Under the pieces are notes generated by a model. It made no database searches and had not been told where the DNA came from. It worked only from the letters and a program-made list of their open reading frames with translations. 64,000 bases of DNA from Dictyophora rubrovolvata (lineage: Eukaryota; Basidiomycota; Agaricomycetes; Phallales; Phallaceae). Where the stretch lies: positions 682,001 through 746,000 of the forward strand of contig CP114123.1 of NCBI GenBank assembly GCA_029959195.1. Direction: 5' to 3'. Position 1 is the first letter of the stretch. Each line of letters starts with the position of its first letter. This document shows, one piece after another, positions 1-64,000 of the stretch. The translations under genes and the position numbers were made by a program.

Positions 1-1
1 G

Positions 2-277
2 ATTCTTGTTGAGGAAGCTAACGTCGCTTTCCGCCTTAACGAAGGGATTCTCAGTCTTTTGCAAGAGGCGGAGGCTGAAAATCGTGCCAGCCCGGATAAG
101 ACCCGACATACCCCTAAATCCAACCAGAAATCCGTCCCAGTGGCACAGGTATTTTCTTTGGTTTTGTTGGCGGCAGGGTTACATGTCGTGCTCCAATTGG
201 GTGGTTTTGGAAGTCATACCAGCCATTTCAGCCAATGGATGCGCATCCAGAAATGGGTTTCGGATATTTTTGGTTGA
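2..277 (+). CDS. Heme oxygenase, C-terminal end (partial, cut by window start)
   Basis: Only the last 91 codons are inside the window; the stop is TGA at 275-277. The reading frame gives a helical segment containing FRLNEGILSLL, a short polar linker, a hydrophobic tail segment (VFSLVLLAAGLHVVLQ) and an end near WMRIQKWVSDIFG. It aligns along its whole length with the C-terminus of the complete heme oxygenase at 53624-54732, so the identity rests on that paralogue. Heme oxygenases open heme to biliverdin, iron and CO; the hydrophobic tail suggests anchoring in the ER membrane, as in classical microsomal enzymes. The heme-binding part lies outside the window, so activity cannot be judged. It converges with DUF6533 copy A. 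Confidence 0.8.
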   Translation: MLVEEANVAFRLNEGILSLLQEAEAENRASPDKTRHTPKSNQKSVPVAQVFSLVLLAAGLHVVLQLGGFGSHTSHFSQWMRIQKWVSDIFG

Positions 278-893
278 AGCTATGTATGCATTTGATATTT
301 GGGTCTCTGATGTTGTTGATATGATTTACCTGTATTGTCATCGCTAGCTAATTTCCTCTAAATTTATGACCTCTCATATGAATACACGGCTTTTCTGACG
401 TCAAAGAACGTGTGACGTCGCGACTTGTCACAGACTCACAGTTTGCGTTCTGCGAAAGTGATTCGTGCCGTGACCTCGCAGTCCTTGCTTGCAGCTATGG
501 AAGGGAAAGATTCGAGAGAAAAAAGCCCCCTTACGCGGTTTTTTGGGTGTAGATCAGCGGCGGCATTTACCAGTTTGTTCATGATAGTTTGATCGCAGCA
601 TTTCGACTAGGAAAATCGGCTTTGTTGGATTGAACGAAATCACGAACGATCATGGTTTCGATTATATTTTATCTGAAATCAAATCAATATGAAACAAAGC
701 TATAACTTGAATTTGAATCTGATCAAAAAAGAGTGTCTAGACCTGAAGCTTATTGGAAAAGATCGATGTATAAGGAAAGAACATAGCAAGAAAAAAACAA
801 TAGCATCTCGAAAAAATCACAATGACAGGCGGCTAAGATAAAGTGTCAACCAATTTGGCTGATCACCAAGTAAAAATCACATACAAAAATGTT
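278..893. other. Intergenic, convergent 3' ends
   Basis: AT-rich spacer between the heme oxygenase stop and the stop of DUF6533 copy A. I see no gene, repeat or RNA here; it must hold the 3' untranslated ends of both genes. Confidence 0.6.
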
Positions 894-2585
894 CTAGACC
901 CCAGCAACTTGAATGTCATCCGTGGATCCAGGTAAATTATCATGGCCATTGTCTCCAGCTTCCTCCTCCATATTTCTCTCTCCAGGAGTGGCCATTTCCA
1001 CAAGGAAGGATTGGTGCACATGTTGCAGAACATTCGAAAATTGAAGTGGTGGTAAAGACATTTGGCTAGCTTCAATTTTAGCTGAATTAAGATGACGAAG
1101 ATCAAGAGTGAAATTGGCCACTAGAGTTGCTGACAGACTTGTGGAAGGTTAGTGATAAGAGGATATGGGATTGAAACATCAACCTTACACATTTCGCATA
1201 AAATCATAACTCTGTGACACAAGAAACTGGGAGGACTGATCGGGTTTATTTAATGAACATGATGTGTGAGAACAAAGTAATCACACCTACGAGCTAGGAA
1301 AATCAGCTCAAACTTGTCCTTTATATGACTAAAAGCTTACCCAAAGTTGTATGGGTATACTGGCAACAGTAATGGTGATAACAAAGCTTGTAAAACCATA
1401 ACTTAAGAGATGATTGACATGCAAACTGAGTGCCTACCAACATCTTAGTATACCTGCAAGTCGCTCAATAAATCTTCTTTTAAAGCTCACCCAAACTTAC
1501 TTTGTGTAAGAAGCATGGAAATGAGGCTATTACTACCCCAAATTCCATTGTTGCATTTAAGTCTCCATATACTCCAAACTTTCCACACGCAAATTCCGAA
1601 TATAAGCAAATCTGTGGAAACGGCCATGATATCACTGATAAAGCTAATTAAGGGCAGTTTGGCTGACACATGCAAGTTTAGAATGAATCAAACACTCAGA
1701 AATGAGCATGAGCTGCCATACTAGGGCTTGCGTCGCTTCAAAGTTCGTTAATGCATGGGAATCTGAAGATTCTGCATGAACTACAGACCTTGTAGTGCAT
1801 CCCGGAAATGCTATTACCACTACCAATGAAGAGTAAGGTAATTAGCTTCACAATGATTATCAGGTTCTTACAAAACAAATTTAAACTAAGGCCAGCAAAA
1901 AAACCAAATGCTAAAGCTGAAACGAGGATTTTATTTCCTTGGCATATTGAATATGCTCGAATGACCAATAAGCCTAAGGTGATTATTACATAAATGCCTT
2001 CGAAACAACTAATTGATACAACACAGACCTTGAACACCGGTATATAGCAAAACAGAAATACTGTCCGCTACATCAGCCACTATATTACAAGATCTTCCAG
2101 TTCCTGTCATTTCAGTCAATATCAAGCATGTATTAGGATACTTTACCTTCCCAGCTTCAAGAAAGTTAGATATCACAACAATAAGAGCTTGCAAGTACTA
2201 AGTCTAATGGATGTTCAACTCACTGAGAAGAAGGATAATAAGATGACAAGTCCCTGGTAAGTCAAAGTCCCATATCTTGTGAAAATGTACAATAGTGTAG
2301 GCAGACTGAATGCCCTGGACCATATATGCTCTTTTTCTCGGGAGAATGTTGTCAGAGTAGCATAGAAACCAAGTGCTAGAAATTTGCTGTCTTTGTAAGA
2401 CTTTTTTTTGCGATGTTAGATTGCTCACTTGTCGTGCTAGAAATAACCAAGATAAAAACATAACTAATTCCGTAGTTAGATTAGATGTAATAACTGGCAT
2501 AAAACAGAATTGACACATACCCCTCATAGGCCTCCTGAATAATGTCAGCAGTCATAGCGGCTATGGTATTATTTGTGCTATTCAT
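894..2585 (-). pseudogene. DUF6533-type multi-pass membrane protein, copy A (probably frameshifted)
   Basis: First of six related copies here. The start is MNSTNNTIAAMTADIIQEAYEG at 2585, followed by a phase-2 intron. The family signature (EKEHIWSRAFSLPTLLYIF then TRYGTL) lies around 2250-2370. Further hydrophobic segments follow, including one ending LLVIRAYSICQG and one with CVWKVWSIWRLK. The last exon has NFTLDLRHLNSAKIEAS and an acidic tail ending DDIQVAGV. DUF6533 proteins are fungal multi-pass membrane proteins of unknown function. Compared with copies C and F, the start of exon 2 (about 2375-2440) carries a 2-nt length change that puts the frame from exon 1 out of register with the signature. 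I therefore call it a likely pseudogene, though an unusual splice site could rescue it. Confidence 0.65.
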
Positions 2586-2718
2586 GAGATAGAGAGGATA
2601 GACGATATAACGGGTTATGAATTGGCCTGGGTGCTGTGGACTTGTAAAGTCCTTAAATACGACTTGAGTCATGATTAAATCGTGTCAGTCATCATGCATT
2701 TGAGCTCCTGGGCGCCGA

Positions 2719-2773
2719 TCAGTGATCTGGGTTTGTGGCTCCAGAGCACCTTAGCACAAACCCAGATCACTGA
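2719..2773. repeat. Perfect 19-bp inverted repeat (foldback)
   Basis: Left arm tcagtgatctgggtttgtg at 2719-2737 and its exact complement at 2755-2773, with a 17-nt loop. It lies just upstream of DUF6533 copy A. It could be a miniature foldback element, a structured 5' leader or a protein-binding palindrome; nothing else decides. Confidence 0.85.
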
Positions 2774-2785
2774 TATGATTGTGTC

Positions 2786-3549
2786 ACCTGAAATTTTGAA
2801 AAGGGGAGGTCTTCAATGGAGTGTGATGGTAGCAGCATCAGATTGAACGAGAGAAAGGAGCCCAAGATTTGGTCGCAGCATAATGTGAATACTCGAGTCT
2901 TCTGATGGAAAGAATTTTACCATCACCAGGTACGTGCATCGTATCATCGTAGTCATTCTCTTACAACAATTATGTGTCTCAGCTTCACGTGGAATCATGT
3001 TTCGCATGCTCGTAAACCTTGAGTTCCAATGGCAGTATGCGTTAAAAATCAGATAGATGCTGAATTGACAGAATGATGCATGAGCGGGGAGTGACTTCAG
3101 ATGCCGGCTCGTCAGGTACAGCCAACTACGAAACTGGCTTTGTCCCTGATCTAACATACCTGATTGAACTTTGATCGAACACATTTAAATCATCCGATGT
3201 AAAATGAATATTGTTTGGCCGAATGACTTGAAAAGATTATGAGATGGAATACCCTGTCAACGAGAACGAAATGGCTTTCATTGATCCACACTTCAAGTTA
3301 TTACCTTCAACCAGGGCCTTGGTCAATTCCAATAAGCCCTTGACTTTTTCTTCGTGTTCCGTTTTCGCAACTGAGCCTCTCAGTACCGAGGTGACAAACC
3401 TGAGATTTTTCTTAAAGAAGTGTGTATGCAAGGTTTTAATAAACCATCGTCAAGAAAACTCTCAACGAAAGTTCCGCATGCATTAAGACAACCGTAATCT
3501 AACTTAACATATCGGAGTATGACAAAAAATATCAGAATTCAACGACGAG
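2786..3549. other. Spacer with short coding-like fragments
   Basis: No complete gene. On the minus strand, 3237-3431 reads 64 codons without a stop and contains FFKKNLRFVTSVLRG and KGLLELTKALVEGN, which looks like a protein fragment, perhaps the end of a reductase; I do not recognise it with confidence. A second minus-strand stretch at about 2820-2960 is also coding-like. They precede two better-supported host gene relics at 3550-5148. Confidence 0.3.
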
Positions 3550-4251
3550 CTAAGACTCCGACTCGCCAGACGACTCGGACACAGCAAGCAAAAACCGTTC
3601 AACAATAGATTTCCCGAGACGAAGGTTTATCAATGAAATACGTTCATTCGCGAGATGAGCTTGGTCCTACAAAATACAATTACAATCAAAAATCATCCAA
3701 AACGCAACCATCATCACTTACCAAACTATGTCCCATGGATAAATGCAGCCCAGGACATCCAAATTCCTTCTCCAAAAACAGCTCAGACGGAATAGACTAA
3801 AATATTCCAATTTAGAACCTTTTCTATCTCCATCAACAAGTCCAGCAAGAATTTTAACCCTAAAGAAAAACTAGGTTAATGAACAGTTTTATTTTATAAA
3901 TATCAAAGAACATACACGTCGCACATCGGTTCATCTACACTTCCATCTTCAACACCCGAATGTAAATCAGGACCGGAATTGTACACGTCAATAGTAGCAT
4001 GAATGACGTCCCGCAATCCATGTAATACAAGGCGTATCTTCACCGATCCAATCCGAATTGAGTGGGCGTGTCACGACGCCGTACATGCGAATTGGGCTGA
4101 CCAGCGCTATTAACGAGGCAATTAGTTTTAGGCGGAATGTGTAAAGAGTACCCTTGAATACAAACCTGGATCCAAGGATTACTGGAGTGGAAAACCCTGA
4201 TTGGGGTTGAGATCGAGCGGGTGAGAGGACGGGACGGGGCGAGGATGCCAT
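3550..4251 (-). pseudogene. DUG2-like M20 metallopeptidase, C-terminal relic
   Basis: Two blocks match the C-terminal part of fungal M20 dipeptidases of the DUG1/DUG2 type, which degrade glutathione and Cys-Gly peptides. Block 1 (about 3910-4090) contains SDWIGEDTPCITW and, one frame over, NSGPDLHSGVEDGSVDEPMC, so one frameshift lies between CITW and GLRDVIHAT. After an intron, block 2 (about 3550-3800) reads KEFGCPGLHLSMGHSL, then across a further intron DQAHLANERISLINLRLGK, with a stop at 3550. The N-terminal metal-binding and WD40 parts of DUG2 are absent. The ATG at 4251 begins a short Ser/Pro-rich stretch of uncertain relation. It is a truncated, frameshifted copy and should not be active. 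Confidence 0.65.
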
Positions 4252-4956
4252 TTTTTGCGGTCGAGCGCTAGAGGTGTCCCCGATTTCGTCGTCTCCGTCT
4301 TCATCTCTGTCTCCATGGTCGAATGATCAGCGGTTGTCTAGTGGTAGTGGCGGTGATGGTGGTGATGGTTGTGGTGGTTCGGTGCTTGGTGTCCGACGTC
4401 CGCTGAGAGATCATACCATTGGACGTGCTGTCGCCTGTAGAATACTTAGTACATGAGACTTTGACTTTGTTGAGAAACATACTAGACGAGCTGAACAGTC
4501 AGTCATTCGCGCTCTCTGTTAATCTCCAAAGCGCGTGCAGCCGTGAAGCGTCGTTTTTATCTGGAACGCACAACAACCCCAGACCTAGAAACTAGCTTAG
4601 TTTGACTCTTGTCACCGTCGTCGAACACGTACGTTGATGTAACTAGTTTGACAGCCAGCAAATATATACTTTGCATCTGCTGCCAAGTCTACCACTGAGC
4701 TCGTTTGGTGGTAGTGAAGAGTATGGCTGAGACGAGGCAGAGGAGGGTCGAGTGGTGCCGGGTGATGAGTAAATTGCGTGTGTCAGAGATGAGACGGATC
4801 ATAGGCGTACATACGATATCTGAAGCATTCCTCATTATCTCTTGGTAAGTCAGGAGCAACAATTACGATTACATACGCGAGACGGAAGCAAAATGGCGAG
4901 TGGCAAGTACCGAGTAGCGACCCCACCGACTCAGCTCCGCCAGTTGTGCCCTGCAC
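4252..4956. other. Spacer, nothing recognised
   Basis: Contains a GGTGATGG-type simple stretch near 4345-4380 that gives a Gly/Ser-rich open frame with no protein-like character. No gene supported. Confidence 0.5.
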
Positions 4957-5148
4957 ATGGCGTCAACCAAGGCTCAAATTGCAAAGGACAAAGTTGGCTT
5001 ATTGGACTGTGATCTGTACTGAACTTGTACTGATTTATTCCACAAGGGAAACAACGCATTCAAAACTGGAAATTGGGCAGAAGCGATTGGCCACTATTCT
5101 GAGGCTGTCATCGCAGACCGCACAAACCCAACATTCCCACTAAAATAA
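4957..5148 (+). pseudogene. TPR co-chaperone fragment (RPAP3/TAH1-like)
   Basis: Exon 1 at 4957-4992 (MASTKAQIAKDK), a 54-bp intron 4993-5046 (GT...AG), then exon 2 from 5047 reading GNNAFKTGNWAEAIGHYSEA and ending at TAA 5146-5148. This is the first TPR helix pair of Hsp90-type TPR co-chaperones such as RPAP3, which help assemble RNA polymerases and other complexes. The protein would be 45 residues, while the family needs at least three TPR motifs. It stops exactly where the next helix (normally LNRAAAYLKL-like) should begin, so I read it as the 5' end of a gene cut off by rearrangement. Confidence 0.6.
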
Positions 5149-6046
5149 TGGTTTTATCCTTTGACTCGAATAATGTGAAGTGTTTTTCCGAAGAGCTCAG
5201 GCCAGGTCAGCTCTAGGTCGTTCGAAGCTGAAAACGGCAACTTGGCAGTCAAGTCATCATCGTCATCATCATTGCTAGCACTTTGTTGATTTTGACTTTG
5301 ACAAGATCTGTCGCACGCGTTAAAGCTGGAACCCGCCAAATGACTCCATAAAATCAGAGCTATCATTCGTCCGTAATCAAAGCGCTGCCCAGTCGGAGAG
5401 AAACAAGAAATTGGAACCCAAGGCATGTTTCTACTCTTAAATTTGTTCTCCTCTAAAACAGTTTTCGCCAGCAAGCGGCGAGTCTACCACCAACGTCGTC
5501 TGTACTGACATGATCGACAAAGCGGCCGCTTTGTCGAGTAGTATGAAACGTGCACATCGAAATCGTTCAGTCAGACAAAGAAACAACACCATCAAATAGT
5601 AAAACGGGTTCTGACATAACACAGCCGATTTCACTTTCACCTTCGCCTTCGTCCCAGCGCACCCCGCCTGATCTTTTAACAAAAGTGCAATCACGAACTC
5701 TGATGACATCCGAACATTGCCAATGACTGGAGATTACTAGCGATACTACCTTGCCAATGAAAGAAAGAAATTATGAAACAAGCTTCGAGGTCGTCTTGGT
5801 GTGCTATCTTGCACAGCCTTTATGCATTATACTAATATTTATGGGCCGAGATGGCGTGCTGTTGATAATCATTTGATACGCTCTCCCGAGTTTGCATGAG
5901 ATAGAGGTGAATTTTGAGAATGTTAGTTTGGTAGCATGCACATATCATGTTAGTTATGACGTGTGATTATCTCGAGAATCATGGTTCAACTAGTACATAT
6001 ATGTCATATTCCAAGTCTTTTGAGCCAATTGAGCATATAATCTCAA
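5149..6046. other. Spacer, nothing recognised
   Basis: Open frames exist on both strands around 5150-5710, including a minus-strand Asp-rich run near 5250-5270, but none has a convincing protein pattern or splice structure. Possibly further remains of the truncated TPR gene locus. Confidence 0.4.
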
Positions 6047-8170
6047 TCACGGAAAGCACTTGTTACTCATTTCATCTTCATCAGTAATCATACCTAGCAA
6101 TCTAGCTTTGATTTGTATCCCCTGTAAACAAGATTAGTGAGCGTATGTCAGTGACAAGTGTGTACACCGCGTGGAAACTCTACTACTGACCAATGCTTTT
6201 GAGGTATACCTCGATGTCATAAACTCTCCAGCTGCCCACCAAAGCTATAGAGTACATGAATCGCTATCATTCCATGACTAACATATTCAACTTACTGCGG
6301 GATGGCCCGACGGCGAATAAGCTCGTCTCAACTCGTGCACTTCATTGAAACCCCAAACAGGTGTAGTTTTGCAGGCGATGTCGTCTCCGAAAATTGGTGA
6401 AATCACGTTCTTTACGGGCTCGTATCCCGTAGCGAATATAACAGCGTCAGCTGGTAAAAACGAGCCGTCCTTGAACACTAGACCGTCGGTGGTAAAATGT
6501 TGAGGTTCGCCACGTTTGATTTTTATGTCTCCTTTGATGATTAAATCCGCGGTACCGATATCCTGCGCTGCATAAAAGAGGTTATAGAGACAGGAAATTC
6601 ATCTAGATTTGATCTGTTAACGTACAATATCCTGAAAGGCCATCAGATTCAATGAATGCAAAGAGAAAACAGGCAAACGACATACCCCCGAGCCGCTGGT
6701 AGACTCTCACAAGCTGTCCGGCTCCTTCTTCTCCTTCATCTACATTCAATCCAGCTTTCAAAAGTCCCTCGATCATCTCCTTCTGATCAGTAATCCGCTT
6801 ATCCTTTCCCGCAATTCCCAATTCCTTCCACAGACCAAGAGAAAGGCCGGCAAAACGCAAATCTGCATTCCTCAAATCACAGTCGAGAGGATATGCCAAG
6901 TCCAATACGGTCTTATGCAAATATTCGTTAGAGATTACAATAAGACTGGATCGTTGAACCATTGTAACAGACTTGACGCTGTGCAGTGCTAAATTTTGGC
7001 AGATATCTGTAGCGGTTTGGGAGGCTCCAACGACGACGACGTTTTTGTTTGTGAATGGATGGGGTCCCTTATAGTGAGTTGCGTGGAAGTTGGGACCATT
7101 GAATACTTCTGCGCCAAGAAGAGGAGGAATGTATGGTTTGCCGAGTAGTCCAATGGCTAGTACGATATGGTAGGGTTTAAGTGTAACCTTTTCACCGTCC
7201 TTTGAAACTTCCACGGTCCATCGTTTGGTGGTAAGATCATAGGATGGCGTCGGCAGTATTGTTGAACGGTGCCAAATTACCAAATCCTGATTGATGGAAT
7301 ATTGTTCCAACATGTTAGCTACTTTGTCTCTCGGAGTAAACTTTGGCCAGTTACTAGGAAATTTGCTATATAAAACTGGGGTTGGAAAGTTTCAGCTTGA
7401 GTATGTAATACGGCGGTACGAAAGAACATACGTGTATGATGTGACTTGGGAGTATGCAGTGTTAAACTTGGATAACGCTGCCGCCAATTGTCTCCAACAC
7501 GGTCGGACTGTTCTATCAGCAGAGTAGGTATGCTCATCTGGCGGAACCTTGCCCCGACGCTAAGCCCGTTCTGAGCGGCACCAACTAGTAAAGGAACGAA
7601 TCTCAATGGTGAGAGTGTGAATGTATGCCATGAACACATACCAACGATGACGTGCGGGTCTTCTTCGATTATTTTCCTCTCCTCTTCGAAGACATCCATC
7701 CAGGTTTTCCGGTGTTCATCATAATATCCGCTAGGCACTTGAATATTCTCTTCGTGTCCTTTGAGGTCGACAGCAGAAAAATAAACAGATAGCGCCTTCC
7801 AAGCCCTGTCACATTCCTGTAAAAGGATATATCCTCTTCCCCATACCAAGGGCGTTTCAAAAGTAAAAGCCGCTTCTACTGCATGTCCATTGAAAGTAAA
7901 TTTGGGAGGAATGCCATCGGGACCCTCGAGATGTATATTTGTGATTTGGTCTTTTTCCAAGCGATTGGCAAGATACTCTTCAATATCTCTATGACCTTTA
8001 ATCGAACGGAAATTCCATTCGAAAATGAGATGATCCCTAAGCCAACCATGTGGCAAGAATAGAGAAGTCAGAGCATGAGCGTCACCAGACGCTAAGTATT
8101 GAGTGAATTCGAGAAACCATTGAGTAATTATATGAGAAGGCTCCTGCATGTCTGTGTTGAAGGATGGCAA
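6047..8170 (-). CDS. Flavin-containing monooxygenase with NTF2/SnoaL-like N-terminus (paralogue 1)
   Basis: Six exons that keep frame: 8170-7642, 7584-7432, 7375-6686, 6567-6296, 6244-6191, 6121-6047, giving 590 residues. Residues 1 to about 165 look like an NTF2/SnoaL-type cup (FLEFTQYLASGDAHALTSLF). The FAD Rossmann motif VIVVGAAQNGL spans the exon 1/2 junction, followed by RVGDNWRQRYPSLTLH. A second nucleotide-binding motif, VVVVGASQTATDICQNL, should bind NADPH. The FMO-type FATGYEPVKN lies near the C-terminus, and the protein ends NKCFP. The family oxygenates soft nucleophiles or small organics using NADPH and O2; the substrate here is unknown. It is a tandem copy of 9382-11463 in the same orientation. 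No break was found. Confidence 0.85.
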
Positions 8171-9381
8171 TTATTGGGGTTAGGTCTATATATACAATTA
8201 CTGTGTAACATTAAGAGGCCATATTAGTAGTGCATGTTCAGAATACCAGAAACCAAACAACATATGGCATGTGCACTAACCGAAAGTTTATTATTCATTG
8301 AACGTAAAATAAGTAAAACAGCCGTCCGATCGCATTTATCTGAAAATAGAACCAATTCGAAAATCTATAACAGTCCTGTCTTTGTGTTAGAAATTATGTG
8401 ATCACTTCTTATATTTGATTCAAGAGAGCTATTTTCTCTTCTCGGAGTCCGTTTGGCCCACATCGGTATGCCAATAGTTCTCATCGTTAGTAATTTATTT
8501 ACACGCCACCGCACAGACCTTATTGCATATAGGAGCTGATCTATACATAATTGGCTCCTATAAGGGTTCCAGAGGTAAGTCTAACCGCTCGTTGACGTAT
8601 GCATGATCTACGTCCAACACTTCAAGTTTGAAATAGCGAATGGCAGGTATGATATCCAGAAATTATAGTTTTGGATATCCAATGGCATCACTTTCAAAGC
8701 CGAGACTCCAGCGCACGCTTGCAATTATAGGGAAAAGATAAACAACAGCCTGAGCCTGAATGATCCTGACGAAGGCGTGAATACGGGTGAATCCGATGAA
8801 GACAATAAAGGAGTCACCATAGTGAATGTCCAAGAGAGTTATCTATCGGTTCTATTCAGCATTTATTTTCAGAAAGAGTGTGACTTTCCTACGCCGAGTT
8901 CTCGTACGTTCTATGAGTCAATAGCTAAATATGTAGGTGCCATCTTTGAAACATCTAATTGATTACCGAGGTCAGCCAAAGTAAAAACGGGAAAAAATTG
9001 TCCAATATCAATAAAATGGCGTGTGTGTATACTTGATTTGTTAGTTTTGGCATGTAGCGAATGCCATTTTTTATTAGACGCTTCGTCGCTGAACCCGGTG
9101 AGTTGCCAAGATCGGAACTTTCGACACAGTGGGACGCCATTCCGAACAGTTTATTTGGATATATCAGATCCACACGGGAAAAAACTGCAATATTAAATGA
9201 AATTTGGCCACAAAAACCACCAAATAATATGATTGTTAGTAGCGCTCACGTAGCCATACGATTTTGGGACACGGGCGAGTGACACAGTCTTAGATAGCCA
9301 TCGGCGGTTACGGAACAGATCCTCATAAGTCGCCTTCTACCTGATATTCAAAATTCCTTCAACCAAAATCATAGATTCCCA
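8171..9381. other. Spacer between the two monooxygenase genes
   Basis: Must hold the promoter of paralogue 1 and the terminator of paralogue 2. Plus-strand open frames at about 8777-8962 and 9061-9282 (the latter with EPGELPRSELSTQWDAIPN) look mildly protein-like, but I recognise no family and no joining introns. They may be remains of a small gene caught between the duplicated copies. Confidence 0.35.
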
Positions 9382-11463
9382 TCACAAAAAGCACTTGTTG
9401 CTCGCTTCATCTTCATCAGTAATTATACCCAGCAATCTAGCTTTGATTTGTATTCCCTGGAAAATATCAGTACTTCAGTGACAAACGGTGTGCACGTGAA
9501 ATAGACACTGACCAATGCCTTCGAACCATACCTTGACGTCCCAAAGTCTCCAACTGCCCACCAGATCTGTAGAATCATATCAAGTGTCTACCATTCCACC
9601 TTCAGCGTATCAAACTTACCCCAGGATGACCCGACGGTGAATAAGTTCGTCTCAGCTCATGCACTTCATTAAGTCCCCAAACAGGCGTGATTTGACTAGT
9701 GATTGCTTCCCCAAAAATCGGTAAAATCGCATTCTTTACGGGCTCATATCCCGTAGCAAAAATGACAGCATCAGCTTGTAAAAAAGAGCCGTCTTTGAAC
9801 ACTAGACCGTCGGGAGTAAAACGCTCAGGTTCGCCACGTTTGATTTTTATGTCCCCTTTGATAATAAGATCCGCGGCACCGACATCCAAAGCTATGAGAA
9901 AAGGGTTACGAATCAGATGGAAAGTTCATTAGGTTCACATCAACTTACAATATCCTAATAAAAGTCAGGAATAAGGTGTCATGTACGTACAGATATACAA
10001 ACAAGTTACCTCCAAATCGTTGGTAGCCTTTCAAGAAATATCCCGCCCCTTCTTCTCCTTCATCTATATTCAATCCAGCTTTCAAAAGTCCCTCGATCAT
10101 CTCTTTCTGATCAGCAACCCGTCTATCCTTGCCCGCGATTCCTAAGTCCTTCCATAAACCGATAGAAGGGCTGATGAAGCGGGTATCCGCGTTATTCACG
10201 TCACCATCGAGGGGATAAGCCGAGTCGAATATAGTTTTATGTAAATATTCAGAAGAGATGACGAGAAGACTGGATCGCTGGACCATTGTAACCGATCCGA
10301 CGTTATGCAATGCTAGATTTTGGCAGATATCTGCGGCGGTCTGACAGGCTCCAACCACGACGACAGTTTTGTTTGTGAAAGAACTGGGTCCTTTATAGTG
10401 AGTCGCGTGGAATTTAGGACCATTGAATAACCCTGCGCCAAGGAGGGGAGGAACGTATGGGATGCCGAGGATTCCAACTGCTAATACGATATAATAAGGT
10501 CTGAGAGTAACCTTTTCGCCGTCCTTTGAAACTTCCACAGTCCATCGTTTGGTGGCAGGATCATAGGATGGTGTCGGCAGGATTGTTGAACGGTGCCAAA
10601 TCACTAAATCTTGATTGATGGAATACTGTTCCAACATGTTAGCTACTTTGTCTCTCGGAGTGAATTTTGGCCAGTTTTTAGGTAAGTTATCATATAGAAC
10701 TGGGTTGATAAGTTCTGAGCGCGAGTATAAACACATGGGGTTGGGGACATACGACTGTGGTGCGATTTGGGAGTGTGCAGTGTTAAACTTGGATAGCGCT
10801 GCCGCCAATTATCTCCGACACGGTCAGACCTTTCTATCAACAAAGCAGGTATATTCATCTGGCGGAACCTTGCACCAACATTAAGTCCATTTTGTGCAGC
10901 ACCCACTAAATGAATAGCTCAATCACAATGAGAAACGCAACAAACAAACACGAACGAATGATAGCGTGAGGATCTTCTTCGATTTTTTTCTTTTCCTCTT
11001 CAAAGACATCCATCCAAGTTTTCCGGTGTTCATCATAATATCCGCTGGGAACTTGAGTATTCTCTTCGTGCCCTTTGAGGTCGACGGCAGAAAAGGAGAC
11101 TGATAATGCCCTCCACGCCCCCTCAAACTCTTGCAACAGAATATACCCTCTTCCCAAGACCAAGGGTGTTTCAAACGTGAAGGCCGCCTCAACCGCCTGT
11201 CCATCGAAAATAAACCCGGGACTGATCCCCTCGAAGCCCTCGAGATGTAAGTTTGTAATTTGGGTCTTTTCCAAACGATCGGTAAGATATTCCCCAATGT
11301 CTTTATGGCCTTTCAGTGAACGGAAGTTCCATTCAAAAACGAGACGATCGCGGAGCCAACCATATGGTAAGAACAAAGAGGCCAAACTACGTGCATCACC
11401 AGACGCCACGTGTTTAGTGAATTCGTGGAAGCACTGAGCAACTATGACTGAGGGCTCTTGCAT
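9382..11463 (-). CDS. Flavin-containing monooxygenase with NTF2/SnoaL-like N-terminus (paralogue 2)
   Basis: Same domain order and exon pattern as paralogue 1. The N-terminal cup domain runs from MQEPSVIVAQCFHEF at 11463. The FAD motif region (GAAQNGLNVGARF and RVGDNWRQRYPSLTLH) falls at about 10790-10905, and the NADPH motif VVVVGACQTAADICQNL at about 10320-10370. FATGYEPVKN lies near 9730-9760, and the last exon ends SNKCFL at TGA 9382-9384. The two proteins appear to be roughly four-fifths identical by eye, and differences are spread evenly as expected for two functional copies. The first intron separates the cup domain from the FAD domain, as in paralogue 1. No frame break was seen. Confidence 0.83.
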
Positions 11464-12457
11464 GTCTCGGTCAAGAGATGGCGAGTATCTATTACATTGC
11501 TACATTGCAGTTGCCGCATGAGAAAATGTAAATGTGTGGGAATACCAGAAGCAAGTCAGCATATGCTTCGCATGCGCTAGCCTAAAACAATTCCCAAAGT
11601 TAGAACCCAGCGATTTGGGTATGACTGACACTATTTTCAAAGCAAAGCTCGAAAATTACTGACATGTATAGTGAGATGGTAAACAACAGCCCAACTCTGG
11701 CGAACGTGTTTATATAGGTAAAACGGAATGCCTGTTTACTCGTGAGTATAGAATAGACTGATCGTCACAGTGGGTGAAAAGAAAAGTTAGGCCCTGTTCA
11801 TTTTATTCAAACACGATCCTCTTACGCTAGTTTCAAGTTCTGGCGCGGTAACTAGGAGGACCGTATGACTAGAACTTTGCGATGTTTCGCGTCATCGGTG
11901 GATTGTTCGGTCTGACAAGTTTATGTCGACGAGATGAACGTCACGTCAGACTTTCACTAGTACAGTGTCATTTGAATTCATGCGGAAAGAAAGTGCGACA
12001 CGGAACGAATTTCAATCGCTGACTCTTTGAAACGCGAGCAGGAATTTCGACGTCTCTGGGGATAAAACGTTCTGGAATAGCATGAGAGTACGAGGTCTGT
12101 GTACGCCAATACGAAATGGGATAATGAAAAACTTGACTTGAGCTCAAAAAATGCTGGAAGCTTGAAGAGTTTGAAGTTTTCATCCGAATTATTTGAAAAC
12201 AGTGTGACTTAGGTGTGACTTTGACATTGTTCATTGTGCATATGAATTCAACCTCCGCCCCTCGGCATTCTCATATGCCGTACGTTTTTCTGTCTTGCAT
12301 AATGCTGTTCAATATGAGGTCTATTTCTCATTCAACACTAGTGACTTCACGCCAATACAGGAATATATAACAGGCACAGCCTCTCTTTGACAGTTCTCAA
12401 TATGCGTCACCGAGAACAGTGATTCGCACAAGCTTTCTCTTTTCCACCAGAAGTTCA
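11464..12457. other. Divergent promoter region
   Basis: Lies between the minus-strand monooxygenase and the plus-strand kinase, so it should carry both promoters. No gene or repeat recognised; the 88-codon minus-strand frame at 11968-12234 has no protein-like pattern. Confidence 0.5.
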
Positions 12458-13959
12458 ATGTCATTCTCTTCCGAATCGCACGGTTTTCCCCTCCAACCCT
12501 ACAATTCCGTTGAGAAATCTAATGTAGGACGTCGTCATGTCAAACCTCAACCCGTGGGACTTTCCCTTAGTACGCAAACATCCTCCAGTTCAAGGTTTCA
12601 TGATTATACAGAGTTCCGATTACTGCGCGTCATATCAAAAAACAACGTTCCAATTATTCCATCTTCGGATATCGAATTATATACTTCCAACTGGCTTGGG
12701 GACTCTTCGACTCGAAGCGGATTTAGTATGCAGGTCTATAAGGGCGTGTTGAAGCCAACTGGCCAAGCTGTGGCACTGAAGCGCTTCAAAACATATCTCT
12801 ACGATAAGGACGATGATGAAGCATTCAATAAATATGATCAAGCAATCAATGACTTTTCTTTCGAATTGCAGATTCTATCGAAATCTTCTCTTCAAAAACA
12901 CCGAAATATCGTGACTTTGCTCGGCATAACCTTCGATGACGACAATGGTATTTCTCACGAACCACATTTTTCTGTTCCTATATCTATTGTCGAGCTTGCC
13001 CATTCCCAATACCCCGATCTCAGCCTATACTTCAACCGAAACAACAACCATAACCTGCCAGACAAAATATCCTTCGAGACGAGTGCGTCTTTCATCGCAG
13101 ATGTTGCAGATGGCATCGCAGCACTGCACAAACATGATTTAATTCACGCCGACTTGAAGCCCGAAAATATTCTGCTGTTTCCGGATGAGAGCTCTTTAAA
13201 CGGGCTCGTAGCTAAAATCTCAGACTTTGGATTTTCCGGAATGACGACGTACACGTGGAAGGGAGTCCGTGGACCTTTACCAGACAATGTTCCTCGAGGC
13301 GGCACCTGGGAGTGGAACGCTCCCGAGTGTCTTATCAAAGACAGTCGCGTCAATGATCGAACTAGGTTTGATGAACATCCCGTTAACCAGCCTGGCCGCG
13401 ACATATATTCGTTTGGACTCGTTGCATGCTTTATAGCCCTGAATGGGTGCTATCCGCGAAGCTTCGCCGAGAACCTGGACGAAGCCAAGCTCACCGACAC
13501 GATGACAAATATTACTAAGTCTTTGCTATCGACCTACTATGAATCCGACCCAGATACATCCTTCATGGAAAAGCTCCTGTACATAATAGAGAACACCCTC
13601 AATCCACAACCGGAGAAAAGGATGAAGACCCTTGATGATATGCGTGGATTTTTATTCGACGGGTAAACAGATGCTGATCGCAACGCTATATACGACAGGC
13701 TAACAATATTCCTATAGGCAGTCATATTACGAACATCCCGAAGCGAAAGTTTTTGTCCTCGACTTTAACCTTTTCCCCTCTACTGTCCATGAGCTCAAAT
13801 GTAGTGGTCTTTATGATGCTTATTGGGCATCCCCAGTTACTTTTCGTCGCCGTGCCTATGATTGTCTTAAGGACACTACCACGGGACTTTTTCCTATGTA
13901 CATTGACCGAAAGATATTCGAAGAATTAGAAGAAAAAGTAGAAGGAAGTTCTACATGAG
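12458..13959 (+). CDS. Serine/threonine or dual-specificity protein kinase
   Basis: The ATG at 12458 (MSFSSESHGF) is preferred over the in-frame GTG at 12419. Exon 1 runs to about 13664. An intron of about 53 bp (GTAAAC...TATAG) leads to exon 2, which ends at TGA 13957-13959, giving a protein of about 480 residues. Kinase landmarks appear in order: a weak glycine loop (QVYKGVLKPTG), the lysine in VALKRFKTY, the catalytic loop HADLKPENILL (HAD instead of HRD, Asp and Asn kept), DFGFSG and an APE-like GTWEWNAPECL. All catalytic residues are present, so it should be active. About 80 residues after the kinase domain (VLDFNLFPS and on) are unfamiliar. Its 3' end faces the pseudokinase gene with only 28 bp between the stops. 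Confidence 0.85.
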
Positions 13960-13987
13960 CGTTGTGACGTATGTATACATGTTTGGT

Positions 13988-15553
13988 TCATATAGAAATT
14001 TCTTTCAAAGCCCCCAGAATCTTATGAATAAAAACTAAACCCACGATTATACCGTCTGCGTCGAGGAGGGTTTCGGATTCACAAAAACCTTTGTCTAAAC
14101 AATTCAGACATAACAACACAACATCACGGTACTTTTCCCCTAACACCAGCGGAACAAAATCCTCGGCCTTCTTTATCAAAGTTGCTTGAATCTCTTCGGG
14201 GTCCTTTAACGTCTTGGTATTGCTGTTAAAGAACCGACATGTCTCCGCATTAGGTTTATAAGTTACTACACCCTGCCCAGAAATCTCTTCCAATACAAAG
14301 GATTTCCGAAGCGCAATCTCCAGTAATACAACTCCAAGACTGTAAATATCGTGAAGCATATTATAACTGACTTCGAGGTGGTCTCCTTGTCGTTCCGGGT
14401 GCATGTATATGTTCTTTTCCCACTGGTCGGTTCCTCGCCGGTCAGAGTGGTCGGTTTCGAAACGCGCGAAGTCAAAACCCATCAGGACAGCAGTACCAAG
14501 GGTATGTGGATATTTCAAATGAGGATCGTCTGACTCCGGCTCCAATATGAGGATGTTCTCCGGACGTATGTTTTTATGGACAAGCGTTGCCGTATGGACA
14601 TACATGACCGCCGTGGCCAATTCGATTGCTAGGTTGATTCTTTTGGTGAGAGAATGGCGTATGCCACGATTATTTATTGAGGAAGACAATAATTCGCGAA
14701 GCGTACGAGGTTTTGCTATGCCTGTGGGAATCCCGAAAACTAAATCACAGCAGTGCGGGAAGGCTATGAAACCTTGACAGGGAATGATGCCCATCTCCAG
14801 ACTCGTCCCAGAGAGAATTCGAGCCAATTCCCTAAATTTCTGGAACGTGAACTCCGTTCCGGAGGTGTTGTAATGTCTTTCAACGAGTAAGTATTGCTGA
14901 TTAGAATCTGAAGGCTCTAAATAACGAATGTTTGAGCCGTTAAATAAGAGGCTTGACGATCCCACGGGAAGATCTCCAGTCTCCATACGAAGCTTCTTGG
15001 CGCTCGAGTCCTTCAAAGAGTCGACAATTGCCCTCTTTAAGTTTTGGACCATAGCCAAGGCAGGGGCTTTGTTAACGTGTTCTTCCACCTTATTGTCCAC
15101 TTTACTACCTCCGAAAAGGACTGCATAGTGCAACGATCGCAAGAAAATATCCTGACACCTGTTCACGTCACGTAAACCTTTTTCGAAAGCAGATCTGCCA
15201 TATAAGGTAAACCAGACTTTCCGAAGGTTTCCTTCATCGTCAAACGCACGATTGGCCAATTGCACTGTGACCTCTGAAGCAGTATTGAGCTGGATCAACG
15301 CCATTTGAAGCGTTTCGTGAAGAGGAGGTAACAAGAACGGGGAAATATCTCTGACGAAGACTAAAGACGCTTCTAATTGATTGGAATATATCCGGTATTC
15401 ATCGGTCAGCCCTCTGAGAATTACTCCTGCGTTCTTGAACGTGGATATTTTCTCGCGCAATCTCGTGGAATAGTTTATGGAGTTGTCGATCAAGGCGGGT
15501 AGAGAAAGAATGAGACCTGTCAGCCCAAGGGCCGGCCCTAGAGATAAAGCCAT
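13988..15553 (-). CDS. Pseudokinase with N-terminal helical (HeLo/4HB-like) region
   Basis: A single 521-codon exon starting MALSLGPALGLTGLILSLP. Residues 1 to about 160 are predicted helical, with a hydrophobic N-terminal segment like those of fungal HeLo-like domains. Residues about 220-510 form a kinase-like fold: the catalytic loop reads HKNIRPENILI, so the HRD aspartate is replaced by Asn, and the DFG position reads MGFDFAR. Both changes argue against catalysis. DIYSLGVVLLEIAL matches the helix-F region of kinases. Fungal and plant proteins pairing a helical membrane-active domain with a pseudokinase, and animal MLKL, share this layout; that parallel is inference. It converges with the kinase at 12458-13959. 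An upstream GT...AG intron at about 15570-15618 probably lies in the 5' UTR. Confidence 0.8.
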   Translation of the reverse strand: MALSLGPALGLTGLILSLPALIDNSINYSTRLREKISTFKNAGVILRGLTDEYRIYSNQLEASLVFVRDISPFLLPPLHETLQMALIQLNTASEVTVQLANRAFDDEGNLRKVWFTLYGRSAFEKGLRDVNRCQDIFLRSLHYAVLFGGSKVDNKVEEHVNKAPALAMVQNLKRAIVDSLKDSSAKKLRMETGDLPVGSSSLLFNGSNIRYLEPSDSNQQYLLVERHYNTSGTEFTFQKFRELARILSGTSLEMGIIPCQGFIAFPHCCDLVFGIPTGIAKPRTLRELLSSSINNRGIRHSLTKRINLAIELATAVMYVHTATLVHKNIRPENILILEPESDDPHLKYPHTLGTAVLMGFDFARFETDHSDRRGTDQWEKNIYMHPERQGDHLEVSYNMLHDIYSLGVVLLEIALRKSFVLEEISGQGVVTYKPNAETCRFFNSNTKTLKDPEEIQATLIKKAEDFVPLVLGEKYRDVVLLCLNCLDKGFCESETLLDADGIIVGLVFIHKILGALKEISI

Positions 15554-16829
15554 AATGATATCGCAGCTGCACTAGTAAGTTGCCAGTGGCTGCAGAGAAA
15601 AGTGAAGATGACTTACCTAGAGACAGAGGGCTAGGCGTGGGTTCACTGTTGGATAACTGCATGTTTATTATAACAATCACAAAGGTCGGGATTTTCCGCT
15701 ATTGACAGAAGCACAGCTTTTCCTTTATGGAGCTGTGCCGAATTCATGCATCATAGCCTTAGATCAGGCTGCATGGTCTATTCTCATTAATTGGGTCAAT
15801 TAAACCAAGAAGCATATCATAACAATCATTTACGGGTAACTAAACTAATTGATGGCAACAATTCCACATGACACATTGACAGATGCACTGACCCGATCCG
15901 GCCATACCCGCCAGACAAGTGTCCAGTATTTCTGCATGTATGGCTGTTATATACAATTTTGACACACACATGGTATCATAAAGACCGCCTTAGCCTTGGG
16001 ATGCCTTGGGAGTTTAGGCACCATCAAGAGGAGTAGGGCCTAGGCATCCGACTTGCATTCAAGCCATAGAGGCGCAGTGCTCAGTCAACACCCATCCCTG
16101 GGCCCTAAATTCCGAGAAAAGATCATCTTTATTTCATATGCGCTCTTTAATGCGGGTGGAAAACACTTATATGTGGAATAACAAACAGGGAGTATTAGAT
16201 ACAGCATTGGTTATTGTTCCCTCCGCCGGTAAGTCAGGTAGGTCTTGTTTCGCTATTGCATCCGGCCTGAAAATTAGTCCCACAAGATGGTATTCAAGCC
16301 TCTGGTATCGAGCATCAATGGATATGCTGGCCGGCTCTCGAGGGTCAAGTATTATTATGCAGCGGCTCCCAAGTGCCAACCGTTCAAGTTCTATTGGCTA
16401 GGTGCGCGTCCACACAGACGTTAGGGTACATTTCAGACTCGTGAGTCACTTTGTCAAAAAGAAAATATATCACTCAATAAAGGCCGAGGTGGTGAGTATG
16501 TCCATTATTGAACGTTCCGCCAACGGTCGCTTTACTCCGAACAAAAGGAGGATCCTCAACGGTTCATTGACGCCGGAAAAAGAAAGGGCCTCAGGTAAAA
16601 AGCCCAGGTTAAAAAATGATAAAGATACTTTTTTACTTATGAAATGTTGCGATCGTTAAAAATAATATGACATTGTGCAAGTTGGTCAATGTAAATGGAA
16701 TGTCCGTTGCATGCAAGAGCGTTTCTAGCACGCATATATGTGCAATGTAATTCAACTTCATATAAAAAAACTCCGATAATGAAGCACATATTCCATCAGG
16801 ATGAGGAACTCAAACACACAAGAAGCTGG
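15554..16829. other. Spacer with a diverged repeat
   Basis: No gene recognised. It holds one copy of an approximately 88-bp repeat (16119-16205). Open frames at 16138-16401 and 16402-16659 on the plus strand lack protein-like character; the second ends in a Lys-rich stretch and could be a small unknown gene at most. Confidence 0.4.
16119..16205 (+). repeat. Diverged direct repeat, left copy (flanks NmrA-like gene)
   Basis: Shares the order ATTTCATATG, GCTCTT, AAACACTTATA and GGAGTAT.AGATAC with 18538-18625, with small gaps. Similarity is about three quarters by eye. Both copies lie in the same orientation and flank the gene at 16830-18031. Confidence 0.55.
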
Positions 16830-18031
16830 CTAATTCTTTCTAGAAGGATAGACAATACCATCGGATTCAGATCCACCCTCATAAAACTCCTTTGCAAACT
16901 CTTCCAGGCTGAAGGGTTCGAAGCTACCGGGATACAAAACGCGAGCATCTAGGTATCCTAATTTATTCGTTACCCCTACCGTGTTTTCTCCATCCACGAA
17001 CATAATGTGATGAGCGACATGCATGGTTTCCATACCGAGCGTCACACGGGATGGAGCGAGTTCATAGTTCTTCTGGGCTTCTTCAAGTCTGTTGAAATAT
17101 TCCTCTGCAGTGATCTGCCAGTGAATACAATTAGCAAAAATTAAGTCACACAAACCGTGAACGTCGTCGTCGTCGGACTTACGAAAACCCTGTTAGCACG
17201 CATATTCCCTCCCTCCTTTGAAACCTTTTCAGCAACATCATAAATATCATTCAAAGAAACTTCATCTCCACAACCAAACACCTGCTGATTGAGCGTTCGG
17301 GGATCGTCGAGCACAAGTGTGACTAAGCGACCTATATCAATGCGAGAAGTGACGGCAGTCTTGACGTTTCCAGTCCCGATAAACCAGTACGAGCGTTCGG
17401 CTAAGTATCCTTGGTCTGAAGATGGGTATGGAAGGATGAGATCCATCCACCAGCCGACGTTGATGTATGTGTAAGGAAGGTTGAGCTGTTTTACGAGTGT
17501 GCGTATCTCAATTTGCTATTAAGGTGTGTTTCAGCTCCAAAAGTCATTGTCAACGGGGTAGGCAGCCTACATTATTCAAAACCGAACTTCTTCTTGAAAT
17601 ATCACCAAATAAATGAACAATCGCAAACTCCGAAGGAACGGCGCGTTTGATACTCTTACACCTCGAAGCCGCGACAAGAATCTTCTTTTGCTTATCAATA
17701 ATAAGACTCGAGACCATGATAACGAGTATTTCTATCCCTTTCAGAATTCGGTTTTCGAATTCTTCTACGCTGTCTTCGATTATATCTCCCAACCGGATTT
17801 CAGCTCCTTTTTGTTTAAGCTTCAAAATTCGAGGTTTGTTTTGTGATTCTGGACGACATAGCAGAATCACATTCTAATAAATAATGAACGCTTATCTCTA
17901 GTAGTACCTGCTCAGTAACAAAAACGTACAAATTTTTCAGATTCGAGCAGAGCAGTTGAAACCGGAAACCCAGTATTGCCACCACCTCCCACCACGAGGA
18001 GAGTGGGTTTAGATTCGAACAAAGAAGACAT
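16830..18031 (-). CDS. NmrA-like / isoflavone-reductase-type NAD(P)-binding protein
   Basis: The start ATG at 18031 gives MSSLFESKPTLLVVGGGGNTG, the glycine-rich Rossmann motif near the N-terminus. The second exon (about 17600-17870) has VILLCRPESQNKPRI, GAEIRLGDI and KRAVPSEF, a conserved block in isoflavone-reductase relatives. Later exons include GWWMDLILPYP, RIDIGRLVTLVLDDP and a C-terminal EEFAKEFYEGGSESD ending at 16830. At least four exons separated by short introns are needed. Members act as NAD(P)H-dependent reductases or as redox sensors of the NmrA type; which applies here is not visible. An in-frame ATG at 18139 exists, but it would prepend sequence that does not look conserved. 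Confidence 0.78.
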
Positions 18032-18922
18032 CAGAGATGAATTGATGACAGATGACCTGGTGAGTTCTATTTTCTTACAATCCCTTTCCTTAAATATCGT
18101 GCCAGTTCCACTACCACCATCTTCAACGTCAAGAGACAAAAAAGGCTTGCCGTCGACGCGTCACCGCGTCACCGACCGTCGATGTGATATGTGCCTACTT
18201 GAGAAACCGTCGAATTACACTGATCAATAAATCTATCAATTTTGAATTTTTCAGGCCAGGTTTGTTCGCTTTAGTCCTTTTTTGGATGTCACAATCTGTC
18301 ACAATCCACAACCAGTTTCCTTTTTAACTTTTTTTCGGCGACGGGGCAAATGTCTTCAGAGCCTTACATATTTTCAGTCAGAACGCTGGGAAATCCGAAG
18401 AATACGGGTTTCAAATCCGCTTGAGGTGATGTCATATTTCACGGTTTTGACACATCAAGTTTCGGTCATAGGTAATTACAACATCAGGGAAAAAAGCTCG
18501 TTCTACGTCGGGCTATGTAGCCTACATAGCGCTTGTATCATCTTCATTTCATATGTGCTCTTCAAGCAATGCTCTTTAAGATGGATGGCAAACACTTATA
18601 CGGACAAGGAGTATCAGATACGCCGATAGTCGGGATGCCTGTGCATCGTATTCACATCTGTGCACAAAGGCATTATGCGGTGCTTCAGCTTTATATTGCC
18701 AAAGAATTGCGATGAATACTGGGCAATTACATATAAATGTGTCCTGGGGCCGAAGACATCGTGAATTCCGCCCACCACTCACGTAGCCTGAGTACGAATG
18801 CTATTCAGTGATATGCTGCGTAGTGCGAACACATCGCTCGCATCAAAGTTTATTTTCCATTGAGATCAGGACTGTTCAGTCACTGTACAAAAATTACGCA
18901 CAGAAATATTTTAGTTCTGATT
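18032..18922. other. Spacer with a diverged repeat
   Basis: Carries the promoter side of the NmrA-like gene and the second copy of the flanking repeat (18538-18625). No gene recognised. Confidence 0.5.
18538..18625 (+). repeat. Diverged direct repeat, right copy (flanks NmrA-like gene)
   Basis: Partner of 16119-16205, same orientation, with a roughly 10-nt insertion after the GTGCTCTT block relative to the left copy. Confidence 0.55.
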
Positions 18923-20638
18923 TTAGTTCTGATCAGGCAGGATGCCATTCACTGGGACTGGCATATTGAATCCGACATTGTCGTGATCGCCACTTTCTAT
19001 ATCTGTCACCGTCACGTCTATATCTTCAAGACTGGCCAATTCCACACGTATAGATTGATGAACACGCTGAAGTACGTTTGAGAATTGAAGTGTTGGTAAG
19101 GATGTGATATTGGCCTCGATTTTATGAGAATTAACGTGGCGTAGATCTAGTGTAAAATCGGCTACAAGAATGCTTGACAAACTTACGGCGGAAATGAGGT
19201 TAGCGGACGCCAATCGAGATGTATGAACTCTTACGCATTTTGGAAAAAAGTGAAACTTTGTATTATCAGAGAGGCTGAAGACTGAATCAAGTTGGATGAT
19301 CTCAGCGGTGTGATTGAAACAAATAAAAAGGGAGCGATTACACTTTGAACGGGAACCTAAAGGGGAGATAATGGTTTGCATTCATAAACCAATTCAGATC
19401 TTATCTTTAATACTTACTACTGGTACGATTAAAGTTGTGACGGAAATAAAAACGACGAAGCTTATCAATAAAAGCTCATGAATGGTATAGTGATGGCCCA
19501 GAAATTGATTACATACCAAAATCTCGTTATACCTAAACGTTTCCTGTTAAAGTCTTTCTATTTAGGAGCCACGAGTACGTACCCTGAGTAATGAGTATGG
19601 AGACAAGATTATGACCACTGCTTTGAATCCCGACTTCATGTTTTAATCTCCATGTACCCCAAACCTTCCACATGATGACAAAAAATATGAGAACGTCTGT
19701 GTAAATTACGATAATATTATTGGCAAGTGTGGTTTTGACGTCTTCAGCTAACACATTAATTTCAAAAAATGAGCTCGGCGTTCGAAACTGAACATGAATT
19801 TTGAAGCATACTGGAGAGACTAAAGTTTGAAAACTCTGTGAATTCATAATAAGGCAAAGGTGTGAGTCACTAACGTTGTAAGGCATCCAGGGAATGCTAT
19901 TATTCCTACACAAAAGTGAGATATTTCGAGTTATTATTCGAAACTTTCTTTACCATATAACTCCAAAATTAAGCCGGGAAAAAGACCAAAGGCTAAAGCT
20001 GTGGTAATAATTTTACCTCCTTGACACATTGCGTATGCTCGAGCAACCAACAAGCCTGAGATGACGGTTTAATGTGCTTTAAAAAACTCAACAACGTAGA
20101 ACACGCACCTTGAACACCAGCATACGACAGAAGAGCCATGGAGTTTGATGCATTGGTAAGTATATTACAAGGTCTGTATGTCTCTTTGATTCTTGCGAAC
20201 GTAATTTATTAATAAGAACTTTTACCTTCCGAGCTTCAATGTCATTAGAGAAATGCGTAGTATATATGTAGTATCCCTGACTTACAGGAATGAAGTTTAG
20301 TGCAAAATCAAGTGCTTGCTGAATAATACTCCCATATCTTGTGAAAATGTATAACAATGTAGGCAGACTGAACGACTTATTCCATATATGCTCTATTTCT
20401 TGTGGGAACTTCAGCAGAGCGGCATATGAAAGAAGTGCTGCACGCGTTTCATAATGAATTTTTGTTCTTTGGGGATTTGGATTGCTCACCTAGACAAATA
20501 ATAGAGATCAAGTTGTCGATATAGCTAATATTCATTGAGTTTATTATCAAATATGAAAACAAATACATACACTTCGTAAGCCTCCTGGATAACGGCGTTT
20601 ATGATTCCAGCGGTTGTGTTGTTAATTGTACTGTTCAT
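18923..20638 (-). CDS. DUF6533-type multi-pass membrane protein, copy B
   Basis: The start at 20638 is followed by MNSTINNTTAGIINAV and an intron. Exon 2 reads VSNPNPQRTKIHYETRAALL and the signature EIEHIWNKSFSLPTLLYIF (about 20350-20420). Later membrane segments include the motif WKVWGTWRLKHE near 19630-19690. The last exon contains ADFTLDLRHVNSHKIEAN and a tail ending NGILPDQN at 18923. It is one of the two best-preserved copies; I saw no disrupted frame but did not verify every splice site. Function of the family is unknown. The N-terminus has Asn-rich putative glycosylation sites (NNTT), consistent with an outside-facing N-terminus. Confidence 0.7.
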
Positions 20639-22050
20639 ATTATCGAGGGCGGCGATCTACGATAATGAGGTGAATTTAAAATGTCAAAACGTACTGGCCC
20701 TTTGATATAGGAGCCACAATCATTGAACGACTGGAATAGTCATGCATTGAGGCCGGATCCGAAGCGCAACACCACAACTAGTCGCAATCAAGGAACAGAA
20801 TCAACTTGAGCGGTGTTGTTAATGAGAAGCTGATCCTGACATGACAACGACGACGTTGATATGAATTTCTTTATAAGGGAAGTACGTAGAACTTATGATG
20901 GTAAGTGATCCCAGTAACCAAAATACGACGTCAACTCTGGCCTACTCTGGCGTGCCGACTCAAGCTCGGAGTATAATTTCGTTTTCTCTCCGAAAATTTG
21001 ATGCTAATGGTAACGAGATCAGCCGGACTTAGGTGCTGATAGACTGTTAGGCGCAGTTAGCGAGTTTATCTCATATGAACCGGATCCATCAGTTCTGTAA
21101 ATGAGAATTTGATAGGGTTATATCGGATTGATAGATCAAAATGATTGAATTTGTAGCATTAAGTAGACTCTGTCGGCGGGCGAGGGTTTGTGGCATGTGT
21201 CAATGACGAAAGCCCTGCCAAGGGACGGGACATTGCGAAGTTTTTTGCAAGCAGCGTATTGTACTGTCTGTTAGATTCAAAGTCAAATCATGACCAGGGA
21301 GCTATAAAAGACGAATCATATTGACTCAAAAGCACAAGAAGGATTGAATAAAATACGTCAGACGGATGTTAACGTCCGCGAATCAGCAGACCTGACGCAG
21401 AAAGAGCGATAATCAGGATACTTTGCGCTAACTTTGAGAGCACCACACTACCATTTTGATCTCATAGCAACCGTTTCCTGATTTCGAAATTTAATCAAGG
21501 TAATATCTATGTTTCCCTTGATGAGCATATTCCTTGAATCGTATGCGTGGTCTAGTAACTCATGAGGATGGTGATATTGACAGAACGTCTGGTGTTTTGG
21601 ACACGTACGGACTTTTGTTCACTTTGCCATCACCACATATTGGTTTAGTCGGTCACTGAAAGCCTTCTCGCTGACATATTCGTAATTAGCAGGGTTATAT
21701 CGGCTGTTTAAAAGAGATGATCACTTACACGACTGGTCAACCGATATGACCACTTGATGTCGATTGATTTAAAATCGCATAATTCGTTTGTCCACTATTC
21801 GCTGACTCGGAGTACCTGCCATTACACAAAAAACGACTCTGATCAACAGCGATCCATCTTCTTTCCGAAGCTGTTTAGCTACTTAAAGTATTCTTGAGAT
21901 TGGATATGATCACTATATGCGTTGCCGTAGCAGAGCAAAAACTCCCGCCATCAAGTCTGATGGAGAGTGGCTATCGCACCATCAAGAGAAGTTAATTCGA
22001 CCCCTCTGATATGCATGCCAGTGTGAAGACCTGGTCTGACCTTCAATATC
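20639..22050. other. AT-rich spacer upstream of the large transposon
   Basis: No open frame of note on either strand for about 1.4 kb and no repeat family that I recognise. It contains the promoter of DUF6533 copy B. Confidence 0.5.
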
Positions 22051-22093
22051 GTGTCGCAAAAATCGAAATAGGTTTATTTATCATTATAAACCT
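22051..22093 (+). repeat. Left terminal inverted repeat with subterminal motifs
   Basis: GTGTCGCAAAAA at 22051-22062, then AGGTTTA at 22070-22076 facing TAAACCT at 22087-22093. Confidence 0.7.
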
Positions 22094-23421
22094 AAAAAAG
22101 CTTGTCAGGCGCCGAGGCAATTTATTAACCGTAAATTTTTAACTCAAGGCACCAACAAACCTAAGGACGGAATTATTAACTAAAAACTTGGATAATTTTG
22201 GGACGAGGTCAATTTTTAAGTCATTTACTGCAACTCAAGGTTAAATATCGGCCGGTTTAGTTTTTGAACACTCGCTCAAGATAATTAGTATAACGAGTAG
22301 ATTATTTTATGTTGCTTTGGTTATTATACGACACAATGTGTTAATAAACTTCAGTATGTTCAGACAAGGATTATAAAGTCAACGTTTTGTTATTAGATTC
22401 TAAATCGCCGCTTATCTATCTACTTTATAAACATTTGTGGATTACATAATCACATCCAGCTATCAAAACTTCAACGACTAGAACTATAAAAGCGATGTGC
22501 AGTGGACCTGAGTGAGCGATGAAAATCCAAGTACCCTGTGAAATTAATTGGATTTATAGATCGAGTGAGTTAAATGCATACCTAATCGAATAATATTACG
22601 TGCGACGTGATAGTCTAGCAAGGAGTCTACTTGAAAGACATTAATTTTCACCACAGCCCCAATGAGACGGCAAATTACTTACCTTACCTCCTGAAAATGA
22701 AGCCTGAAAATCTGATAAAATTTCGTTAGTATAATTGTGAATTGATAAACATGCACAGGACACATTACCGGGAGGGAAGAGCTTGAGGCATGAGGATCAC
22801 ATTCTTGTTTTCAAAATAATCGAGCGATGCCTGTGTTTGATCTAGCTTGTGACATAAGCTTGCAAAAAGAGATGTACGGTGCTACACACAGAAACATCTC
22901 CAATGAGCGACGTTGCTCATCAAAAAGAGCCGGTCCGCTAATCAAGTCCAAGTCAAGTATCATGGACTGACACACCCAATTTAAATGCGGAAACCTAGCA
23001 AAAATAAATTAAACTGAAAGGTTCCAGCCTGGGAGATGAAATGGCACACTTCTTTTTGAAGTCTTTGATCTTGGGGTTATTCGTTTGGAAAGATTGCTGC
23101 AATAGAAATGAGATGCGTAGGAGACTTTCTGATAGTAGAAAAGTGTTAACATACATTAAAATTGCATATTGGAACACTCCAATATCTATCCATTCTAATA
23201 AAAATTGTCGAGGAATGCTATATAAAATGTATAAATGACTTACTGGGATTGTTCACTGCTGAATCTCATAACGGTGATGGTATGATAGTAGCAGGAGAAA
23301 GGAGAAAAGCGGAGCGTGAAAAAAAAAACTTCAGCCGCTAGAAAGGAACTTGTGATCGGGCGTCTATTCTGAACCGTGCTTGAGCCAAATAAACCAAAAT
23401 TCAAAGCTCAACATTCGTATC
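22094..23421. other. Non-coding left part of the transposon
   Basis: About 1.3 kb of very AT-rich DNA with no protein-like frame. It probably holds subterminal binding sites and the promoter of the small accessory gene. Confidence 0.45.
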
Positions 23422-24074
23422 ATGCCACATTTGACACCTGTTTTCCATCCCCGTTCTCCGGGAAATACTATCATTCCTGAGACGGAATCTCAAGTCTCAG
23501 TTCAGGACAGTGTATCCGATCATTCCGCCATTTTCCCGACTTCTGAATCAAATTGGGGCTTGGATGAAGGTGGAGTTGGTCGACAGAGAATGATATCTGA
23601 AATCTGTTTAGATCGTATCGGTATGTCTAGCAGCTGATAAATGGATTATCCACTCAAAATATATATAACAGGTGCTACACCTGAAAGACTGACAAAAGTC
23701 TCGAACCGTTTGCAACAACTTGAAAATAATGGTGGATTTCAGCATGGTACCAGAGAGGAAAGCAATGTACATGCCATGGTACACCAATTGTCAACACTGA
23801 TTAACGTTTGCTTAACTGAGTTTTATTATAGGATATCCCTCCCAGTACCGAATCAAATATCAGACGCGAAGCAGAAGAAAAACAAGACAACCCAACGCTC
23901 ATTGCATTGGAACTCATAAAAGAGTTGAGACACACTGTAAAGGACTTGCGAGCGATGTATGAGATAATGCAGAATAATTATGAAGATCAGAAAAAGGAGG
24001 AAGTGATGCGACTAACAATGTATAATGATATCTTACATAGTTTTACTAGTCGCGATTGCTGTGAACTTTGCTAG
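23422..24074 (+). CDS. Small coiled-coil protein carried by the transposon
   Basis: Three exons (23422-23620, 23672-23766, 23832-24074) join in frame to give 178 residues and a TAG stop. The protein begins MPHLTPVFHPRSPGNTI, is polar in its first half and then forms a long charged helix, likely a coiled coil (LIALELIKELRHTVKDL). It ends with a Cys-rich tip, DCCELC. I recognise no family. Its place between the left end and the second accessory gene suggests an accessory function in transposition, but this is inference. The final C-x-x-C is not a CaaX prenylation box of the pheromone kind. Confidence 0.6.
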
Positions 24075-24190
24075 TCGACTGGACGTATAATCAAATTGTC
24101 ATTACGTTACGTTGTAATAGAATTTGGTCAAACATATATGTATCGAGGACAAGGAAGTCGGATCCTAAAAAATACTAAACTAATCCATGT

Positions 24191-26253
24191 TCATTTTTTT
24201 GCTTTAGCCTTCCCTTTTCGACCACCGTCTTTTCTAACGTCCCTAATAGCATCTTTCTCAGTCACTGGATTCGAATTAGTCCTTGATCTCAATCTGCGTG
24301 TGTAAGTTTCAGTGTCGGCTGTATCGTTGCCACGTTTTTGCCCACCATGGGCACGTGTAGTTTGTGGCATGCTTGGTTTATCTGCAGCAGGAATGCAGCC
24401 ATAAACGGTCATGGCTGAGGGTCTTGTGCTTGTGGATGGACTAGCTTGAGACATTATGGAAGCCTGAGATCCAGCCGAAATACGAGGTTCAGTGATGGGA
24501 ATACGAGATCCGGCAATGGGAATACGAGATCCAGCAATGGGAATACGAGATCCAGTGGCGGGAATACGAGATCCAGTAGACATACGAGATCCAGTAGGAG
24601 CAGCTGAGGGCACAGCAGGAGTTGAAGATGTTGTGGGAAATAAGGTGGAAGTTGGAGAAGCCGGGAGTTCAGAAGAAGCCGGGAGTTCAGGAGAAGCCGG
24701 GAGTTCAGGAGAAGCCAGAAGTTCAGAATGTTCAGGAGAGGCGGGGGCTTGTGGTGAAGCACTGGGGGCTGGAGGTGCAGTAGAGGATGTCACAGTGCTT
24801 TTGTTCTGAAAGTGTCTTTGGATGATTTGCTAAAGTAATGATCTGAATATATCTTACTCTAGATATTATATGAGGATGAGGCCTAGGTACATCCGTTTGG
24901 GGCTGATCATTCTCATTCTCATTCATTTCCCTCATTTCCCGGCTATTTTCATCATCTTCGTAATCCGAGCTCCGTTCTCCCATAGCTTTATCTATTTCTT
25001 CTTGATCTGAATTAATAGAGGAGTCATCGGCATTTTGATGTTGAGGATATAATAATCGATTGGCCCATTCAAGCGTACTTTCTAGCTGCAAATGCTTACT
25101 GCGTTTTGCACAAAGCTCCATGTAGGTATTAAAACACTTGTGATATGAAATGCCTGGCTCATAATCCGTTTTCGTGGCATTGAAATCATCCTCAGTAAGC
25201 GCGCATCGAAGCTAAGGGTTGCAAATCAACTTAGAATATAAGAACCCATAATAAATACTTGGAGCTTACAATCGTCACAACAATAGCTAGCATGGTAGGA
25301 GTAACCTCTTTCAGTCCCCACACAATCCCAATAGGTTTTCGACCACCATATTTGCCTCTCACTGTCTTGAAGTCTTTTAAACCACGTATTCCGTAATAAA
25401 GTAATAGATATGTCTGAGAGAAATCTTGTAAGTAACTGGCATTCTTCTTTTAATATAAGACTTACGCGAAGTATGACCATATTATGGAATAGTCTGGTAT
25501 GGCCATCGCCAGGATTTACTTTGAAGTCCTCATAAGCGATTGGTGCCAGCCAGTGAAAGCTTCCGGTCTTGCCTTCTTTTTTCGACCAACCATTTAGCTC
25601 AAGCCTCACCTCTTCCTTCTCAATTGCAAAACCTGAACCTTCAAATATCATATTCAACCCATTCCGTATATGATTGACGGCAGTTGCTCGTTGTTGATTC
25701 ATTCCTTTGATGAACTGTATATTATTAATAATTAGGAGTCATCAATGTTACACGAATAAATACCTTGGATTGAAATCTTACATCGCCAAAATGGCCATGT
25801 AATTCTTCTGGGACTAATTCTTTGAGATCACGCAACTGGCCTTGCATGATCATGTCATTACGATACCGTCTGCTAGGCCTGTACCCTGGATCTTCTTTGA
25901 CTGTGAAAGCAATTTTTTGATTATGAAGCCACAGTGATACAGTGAGAACATATTGTTTGCCAAGTGCATTATATCTATCACTGTCTTTTGTAGGGAGTTC
26001 TTCTTGCGGAGGCTGGGGCGTCTTTCTGCTCTTCTTCAAAAACTTTAGTTTTGCTTCCAAATCCAGAATTTCCTGCTCGCGTGCGATCATCTCTCTTGAT
26101 GACATAGCTATATCGGCCCTGAGATCACGATATGTCTAAAAAGGGTTAGTGTGGATAAATTTATATCTCAAATCTTACCGCAACTACTTCACTCAGCTCT
26201 GTCACATCATCATCATCATCACTGAGGAGTGCTGGAACAGTATATTGTGGCAT
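24191..26253 (-). CDS. Unknown transposon-borne protein with Ser/Pro repeats and basic tail
   Basis: Starts MPQYTVPALLSDDDDDVTEL at 26253. Introns near 26137-26178, 25725-25775, 25415-25470, 25215-25272 and 24795-24855 all have GT...AG ends and keep frame. The order is an acidic N-terminus, a coiled coil (REMIAREQEILDLEAKLKFL), and a folded middle with HWLAPIAYEDFKVNPGDG and LLLYYGIRGLKDFK. An acidic linker follows, then repeated ASPELP and GSRIPIA units and a Lys-rich end (GRKGKAKAKK) that could be a nuclear signal. Length is about 570 residues. I do not recognise the family; similar genes accompany mobile elements in mushrooms. It converges with the small gene at 23422-24074. Confidence 0.6.
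24497..24598 (-). repeat. 21-bp in-frame tandem repeat
   Basis: About four to five copies of a gggaatacgagatccagcaat-like unit inside the unknown transposon gene, encoding repeated GSRIPIA/GSRIPAT. Confidence 0.85.
24660..24720 (-). repeat. 18-bp in-frame tandem repeat
   Basis: About three copies of gccgggagttcaggagaa in the same gene, encoding ASPELP/ASSELP. Confidence 0.8.
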
Positions 26254-26457
26254 TTTTATGTTCAGTAAGTTCAGTAAATGAAATGAAGAAGTTGGAGGGA
26301 TAAGCAGTCTGGGCGTTGTCATGTCACACGTTACTCTTCAACTTTAAAGTATGAGGATACAAAGACACTTCAAAAGAGTAAAAACCCTCAAATGGCACAT
26401 TATAAGAGGGTCTCATTTAATTGGATATAACAAAAACATATTTATATACTATAACCA

Positions 26458-29400
26458 TCAATCACCGCTGCTTCTTCTAGAATTCATTGGTTCTGTATCT
26501 CCATTGTATGTGTTTAGATGATTGGAGGTATCGTTAGCAGACTGTTGTTGCCACAGTGGTATGGAAGGGTTTGACAATGACTGTGAAGTAGTGCGACACA
26601 TAAGCAGGCCCCGAAGCATCCCCCCTGCCGACGAGTGTGTATGAGATAGAACAGGAAGACTCCATTTGTTAACCTGCACAGACAATGACAAAGATTAATA
26701 CGACAACGCTATGAAAAGATAATGGCCAATCACGTACCCCGCCACTTCCGGCAGTTCCAGATCCTACGACAACGTTGAACGCTCCCAGCTTATCCTTTTT
26801 AGCATGAACACAGCGCCACTTGAACTCGGCTTCCCTTTGCATCTCTAAACCCATACCCGGAAGGACTTTGGTGACATGAGCAAAGACCATGGCAGGTGGA
26901 CCATTCGTTACAGTTCCTTGATCAATGGCACTATGATGAATTCACAACGTCGAAGCAATTAGGTGTTACAGGGGCTGGAGAAGCATTTGCAGAGGCGAAC
27001 AGTGAAGGAACTTGAGGGAATTGAGGGGAAGTAACAGTCCGCATGATCGACATTATATGGGATGCTGTGGAGGGAGCTGCGCTGGAGGTCTCTGACGGAG
27101 TATGGCACGAAGTTGTGGAAGCAGAGCTGATGGTTACGTTGGAAGGAGCAGGAGGATTGACAATGACCTGTCAGATTGAAAGAGCTAGACACAATAATAA
27201 AAGGAATGATAAGTGTCTTGACTTATGAAGTCTGAAGCACCTTCTGCCCGAGCATCACTGAGAATCTCAGGTTTCCTCCTCCCGAGACTTCGCAGTCTAA
27301 ACCAATTCATCACCCCTTTAGCCGAGAGAGTCGACACGCCAGTGTTGGTGGTGATGCCATTGAACAAGGCTCGAGGTAATGTAGGATTGTGGATACCACC
27401 CAGCAGTGGACTGAGCAGTGCCTCAGGAATATTATTGATGGGTATATCAGCCTTCACAGTACCGCCACTGGTCGGCATAGGAGTAAGAGTCAGAGTCGGT
27501 GGTCTTTTGCCGTTCTTCGCCTTCGCCTGCTCTTTCTGGTTCTCTTTCTGGTTCTCTTTCTCTTTATTGGAATGCGAAGTATCCCGAGATTTGTTAGTTT
27601 CGACGGTGACGGAGTGGTTCTTCCATTCTTTGATAGTCCTATATCAAAGCGCCATCAGCCTCAGAGATACTAAAAGAAAACACAAAAGTTACTTACTGAC
27701 TCAAAGGCTCAACCATCAAACTTAAGGTCTTTCGCCTATTCTTCGCCTTCTTATCATCTTTCTCCTGCTCAGATTCTCTATCCGTCTTCGTATCAGTCCC
27801 GTTGACTTTGAGATTTTCTTTCCTGCTTGGGACAAGAGCCGACGTGGAAGACGACATGTCATTATTCTTCACTCCATTGGGAACCATCTCTTCTCCGGGT
27901 ATGTCAGTAACACTACTGCTTGCTTTCTTTCCAACACCAAACCCAAACCTATCCACTGACAAACCTCGACGGAGTCTCTTGCCACCACTTCCTCCAGAGT
28001 TTGTTGATTCCGCATTGCCACCTTTACCAGCTTTGCGCGGCATAGTTTGAGGACTGGGCACTTGAGCAACATGTTCTCCAGGATGAACGGTCTGATCTGG
28101 ACTAGGTTGAGACAACGTGGGTTGCTGTTGCTGTTACTGTTGAGCATGTTACGAGGGAGGAGTAAATAGAGCCTCAAATGATGAAGGCATAGGATGTGCG
28201 GCTGTCAGCGTCTTTGGAGACTGTTGGGCAGACGTCTCGAAAGCTGTCTTATGCGCCTTAGGTGTGGCTGGTGAATCTTCAGCTTCAGCGACCGCTTGAG
28301 GAGCGATTGTAGTTGTCATGATGTCAGAAACAGCCTCTTGTGGACGCTGAGGCATAGGAACTTGAGGAGAGGCAGGGATGTCCTCTGCATACTCAAGTTG
28401 AAGAGTATGATGTTGATTGGTCTTCTTCCGCCAGCTACCAGTCTCTCTATCCTTGTCCAGAGTCTTGGCCCATTTTTCCTTAAACTTGGAGCGTTTCGAC
28501 CGTGTAGAGCTCCGGTCATGTTCAGCAGTAGATGTAGCAGGTGAAAGGGTATCATTTGCTGCTGCCGAGTCGACAAAAGATTCGGCTTCTGGATTAGAAC
28601 CCATTACGATGGCACTAGCAATGGCATGCCGTGGTGTAGGTGCATTTGTAGCAGATGAGTTGTAGTATTCCTTGGTCTGGGACTGTTGCTGTGAGGCGGT
28701 GGTGTGTATTTGGCGTTGATAAGCCTGCTGCTTCATAGTCTGTTGCTCCAATGTGATGCGTTCCAATTCAGCAGTGCTTTGTTCGAATAAGTGCTTGTAC
28801 GCTTCGAGCCATCGATGCTGTCCAAACTGGCACGGTGTTTGGGATCCGGGATGAGCATTTGGGATAGCAAATCGCGAGCGTCAGTGGAGATATAATCCGG
28901 GAAGGTAAGAGGGGTATTGATGATATACTTATAGAGGAGATTGATGTTGTCACCTTCCGGATTGGCTGGGTCATCGTCAAAGGGTAAATACCCAGCCAGT
29001 ATGGCGTAGAGGATAACGCTGCAAGACCAAATGTCGACTGTGGAGCCAACATAGAGCCCTTCGGAAATGACCAATTCCGGAGCCGCATAACATGGAGAAC
29101 CGCATGATGTTTGCATGTCTGCATGATGTTCAAAGCGATTGGCGAATCCAAAATCAGTGATGATAACATTTCGGGAGCGGTCGAGTAATAAATTTTCGAG
29201 TTTGAGATCGTGATGAACAATTTTCTTGGAATGGATATACGAGACACCACTAATGAGCTGCGCAAATAGCTTGCAAGCGTCTTTTTCTTTCAAGAAGTGA
29301 TGCGCAAGGATGTGGTCGAAGAGTTCGCCTCCAGAGGCATATTCAAGGATGATACCGATGTACTTGTCTGTCTCGATTACATCATATAATCGTACAATAT

Positions 29401-29800
29401 TTGGATGTTTAAGAAGCTAAAAAAAAAAGTATTATTACAAATGAGCAAATAATAACAAAGAAAACAAACTTTACCCTAAGGACCTCAATCTCTCATTCAA
29501 CTTTCGACAATCGCAGATGGTTATCAACATTGCCTCGTCTTATCAACTTGACAGCAACTTCTTCGCCCCATTTAGAGTGAAGACCCAGCTTCACTTTTCC
29601 AAATTCACCCTTGCCCAAGTTTGCAAGAGGAGATAGGGGCCGAACTTGGGTATCGTCCGTCATGGATGTGCAGCCGCAAATGTCACAGCTGCAGGATGGG
29701 AGTAAACGTCCCAATAAGTACCACTGCTCTCTTTTCCTTGCTCTCATTCTCGTTCGTCCCTTTGTGGGGAGGATACCCAAGTGGACGGAAAAGCGGAACA
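26458..29800 (-). pseudogene. KIN4-like CAMKL protein kinase copy, broken, inside the transposon
   Basis: Kinase landmarks are clear: GKGEFGKVKLGL, EEVAVKLIRRGN, IVHHDLKLENLLLD (HHD for HRD), ITDFGFANRF and CGSPCYAAPELVISEGLYVG. The linker ends KNRRKTLSLMVEPLS, a hallmark of fungal KIN4-type kinases, and part of a KA1-like domain follows (AHVTKVLPGMGLEMQREAEF). Breaks: a frame change just before the glycine loop (about 29620-29640); a TGA where SKVEREIEVLR is expected (about 29490), as from a CGA-to-TGA change; and lost bases with a frame change at the end of the kinase domain (about 28815). The KA1 domain seems to lack its last third. KIN4 kinases guard the spindle-position checkpoint in yeast. 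It lies head to head with the transposase gene, about 100 bp apart. Confidence 0.8.
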
Positions 29801-29900
29801 GTGAAGTTTACTTACTGTCACGTGTCACGTGAAGTCAACTGAGCTCACTGCTCTGCTTTCAGGCATGAAAACACAGTATAATCGATAACGTCGATCCCTC

Positions 29901-32900
29901 ATGCACAGCAGTCGTAAAGTATTAGGACACCAGCGATTTTGCCAATACTGCAACAAAGTAAAGAAATACCATCGCTTCGATAAACATCAAGAGGCATGCA
30001 GAATCAAACACTTGCGCAACAATGTGCTTCGGACACCGACCCTGGGTCTGAACGATCGTACGGGTACATTTGGTCTATCTCAATATTCTCAAACTAAATT
30101 ATTCCATATAGAGCGATATCCAGGCTCACATTTACAAGTATCCGAGGGTGTAGGTGTCGATCGGAACACGTGGTCTGTTGGTATGGTAGATGACGTTTAT
30201 ATGCATGGTAAGCAGCGTTATCATCCATGCTTATGCAAAATTTTACCAAGTAATTTCTGGATCAAATATTAGATCAAATATTAGATGACGAATCAGCTTC
30301 TACTCCCCCTGTAACACCATCAAGTTCAGATGAATATATTGAGATTATACATCATCCGCATAGCAAACTACACGAGCCTACAATCATCCCACTAGACACA
30401 GAACAGTTTCCCAAAACAAATTCCGACAAACCATCAGTTTCTCAGCACACTCCTGATCCTGAACGGCCATGGGCCCCTTTCCGCACACGCGCAGACTTCG
30501 AGTTTGCCGAAATCGTAGTGACTGGCTGTTTAAAGAAGGATATAACAGACAGGATTCTCAATGGTATTCACGGCGGATGGGCAAAGAACTCCTCATTAAC
30601 ATTCCGAACACATCAAGATGTTCAAGACTCTCTTACCTCAGCCCGAAAATTTATCCAGCAAGTATGAATTGATTTCCTCGTCTGATCGTTGCCGTATGTC
30701 TGATCTATTTGAAGTTTACCGAAGCTGAGGTTTCGCATACCTTTCAAGGAAAAACTCAAACTTTCAAGTTCCTATATCGAGATCCGTGGCAGTGGATCAT
30801 GAATTTAGTCCAGGATCCAACTCTGTCCGAAGATATTTCATGGTTTCCGGTGAAGAAGTTCCTACATGTTGGCGAGGAAGTCACGCGAATATATGATGAA
30901 CTTAATTCAGGCGATGCGTGGTGGGAATATCAGGTATTTACAATTTTGTTGAGAATCATATCATATTGCTTTAACATTATAATTTAGGATTCTATTAATC
31001 CCGACTCAGAGCATCCACACTGTTATTTCCCGCTGCATATATGGCTTGATAAGAGCAATGTGTCCACTAATAAAAAAATGCATCCAATTATCTTACGCGC
31101 ATGTGCACTTCCAAGCCAAATACGGAATGCATCGGGAAATGGAGGGGGCATATTAATTGGTTACATGCCCATCGTAATTTTCTTTCAACATCGATTATTA
31201 TTTTTACTAATTAGATTATATGGTTTAGGTTGGCGATCCAGCTGATTCCCCTCATAATGAAGATGACTCGCTCTCGTCTATTGAATTGGCACAGTACAAA
31301 CGTGAAGTCTATCATAAAATTCTTAGCATAATTCTCCGGTCTCTCAAAAACCGATCGATCTTTGGCGAAGCAATTATGTGTGGTGATGGGACGATCCGTA
31401 TTATTTTTCCCGGCCTTTTGATCGCTTCTCTCGACTTAGAAGAGGCTTATTCCTTCTGTGGAACACGAGGCTGTCGTGCGAACTATCCTTGTCCACGTTG
31501 CCTCGTTCCACAACAAGAACTACATTCCATAATCACCGCGTATCAAGAACGTACTGATACAAGCATGGCCGAGATCTTCACGAAAGCAAAATCGCTGCAG
31601 CAAAAGCCTGCTGAACTTTTATTGAAAAATAATGGGCTTCATTTGATACCAGTAAGATCGTGACTATTCTATTGAAGGATAATTAACTCTCTTTAGAATT
31701 GTTTTTGGAAATTGTGTAGATCCTGTCCTTATCATGCATATTCATATGATATTTTACATTCTTTTGACTCGGGCGAATGGGGGAAACACCAATGGCCCCT
31801 GCTGTTGAAAGTCTTGAACGCTAGTGAACAAGCACAACTATCTCGAAAGTGAGTTTCATTATTACTTTGGTATATTATCATCTAACTCAACGTCGAGCAT
31901 AGCATGGCACAAGTACCACCTTGGGCCAGATTAAAACATTTTGATCATGTCACTAAAATAGATTATACTGACGGAAACTCTTTTCGTGACATTTTAAAGG
32001 TATACATGGTTCAACACAATTTTTGCATGATATTCAAATGAATCATTATTCCAGTGTATTATTCCATGTCTCGCTCCAATTCTTCAAGCGCAATCTCCCA
32101 TTTTTCAAGCAATTCGTTGGTGTGGCATATTTCGTGCGGTTCTCAGTCTCAAAGTTATATCTGAACGTAATATTTTATATCTGGAACAAATTGTTATACC
32201 CGAATATCACAAGCTTTGCACCGTGAGTCTGAATTAATTCTAATATTCTAGACGAATTAACAATGTAAAGGATATCACGGAATTACATGGAAAGTCATAT
32301 AGCTATCCTAAACACCATATGATGCGTCATGCTTTAGCCGATTTGCGTCGGAAAGGATGTATTGACGGCTATTCAACCCGTCCTGGTGAAGGTTTCCAGC
32401 AAGAAGTGAAGCAGGCATATCGCCAAACAAACTTCAAAAGTGTTGAAGCTCAGGTAAAATATCTCATCTATACTGTTCAAAGATTAACCAAATAACTTCT
32501 ATGGTTAGATGACCAGAATCGATGAAAATCAGGAGGCGATAGCCCAAATACGAATGTTTGTCGATCAATTCGAAAAGGAGCGCAACTCCGCGGATGACGA
32601 AAACCCCGTTGATGAAGACACAGCGCGGGAGAAGCATGAAATCGAAAATCATTATAGCTTAGGCTCCCCTTCTGCCACCATGAAATTATCCGAGGTAGAA
32701 CAAAATAATTCACCAGATTCCAACTTCTCTCACTTTGCATCAAATCTTCTGGAGTTTATGAATGAGATCCCAGATGAACAGAGGCCGTCGATAAATCATA
32801 ATACTACTGTGAGTGCCGCGTATATCTGTTTCTGTATGAACATGATCAATTCTTGTTTTCAGATTCAACCTTTCAAATGTCTCTACATTACCTTTCGGTC

Positions 32901-33293
32901 AATGGAAGACTGGCGACCATCAAAGGACATCCTCCGTTGCAATACTGAATTCCATGGACACCCACGCTTTGATTTTGTCGCAATAAACACAAACCCAATT
33001 TCATTTGCTCAGCTTTTATTCATTTTTACCTGCAAAGATTCGAAGGACCAACAATGTGACCTTGCACTCGTGAAAATGCTTGTACCATCAGTCTTGAAGT
33101 CAGTTTGGTGGGAAGGAATGCAAGCTTTTGAAGAACAAGACGTTCAGTTCATTTGTCTCGAATACGTCATTCGAGGCTGTCACTTCATTCCCTTTTTTTC
33201 TCCAAGCAAAAAGAAAGTCTATTTTCTAAATGATGTGGTTGATAATGACACTTTTGTACGTTTTTTCCTAGATTCGCAGGAGTTATATCAATA
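29901..33293 (+). CDS. Plavaka-type transposase (apparently intact)
   Basis: Eleven exons keep one frame: 29901-30207, 30273-30661, 30715-30933, 30988-31173, 31229-31651, 31697-31848, 31913-31999, 32055-32222, about 32271-32453, 32509-32808, 32873-33293. The N-terminus has a zinc-finger-like CQYCNKVKKYH with HQEAC. Then come PWAPFRTRADFEFAEIV, YRDPWQWIMNLVQDP, a core with WLDKSNVSTNKK, GYMPIV and CRANYPCPRCL, and a late block HHMMRHALADLRRKG, EGFQQEVKQAYRQTNFKS typical of Plavaka proteins. The acceptor of exon 9 could also be 32252, but 32271 keeps frame. Plavaka enzymes cut and paste elements with inverted ends. No stop or frameshift was found, which is unusual beside a decayed cargo gene. 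Confidence 0.8.
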
Positions 33294-33615
33294 AAGATCC
33301 ATATTTTTATTCGTCATTTTGAATTCTATGCATTTCTTTATATTTTCCCACCGAGGTGAATCACTAATGAACCGCTCGTCTTTCCCAGTTTCCACCGCTC
33401 GTTAAAATCCTTCTTCCGCTTTCTCCTTCTCTTCCCCTTCCTTTTCTCTCATTTCTTCTCCAGTTCATATCGGTACTGATCGCAAGTCGTCGTCTCACAG
33501 CATCCGCTCGCATCAAGCCTCCGGCTAAGTTACCAATTCAATCTCTATCCGCAATATTTAAATCAAAGTATATTGCGGAGAAGAGTAATTAAATCAATAT
33601 AACTTACCGATCAAG
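33294..33615. other. Transposon 3' untranslated region
   Basis: Pyrimidine-rich stretch (tccttcttccgctttctcc at about 33408-33426) followed by AT-rich DNA up to the right end. No gene. Confidence 0.5.
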
Positions 33616-33675
33616 GTTTATAAAGCGTTTATAAACCTCAAAAGGATTATAAACCTGTTAAGGTTTTTGCGACAC
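33616..33675 (-). repeat. Right terminal inverted repeat with subterminal motifs
   Basis: TTTTTGCGACAC at 33664-33675 is the complement of the left end. Upstream are AAGGTTTATAA and two TATAAACCT motifs between 33613 and 33656. Confidence 0.7.
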
Positions 33676-34689
33676 GTGGATGATGACTGGTCGCTTGATA
33701 CCATGAAGAAATTACCTTGGCCGTCTGGGAATGTGAATACCCTTTTGGAAGGGCTGAACAGCAATCAACTCCACCTTGTGAACAGATTTACAGATACCGT
33801 CTTTGTGAGAAAAAGAAAAGGTTGTAAGAAGCCCACCATCGTTTGATGAAAGGAATGGAAGTTGTTATGGGATTTGCGTTCTATAGGTATGTGCTTCGTG
33901 AAAGCCACCGTTGATCATCTAGAATTGATGGCCACTGTCCGAATGGAGTACTACAGGATCGTCGAAAAGTGCATCCAGCGCCATTGAGTCAGGGAGGCCT
34001 GAAGCTTCGGTACGGTTTTCTATTCATCCGTAGATCTCTGCGTTGAAGACTGTGTGAATGTTACAGTTAACGCTAGCTTTAAAAGGGATAAGAAAAACGA
34101 AAAATGGAAGAGAGAAGGTGGAAAAAAGCTCACCCGGAGCACAAAAGATCATCATCTCCCTAGCAATTCTACACCATGCGGTCAAGGACGATTGCCACGC
34201 CTGTGAATCCTACAAGATTAATTCCTGATTCTAGGTTCACCAGAATTAAGTGTTAGTCAACGCAGCCTTGGTGTTCGCATTCGCATACTATAATTTACTT
34301 CCTTTGTATCTTAATAACCCAAAACGAGCAGCGCACAGCCCGAGCCTAGCTGAAGATCACGATTTTCTTCACGAAACAAGGGGAAATGTGGTTCATAGGC
34401 TCTGGTTATTTGCACATCCAACTGAAAGGCTCGACTCCAAAGATTTTAAGATTTTGAATCTTGAAAAAAAAGCAAACGACATTGGCATGAGAGGATTAGA
34501 GAAGTCAAAGCAAACCGTGGCCATGCTATGCGATGATGGACGAACGAGGTGTCGGTGGCGTGGTTTTCCGCGGGGTTTGAAATCCTAGTTTTATAATAAA
34601 TTCAAACTTGTCTACTTTGAGAACCCGAGACCTTTCAAAGATGAATGAAAGTGACCCTTTTTTTTCATAGGTGAACTGAAGCATACATT
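33676..34689. other. Spacer right of the transposon
   Basis: An open frame at 34250-34588 (112 codons) has no recognisable pattern or splice partners. Nothing else seen. Confidence 0.4.
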
Positions 34690-34937
34690 GTCTGCAAGCA
34701 CTGTTTCAGCTACTCAAGTCTGGCACTTACTCCACCTTCGACTGCCTGTTTTTGTCGCCACCAAAAGCTGATTACTACTAATGTCATTTATACAATCCAT
34801 TTGACAGTTCCAGACACTTATTATTACTCGATTTTATTAGCTTTCAGTATTTAAACTCTCCAAAATCAGATCTCGACGTTTCACCTATAAAGCATCCAGG
34901 TTCCGAGCAAACTGTATTTCACCATCAAGAAAAATCA

Positions 34938-35493
34938 ATATTAAACATGAATGGAGATATCTCACGTGTTTTGGAAGTTTGTCGCATTGAAGAGCATGTT
35001 GCAGGGTCTTTGGGTCGTTTTTATTCCTGCCAATAATTCATGACTAAGGATCTTACCTTCCTATCTTTGCGCATTTGACATATTATTGAGAGATCGTGGT
35101 TGTCATGAACTCATGTGCTACTCACTGGGACGAAAATTACTGAGAAGCTAAGTCCCTGCCCAATCAAGGTCCCATATTTCGCGAAAATGTACAAGAGTGA
35201 AGGTAAAGTGAGCGGCTTGCACCATATATATTCCATCTCTTGCGAGAGCTTCAACAGAATAGCGTAGAAAAGAAGCACTAAGAGTTTTTGTTCTATCATG
35301 AAGCCTTTATCACGAAATTTAGATTGCTCACCTATGGAACTGAGAAGGGCTAGGCCACAAGCGTATCTAATAGCCCATGGTTTAGAAATTTAAATAAGTG
35401 CTAATGGAAAACAATAAACACATACACTTCATAAGTTTCCTGAACGATGGCATCTACGGCTGCAGCAGTGATATTATTATTTGCACTGTTCAT
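34938..35493 (-). pseudogene. DUF6533-type protein, copy C, with large internal deletions
   Basis: The start is at 35493 (MNSANNNITAAAVDAIV). Exon 2 is well kept: EQSKFRDKGFMIEQKLLVLL and the signature EMEYIWCKPLTLPSLLYIF (about 35180-35250). A piece of exon 3 follows (GTTGCAGG complement, about 34980-35020). Compared with copy E, two stretches are missing: about 0.9 kb covering the middle membrane exons (E 42400-43290) and about 0.2 kb covering the C-terminal exon (E 42128-42350). Flanking DNA is joined directly across both gaps. The remnant cannot encode the full membrane protein. Confidence 0.75.
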
Positions 35494-35691
35494 CGAATAG
35501 ACAACCGGGGAATTTTATAAAGGAGTGAAAGGGTGAAACTTTCGGTTTCGACTGCCAGTTTTCTTGTAGATAGGCAAAGGCCAAATGCTTAGGTCCTTAT
35601 AAATATACTCTTCGAGTTATCATTAAATAAAATGATCTATACTCCCATTCGTCGAAGATAAGGTGCTAGGAACGCGACTTGAGAAAAGTTC

Positions 35692-35902
35692 AAAGCATGC
35701 GATATCAGATCAAAAGAACTAGTTGCCCGGAGTGTTAAGTCGAAGTCGCAAAACGTTCGAGGACAACATGTACATGTACCTTGCGAGGCTGAACGGGGAT
35801 TCTTAAAGCATGCGATATCAGGAACTAGTGGCGTCGTGCGTTGAGCTGAGGTCGCAAAACATGTGACGACAATAAGTATATTGCGGGGATGAACGGAGTT
35901 CT
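35692..35902 (+). repeat. Tandem repeat, two units of about 120 bp
   Basis: AAAGCATGCGATATCAG, AACTAGT, GTCGCAAAAC and GAACGG.G.TTCT recur in order at 35692 and 35815. The paralogous region near copy E (about 43970-44105) has only one unit, so the tandem copy arose after the segmental duplication or was lost there. Confidence 0.7.
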
Positions 35903-36500
35903 ATCGTTCATTCATCAATCTTCGATACCAACTAATGCCAACGATGAGTTTATTGAGAACTCGAGCTTCGGGACTTCGGGTGCTGATCATGATGCACAAC
36001 GGCCATGCTGTCATAGGTCGTATGCTCCAGAAGATCTACAGCACTTACGAACTTATCAATATCATTCATTTGACCTTCATAGCTCTGAGGTGCTCGATGT
36101 CGTTGCAGCATTGAACAAATCTCCATTAACCGCCATCCTACAGCATCCCATGTCCTCAACGACAGGTTTTATGACCTGCGTTTGCAGCAACGGGTGTTTA
36201 TTGAAGACCCAGTAAACATTAAGTTGGATGAAGTTTAAGTGTTGAATATTGTCGAATAATGTTGGAGAACGAGAGTGTACTTTGCGAGAAATATATATGG
36301 TGAGAATTTCGTCGGTGCCGAGGGTCGATGCTTAGGCCAGCTGTGGAAGCGCTCGCCGTCGTCGACGGCGGCGGACGATACGAAAAAAAATCGGTGAAAG
36401 AATGCTCCCAAACCTTTCCTTCGCAATGACACATTGTGTCAAAGTTCTTTACCCTTCAAAGGAAAACAAAGTCGGGCTCAGTTACGTTGTTAACAATGCC

Positions 36501-37931
36501 AAAAAGAGCAGATCAATCCGAAGTTTAGAAACCCTTCATCAGGAAAAAAAGACATGGCTAAAAGTGGCTATATGGTCCGATATAGGCCGTGTAGCCGTAT
36601 TGCCATGTCCCCTGTTTTATTGGCCGCTGTAGTGCACCATAGCCAGACTCGGACTACATTGTTATATAGAAAGCAACACGATGCTACCAAAAAATGCCAA
36701 ACATTTCTATATAGACCTACGTAGTACTATGACAGGATTTATGAACTTGTTGCTTACACTTAGGTCTATTGGTTATGGATGCCTCAGGTAATGCACACAT
36801 GGATGGTTTGATTACAATAATGTCTGAATCATTTATTAAAGAAAGTAATTACAACAGAACTATTGTTTTCATGATATGTATATATATCGTTTTTACTATC
36901 ATCATCACTATCACTATCACCTTCACTTCCATCTTATCCCTCTTGGCTTCCATCCTCCATTGCATTGTTAACTTACGTGATAGAGAGCGAGAAAGGAAAG
37001 GTTAGTGTCAATGATAAGGATGGTAAAAGAGGTGGACATACGAATATCTGCCACCTTCATTATCTCCGTTGTTAGTCAATAAGCTATGGAACAATGAGGA
37101 CAGCAACAAGTTTAGAAAAGCTAAAAAGTCTATGTATGTGAAACTGACTGACTTGGGTAATAACTCGGATTCGACATTTCTTGGCGTTAGGAGAGGAGAA
37201 AAGGGGAGGGATGAATGAGGGCAGTTCTAAGGAGTTTGTGCAGTAAAATGACAAAATCTTCTGTTATATAAATTTTGACGGAATGAATCACCTGACTTGT
37301 TCAAACGTTTTTACACGTTCGTCATTCCTGAATAATACCGGCCTTGTGTCTCCGGGACTTATATGTAGGGAACTTGAAAGTTTCGCAGGGCAAAGAGAAG
37401 GGTTGGAGAAGCAAAAGTTCATGCATTGAATAGCACAAATACAGTCAGTCGAGGTAGTAATCAGGAGGCTAAAACGTGACTCAAAAAAAAAAATATTAGA
37501 CCGGTAGCTCCCGGTAGCTCCTGTAGCCACAAAGCATCACATAGTTTTACTTTAGATATGGAGGAATTATGGACAACAATGTAGCGGCGACGTGGACACA
37601 ACATAGCTATGAACTGCTATAGAGTGTACATAGCACCGTCACGTTACATAGCACAAGCGCGCGCATCATAAACGCTGACGGTTATATCGCGTTACTGCAA
37701 GACTTGAATTTTCCTGATGTTATATCGGAGCGGGATCGTGACGTGGATCAACAGGACTGATATATGACTCTGCGTAAGAACTTGACCGTGACTGTAAGCA
37801 CTTTTTTGTAGTACGGAACAATTCTTCGCCTCTACGAGACGACTGTTGTGCAGTTATTGTAAATAATTCTGACGTGATTCTGAATTTCTCGATTCTCAGT
37901 CATAGGTTGCAGAAGGAATATTGACGTAGTC
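36501..37931. other. Insertion-like stretch interrupting duplication copy 1
   Basis: About 1.2 kb (roughly 36520-37735) without counterpart in copy 2. It contains a CATCACTATCACTATCAC simple stretch (36900-36930), repeated GGTAGCTCC near 37503-37520 and several CATAGC motifs near both borders. It could be a small inserted element, but I could not define clean inverted ends. No gene supported. Confidence 0.4.
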
Positions 37932-38091
37932 GGTATGTCACCGCCGAGGGAGGTGGATGCAGAGGTTAATACCATCCATGAGTAATGACAGTATACAGGT
38001 AATGAAAGAACAGTCCAGGTGTATAGAAGGCTTTAGGGTTGTACATATTAATCCGTTATCTGTCGCCTGATCAACCCTTAAAGTTTCTTCA

Positions 38092-39875
38092 TCACTCTTC
38101 ACGAGAAGAAATTGAGTGTTCGTATGGAGCAGTTCGAACGATGTCCATGTCATTAGCTTCCATGGATCCAGGACCATTGTGATCATAGTTGTCGCCCCCT
38201 AAGTAGGCAATGTCTATGTCTTCGGGAGTGGCGAGCTCTGTAATAAAGGATTGATGCACATGTTGAAGAATATTTGAGAAATGGAGTGTTGGCAAGGATG
38301 CGTTGCTAGCCTCGATTTTAGCAGAGTTTAGTCGGCGAAGATCTAACGTAAAATTCGCCACCAGAATGGCCGACAAACTAAAAAACGGAAATTATAATTA
38401 TAAGTGATGAGAATCAAAGTGAAATATTTATAATGTGGGCCTTACGCATTTTGGAAATCAATGAAGCCTACCAGCACAGCAAAGAAGGAGAGTGAGGACT
38501 AATTAAGTCAAGTTAATGTCAGCAATTGACACAAGAAAAATGTGATTACATCCGGAAGTTCAATCTTGAAAGAGACATAGCAGTTTGAAAGAACAAATTC
38601 TCATTATTACTTCCAACTTACCATCGACATCACTAGACCTGCGATAGTAATAATAATAACAAAGCTTGAAAACATTTGAATCAACTCTAAAATCTGATAT
38701 GGAAATTGAGTGCTTACCAACATCTTGAAACACCTGATATCCACATGTTTAAACCCCATCCAGACCCAAGCAATTGACCCGAACTTACTTTGCTGAAGTA
38801 GAACAGACACAAGACTAAAGCCACTTGAGATCCCTGGCCCAATTTTCTGTTTCAATCTCCATGTGCCCCAAACCTTCCATATGCAAATACTGAACAGCAG
38901 AACGTCGATGAAAATGACAGTGAAATTGTAACCGAGTCTGATAAATATGTCTTTGACTGACAGGATACTTGTAAATGAGTCTAAGATCAGAATTAGACAC
39001 GAAGCATACCAGGGGAACTGGAAGGTACCAGTGTTTTAGCATTGGTATTTGTTGATGCACGAGCGATGAATCACCGACCTTGTTAAACATCCAGGAAATG
39101 CGATTATACCTGAATTAAGAGTGAAAACAAAGTCTAGCTAATATAATTCAAAAGTTGGCTTACTATACAAATTTAAAATAAAGCAAGAAAGCAAGCTAAA
39201 CGCTAGAGCTGCGGTGATGATTTTATTCCCTTGGCATATTGAATATGCTCTAACAATGAGTAGACCTAGGATAACTATTAGATACACTCTTCAACTTTCA
39301 TCGCTCAAGAGCATACCTTGAGTGCCGATAGAGGACAAAGTTGATAGGACATTGGACATATCGGCAAGCACGTTACAAGTGCTTTATTTATTTATTCTTT
39401 AGTTTTCTGTCAATTTTTATAATTAGGAAATCTCACGTTCCAGTCTTTGGTTTATAATAATTATGAGGGCTTGTAATCACGAACTTGAAGATGTATGCTT
39501 AACTCACTCCTGCAGTGGTGGTTATTGCAAAGCTAAGACCTTGCTGAATTAAGCTCCCATATCTTGTGAAAAAGTAGAACAACGTAGGCAGGCTGAATTT
39601 ATTGCACCATATATACTCAATTTCTTGAGACAACTTTAAAGAAGCTGTGTAGAAAAGGAGTGCTGGGTTTTTTGTTCTATCAATCTTCTAACCCCAATCA
39701 ATTCAAATTGCTCACCCAAAGCGCTGACGGAGAGGTAGGCGAAGACATGTCTAGCATCTCATCAGTGATCACACGCCTGACTTGGTATACAAAGAATAAA
39801 GACATACGCGACATAATCTTCGTGAATAATAGTGTTCATGTCTGCAACGGTTATGTTATTGCTTGTGGTATTCAT
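38092..39875 (-). pseudogene. DUF6533-type membrane protein, copy D (probably frameshifted)
   Basis: The start at 39875 gives MNTTSNNITVADMNTII. The signature EIEYIWCNKFSLPTLFYFF with TRYGSLIQQG lies at about 39545-39640. Membrane exons follow, and the last exon contains ANFTLDLRRLNSAKIEAS and an acidic end SSREE at about 38092. In exon 2, near 39650-39670, the run after IEQK is one base shorter than in copy C. That puts the EQFELIGVRRLIEQK frame out of step with the signature. A poly-A/poly-C run there could also hide a sequencing error. Otherwise all exons are present, so the break looks recent. Confidence 0.6.
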
Positions 39876-41869
39876 ACCAAAGAAACGGCGGCGGAGATTT
39901 GTGGATTTGATACTGGTTCGGAGACGGGATTCAGCTTGAAGTGCAAATGCCCAAGCTCGCTCTTAAATACAACTGGAGTTATTTCCAATTTCATGAGTAC
40001 AATGCGTCCCTTCGGTGTTAGTTGGTATCGGAAAAGAAGGGAAGTTTGGCAGGTATCTATGAAGTCCAGACACTTATGACAAGACGCTATGCATACCGAA
40101 ATTCCGTTCACTTACCATTCGCGCTTCCAAGGCACTCGGAAGTACTAGAGTGGCCTTCACTTGAAGTTGGTTCGGAAATGATATTGATCTAAGGGTAACC
40201 AAGCTTCATTGATCTAGGACTAATAAATGTTCTTTTGACCTAGTACATATGTCAAAATAAAAATCAGGTTTATCATCATTTATGTAAATGATACAAGAAT
40301 TTTTTTTACCCCTACACGGTTATAATGCCTGCGCCTCGGAAGCACGAGCATGGGCCCTAATATAAGTTGACGATAACGGTGAAGGGTATCGAAAAATAAA
40401 GATCTGAATATGTTTACCACCTCTAGCACTTTCAATCTCTAGCCTTCTACGATCTGTTGACCCTGGTGCAATGATGATTGATCCACTGGTCGTGGCGAAT
40501 TCTTCTAGACGACGCTGATTGTCAGGTCAGCGTGATTTGACACGAGTGACAAGTGTGGCGTGGAATTTAGATGGTCCCGTCACAGCTCATTAGGGGAAGA
40601 CTGATGTAGGAGCTTCCTCTGATTGTCCCTGATCACCATTCACAACGTGCTAACAGAAGCCCACGCACACCTGGCAGCGCAAACCAATCTCTACGGAAAA
40701 AAATATAAAATGAATAGTAAATCAGGCTGTACTCACACTTCCGAACTATCTGATTAATGGGAATATCAAGTTCTTTTGGCACCGGTGCGTTGTTCTTATA
40801 GTACGATCCATAAACCCTTTGGGCACCAACATATCTCCGTGAGCTTCTTCGATGCCAAACAAATCATGATTCAAAATTCCCGACGGGTCTGAAATATGAT
40901 TGTCTAATTTTCGGTAGCTTGTGAGAGTCCAAAACAAAAGAAACAATCACCGGCGTCTTCCTATACCCATGTCCACGTCCGCAGTCCGCAGGAACTGAGC
41001 GGAATTTATTAGTTATGCTTCAGCTTAGCCGGGAACACTATTCAGCTCAGTGGGAACAACAGGGTTGCTGAAAGTGCTTACCTGCCAACCGTCACGCGTC
41101 ATCGTCCACCTCCGTAGTGACACTGGACAGAGACATGAGGGCTCGATAAAAAGTTTCGTCAAACGTATAAACAAAACGTTTGCATTTATCGGAATACTAT
41201 CTATCAGAATGAGGCGACTCAGAGAAATCATGTCGATGCCAGTGATTAAAGTGACAAAAGTAAAAAATCGTCAAGGCGATTGAGGCACGGAATACACTGG
41301 GCAATCAGGAGAGGAGAAGCTGGGTCCATGTGCCGCCCGAGTGTTAAGGGCGCCAAACCAATATGTTGTTCAGCAATTGAAGATGAGCAGCGACTTTTGT
41401 ACGTGTGTTATTGAAAAAAATCAGAGTGCTCTTGAACGGTCCCGCACGTCCCCGACCAGCGTTGCGCGATCGTGAATATTGGAACAACAAAAATGAACTG
41501 AGAACAGGAGCTCATTGGAGGTTGATCAATCTTCATACTGTATTTGTATATCAGGAACACGGACATAAAACCTGTAAACACGCCGTAGTAACACACGACA
41601 GATTAGGGACCGCCGAGCGTTTTTTTCGAAACCATTTCGAAGAACGGTCCTGAACGTGTTCGTGTGAGAAAAGAAGCAAAAACTTTCCATGAAAGTTGTG
41701 GTAAGGATACATACTCGTTCTCTCCATAACCCGCGGTGGCAAGAGCCAGCTGCAGCCTGCAGTTTTCGGAGCGTGCACACAAATCGCCGCGTCTTTTCCA
41801 CGCGCTTCAGGTTTGTCTTACGTCATTACAAGTGCCGTTGCTTTTACCCTTCAAGTTGCTTCCTCCCGT
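39876..41869. other. Spacer, no gene recognised
   Basis: Nearly 2 kb. Several 60-90 codon frames occur on both strands (for example 40746-40946 minus with MLVPKGFMDRTI, and 41025-41231 minus), but no family, no consistent introns and no paired exons. A degraded small gene at 40740-40950 is possible. Confidence 0.35.
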
Positions 41870-44660
41870 TCCTCCCCTCCGTTTTCGCTGCCTGTCCCCA
41901 AGAGCTGATCTACTAATATGATTCATCCACTTCATTTGGAAATTGATTACAGACCCCTATCAGTACTCAATTTCTTACGTATCATTGGCTGGGGTATTGA
42001 AAAATGAACGATTAACGGTCAGAAACCAATACATTTTTTTAAAGTTTTTCAACTTTCCAAGGTCTGATCTTGACATCTCATGTGTCATCTGGAAGCACCC
42101 AAATCCTGAGCAAACTCTATTTCACCTGGGAATCCAGAGCCATCACCGCCCTCTCCATCTCCACCTCCGTCGCGTTCTTCACGAGTAGCTAGTTCGACAA
42201 GAAAAGATTGATGTACACGTTGAAGCACGTTCGAAAATTGGAGGGCTGGCAAGGTCATGTTGCTGGTCTCAATTCTCGCCGAATTTTGGCGACGAAGATC
42301 CAGTGTGAAATCAGCGACCAAAAGGGCTGATAAGCTTTGGATATAAGTCAAGAAAAAGTTAATATTATATCTGAATCGAGACATCTCACGAGTTCTGGAA
42401 ATAAGCCAAACTCTCCTCTATGAAAGGGCTGCTGGACTAATTATTAATGAGTTTAGCGGCAAATGAGCTTATATTGGTGGAGAAAGAAAAACAATTACTG
42501 TCTCGGTCTAGAAATCAAAAAATCTCAGCTAAAAATTGGGTTAGTCTTGTAACTTCAAACTTACTATTGTTACGATCGAAGCAGCGACCGTAATAAGAAT
42601 GACGAAGCTTGCGAAATCATTATGACTTCGAGTTGAAAGCGACATAGATATCAGGTGCTTACCAAAGTCTTGAAATTACTAATAAGCCCGTTAGTTAGCC
42701 TGCAAATTAGAAGCTTCGTCAAAAGGTTCAGAGGCTTACTTTGATTAAATAGAACGGAAACAAGGCTACGACTGTCTTGAATCCCAGTTTCACGTTTTAA
42801 TTTCCAGGCGCCCCAAACTTTCCACAGGCAAATACCAAATATGAGAACATCTATGCAGATGCCGATGATACAACTGACAAATGCAATTAGGATATTTTCA
42901 GCTAACGTATGCATTTGTGAGAAAGCCTAATCATTCCAAGGCAAAATGGGCTATACCGTCGTAGTTGCTATCAATATCCAATGTTAAAATGTCACTGCAT
43001 ATAAGTGAAATATAGATTACCGACTTTACAATACATCCAGAATATACTATATCGACTAGATAAAGAGTAAGACAATTAGAAACTTAAGAACTTATTACTA
43101 ACTATATAAGAGTAAACAGAATTCCGAAAGAAAACTAAGAGCTAAAGCCATAGATGGGATTTTGGCTCCTTGGCATATTGAATATGCCCGAGCGATTAAT
43201 AAACCTTATATGTTCGCTGAATCAAGGTAACTATCCGAATAATGGGGCACGGACCTTGAACCCCGACGTATGACAAGGCTGACATGGCGTTTGTCGCATT
43301 GGCAAGCATATTGCAAGCTCTTTGGGTCTTTTAGATTCCTGCCAATCCTAACGACTACGGAGTCTTACCTTCCTATCTCAGGCTATAAGTATTTGAAAAT
43401 GGCATTGAGAGCTCATTGATATCAAGAATCCACATATTACTTACTGTGGCGAAAATTAACCAGAAACCAAGTCCCTGCTGAATTAAGGTCCCGTATTTTC
43501 CAAAAATATACAAGAATGAAGGTAGACTGAATGGCCTGCACCATATGTGTTCGAATTCTTGCGAGAGCTTCAACAGAATAGCATAGAAAAGAAGTGCTAA
43601 GAGTTTTTATTCTATTATGAAGCCTTTTATCACGAAATTTAGATTACCCACTTATGGAACCAATAATGGCTAAGTTACAAACGTATCTAATGGCTCATAG
43701 TTCAGACATTTGAACAAGGCTAATAAAAATAACAAACACATACGATTCATAAGCTTCCTGAATGATGGCATCTATGGTTGCAGCAGTAATATTATTGCCT
43801 GTACTGTTCATCGAGTAGAGATCAGGGGACTGGAACTTTCGGTTTTGGCTGTGAGTCTGTGGTGTAAACAGGCGTAGGTCAAACGCTTACTAGTAGATCC
43901 TTATATCCTCACTGAATTATCATCAAATTATTTTTCCCATTCATCAAGATAGGGCGTTAGGAACGCGACTACACGCGATACCAAATCAAAAGAAACCAGT
44001 GGCCTCGCGGCGCACTGGTTGAGTTGAAGTCGCAAAACGTGTAATGACCACATCGTCGTGGCGTGCACTGCCAGTGCCGGGTTGAACGCTGAACGGAGTT
44101 TTATCAATGGTCTGATACAGTAGTCAAGACTTTACTCTTACATGCCTAGCCGTAAATCCATGCCTTTTTTGCGGTGTATATATACACCTTCTAGTACATA
44201 TCGATACCACATGATTTGCCGAGGCCCGAGTGGCGCGAACGACGGATCAATTGTCAATTTCTGAGCTCGACTTTCAATACCAACTGTTGAGAATTCGAGC
44301 TTTGACCGGGACTTCGGGTGGTGATCATGATCCACAAGGCGCCATCATATTGTCATAGGTCGTACAGTGCTCCAGGAGATCCTTGCAGCGTTGAGCAGAT
44401 TTCCAAACTGAAATTATTTCATGTCCTCAGCGACCCAGCTGTCTAAGTTTTTGCAACAACGGGAATCCACTGAAAACCTGTAAAACTGGTTAAGAGATTT
44501 AGTAAGGGAGAATCCGTCGGTGCCGAGGTAAGCGCTCGTCTTCAACTTTAACTACTGGCCCGTCGACGACGCTATCAAAATTCATTGAACGAATAGTCAA
44601 GTCCAGCTACGCTGTTAATGATGCCAGAAAAAAGTTGCCCAATCAGTTAGAACTTAGAAC
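41870..44660 (+). repeat. Segmental duplication, copy 2 (pairs with 34690-36500)
   Basis: Contains the fuller DUF6533 copy E and the same flanks as copy 1 in the same order. Divergence is moderate, with many small indels, so the duplication is not recent. Confidence 0.7.
42085..43811 (-). pseudogene. DUF6533-type membrane protein, copy E (probably inactivated)
   Basis: The start at 43811 gives MNSTGNNITAATIDAII. The signature EFEHIWCRPFSLPSFLYIF with GKYGTLIQQGLGFWLIF lies at 43460-43570. A membrane segment follows with IDVLIFGICLWKVWGAWKLK (about 42770-42860), and the last exon has ADFTLDLRRQNSARIETS with a Gly/Asp-rich tail ending GASR at 42085. At the start of exon 2 the frame kept in copy C meets stops (GAGCAA to GGGTAA; CAA to TAA near 43610) and an extra A. 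The part before the signature is therefore broken, unless a downstream start or a different splice acceptor is used. The downstream exons look intact. Confidence 0.6.
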
Positions 44661-45203
44661 ACTGTTCAAGGAACGTGGATCAACAGAACCGATGCGACAA
44701 AAAACGACGGGATCAGTCTACTTGACCGTGACTGTAAGCACTTCCTTGACCTTATCTTCGAATCAACCCTGTTACTAATTCATTATCTAAGTGTCCGAGG
44801 CATACGAACTCGATCAATCTATATTACTATCAGAAAAAACCAGGAAGACACGGATAATGGACGGCCAAAATAGGCACGACTTTACTTCATGTCCCTTGGA
44901 CTCGCGAGTGGGAGGAAACACTTGGACTTACGTCAGAAACAAGACCCGCATTCGAGTGATTGGTGTAGGCGGTATATTTGGGTCGATTGTGGGTTCAGAA
45001 ATGATATGGTATGTCATATCACGTTTCCCCCCCTCCACATATAATAAAAAGTTATAGACCAAGAAACTTGGAGTATACTTTTGTAAAGTTACAAGCCGCC
45101 TAAGAAGCTCAGGCGACGGCGCAAAGTTACGCACATCCTCCGGCGCAACCAGTGGTTGTTGTTCAGACTTGTTCCCCCATACCAGTCATGAAATTTCCGT
45201 CTC
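44661..45203. other. Spacer, uncertain
   Basis: A plus-strand frame at 44791-45057 (88 codons) begins MSEAYELDQSILLSEK and includes RVIGVGGIFGSIVGSEMIWY. It could be a leading exon of the uncertain gene that follows, but no splice model is convincing. Confidence 0.3.
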
Positions 45204-45602
45204 TTGTACCTTGCAATACATATATCGCCATCTCTTTGTGGATCGCATCAACGCCGTTGCACCTCGAAAAGTATTCCGCATGCCGCCCGACAAATAGAGA
45301 TGATAAAGATGGAGGTACTTCAGGATGTGATGGCGACGATGACAAGGATGAAGAACTTCGTTTACGCAAATAGACAAGCACTCGGCATTGTCGACAGTAT
45401 CATTGACACCGGTGCACAATCCAAGCTGCTCATCGACTACCTCGTTATGCAACAAGAGAACGAAGATGTCAGCAAGGGCAAACTTGGCAAGTGTTCTGAC
45501 GATAAAACCCGTGATGATGAGGAAGGGGTCAGGATGGTGTTTCGGGAGATGATTCGGGAAGAAAACGAAAAAGTCGCACCTTACCGGCAGTATACATTTT
45601 AA
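45204..45602 (+). CDS. Possible gene or gene fragment, unknown
   Basis: A 132-codon open frame whose second half is protein-like: MATMTRMKNFVYANRQALG, QSKLLIDYLVMQQENEDVSK, and an acidic/basic helical end EEGVRMVFREMIREENEKV before TAA at 45600-45602. No family recognised and no partner exon proven. It may be the remnant of a longer gene, since further coding-like pieces on the same strand follow at about 45700-45830 (DFYRNWKKTDAGLHLMFALC) and 46817-46977. Confidence 0.3.
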   Translation: MYLAIHISPSLCGSHQRRCTSKSIPHAARQIEMIKMEVLQDVMATMTRMKNFVYANRQALGIVDSIIDTGAQSKLLIDYLVMQQENEDVSKGKLGKCSDDKTRDDEEGVRMVFREMIREENEKVAPYRQYTF

Positions 45603-47029
45603 TTTTGAGGAACAACAAGAGATAAAGACGCACTATCAAGCGGACTCATGATTGGACCCTTGCCTTTGGAGAACCTGCAGGAAGAGTCAACAATGATGGC
45701 AATGATGATGGGATGAAGGACTTCTATCGCAATTGGAAGAAAACAGATGCTGGATTACATTTGATGTTTGCTCTTTGCAGTATCTTCAGGCGATGGCCAG
45801 TGGTAACCAGAGCTTTGGACGAACCACGGCGATGGCGATGACGGTGGCGATATCACGGATTCTGGAAACACAACGTGGTTTTAATTGTGTTGAGCCTGGA
45901 AGGACTTGATCCTAGATTCCAGAACCTCGCCCGTTGGTTCAGGGTTATCATGCAAAGACCTATCAACATTTGGGCATCGTAACATTCCGGATAAGTCAAC
46001 TGCACATTTCAATCCTTCTTGTCCTCTGCAGGGAGATCTTGCCTGAAGAAGTGCGTTATGCTTGCGGGACACGTCATAGATGGCTTGCTCGGGCGGCGGA
46101 GATGGATGAACGTACATCGGAACACATGCACCGCCTTTCATCTCTTCATGGATTATCAGCCTTTCCTCCAGCATAGCTTCAGTACTTTTACATGCCATGC
46201 CAGCATTAACTTTGAGGATCAGAGCTACTCGGAGTCGAGGACATCAGCGGTCGCTAACACTGGATCTGACTGATGTAAATATTTATCGTTCAGGACATCC
46301 GGGAACGTAGCTTTTGCGGGCCATTTTGAGATGGGTTTCGAAACTTGCCAAGCTTGAAGGAGCGTGGGGATATACGGATTCGCACTGTTTGTGATGTTGG
46401 CGGTGTTCAGGTCAAGGAAAGTGCTGTCCAAACCGGAAGGTTCAGCCAGGGCAAGCTTGGAGGACAACATTAACCTTGATGAATGTAAGCCGCGTCTCGT
46501 ACTCTTAGCGTCTTGTTCTCATACTTTCATACCAGACCTTCGCATTATCACGGAAGTTCTACTAAGTACGTTCGCTTTTGTTAGAGAAGGAATGCGTCTC
46601 CCTGGGCAATCACGTCGCGATTGAAAATTGAATGCTACGAAACGACAATGCAGCGCACAAATTCTTGAATATATTACACTTGCAATTGGTGGCCCTCTTC
46701 CCTCCCTGCGCAGCTAAACCCTCATTGACGCGACGTCAGTGGGGTAAAATGCGCTTGCAATCTCGGGCAATCGTCCCGGGATCTGAAGGATGTTGATCTG
46801 TGTTTGAATGTATTGCAGCAGGGGCGTTCAATGTGCAAGAACTGTGGGCGGAGAATGGAAAAGTTTACGAGACTATGGAGGAAAACAAGGAATATGTGGG
46901 GAAGATGGTAACCGGGGAGGACTATGAAAAGATCATCAAAGCTACATTGGGCTGGAGCAGCGGAAGGAGCGAAATGTGAAGACAGAAAGAAAAGGAAGCA
47001 GAAACGACACGCGCCAGACGTAATAGTCA
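45603..47029. other. Region of scattered coding-like fragments
   Basis: Plus strand: about 45700-45830 and 46817-46977, the latter reading FNVQELWAENGKVYETMEEN then EYVGKMVTGEDYEKIIKATLG to TGA at 46975-46977. Minus strand: 46225-46470 reads LDLNTANITNSANPYIPTLL and KPISKWPAKATFPDVL, also protein-like. The fragments do not join into one model, so this is probably the debris of two or more genes. Confidence 0.3.
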
Positions 47030-47865
47030 TCAAGCATCTGGGAGTGTTTCATTAGGAGCATTGACTTCATAATACTTCCTCAGCCATTGCTCGGCCTCGT
47101 CATATTCCTCTTGGACTTTTATTATGGTGTTCCTGACTTTCTCTAATGCTTCCTTCTTTGTCAGATTCTTGTTGGCTCCTTCATCGCGTAAATTCCCGTA
47201 GTGTTGAATCTGCTCACACGACTCGCGGACCTTTATGGTACCCAAGGCCGCGGAAGAGCCTTTCAAGAAGTGTCCGAGCGAAGACAGTTGGGCTAGGTCC
47301 TCAGCGTCCCTTAAGACATAAATTATTTTGATAATGGTGTTTATTAGTAAATATGCGAGAAGTGACGGCGAAATCATACAATGCCGTTCTCATGTCTACA
47401 AAAGTATTCTTCGCTTGGTCGAAGTAGGCCCAAGTCATTCCAATCGAGAACTCGTGATTGTCCGGCTCGTCTAGCTCAAGTATTTGAGCGAGAATTTCCA
47501 TATCAATTATATCCTCTCGATCAAGTATGGATTTTGTCGAAACGGTCTCAACCGGTGCTGGTGTTAGCTATATGAGAACAACAAGATTATCCGACTTTCG
47601 GGGGCTATTGTTTTCACATAAGGCTTTAACTTACCTCTCGTGCGATTTTGGTATCGGGCTCAGGGGCTGATGCAGATGCTTCGCGTTCAGGTGGTGATTT
47701 AGGTTCAGGTGTGGAAAATTCAGATTGGGGTTTGGACCCGCTGGGGGCGGGTTTGGAAGACTCCGGCAGCTCAGGGGATTCAAGCTTCGACAATTTCGCA
47801 GTTGACGAGTCGGGTGAAGAAGCGGGAGAAATATTTGACTTATTGGGCCTTGTGGAAGTCGTCAT
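47030..47865 (-). CDS. YPD1: Histidine-containing phosphotransfer protein (YPD1 type)
   Basis: Three exons. Exon 1 starts at 47865 (MTTSTRPNKSNISPASS) and encodes a Ser/Pro/Glu-rich extension. Exon 2 (about 47388-47575) has IDMEILAQILELDEPDNHEF and VDMRTAL. Exon 3 (47030-47310) has LSSLGHFLKGSSAALGTIKV and ends NETLPDA. HFLKGSSAALG is the HPt active site, and its His carries the phosphate passed between a hybrid sensor kinase and response regulators in the osmotic and oxidative stress phosphorelay. The helical C-terminus matches the four-helix HPt fold. Fungi usually have a single YPD1, so this is likely a core gene. An in-frame ATG further upstream (about 47961) exists, but 47865 is the simpler start. 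Confidence 0.88.
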
Positions 47866-50460
47866 GAAGAAATAAGGAACAGACCTGAGACGTGTAGGCA
47901 AGCCAGGGTAAAACTGAGCTGAAAGAAGGTTTGGATTGCCAGTTCGCAGGGTCGACGCCACCTGTCAGAGGGGTTCAGAGAAGGGATTGCAATTCGACAT
48001 TTCCACGCTTCTCGAGATTCAGCCTATTTTTATCGGACTCCGTGGACAGTAGGTCAATGAGGTCATTCTATTCACCATCGATGGCAAATTCTTTCATTTT
48101 CGAGAATTTTCTGTCGCGAGGTGGCTTGTATCAATTGAATTCCATTGCTGAAGTCCAAACTCGGCAAATCGCTGACTGTGTTGGTATTCCGAGTGAACGT
48201 TGAACGCTCACAGGCGTTCAATATTCATTTATACACATGCTTTATATTAATAAAAAACACACTGTTAACAGTTATGTAGATTGATTGAATTCAGCTACTT
48301 AAGCTCTCGGCAAACTGCCGAGACAGAGGTCAAACTGATTAGTTTCGTGCCAAAGTAAGCATCGGGATTGGTTTCGCAACTGGCTTATTTTTGTGGATCT
48401 AGTGTATCACAATCACAAGTAATACTACCTCCTCTTTGAACTAATCTGTATGAATTATATATGTGCTGATGTACTGAATGGTCTGGTTAAATGTTAGCAC
48501 ATAAATTCACATTCATTTGTTTTTACGCGTTACCTGGAATGTATGGGTATCGGAAACGACGGTCCGTTTCCTTTTTGCGTGCAATCGCACATCATCACCC
48601 AGGTTTTGGGTAGTATCATTCAAGACAACGCGGGTTTGTGCCGGTTCTTAGCCTCGAAAACCATTCACATGATTATCGACTAAGATTAAACTTCACCTCC
48701 ATTTGGCGATGACGAACGAGATTCCCAGACCTATTACTCATGTAAATATTCACCACTCATCTTTCTTAGCTGGGTGACTCAGGATTAGAAGTCGATCTAA
48801 GCACAGGTAAATTGATTGGTTATAATTAGAGGATTAGAGGACGCGTTACTAACTTACACACCGCCGATTGGTGCAGCAAAAGCCTTTCCGATAGGGGCTC
48901 CGAAATATTTTCTGGCTTGTTTCAAAAGTGACTAAGAAGGCCCATTCTTTTTTGAAGATGATTTTCTAGAGACCAATTAGAGATTCAGTATATGACGCAT
49001 TGTTCAGTCATATGTAACTTGAATTCAATACTGTAGCCGAACTGAGGCTTTGATTTTGAATCAGTTACGACGGCGATCGTGCTTCTAAGAGATCATCAAC
49101 ATCTGTCATCTGACCCGTCTTCTACGGCGACGTACGTATGCGTTTTAGACTCGTGCGGGGAGTATTCCTTTGAGCCGAAATCTCACCTGTGACCTGGCTT
49201 TCATCTTTATTACATCCTTCGGTAGGGCTGTCAAGCAATTTAAAAATACTTACGAAGGGTAGGAATGTGACAGATCGTGTTGTCACTTCAGATAACTGGC
49301 CCAGACCAAGGCAAGAGAACAGGTATATAGCTCAGTTTTGGATTTTGGATTTTGGATTTGAACAACGAAGAATATGCTACTTGGTGATCGGCCTAACGCC
49401 GCCCAAAATTATCTAATTTATAAGATGAATTCGCAAATAATTGATTATACATACCATGCCCACCTCAGGCTATCGTGTCAAATTGCAAATAACCAATTCC
49501 AAAAGATCAGATTCTTAGAGGCCTGTCGAAGAATATCACATGGCGGGAAGCGAGGAGTATGAGTAATGACCGGGACCGGCGAGTAAAACGGACAGCAAAA
49601 CGGCTGTCGTTTCCATTCACGAGAGGCGTTCCACCGTTTCGCTGTCCGTTTCAATTTCACTGAGATGGGGACGTTCAGACGGGCAGCGAAAAGGACAGCG
49701 AAGCTCCGACATTTCTTAATCTCAGAGCGCCTGTCACGACAATCTATCCATCATCTATCACATGTCACACAATTTATTTCACACAAGCTCCTCCAACCAC
49801 GTCGACGAGAACGAACTTGAAGCACGTTCACTACCCTGATGCAACAGCCAAGAGCGCTGTCCAGCGGATAGCCACAAGTTCCAATTTGCTCCATATATAT
49901 TCAGGGACACCTCAGACTTCTTATCAAGCCTGCTTGAATCCCTATCGAACCAGCCCATCGGTCAATTTTCAAAATCTCATTGCTTACTATCTTAGTTTGG
50001 GCGCTGTCTTAATTTGGCGCCGTGAGCTTAAATCGAAGTCGGCTGAAGCATTAGCAGTATGGTGTTTATATATGTGCTAGTGCCAGTTACGTACTGATAG
50101 AATGAACTCTAATAGAATGAGCTGTCAAACAATCTGTAAGGTCAAATACACTAAACCGTGTATGTTGATATCCGTCATCCGGTCGAAAAACATATATTTC
50201 AGGGATCCATAAAAGGCGACACTGTGCCCTGATGACATCCCAATCAAGTGTGGCTTGGGATTGCATCCGTGTGTGCAATCACCTGAAAAACAACTAGAAG
50301 CCGTGATGAGAAGAAAATATATATAATAAGCGCATTCCCTCGAAAAAACCCAAAACACATCGTGCAACTGGCTTGCCAGCCTTTCACACCACTTCGACAA
50401 CCCAAGAGCTACCTTTATTCAATCTGACAACATTTGAACATACCCATCGGATCGCAGACG
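47866..50460. other. Long spacer, no gene recognised
   Basis: About 2.6 kb. It contains a foldback repeat at 49585-49651 and a short CTCTCGGCAAACTGCCGAGA palindrome at 48305-48324. Open frames at 49374-49562 and 49817-50080 have no recognisable pattern. A CT-rich promoter-like stretch precedes the aldehyde dehydrogenase start. Confidence 0.45.
49585..49651. repeat. Foldback repeat, 18-19 bp arms
   Basis: aaaacggacagcaaaacgg at 49585-49603 pairs with ccgtttcgctgtccgttt at 49634-49651 with one mismatch and a loop of about 30 nt. Further GGACAGCGAA copies follow at about 49690-49705. Confidence 0.75.
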
Positions 50461-52447
50461 ATGACTACCACATTCTCATACGAGTTCAAAACCGAGACTT
50501 ACAGCGGAACTGTTAGTCTTCCCACAGGTATCTTTATCAATAACGAATGGCGTGCTGGAGGAGATAACACTACCATTGAGTACGTCTGCTTTCACGTTGA
50601 ACGTACACTCAAAAATGTGATAAACTAAATCTACCCTTTCTTAGCGTCATCAATCCGAGTAAGCACGTTTCCTATCAAAAACCAAGCCTTATCCCTTTTT
50701 TTCTTCACTAATCATGTGCTTCACTCAGCCACCGGTCAATTCTTAACCTCTATATCTGAAGGGACAGCTAAAGACGTTGACTTGGCCGTAGAAGCAGCAC
50801 AAAAAGCCTTTGATACCGTGTGGGGGCTCCGCACTCCCGGCAGCGAACGTGGAAGGCTACTGAACAAATGGGCCGATCTGATAGAAGCAAACACCGACGA
50901 ACTAGCAGCACTAGAAAGTTTGAATAATGGTAGCTCATAAATTTCCTGGAATCTTATTCAGGTTCTGATGTTCGAAAACTGACCCTAGGAAAGACGTTCA
51001 ATAACGCCAAAAACATTGACATTGCTGAAGCAGTTCGTGTTATTCGATACTATGCTGGATGGGCGGATAAAAACCATGGTAAAGTTATGGAAACTAATGA
51101 AGATGTCTTGGGATATACCAGACACGAGCCTCTCGGAGTTGTCGGCCAGATCATCCCATGGAATGGTCCTCGTAAGTTGTCTAACTTTTATTTTTTTAAG
51201 TTCTTTTATATGTATCGCAACTCCCTAGTTCTCATGTTCTCCTGGAAAGTCGGACCAGCACTCGCCACAGGCAACAGCATCGTACTAAAGCCGTCCGAAT
51301 TGACACCTCTCACGGCATATAAAGTGGCTGAACTCAGTGTCCAAGCAGGTTTCCCACCGGGTGTACTCAACATTGTTACCGGATATGGAAAGGTTGTCGG
51401 GCATGCCATGAGTTCGCACCCCAATATTGAAAAAATCGCTTTCACGGGTAGCACACTTGTCGGACGTGAAGTTTTGATGCAAGCTGCTAAATCGAATTTG
51501 AAGAATGTCACCCTTGAGCTTGGAGGGAAGAGTCCTAATATCATTTTTGAGGACGCCGATTTGGACAAGGCTGTGTATTGGGCCGCCGTTGGTATCTTGT
51601 ATGTTTTTCTGATACTTATCTTTTTTTCAAGTTCATCTCTCTTACATCCTGTAGCGCGAATCATGGCCAAGTTTGTTGTGCGGGATCTCGTATTTATGTT
51701 CAAGAGTCGATATACGACGAGTTTGAACGGAAGTTTGTAGAGGTCGCCAGAGCGATCAAATTGGGCGATCCATCGAACAAAAGCACCGTCCAAGGCCCGC
51801 AAATCTCGCAGGCACAATTCAATGCAAGTCTAACCGCATCTTCTCTCACTTTTATTGATGACAAATGCGAAACAGCGTATCATGTCTTACATTGAGGACG
51901 GCAAGGAAGCGGGTGCGAAAGTTGTTACTGGAGGTACCAGACATGGCACCGAAGGGTACTTCATCGAGCCCACCATCTTTACGAACACAACAAATGACAT
52001 GCGTATCGTCCGTGAAGAAATTTTCGGCCCCGTCGGTGTTTTAATTAAATTCAAAGACGAAGATGGTGAGATATTAATACACAATATATCTTACTTTTTT
52101 TAAAGATCCTGATCTGTCGGCTCTAAACAGACGTCATCAAAATCGCCAACGACACCCTATACGGTCTTGCAGCCGCAGTCTTCTCACAGAACATCAGCCG
52201 AGCATTTTCAGTTGGTCATAAATTAAAAGCAGGTACAGTCTGGGTGAACTGCTATAACCAAATATTCCCACAAATGCCATTCGGTGGGTTCAAGCAGTCT
52301 GGGATTGGCAGAGAACTCGGAGAATACGCTCTCGCTAAGTAAGTTTATTTTTGGAATTCTATATTAGGTACATGCTTTGATTTTATTCTTTTTTTATCCT
52401 TTTTCAGTTACACCGCTGTCAAGTCTGTTATTGTAAAGCTTGGTTAA
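50461..52447 (+). CDS. Aldehyde dehydrogenase (NAD(P)+-dependent)
   Basis: Starts [16 protein letters not shown] at 50461 and ends VIVKLG at TAA 52445-52447. Exons include 50461-50579, a 14-nt micro-exon 50645-50658, 50729-50929, then from 50989 on; all junctions tried keep frame. Motifs: [39 protein letters not shown] (NAD loop), the general base Glu in [10 protein letters not shown], the catalytic Cys in [19 protein letters not shown], and the C-terminal [19 protein letters not shown]. All active-site residues are present. The family oxidises aldehydes to acids; the sequence resembles cytosolic/mitochondrial ALDH of fungi, with no obvious targeting peptide. About 500 residues, the usual length. 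Confidence 0.93.
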
Positions 52448-53623
52448 TTTTTGCAAGTTTGTATGTAGTGTTAAGAGTAAATAAATAATTCTATATATCC
52501 AATGGAGAAGCAATTACTGTATGATTTGATAGGTAAATTAAGCCGTCGTGCTTGTTAAACTTATTAAGTTGATTCGTTCGTATGCAACGATATTAGTATC
52601 TAAATAATAACTTTCGCACCGTGGCGTTTTCGTGAGTTACACATACTTGTGTTAGGACTAAACCCAACCACGTTGCATATATCACGACAAACTTAACATA
52701 GGGTATGGAGTAATGCAGGGAGTCGAGATAATAAGGGCCCGGCAGAGATTAATATCAATTATCTGCGCGCGCGGGGAACAGCATATCTCGCAAGCAACAC
52801 AGGAGGCAATAAAAGTATTCATCTACTTGTGATGGCCCTTTACGTGAAATTATTCTAAAGAATTTTGAATTGAAAATTTGACAGCTAAATTAAAGGGCAT
52901 CACACAGACTAGTCTCGTCGGCCTGGGAGCGCGCGCGCTTTCTGTTCCGGGTTCCCTTGCATACTTCGGAGACCGGCTCGAATCTCGGAGATCTGTGCCC
53001 ATTGTTCCTAGACGGGGGTGTCAATATTGTCACCATCCCGAGCTAAATTGATTCTCGTGCGGACTTTCTTAATTGATAATTGCCGCGACGGATCTCTTCG
53101 CATAACGGCCCGTAACGGCTCCTGTAGTTTACTGCGTGGTGGCCGGTTAGTTTTAACTTAAAATTAGCATGTATATTGGCGCACCTCTTATTCTCTTGAT
53201 CAGTCCCTTCAAAGAACAGGGTACTTTTCAGGGTATTTGTAAAACGTTGCTTGCCGGCGTTCTAAACATTTACACTGAAGAGTTGAGAACAATTTCCAAG
53301 CTTACCGTTATTGGTTTAGTACGTAATGAAATTCGCAGATTAGATCAATGCATCAATTTCTCCGTCGAGTTATCCTGAGTGTGCTCAACAAATTAGGTTC
53401 ATAATGCAATAAGACAATGGACAGCTTTGGTGTGCGGTTGGAGACTTCTCGGGCGCGTTGGCAAAGTCAAAAGTTGGTTCCTGGTGTAGTATGCATATGT
53501 ATGTAGTTTGCAAAAGGACAGTTTGCTTCCACGTTCAGGTATTCGAGTCAAAGTTCTTCATCTGCGGGTACGAATAAAAGTAAATACAAAAATTAAAGTA
53601 CGTATAAACAATATACAAATTGG
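52448..53623. other. Spacer with a foldback element
   Basis: Contains the foldback at 52829-52904, followed by a GC-richer block (about 52905-53130) whose composition differs from its surroundings. An open frame at 53169-53378 has no recognisable pattern. Confidence 0.45.
52829..52904. repeat. Miniature foldback element, 76 bp
   Basis: TGTGATGGCCCTTTA at about 52829-52842 pairs with TAAAGGGCATCACA at 52891-52904, with one extra G on the left and about 48 nt of AT-rich spacer. It resembles a tiny MITE. Confidence 0.65.
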
Positions 53624-54732
53624 TCATATATTCAATCCGAGTGTGGAAATCCATTTCTGCATTTGCATCCATACGCTGAGATTTAAGCTACTTGCGACCC
53701 CACCCATTCGAATCATTACATGCAACCCTCCGACCAACAAAACCAACGATAAGAATTGAGTAACTGTAACTGAGACAGCCGGGTATGATTTTCGGGTAGG
53801 AAGTTCGCTTTTTTCTTGACTAATTTCGTCCCGATCGGTTTCTGCGTCTTTCAGCAGACTCAGAATCCCTTCGTTCAAACGATAGGCGTGTCTGGTTTCA
53901 TCAATGAGTGTCGCTTTGAAATTTGACATTAATATTTGAATGACTAAAACGAAAGAGAGCTACCTTTTTTCTGTGGGTCATCTCCAATGCTATTGTTCAA
54001 TCCATCTCGATACCACGCCTTGATAGTCCGTATATCTCCAATGGTAGCTTGACCTCCTCCTTCCAACTTTTCAAAATGGTACATTTGTACGCCCGAGATA
54101 TCATCACCTGACAAATCAAAAACTTTCCGTATATTGCGTTTGATGATTTGGCCACCGCTGAGGTCACCGAGGTATCGGACGTACGCGTGAGCCAACAGTC
54201 TTGACGGATCGAGAGATGCGGCTTGGAGAGACGCGACGTATTCTTTTGCCTCAAAAGGTAATTCGCGAATGAAACACGATGCAAAGGGGTGATCTTTCCA
54301 TTCTGACTCTGGCGTTTGTAAAAAATAGGCAATGTCGGCGGATAGACCGGCTGTTCGGGAGAGAAGCCTGGGATTGTATGTCGGCGAGATGATAGGATCG
54401 GAGCTGTGACTGTCCAGAGCATCTTCCAGAGCACTGGTGATGATGAGAGACGGCTGAGTTAAGTCGAAACACAGATTAAAAGGTTAAAAAACCTACACAT
54501 AGATATGCCACAGTATAATCAGGTAGCAGATGTAACTTTCTTTGGATAACCTTCCACCAACACCTGTCAAAAGTCTTGCGCCGGACCAATGCTGAGCTTT
54601 TTCATGGTCTTCTGCGGTTCCCAACCGTAATAAAGTCGCAACGTCTTCAGTAGTTTCCAAAGCTGGACTCTGAGGTTTTGTTAGTCCCTACCGTCGACAC
54701 TGGCGTGAAAAACTTACAGCGGAAGTAGACAT
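53624..54732 (-). CDS. Heme oxygenase, tail-anchored
   Basis: Short exon 1 starts at 54732 (MSTSA). Exon 2 has LLRLGTAEDHEKAQHWSGAR, where the His aligns with the axial heme ligand. The next exons read YICYLIILWHIYVALEDAL (across an intron), LSADIAYFLQTP, LAHAYVRYLGDLSGGQIIKR (the GDLSGGQ distal-helix motif) and AWYRDGLNNSIGDD. The last exon has a membrane tail, FLSLVLLVGGLHVMI, ending GLNI at 53624. All landmark residues of heme oxygenase are present. The enzyme opens heme to biliverdin, releasing iron and CO, with electrons from cytochrome P450 reductase; the tail suggests an ER location. Its C-terminus is paralogous to the fragment at 2-277. About 290 residues. Confidence 0.9.
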
Positions 54733-56053
54733 AGCGTTAGGTGACGCAGAAGAACTGAGAACTGGATGGTACGAGGAGAAAAATAATGTTATTCATGGCG
54801 GTTATATATCTGATTCAAGTTACGGCTGTCTGAACAACCAGCTGGGTTGGCCGTCAGCGTACAGAGCCACCGGAATGAACTGAGCGGAGTTTCGGACCTG
54901 AGTCCGACAGGTCGGCGATGCTTCCTTCTTCCAGACCATTAATTCATCGCAGAGCCACTGTTCAATATTCAATGCTTCAACGCTATTAGTTCGCATGAGA
55001 ACTGAACCACCTGCACAGATTCATCAAGGCTATACAACGTTTAATTAACAGCTGAGAAAAAAATTTCCGAGTCTTGGAAATTGGATATTATGGTGTGCAT
55101 ACGTATGTGGTTTTTTTTATCTGTCTAAGAATTAACAAACTGGTCGTAGGTAAAGGGAAATACGCGTGCTTTGTTTGAATCCGATGATTAAACGACAAAG
55201 TTTAAGTTGAAACTTCCGGCCGTTGATTTTCCGAAGGCGTCGTAAGCGGAACTGTCAAGTACAATGAGTCCTAATGCACGACAAATCTTATCGGTAATCG
55301 GCATAGTCTTATTTCCATCACCTTCTATCTTGTCATGAAATAAGGGGAAGCTCGTTCACTTCTTACTTCATGCGGAACATGAATTCTCCCGAATCCGGAC
55401 GGACTGATAGCGCTGGCCACTGTTCACCGATGGCAGTTTCTTCTCATTATTAAGAAGCTGTGAAAATGAAGTATACAGCTTGGAAGACAATCCCGAGGAA
55501 CGGCAGAACGAGTGCTTCCAACAGGTGAGGTGACGCGAATTCCCAGAAAATCCCACCATGTAGACTTGCTGCGTTTGTGACCCAACGACGAATTCACAGA
55601 TTCGAAAATGACAATAGTCTCCGAATATGTGACCTGCTGCACTGTACGCATTCAAGGATACGAATCTAAATAACTGACTAGTAAGTGTTCAGCGGATACC
55701 CAATCAAAATACTAATGCAACAATAAAAGATTAAAAGATAGCCACGGCGTTTGACCTGTTACTGACGAATGAAGACAAAAATAGGCGTCGTGTTTTCTCA
55801 TGTATCTAGTCTTCAATAAATACAGAACAGACTGAAAATATGACGAGGAGGGAGTGCCTAGACCCGAGGTTTATAAGACAAAATCGACGAGGTATGACGT
55901 AAATAAAGAAAACGGGTATGAGAAGGTAGCGCTTGACTAAAATGAATAAAATCTTGGACAATGTAACCTGATAACAGCATTTGGAGAAATACATTGACGG
56001 AAGTGTTAACCAATAACCCAAAGTTGAGTAATCGATCACATACCGAAACATTT
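54733..56053. other. Spacer, no gene recognised
   Basis: Holds the heme oxygenase promoter and the 3' flank of DUF6533 copy F. Minus-strand frames at 55368-55655 and 55806-56142 show no family pattern; the second overlaps the end of copy F in another frame. Confidence 0.45.
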
Positions 56054-57875
56054 CTAATAGTCCTCACTGGCAGCGACGGGCTGGATGTCATCCGTAGCTT
56101 CAGGAATGTTACCATAATCATAATCCCCACCTTCTTCTGCATTTCTTTCTTCAGGAGTGGCCATCTCTACGAGGAAGGATTGGTGCACATGCTGAAGAAC
56201 ATTTGACAAATGAAGCGACGGTAAGGATATATTGCTCTCCTCGATTCTGGCCGAATTGAGGCGACGAAGATCCAGAGTAAAATTGGCCACTAAGACGGAT
56301 GACAGACTTGAGATTATTGAGATTACGGTCAAGATAAAATTGTGTGCGAATTAAAATATCAAACTCACGTATTTTGCATAGTAATAAAGCTACCTGTAGT
56401 CAAGCTGGGACTAGTCAAGTTAGTTTATGAGCATTGATACTACGATGTGAGACTAAAGAGTAAGAAGATTACAGTTTAAAAAGCCTAAGGAAAAAATGTC
56501 AGTTCACAGGTTACTAGTCTCGTCACCTTAATCATACGTACAAAATCACTGCAGTAGCGCTATTGGTGGTGATAACAAAGCTTGTAAAGCCATAAATAAT
56601 ATAAATGAGACGATCACAGAAATTGATTGCTTACTAGAATCTCAATATATCTAGGTCATTTGGAAAATTAAACCTTGTTATTCAATCTGATAAAATCTTA
56701 CTCTGGGTGAGAAGCGTGGAGACGAGGCTCCTATTATTTTGAATTCCACTTAACCTCCATATGCCCCAAACCTTCCATGCGCAAATGACAGATATGAGAA
56801 CATCCGTGAAAATATCATTTAGAAGATTATTTAGGGTCTGTGCAGCTAACAAACATGTAAATTCAACACTTGGAAATGAGCATAAAGCATACCAGACATG
56901 CTTAAATATTAAGATACTCGTTAATGCACAAAGAGCTTGGAAATTGTACATGAACCACGAACCTCGTGAGACATCCAGAAAATACTATCGTACCTAGATA
57001 AAGAGTAAGAGACTTTCAGCTACATTGTCCTAAAGGCTCTCACCATACAAAGTCAAAACCAAGACTGAAAGAAATGAAATGAAACCAAGAACTAGAGCTG
57101 CGGTAAGGATTTTACTTCCTTGGCATATTGAATATGCTCGGATGAGTAATAAGCCTGGAGTAACTGTTAAATTCTTTCGAACTACCAATATTACGCTTGG
57201 TTTTCAAAGTTATTTTCCTCGGCTAAGCCATCTCGAAATGGTATGCGACCCAAGGGGGCTGCTAGTAGCCCAGGAAAATAACTTTCCGAGAGGTATAAGT
57301 AGTAGAACACAGACCTTGAGAGCCAATAGATTCAAGAATTGCTAAGGCATTTGATGCATTGGCAAGCATGTTACACTGTCTTTTGATGTTTTTTAATTTT
57401 GGCCCAATGCTAGTAAAGATATCACAATACCGTCCCGGGCCCAGCTTCGAGAATGTTATAAATATGATAATGAGAGATCGCGGAGGCCAATACATTCAAA
57501 CTTACTGAAGAGAAAGCTATCCAGAAATCGAGTCCCTGCGAAATCAAGCTGGCATACCTTGTAAAAACGTACAATAATGCAGGTAGACTAAATGGTTTGA
57601 GCCATATATGCTCTATTTCTTGGGAAAACCTAGTCAAAAGAGTATAGAAAAGAAGTACTGCGCATTTGCTATCATTAAGACTTCCCTTTGAAATCCTTGA
57701 TTGCTCACCTACAGAACTCAAAAGGACTAAGGGGTAAACAAAACTTATTATGCCATAATTAGAAAAGAATAAGTGCATGAGCATAAGGTGAACCAAACAC
57801 ATACTTCTCATAAGCCTCCTGAATATTAATGGTGTCTGCGGCCGCAGCGGGTACGGTATTATTCGTCGTATTCAT
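56054..57875 (-). CDS. DUF6533-type multi-pass membrane protein, copy F
   Basis: The start at 57875 gives MNTTNNTVPAAAADTINIQE. A phase-2 intron leads to SVGEQSRISKGSLNDSK and the signature EIEHIWLKPFSLPALLYVF with TRYASLISQGLDFWIAF (57520-57650). Next come NMLANASNALAILESIGSQG, a segment with FTDVLISVICAWKVWGIWRL (about 56750-56830), and the last exon ANFTLDLRRLNSARIEES with tail DDIQPVAASEDY at 56054. Frames agree at the junctions I checked, so this is the copy most likely to be functional. An 80-bp foldback repeat (57206-57285) sits inside an intron. The role of the family is unknown. Confidence 0.72.
57206..57285. repeat. Foldback repeat (family shared with 62371-62454)
   Basis: aaagttattttcctcggcta at 57206-57225 pairs with tagcccaggaaaataacttt at 57266-57285, 19 of 20 matching. 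The same ttttcctcggcta core ends the element at 62371-62454. It lies in an intron of DUF6533 copy F. Confidence 0.75.
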
Positions 57876-59452
57876 ATTATGAAGCGGATAAGTCTAGCCT
57901 TTGGCTTTGATACTGTGAAGTTAAATCAATGCCCCTCATTCGTATGAAAGCCAAATCCCTAAGCATTTAAATACGGCTCGAGTCACGATCAAACCTGGCA
58001 TGAGTTATCATGTACTAATAGAGATCGGGACTCCGAGGACACAGCATGGCATTATTAATCGAATGTTGAACTCCAAAACACATAATATCTTGGGCAACGT
58101 TGGACATAACAGCAAACAGTGGAGTATCAGCCTTTGGATTGAGGCACAAGTAAAAATAGTCTATCCTTACTAGTGCCGTCCATGTTTTCTTTCTCTATAC
58201 TACTACCTTCAAGCTCTCTGATAGTTCTTCTCACTGCATCACTCCGAGTCGGTCAAAGGGTCAAAGGGAGTCGAAAAATCAGTTGCCTGATGTACTCTCA
58301 TTAATGCGCGGTGCTTTTTTTCTGCGAACACCTACATCACCGGGGTACCAGTTCCATATGATGCTGATGCTGAGTCAGATGGACATGGACTGTTGATGAA
58401 CTCTTGAAGCAAGAGCGGTGAGAGACTCGAACCTCAATTGTTGATTAATTATCACGTATGGACGTTATCAATTACAACTGACGGAAAATTTTTGCGTTGG
58501 TCGTATTGCCGTAAAGTTCTAGTGATCTGAGTTGGCTCCGATTCGAAATGACAAGCGGAGACCAAATATCAAAGTCATCAATCAAATTCACCGGACGATC
58601 AATATGCAATAGCATGCAATACATGTTTCCTTGTACTTCTTGATTCTCCGAGTGAAGAAAAGTCGATGAAGGTTTCACCGGGAGTGCGAGACTCAGTGAG
58701 GCCGCGGCACACGGTGAACATGAGATCCAGGGGGTGCGCAATTGTTTAGACGTAACTGTGCATCTTTTCCTATTGTAAAAATATTACTTACCTTGTTGGC
58801 CATTTCTTTGGATTTATCATTTGGGTTGGCGAGAATTTTTTTTCCGTGAATATCGCCACTATAACTACAGCATTCCAGAGCTTGATTGTTTCCACCTCGA
58901 CCGGGCGTCAGAGACTTACAGACACCTCAGAGGTGAAAGAGAATAATTTATGGTGGAATTGCAGAAGACCATAAGATTATACTTCAACTCATCAGGGCGC
59001 CAGTTTCACACAGATGGGTGTGACAAGAACGGAGTCACTAGTACTAGTCACCACCCCTCGCTTTCATCCCTCATTCTCATCCTCACGTGCAACAAAGGCT
59101 CAGCGGGAACAGACGCACAAGGCGTTTTTCTCGTCATTCGTTCCCAGGCAAAATAGATTTATCAAAGCTCTTTACGAACACGTTGAACGACTTGACTCTC
59201 AACAGAGTCGTGGTGATTACCCTGATTTCGTGTTTATCCCTTATCTTGATTTAGGCGGACTAATTCGACTGTCGTTATTGTTGCTGGTGGATCTGGGTGC
59301 AGCTACGCCGCCAGTGTGCTTGAACATGCTACGGCTGTGTTGCTGGAAAACGGGATATGACTCGGTGGACGCGTGGACGTGAGAACACAGGTTAGATTAA
59401 GAGGACTAGATTTGTTTAACTAGTACGTGAATTCGGTATGTTGTTCTTGTGG
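57876..59452. other. Spacer, no gene recognised
   Basis: Plus-strand frames around 59014-59382 include KALYEHVERLDSQQSRGDYP and minus-strand 58472-58741 is open, but I recognise neither. No introns or partner exons could be supported. Confidence 0.4.
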
Positions 59453-60308
59453 TCATAATTTTTTCAATGTCGTTGATCTGATAATATTCTCCAGCCTACA
59501 TACAATGGATCGCCTCCCAAGTTCGTCGTGCCATGTCCTCGAAAGTACACCATCACATAAAGATTGAATGGAACCGGTATGGAACAGCATATGGTCATAT
59601 AATACGTGTGATTCGTGTTTGGCAGTGGGAATCAACTTATGTTTATTAGGAACTTTGTCTATGCAAACTTCGATAGTTTCCACGTCATCGAACCGTCCGG
59701 CGCAGGAAGCACAAATATATTGTCGAATAAAAGCATCTCGAGTATGTTGATTGAAAAGACGCAATCGATGGAGTTGATCCTCCTCTGGCACAACATCAGG
59801 AAAAGATGGTTCATGGTTATCTCCTAACAATTTTTTGTCCCTTAATGAGCGGTGACGACGGAAGCCTTCATCTTGTTTCGCAGTACGTCGATCACTACGA
59901 ATGAGACTCTTCTAATTTTCTGCGCGATCGATGAGCAGTTGAATTACATTCTCGTCCAATTTGTGTACCTCCTGCAACAGCTTAGAACACCAATGAAAAG
60001 CCCTGGACGGTATCTGAATGCGAAGCTCCTTCGAAAATCGCTCGAATATCCTTCATAGAAAGAGTTTTCAGAGCTTCAGCTAATTCGTCATAATGCACGT
60101 CAGAAGATTGCTGGACGTTGGCATGTCTTGTATTCCTGAGGTGTTGAGTTATTTCGCATATTCGATGATCATCCAATGATGAACAATCCTGCAATAGACA
60201 AAATCTTGAATGCAAAGCCCTCGTTGGTAATGGTCGATGCAAGAGCTTGAAAATATCTCGAATAGACTTCATAGTAAGACCGTCCAGTAAGCGCGAAATT
60301 TCGTCCAT
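59453..60308 (-). pseudogene. Helitron/helicase-type remnant with DUF6570-like domain
   Basis: Begins MDEISRLLDGLTMKSIRDIF at 60308 and runs to about 59985, with a second KTLSMKDIRAIFEG element resembling the first. After a broken stretch, 59453-59830 reads YICASCAGRFDDVETIEVCI then DKVPNKHKLIPTAKHES. A Cys-pair domain followed by a PNKHKLIP-like block is typical of the N-terminal region (DUF6570) of the large helicase proteins of mushroom Helitron-type elements. The helicase part is absent. At least two breaks separate the pieces, so it is a dead 5' fragment. Confidence 0.5.
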
Positions 60309-60880
60309 AATGAACAAATACAAGATTATGGCCAATTTGAACGGTAATATAAAAGACGCGGCACTGGTAATGGCAAGGAATAGGGACTATTGGATGAACC
60401 GCAAGTTTATATTTATAGAGTCACGGAGATGGAACCATCGCATTTCAAAAGGTTAGACATTTTACATTTAGTCGACTAAAATTTCTAACACACGTAGATA
60501 TGACATATGATCACGAAATAGACTCTGAAGTAGGACCGGTGAATAACGATATGACTTCCTTATTTGGGCAAAACGAAGAAATACGCTGACCGTCAAATTC
60601 TGATGAAAAAATCGCGTCATATATCGAAAAATATATCAACAAAACAGACAATACAACGCGGGAACCGTAGACGGCGGATGATTGGGATAAACTGGAAATA
60701 TGGGCATTGTATTGAAAAACGCAAGGGATAATGTATTTGCAATTAAAGCTGTTGGTGGAATAAATTTATATGAATACAACCCTCTGTACGACACGATATC
60801 TTATCGCAATGAGAAGTGAAATTGAGTATATGTGAATTTTTGAAACTCAGATTGGGTACTTGGTGCAGGGGATCAACAAG
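60309..60880. other. Spacer, no gene recognised
   Basis: AT-rich stretch between the remnant and the HNH gene; probable promoter of the latter. Confidence 0.5.
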
Positions 60881-62325
60881 ATGGCCGCCACCCGCGATAG
60901 GTTCGATTCTCTTTCCGGTCTACTGTCGTCTAGTAGCGCCATTTCCTCACTTTCTACCTTGGAATCAGCAGAACATGAAGCAAATGGCAACACTTCTACC
61001 GATATCTTGCTGCAACGAGCTCTAAGAAGGTTGGAGTCTTTCGAACAGGACCAGAATCGAATGCTTTCCCATCCTTCCGATCTGCCTAGGCCTAAATCTA
61101 AAAAGTCTGGGCGCGTTGACCCCCACAAATTAGTCAAGGCAATGCTAGAATGTGCGCCGAGTGAACATGGACGAAGATATGTCGCGGCGGCGATTTCTTC
61201 CTGTGATGATACCAACACTCTGGTTGATTTGTCAAACACATGGTTACGGTATCTCTTACTTCCGTGTACGTTCAATATTATCTTCCGGTAGATCCTGATG
61301 AATAATTCCTTTGTCTCGCCGAAGTCAAGGGTAATCGCACTCCCCTTGGTTTTCCACCGAGCGATGCCGCCTACCATCAAGAGACAGCACACAACCTTGA
61401 CGTCGACCCTCATCCTGAAAATCGTGATTCAGACATGGTTACACTTGTATTTGCTTTCTTTTCTTCAAATGTTACGGGCTAATAAGTAGATAGGTTCGAT
61501 TGCGAGAAGGTTATCGCTGCCTGCTCACTGAGGTTTACCTTAGGGGTGCTGCCCCGCCCAACGAGAACACCGCTTCCCTGCAAGTTTCTCATATTATCAA
61601 ATGTGCCATAGGAGTTTTTGACCCTAATAGAGTGCGGCCCTCTGTTTTAACCCTGCAACCGGTTCTTCCTTACTCATGATCTTCCCTGCTATAGGACAAA
61701 GGGTCTCTGGCGACGTGGGACATTTTAAGGCATTACATTGGATGGGATGCGGAGCGCACCCAGCGTGTCATAGAGAAGTTGGATACCGCTGTTAATGGGA
61801 TGCTTCTGGAATTTAACTATCACAATACATGGGACGATTTTGCCTGGACCCTTAAACCTGTCGTAAGTCATCCACAGTATACACCTTGCGTCCCAGTACC
61901 CAATTCCTAACATATTTGTGCAGTTTGAGGCCGGTGGTACAGTAATTGCAGATACATATGACATTGAAGTAATACGCCCCCCCGACTTTCCTTCCCACAT
62001 TGTTAAGCCAAGCGGGTTGCCCATTAACCGCCGGATTGTTTTCAAGGATCATGGGATGGAATCTGCCGTAAAAGAGCACATGCCCAAAGATGATACCAAG
62101 TTTCTTACACAGTCTCGTCCTATGCCGGACCCAGAGTTGATTGCGCTTCATCAGGCACTTTGTTGGGTTCTTCACCTGAGTGGGGCGGCGGAAGTCATCG
62201 ATTCCATTTTGAGAGATGTAGAAGAGGCAGGTGTGCAAGTGCCGTCTGAGAAGATTCGAACTACAGATGAGTTGGATGTGTTATTATCAAGCTTGAGTTT
62301 GTACTCCCTTGAAAGGGTGTTTTAA
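60881..62325 (+). CDS. HNH endonuclease domain protein (fungal type)
   Basis: Five exons keep frame: 60881-61265, 61325-61437, 61494-61631, 61695-61862, 61924-62325, giving 401 residues from MAATRDRFDSLSGLLSS. The HNH core is short: LREGYRCLLTEVYLRG supplies the Cys-pair strand, and SLQVSHIIKCAIGVFD holds the first His, matching the (A/S)HI(I/F)P block of fungal HNH proteins. DKGSLATWDILRHYIG and GMLLEFNYHNTWDDFAW follow; the latter carries the second part of the motif (usually an L.L....H..F block, here with His replaced or shifted). The end has LHQALCWVLHLSGAAEVID, standard for this family. Such genes are highly multiplied in mushrooms; their role is unknown. Confidence 0.82.
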
Positions 62326-62370
62326 AAGTGCCTTTATTGACGTTATTGCCTTGGAAGTTCACGTCATTCC

Positions 62371-62454
62371 CGTTTGCAAAATAGTTTTCCTCGGCTAGCT
62401 TCACTTGCCGTTCAGTAGAGGCCCAAGTAGCCGAGGAAAATTATTTCGCAAACG
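62371..62454. repeat. Foldback/MITE, 27-bp arms, just after the HNH gene
   Basis: Arms at 62371-62397 (starting cgtttgcaaaatag) and 62428-62454 (ending tttcgcaaacg) match at 25 of 27 positions. The inner ttttcctcggcta core is shared with 57206-57285. It starts 45 bp after the HNH stop and so may lie in its 3' UTR. Confidence 0.85.
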
Positions 62455-63016
62455 ACTATAATTATTTGTGTCTTAAAATTCTTACCTTTTTTGCCTTTTT
62501 TCTTTTTGGAAATGAAACGGCAAGCATCATTTATGTTTTGTTGTAAGTGAGCTCGATTTTAGCGTGGCTGTTATACATAATATCACGTGGATTGGGGAAG
62601 GACACTGTGTAACTTTGAGGATGGCACGATGAAACCTGGTGAACGCGAACTCTTGCGTCAAATGCCAGACCGCAGGTAAAATTCATCGTACGGAGACTCA
62701 TATGAGTCGATGTTTCTTTCCGAGAATAACGGTAATACACCGGCATCGGCGGTGCGGTTGGTCTTAAAGCCCCCTCACCGCGGCGTACCACCACCGACGA
62801 CGAAGCAACGATTGAGAAACATGTGCCATCATTCCACATTCAATGTCCTCACCCACGTCAAAAACAGATCGTCCCATGCCTACACCTTGTTCTGGTTTCA
62901 TCAGTGACTTTCGCGAAGCTCATAATACTTTCTTCCTCTACGAAGTTGCTCATAGCAGTCGTGCGAAGATGAATGAGATTATCGCCGAAGAGGCTGCGAT
63001 GTGCACGAGCACGATT
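62455..63016. other. Spacer with one plus-strand frame
   Basis: The plus-strand frame 62843-63103 (86 codons, with ISDFREAHNTFFLYEVAHSS) runs into the first direct repeat; no family recognised, low weight. Confidence 0.35.
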
Positions 63017-63275
63017 ATGCTCGCATGCTGCTGTAGTCCTACAGCTTTGATTATTACGATTAGGGAACATGTTGCGGAGAATATAGCTCGTACTTTAGGG
63101 TAGGGCTCCGCCCATTACGCCACGGACGGAGAACATTCTCTCGGTTTTATTGTATAGCTATGTAGACTTAGACCCCCTTTCAGTGGATAGTGATTAGGTT
63201 AACTTCGTAAATTTGATTGTTTATGAAGGAAGAGGTTTATTAAGCATAATGCATAATGATCCAGAGAAATTTAGA
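63017..63275 (+). repeat. Direct repeat, unit 1
   Basis: Shares with 63412-63690, in order: ATGCTCG, TACAG.TTTGATT, TACGATTAGG, CATGTTGC.GAGAAT, GGACGGAGAAC, TAGACTTAGACCCC and GGCATAATG/AGCATAATG. Several indels separate the units. Confidence 0.75.
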
Positions 63276-63411
63276 TTTGACTATACCTGAAGCGAATTGC
63301 GTATTTAAAGTCTTCTGATCTATATTCAATTTATATGATTGTGTTGTACGATAATTACCCCGGCTGCAAACAGCTTTTGTGTGCGGTTGAGCTTGCGCGT
63401 CGGGCGCGAAT

Positions 63412-63690
63412 ATGCTCGTGTGCTGCCGTGGTTCTACAGTTTTGATTGCTACGATTAGGATTCAGAGGCATGTTGCAGAGAATGTTGAAGCTAAGCTCGT
63501 GCTCGAGGGCAAGGCTCCGGCCGTTACGCTACGGACGGAGAACTTTATTCACTCAATATAATTATTATATAGCTTTTACAACTGTTCTGGGGTAGCTATA
63601 TAGACTTAGACCCCTTGTTTAGTGGGTTGTTATTAGGTTATTTATCAAGAAGAGGGTTATTAGGCATAATGACTCAGAGATTTCAGTAGT
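63412..63690 (+). repeat. Direct repeat, unit 2
   Basis: Partner of 63017-63275, same orientation, offset about 395 bp. Divergence is moderate, so the duplication is not recent. Confidence 0.75.
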
Positions 63691-64000
63691 ACCGTCCTTT
63701 GTTCTTCTTAAGCCTCAAAACCATCGCATCGATTGGAATGAATTAGACACAGAATGTAATAGTTTGAAATAGCATTACTAGTACTGTACCAATTGATGAT
63801 ATCGGACATCATCTGCAGTCTACACTCCACTCGAGTTCTTTGTCCCCAGTATCCACGGGTCCACATAGTTGCGTCCTCGCAGGCGACACAATCTATGTCC
63901 ATCCATCGTCCATCGTCCTTCGCATTTCCCATCCTTGCTCACTGTCCAACATGTCCGACTATCTCCACTTGACATGCAATATAAAAGGCCAGCACTGTAG
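63691..64000. other. Window end, uncertain
   Basis: A minus-strand frame at 63708-63932 (74 codons, with DIDCVACEDATMWTRGYWGQ) is open but unrecognised. A TATAAAAGG-like sequence at 63980-63988 could be a promoter element for a gene beyond the window. Confidence 0.3.

Follow-up and report, generated by a model that had tools for sequence, protein, structure and literature searches.

A well-delimited PlavakaA-type transposon with a decayed kinase gene copy in Dictyophora rubrovolvata

Genes and features of the locus

The sequence examined here is a window of 64,000 nucleotides from Dictyophora rubrovolvata (assembly GCA_029959195.1, contig CP114123.1, positions 682,001 to 746,000, forward strand), and all coordinates below count from its first letter. 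Its short GT-AG introns, its Plavaka and DUF6698 proteins and its DUF6533 genes point to a fungus, probably a basidiomycete of the mushroom-forming group. Within this window an element of 11,623 bp has DUF6533 genes on both sides, matched by Pfam at 20091-20489 (5.9e-10) and at 35114-35389 (8.8e-09). Its ends, its repeats, its gene content, the open frames of three of its genes and the lesions of its kinase are direct observations. The features are, from left to right:

22050..22051, no strand: putative 2-bp target-site duplication CG, left copy (2 bp expected for PlavakaA, PMC12730594, available part)
22052..22077, forward strand: left terminal inverted repeat, starting with TGT
22070..22093, no strand: left subterminal facing motifs AGGTTTA ... 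TAAACCT (at 22070 and 22087)
23422..24074, forward strand: gene 3, 178 aa
24191..26253, reverse strand: gene 2, DUF6698 (PF20414), 602 aa
26458..29663, reverse strand: SNF1/MARK-like protein kinase pseudogene
29901..33294, forward strand: Plavaka transposase, 951 aa
33614..33656, no strand: right subterminal motifs (AGGTTTA at 33614, TAAACCT at 33632 and 33650)
33649..33674, reverse strand: right terminal inverted repeat, ending with ACA
33675..33676, no strand: putative 2-bp target-site duplication CG, right copy

Some observations concern the rest of the window. Dispersed related sequences occur at about 910-2595, 18900-20640, 34925-36036, 38212-39875, 42169-44381 and 56082-57875, and two of these match DUF6533. 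The copy near 35 kb looks truncated, with most of the gene body apparently gone; its positions 34925-34976 match 42348-42400, after which 34977-35769 match 43289-44053. There is also a tandem duplicate (6046-8174 and 9381-11488, 77.8% identity over 2,150 aligned bases), the first copy of which matches flavin-binding monooxygenases. Two open frames with kinase domains lie in opposite orientation at 12371-13666 and 13988-15571, the second also matching DUF7580, and a perfect 20-nt inverted repeat with a 17-nt loop is found at 2718-2774.

Terminal repeats and borders

PlavakaA families are described, in the available part of the source, as having TGT..ACA termini and 2-bp target duplications, while PlavakaB families have CATCA..TGATG termini and duplications of 2 or 3 bp (PMC12730594). 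An earlier note on this DNA had delimited the element by a 12-bp exact inverted end, and the published PlavakaA end rule shifts each of its borders by one base, to 22052 and 33674, which leaves CG outside both borders. The inverted end itself is real and extends further than was noted. The pair 22050-22077 and 33649-33676 matches at 24 of 28 bases, with the first 13 exact. Trimmed of CG, the two terminal repeats match at 22 of 26 bases, with the first 11 exact.

How much weight can such a match bear? Exact 13-mer inverted pairs at a spacing of 3-20 kb are common in the window, which holds 34 of them (24 distinct repeats), whereas 40 shuffles averaged 18.3 and reached at most 30; a match of 12-13 bp therefore means little by itself. 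These counts are what favours the view that the ends match by chance and that an undelimited Plavaka remnant lies beside host genes, a view that we consider highly improbable. The longer match tells against it: just one pair in the window reaches 24/28, and none does in 40 shuffles. This same pair is the best 28-mer pair flanking the transposase (scanned from 18000 to 29890 on the left and from 33295 to 37500 on the right), and it exceeds the maxima of 60 out of 60 shuffles, which were 20 (n=10), 21 (n=37) and 22 (n=13). The termini also obey the PlavakaA rule as it stands in the available part of PMC12730594, and both ends carry clusters of the AGGTTTA/TAAACCT motif. The facing motifs that the earlier note had pointed out are thus upheld: the motif occurs 16 times in the window (8.85 expected from shuffles), and five of these 16 fall in the terminal 80+80 bp, where the density of the window predicts 0.04. 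In 200 shuffles the highest count in any 80-bp window was 1 in 189 cases, 2 in ten and 3 in one.

The end sequence TGTCGCAAAAAYC is found without mismatch only at the two ends of the element. With at most two mismatches it has six matches (3.74 expected): the ends themselves, two sites in the transposase gene and two beyond the element. Between 22065 and 31339 there is no further end-like sequence at this level (at most two mismatches), so none of that kind bounds a smaller, transposase-only unit. On the right, the outer end is 380 bp beyond the stop codon of the transposase; on the left, 1.37 kb separate the end from gene 3.

The CG on both sides fits a target duplication. A match of two bases has a chance of 1 in 16, and this one can be read equally as two further bases of the inverted repeat; because CG is its own reverse complement the evidence is weak, and the assignment rests on the published PlavakaA rule. 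Outside the CG the left flank ends ...CTTCAATAT and the right flank starts TGGATGATG..., and neither flank (20640-22049 on the left, 33677-34924 on the right) has a match elsewhere in the window of at least 40 bases at E 1e-4 or better. When the flanks are joined with one CG, the longest open frame over the junction has 64 codons, eight of them on the left side. This is unremarkable, as a frame at least that long is found at 76% of 500 uninterrupted sites beyond the element, and in a Pfam scan the 64-residue stretch gave a sub-threshold match only (E 0.1). The joined flanks give no support to an empty site and are unusual neither way.

The transposase and two probable accessory genes

The transposase, spliced manually from 11 exons with GT-AG introns, is readable throughout. 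It matches PF18759 at 5.4e-48 and 164.3 bits (cut-off 26.3) over profile positions 20-321 of 325, i.e. 302 of the 325. The spliced protein contains CPRC at residue 455 and HHMMRH at residue 662; assigned by eye, these appear to correspond to the motifs C(2)C and H(3-4)H in the list given for Plavaka (PMC12730594, available part). A match to SBP at the N-terminus was below the Pfam threshold and was set aside. Two collections were searched, both non-fungal, so that their results carry no weight here: one pattern-matching stretch in viral_contigs (for the transposase) and 18 in genome_contigs (for the transposase part) were found, none confirmed as a relative, and in viral_contigs there were 0 matches to the end pattern of the element and no relative of the part of gene 2 that was used.

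Gene 2 was likewise spliced by hand, into six exons (26179-26253, 25764-26135, 25466-25714, 25270-25413, 24858-25211 and 24191-24805) separated by GT-AG introns of 43-58 nt, and it is readable. A first model with a last intron of 28 nt was dropped, as this is too short; a 52-nt intron takes its place. The Pfam match to DUF6698 (E 2.4e-11) was computed on an earlier model of 610 aa, and a sub-threshold match to DUF3134 was set aside. The protein has a basic C-terminal tail, and the last exon contains 18-nt and 21-nt tandem repeats at 24479-24743. The name DUF6698 is absent from the literature searched. Gene 3 (manual splice, exons 23422-23620, 23672-23766 and 23832-24074) is readable throughout, and in the Pfam scan it matched no family, giving only a chance-level match to Skp1 (E 2.2). 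The earlier note had described the element as enclosing a transposase, two unknown genes and a copy of a host kinase. All of these are indeed enclosed, with the correction that gene 2, one of the two unknowns, has a DUF6698 match. The product of gene 2 and the small protein of gene 3 are probably the element's own accessory proteins, with roles that we infer.

A decayed and probably captured kinase

The fourth gene, which starts at a methionine, is placed among the SNF1/MARK-like protein kinases by PF00069 and by its MARK relatives. The piece at 28736-29416 matches PF00069 at 5.5e-55; the N-lobe piece reaches 23.8 bits against the same family, below the cut-off of 31.7, and the piece at 26735-26941 has no family match in the Pfam scan. 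The closest solved relatives are MARK2 and MARK3, among the best 60 of 547 matches. The kinase may be Kin4-like; the comparison made here supports SNF1/MARK-like only.

This copy cannot be read through. An in-frame stop stands at 29493-29495 and the frame changes between 28834 and 28805 (near 28820), and these two are the only certain lesions. A further two in-frame stops (28149-28151 and 28134-28136) possibly fall inside a 51-nt intron, as judged by eye. The catalytic loop (within 29186-29215) reads HHD where the MARK relatives have HRD. The earlier note had counted the kinase as cargo; it is instead a pseudogene, passive captured DNA rather than working cargo. Its host origin is probable, and since it retains a 58-nt GT-AG intron (29417-29474) and starts at a methionine it probably arrived as DNA, not as a retrocopy.

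The other genes provide a yardstick for this decay. Between them the transposase, gene 2 and gene 3 keep 1,731 codons open over 20 exons in the manual models. If about 900-1,000 kinase codons hold 2-4 lesions that break the frame, these 1,731 should on a rough estimate hold about 4-8; none is seen, for which the same rough estimate gives a probability between about 3% and 0.05%. Probably, therefore, the kinase was under no selection during a time when the other three genes were kept, or it was already dead at capture. The sequence of events that we favour is that the kinase was probably captured first and then decayed while the other genes stayed open.

Base composition is of limited help here. 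The ratio of observed to expected CpG is 0.73 in the kinase, 0.67 in gene 2 and 0.99 in the transposase. Over 24190-29663 it is 0.70, lower than in any of 167 overlapping windows of equal length taken from beyond the element (minimum 0.82, mean 0.98); the shorter external stretch 1-4000 has 0.73. Because gene 2 is equally poor in CpG yet readable, and because of the value for 1-4000, the CpG content is compatible with methylation-linked decay without being a sign of it. The simple RIP indices point neither way: (CA+TG)/(AC+GT) is 1.33 in the element and 1.18-1.20 in the flanks, and TA/AT is 0.69 in the element, not raised over the 0.73-0.78 of the flanks.

The same unequal CpG values could be expected if host DNA happened to lie between two Plavaka-family ends of separate origin, or between fragments of the ends of two copies, and if the kinase were a host gene that had decayed where it always stood. 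The kinase keeps its intron, and it stands head-to-head with the transposase, their start codons 237 bp apart, as adjoining host genes might. Such a composite should have left leftover ends behind, but inside the element no end-like sequence (at most two mismatches) is found outside the transposase gene. The agreement of the outer ends with each other at 24 of 28 bases, and their distances from the transposase stop and from gene 3, are further points against it, and we judge this origin very unlikely.

The kinase block might also be nested within the Plavaka element through an insertion of its own, e.g. by way of another transposon, and not have been captured by Plavaka itself. The difference in CpG content between the block and the transposase speaks for this, as does a 20-nt inverted pair (80%) at 26275-26294 and 29555-29574. 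That pair, however, is one among 128 in a 14-kb stretch, of which the 25 longest were listed, and its right arm falls inside the kinase gene, stopping about 90 bp away from the start codon (29663), so that the pair does not bracket the kinase. In addition, Pfam scans of the pieces and of the spliced proteins name no transposase except that of Plavaka. A nested insertion is in our view unlikely.

A probable PlavakaA element with a passenger

We are therefore left, with considerable confidence, with a complete PlavakaA transposon of the cut-and-paste DNA type at 22052-33674, which would be mobile and which holds a captured and since decayed host kinase. The earlier proposal of an 11.6-kb Plavaka-type element with matching ends agrees with the PF18759 match, with ends that surpass the shuffles and with the terminal rule of PlavakaA. 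The end rule, the transposase domain and the motifs, on which the placement in PlavakaA is based, appear to fit that lineage.

Under this explanation the DDE-type Plavaka transposase would recognize the 26-bp inverted ends, probably aided by the subterminal TATAAACCT-type repeats. It would cut the element out and insert it elsewhere with a 2-bp target duplication. As a guess, the accessory proteins may act in the way the second protein of CACTA elements does; those elements carry subterminal repeats too. Much of a host kinase gene would have been captured at the DNA level, between the accessory genes and the transposase, and the copy would later have lost its reading frame.

A more far-reaching reading can be drawn from the same locus. 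PlavakaA might be a three-protein system, consisting of a transposase, a DUF6698 protein and a small third protein that act on clustered subterminal repeats. It might at the same time be a vehicle that copies large parts of host regulatory genes, here a SNF1/MARK-like kinase, which then travel and decay, and transcripts of the dead copy could interfere with the host kinase. We offer this as speculation and think it rather doubtful.

What the locus offers is a PlavakaA-type element with clear borders, in which the transposase is open, a DUF6698 gene stands as its partner, and much of a host gene has apparently been captured. A further question becomes testable: are DUF6698 proteins transposon accessory proteins?

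Comparison with known systems

The closest agreement is with PlavakaA. As far as the available part of PMC12730594 describes these families, the element shares with them a PF18759 transposase and TGT..ACA termini, together with what by eye appear to be the motifs C(2)C and H(3-4)H; the CG on either side may be their 2-bp duplication. It differs in carrying a captured kinase pseudogene and perhaps also in its DUF6698 gene. PlavakaB is distinguished by its CATCA..TGATG termini, while the ends here are TGTCGC..GCGACA. TET-bearing Plavaka elements all belong to PlavakaB in the available part of that source (PMC12730594), and no TET/JBP gene was seen in the element.

EnSpm/CACTA elements, as portrayed in the available part of PMC8978399, offer several parallels: subterminal direct and inverted repeats, a transposase with a second protein of unknown function, and captured fragments of host genes. 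The termini of that group are CAC..GTG and not TGT..ACA, and in place of a 3-bp duplication the triplets flanking our element differ (TCG and CGT). Moreover, the part of a gene captured here is much larger. Zisupton (KDZ) elements have an 8-bp duplication, whereas the flanking octamers CAATATCG and CGTGGATG differ from each other and the transposase is of PF18759; an earlier placement of Plavaka with KDZ has been corrected, according to the available part of PMC12730594.

Another parallel is the histone-H3-capturing hAT element of Pseudocercospora fijiensis, which is also a fungal cut-and-paste element with an inactivated captured host gene. That element has a hAT transposase and hundreds of RIP-inactivated copies in the available part of the source (PMC6710886), in contrast to the one copy seen here. 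In gene-capturing transposons (Pack-type or transduplication) the captured gene has its parent elsewhere in the genome of the host, and the point of comparison is the intron-bearing kinase copy between the ends.

The earlier note had expected that an example with both ends would define the full Plavaka element. In this it comes late: Plavaka families with termini and target duplications have already been reconstructed (PMC12730594, available part), and inverted-repeat motifs of KDZ/Plavaka elements were characterized in the genome paper of Marasmius oreades (PMC8290104, available part). The capture of gene fragments by plant CACTA elements has likewise been published (PMC8978399, available part). 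In the part of the Plavaka literature that was covered we found no report of a kinase. The element is thus no new class, and is a well-preserved further example of Plavaka with one unusual passenger.
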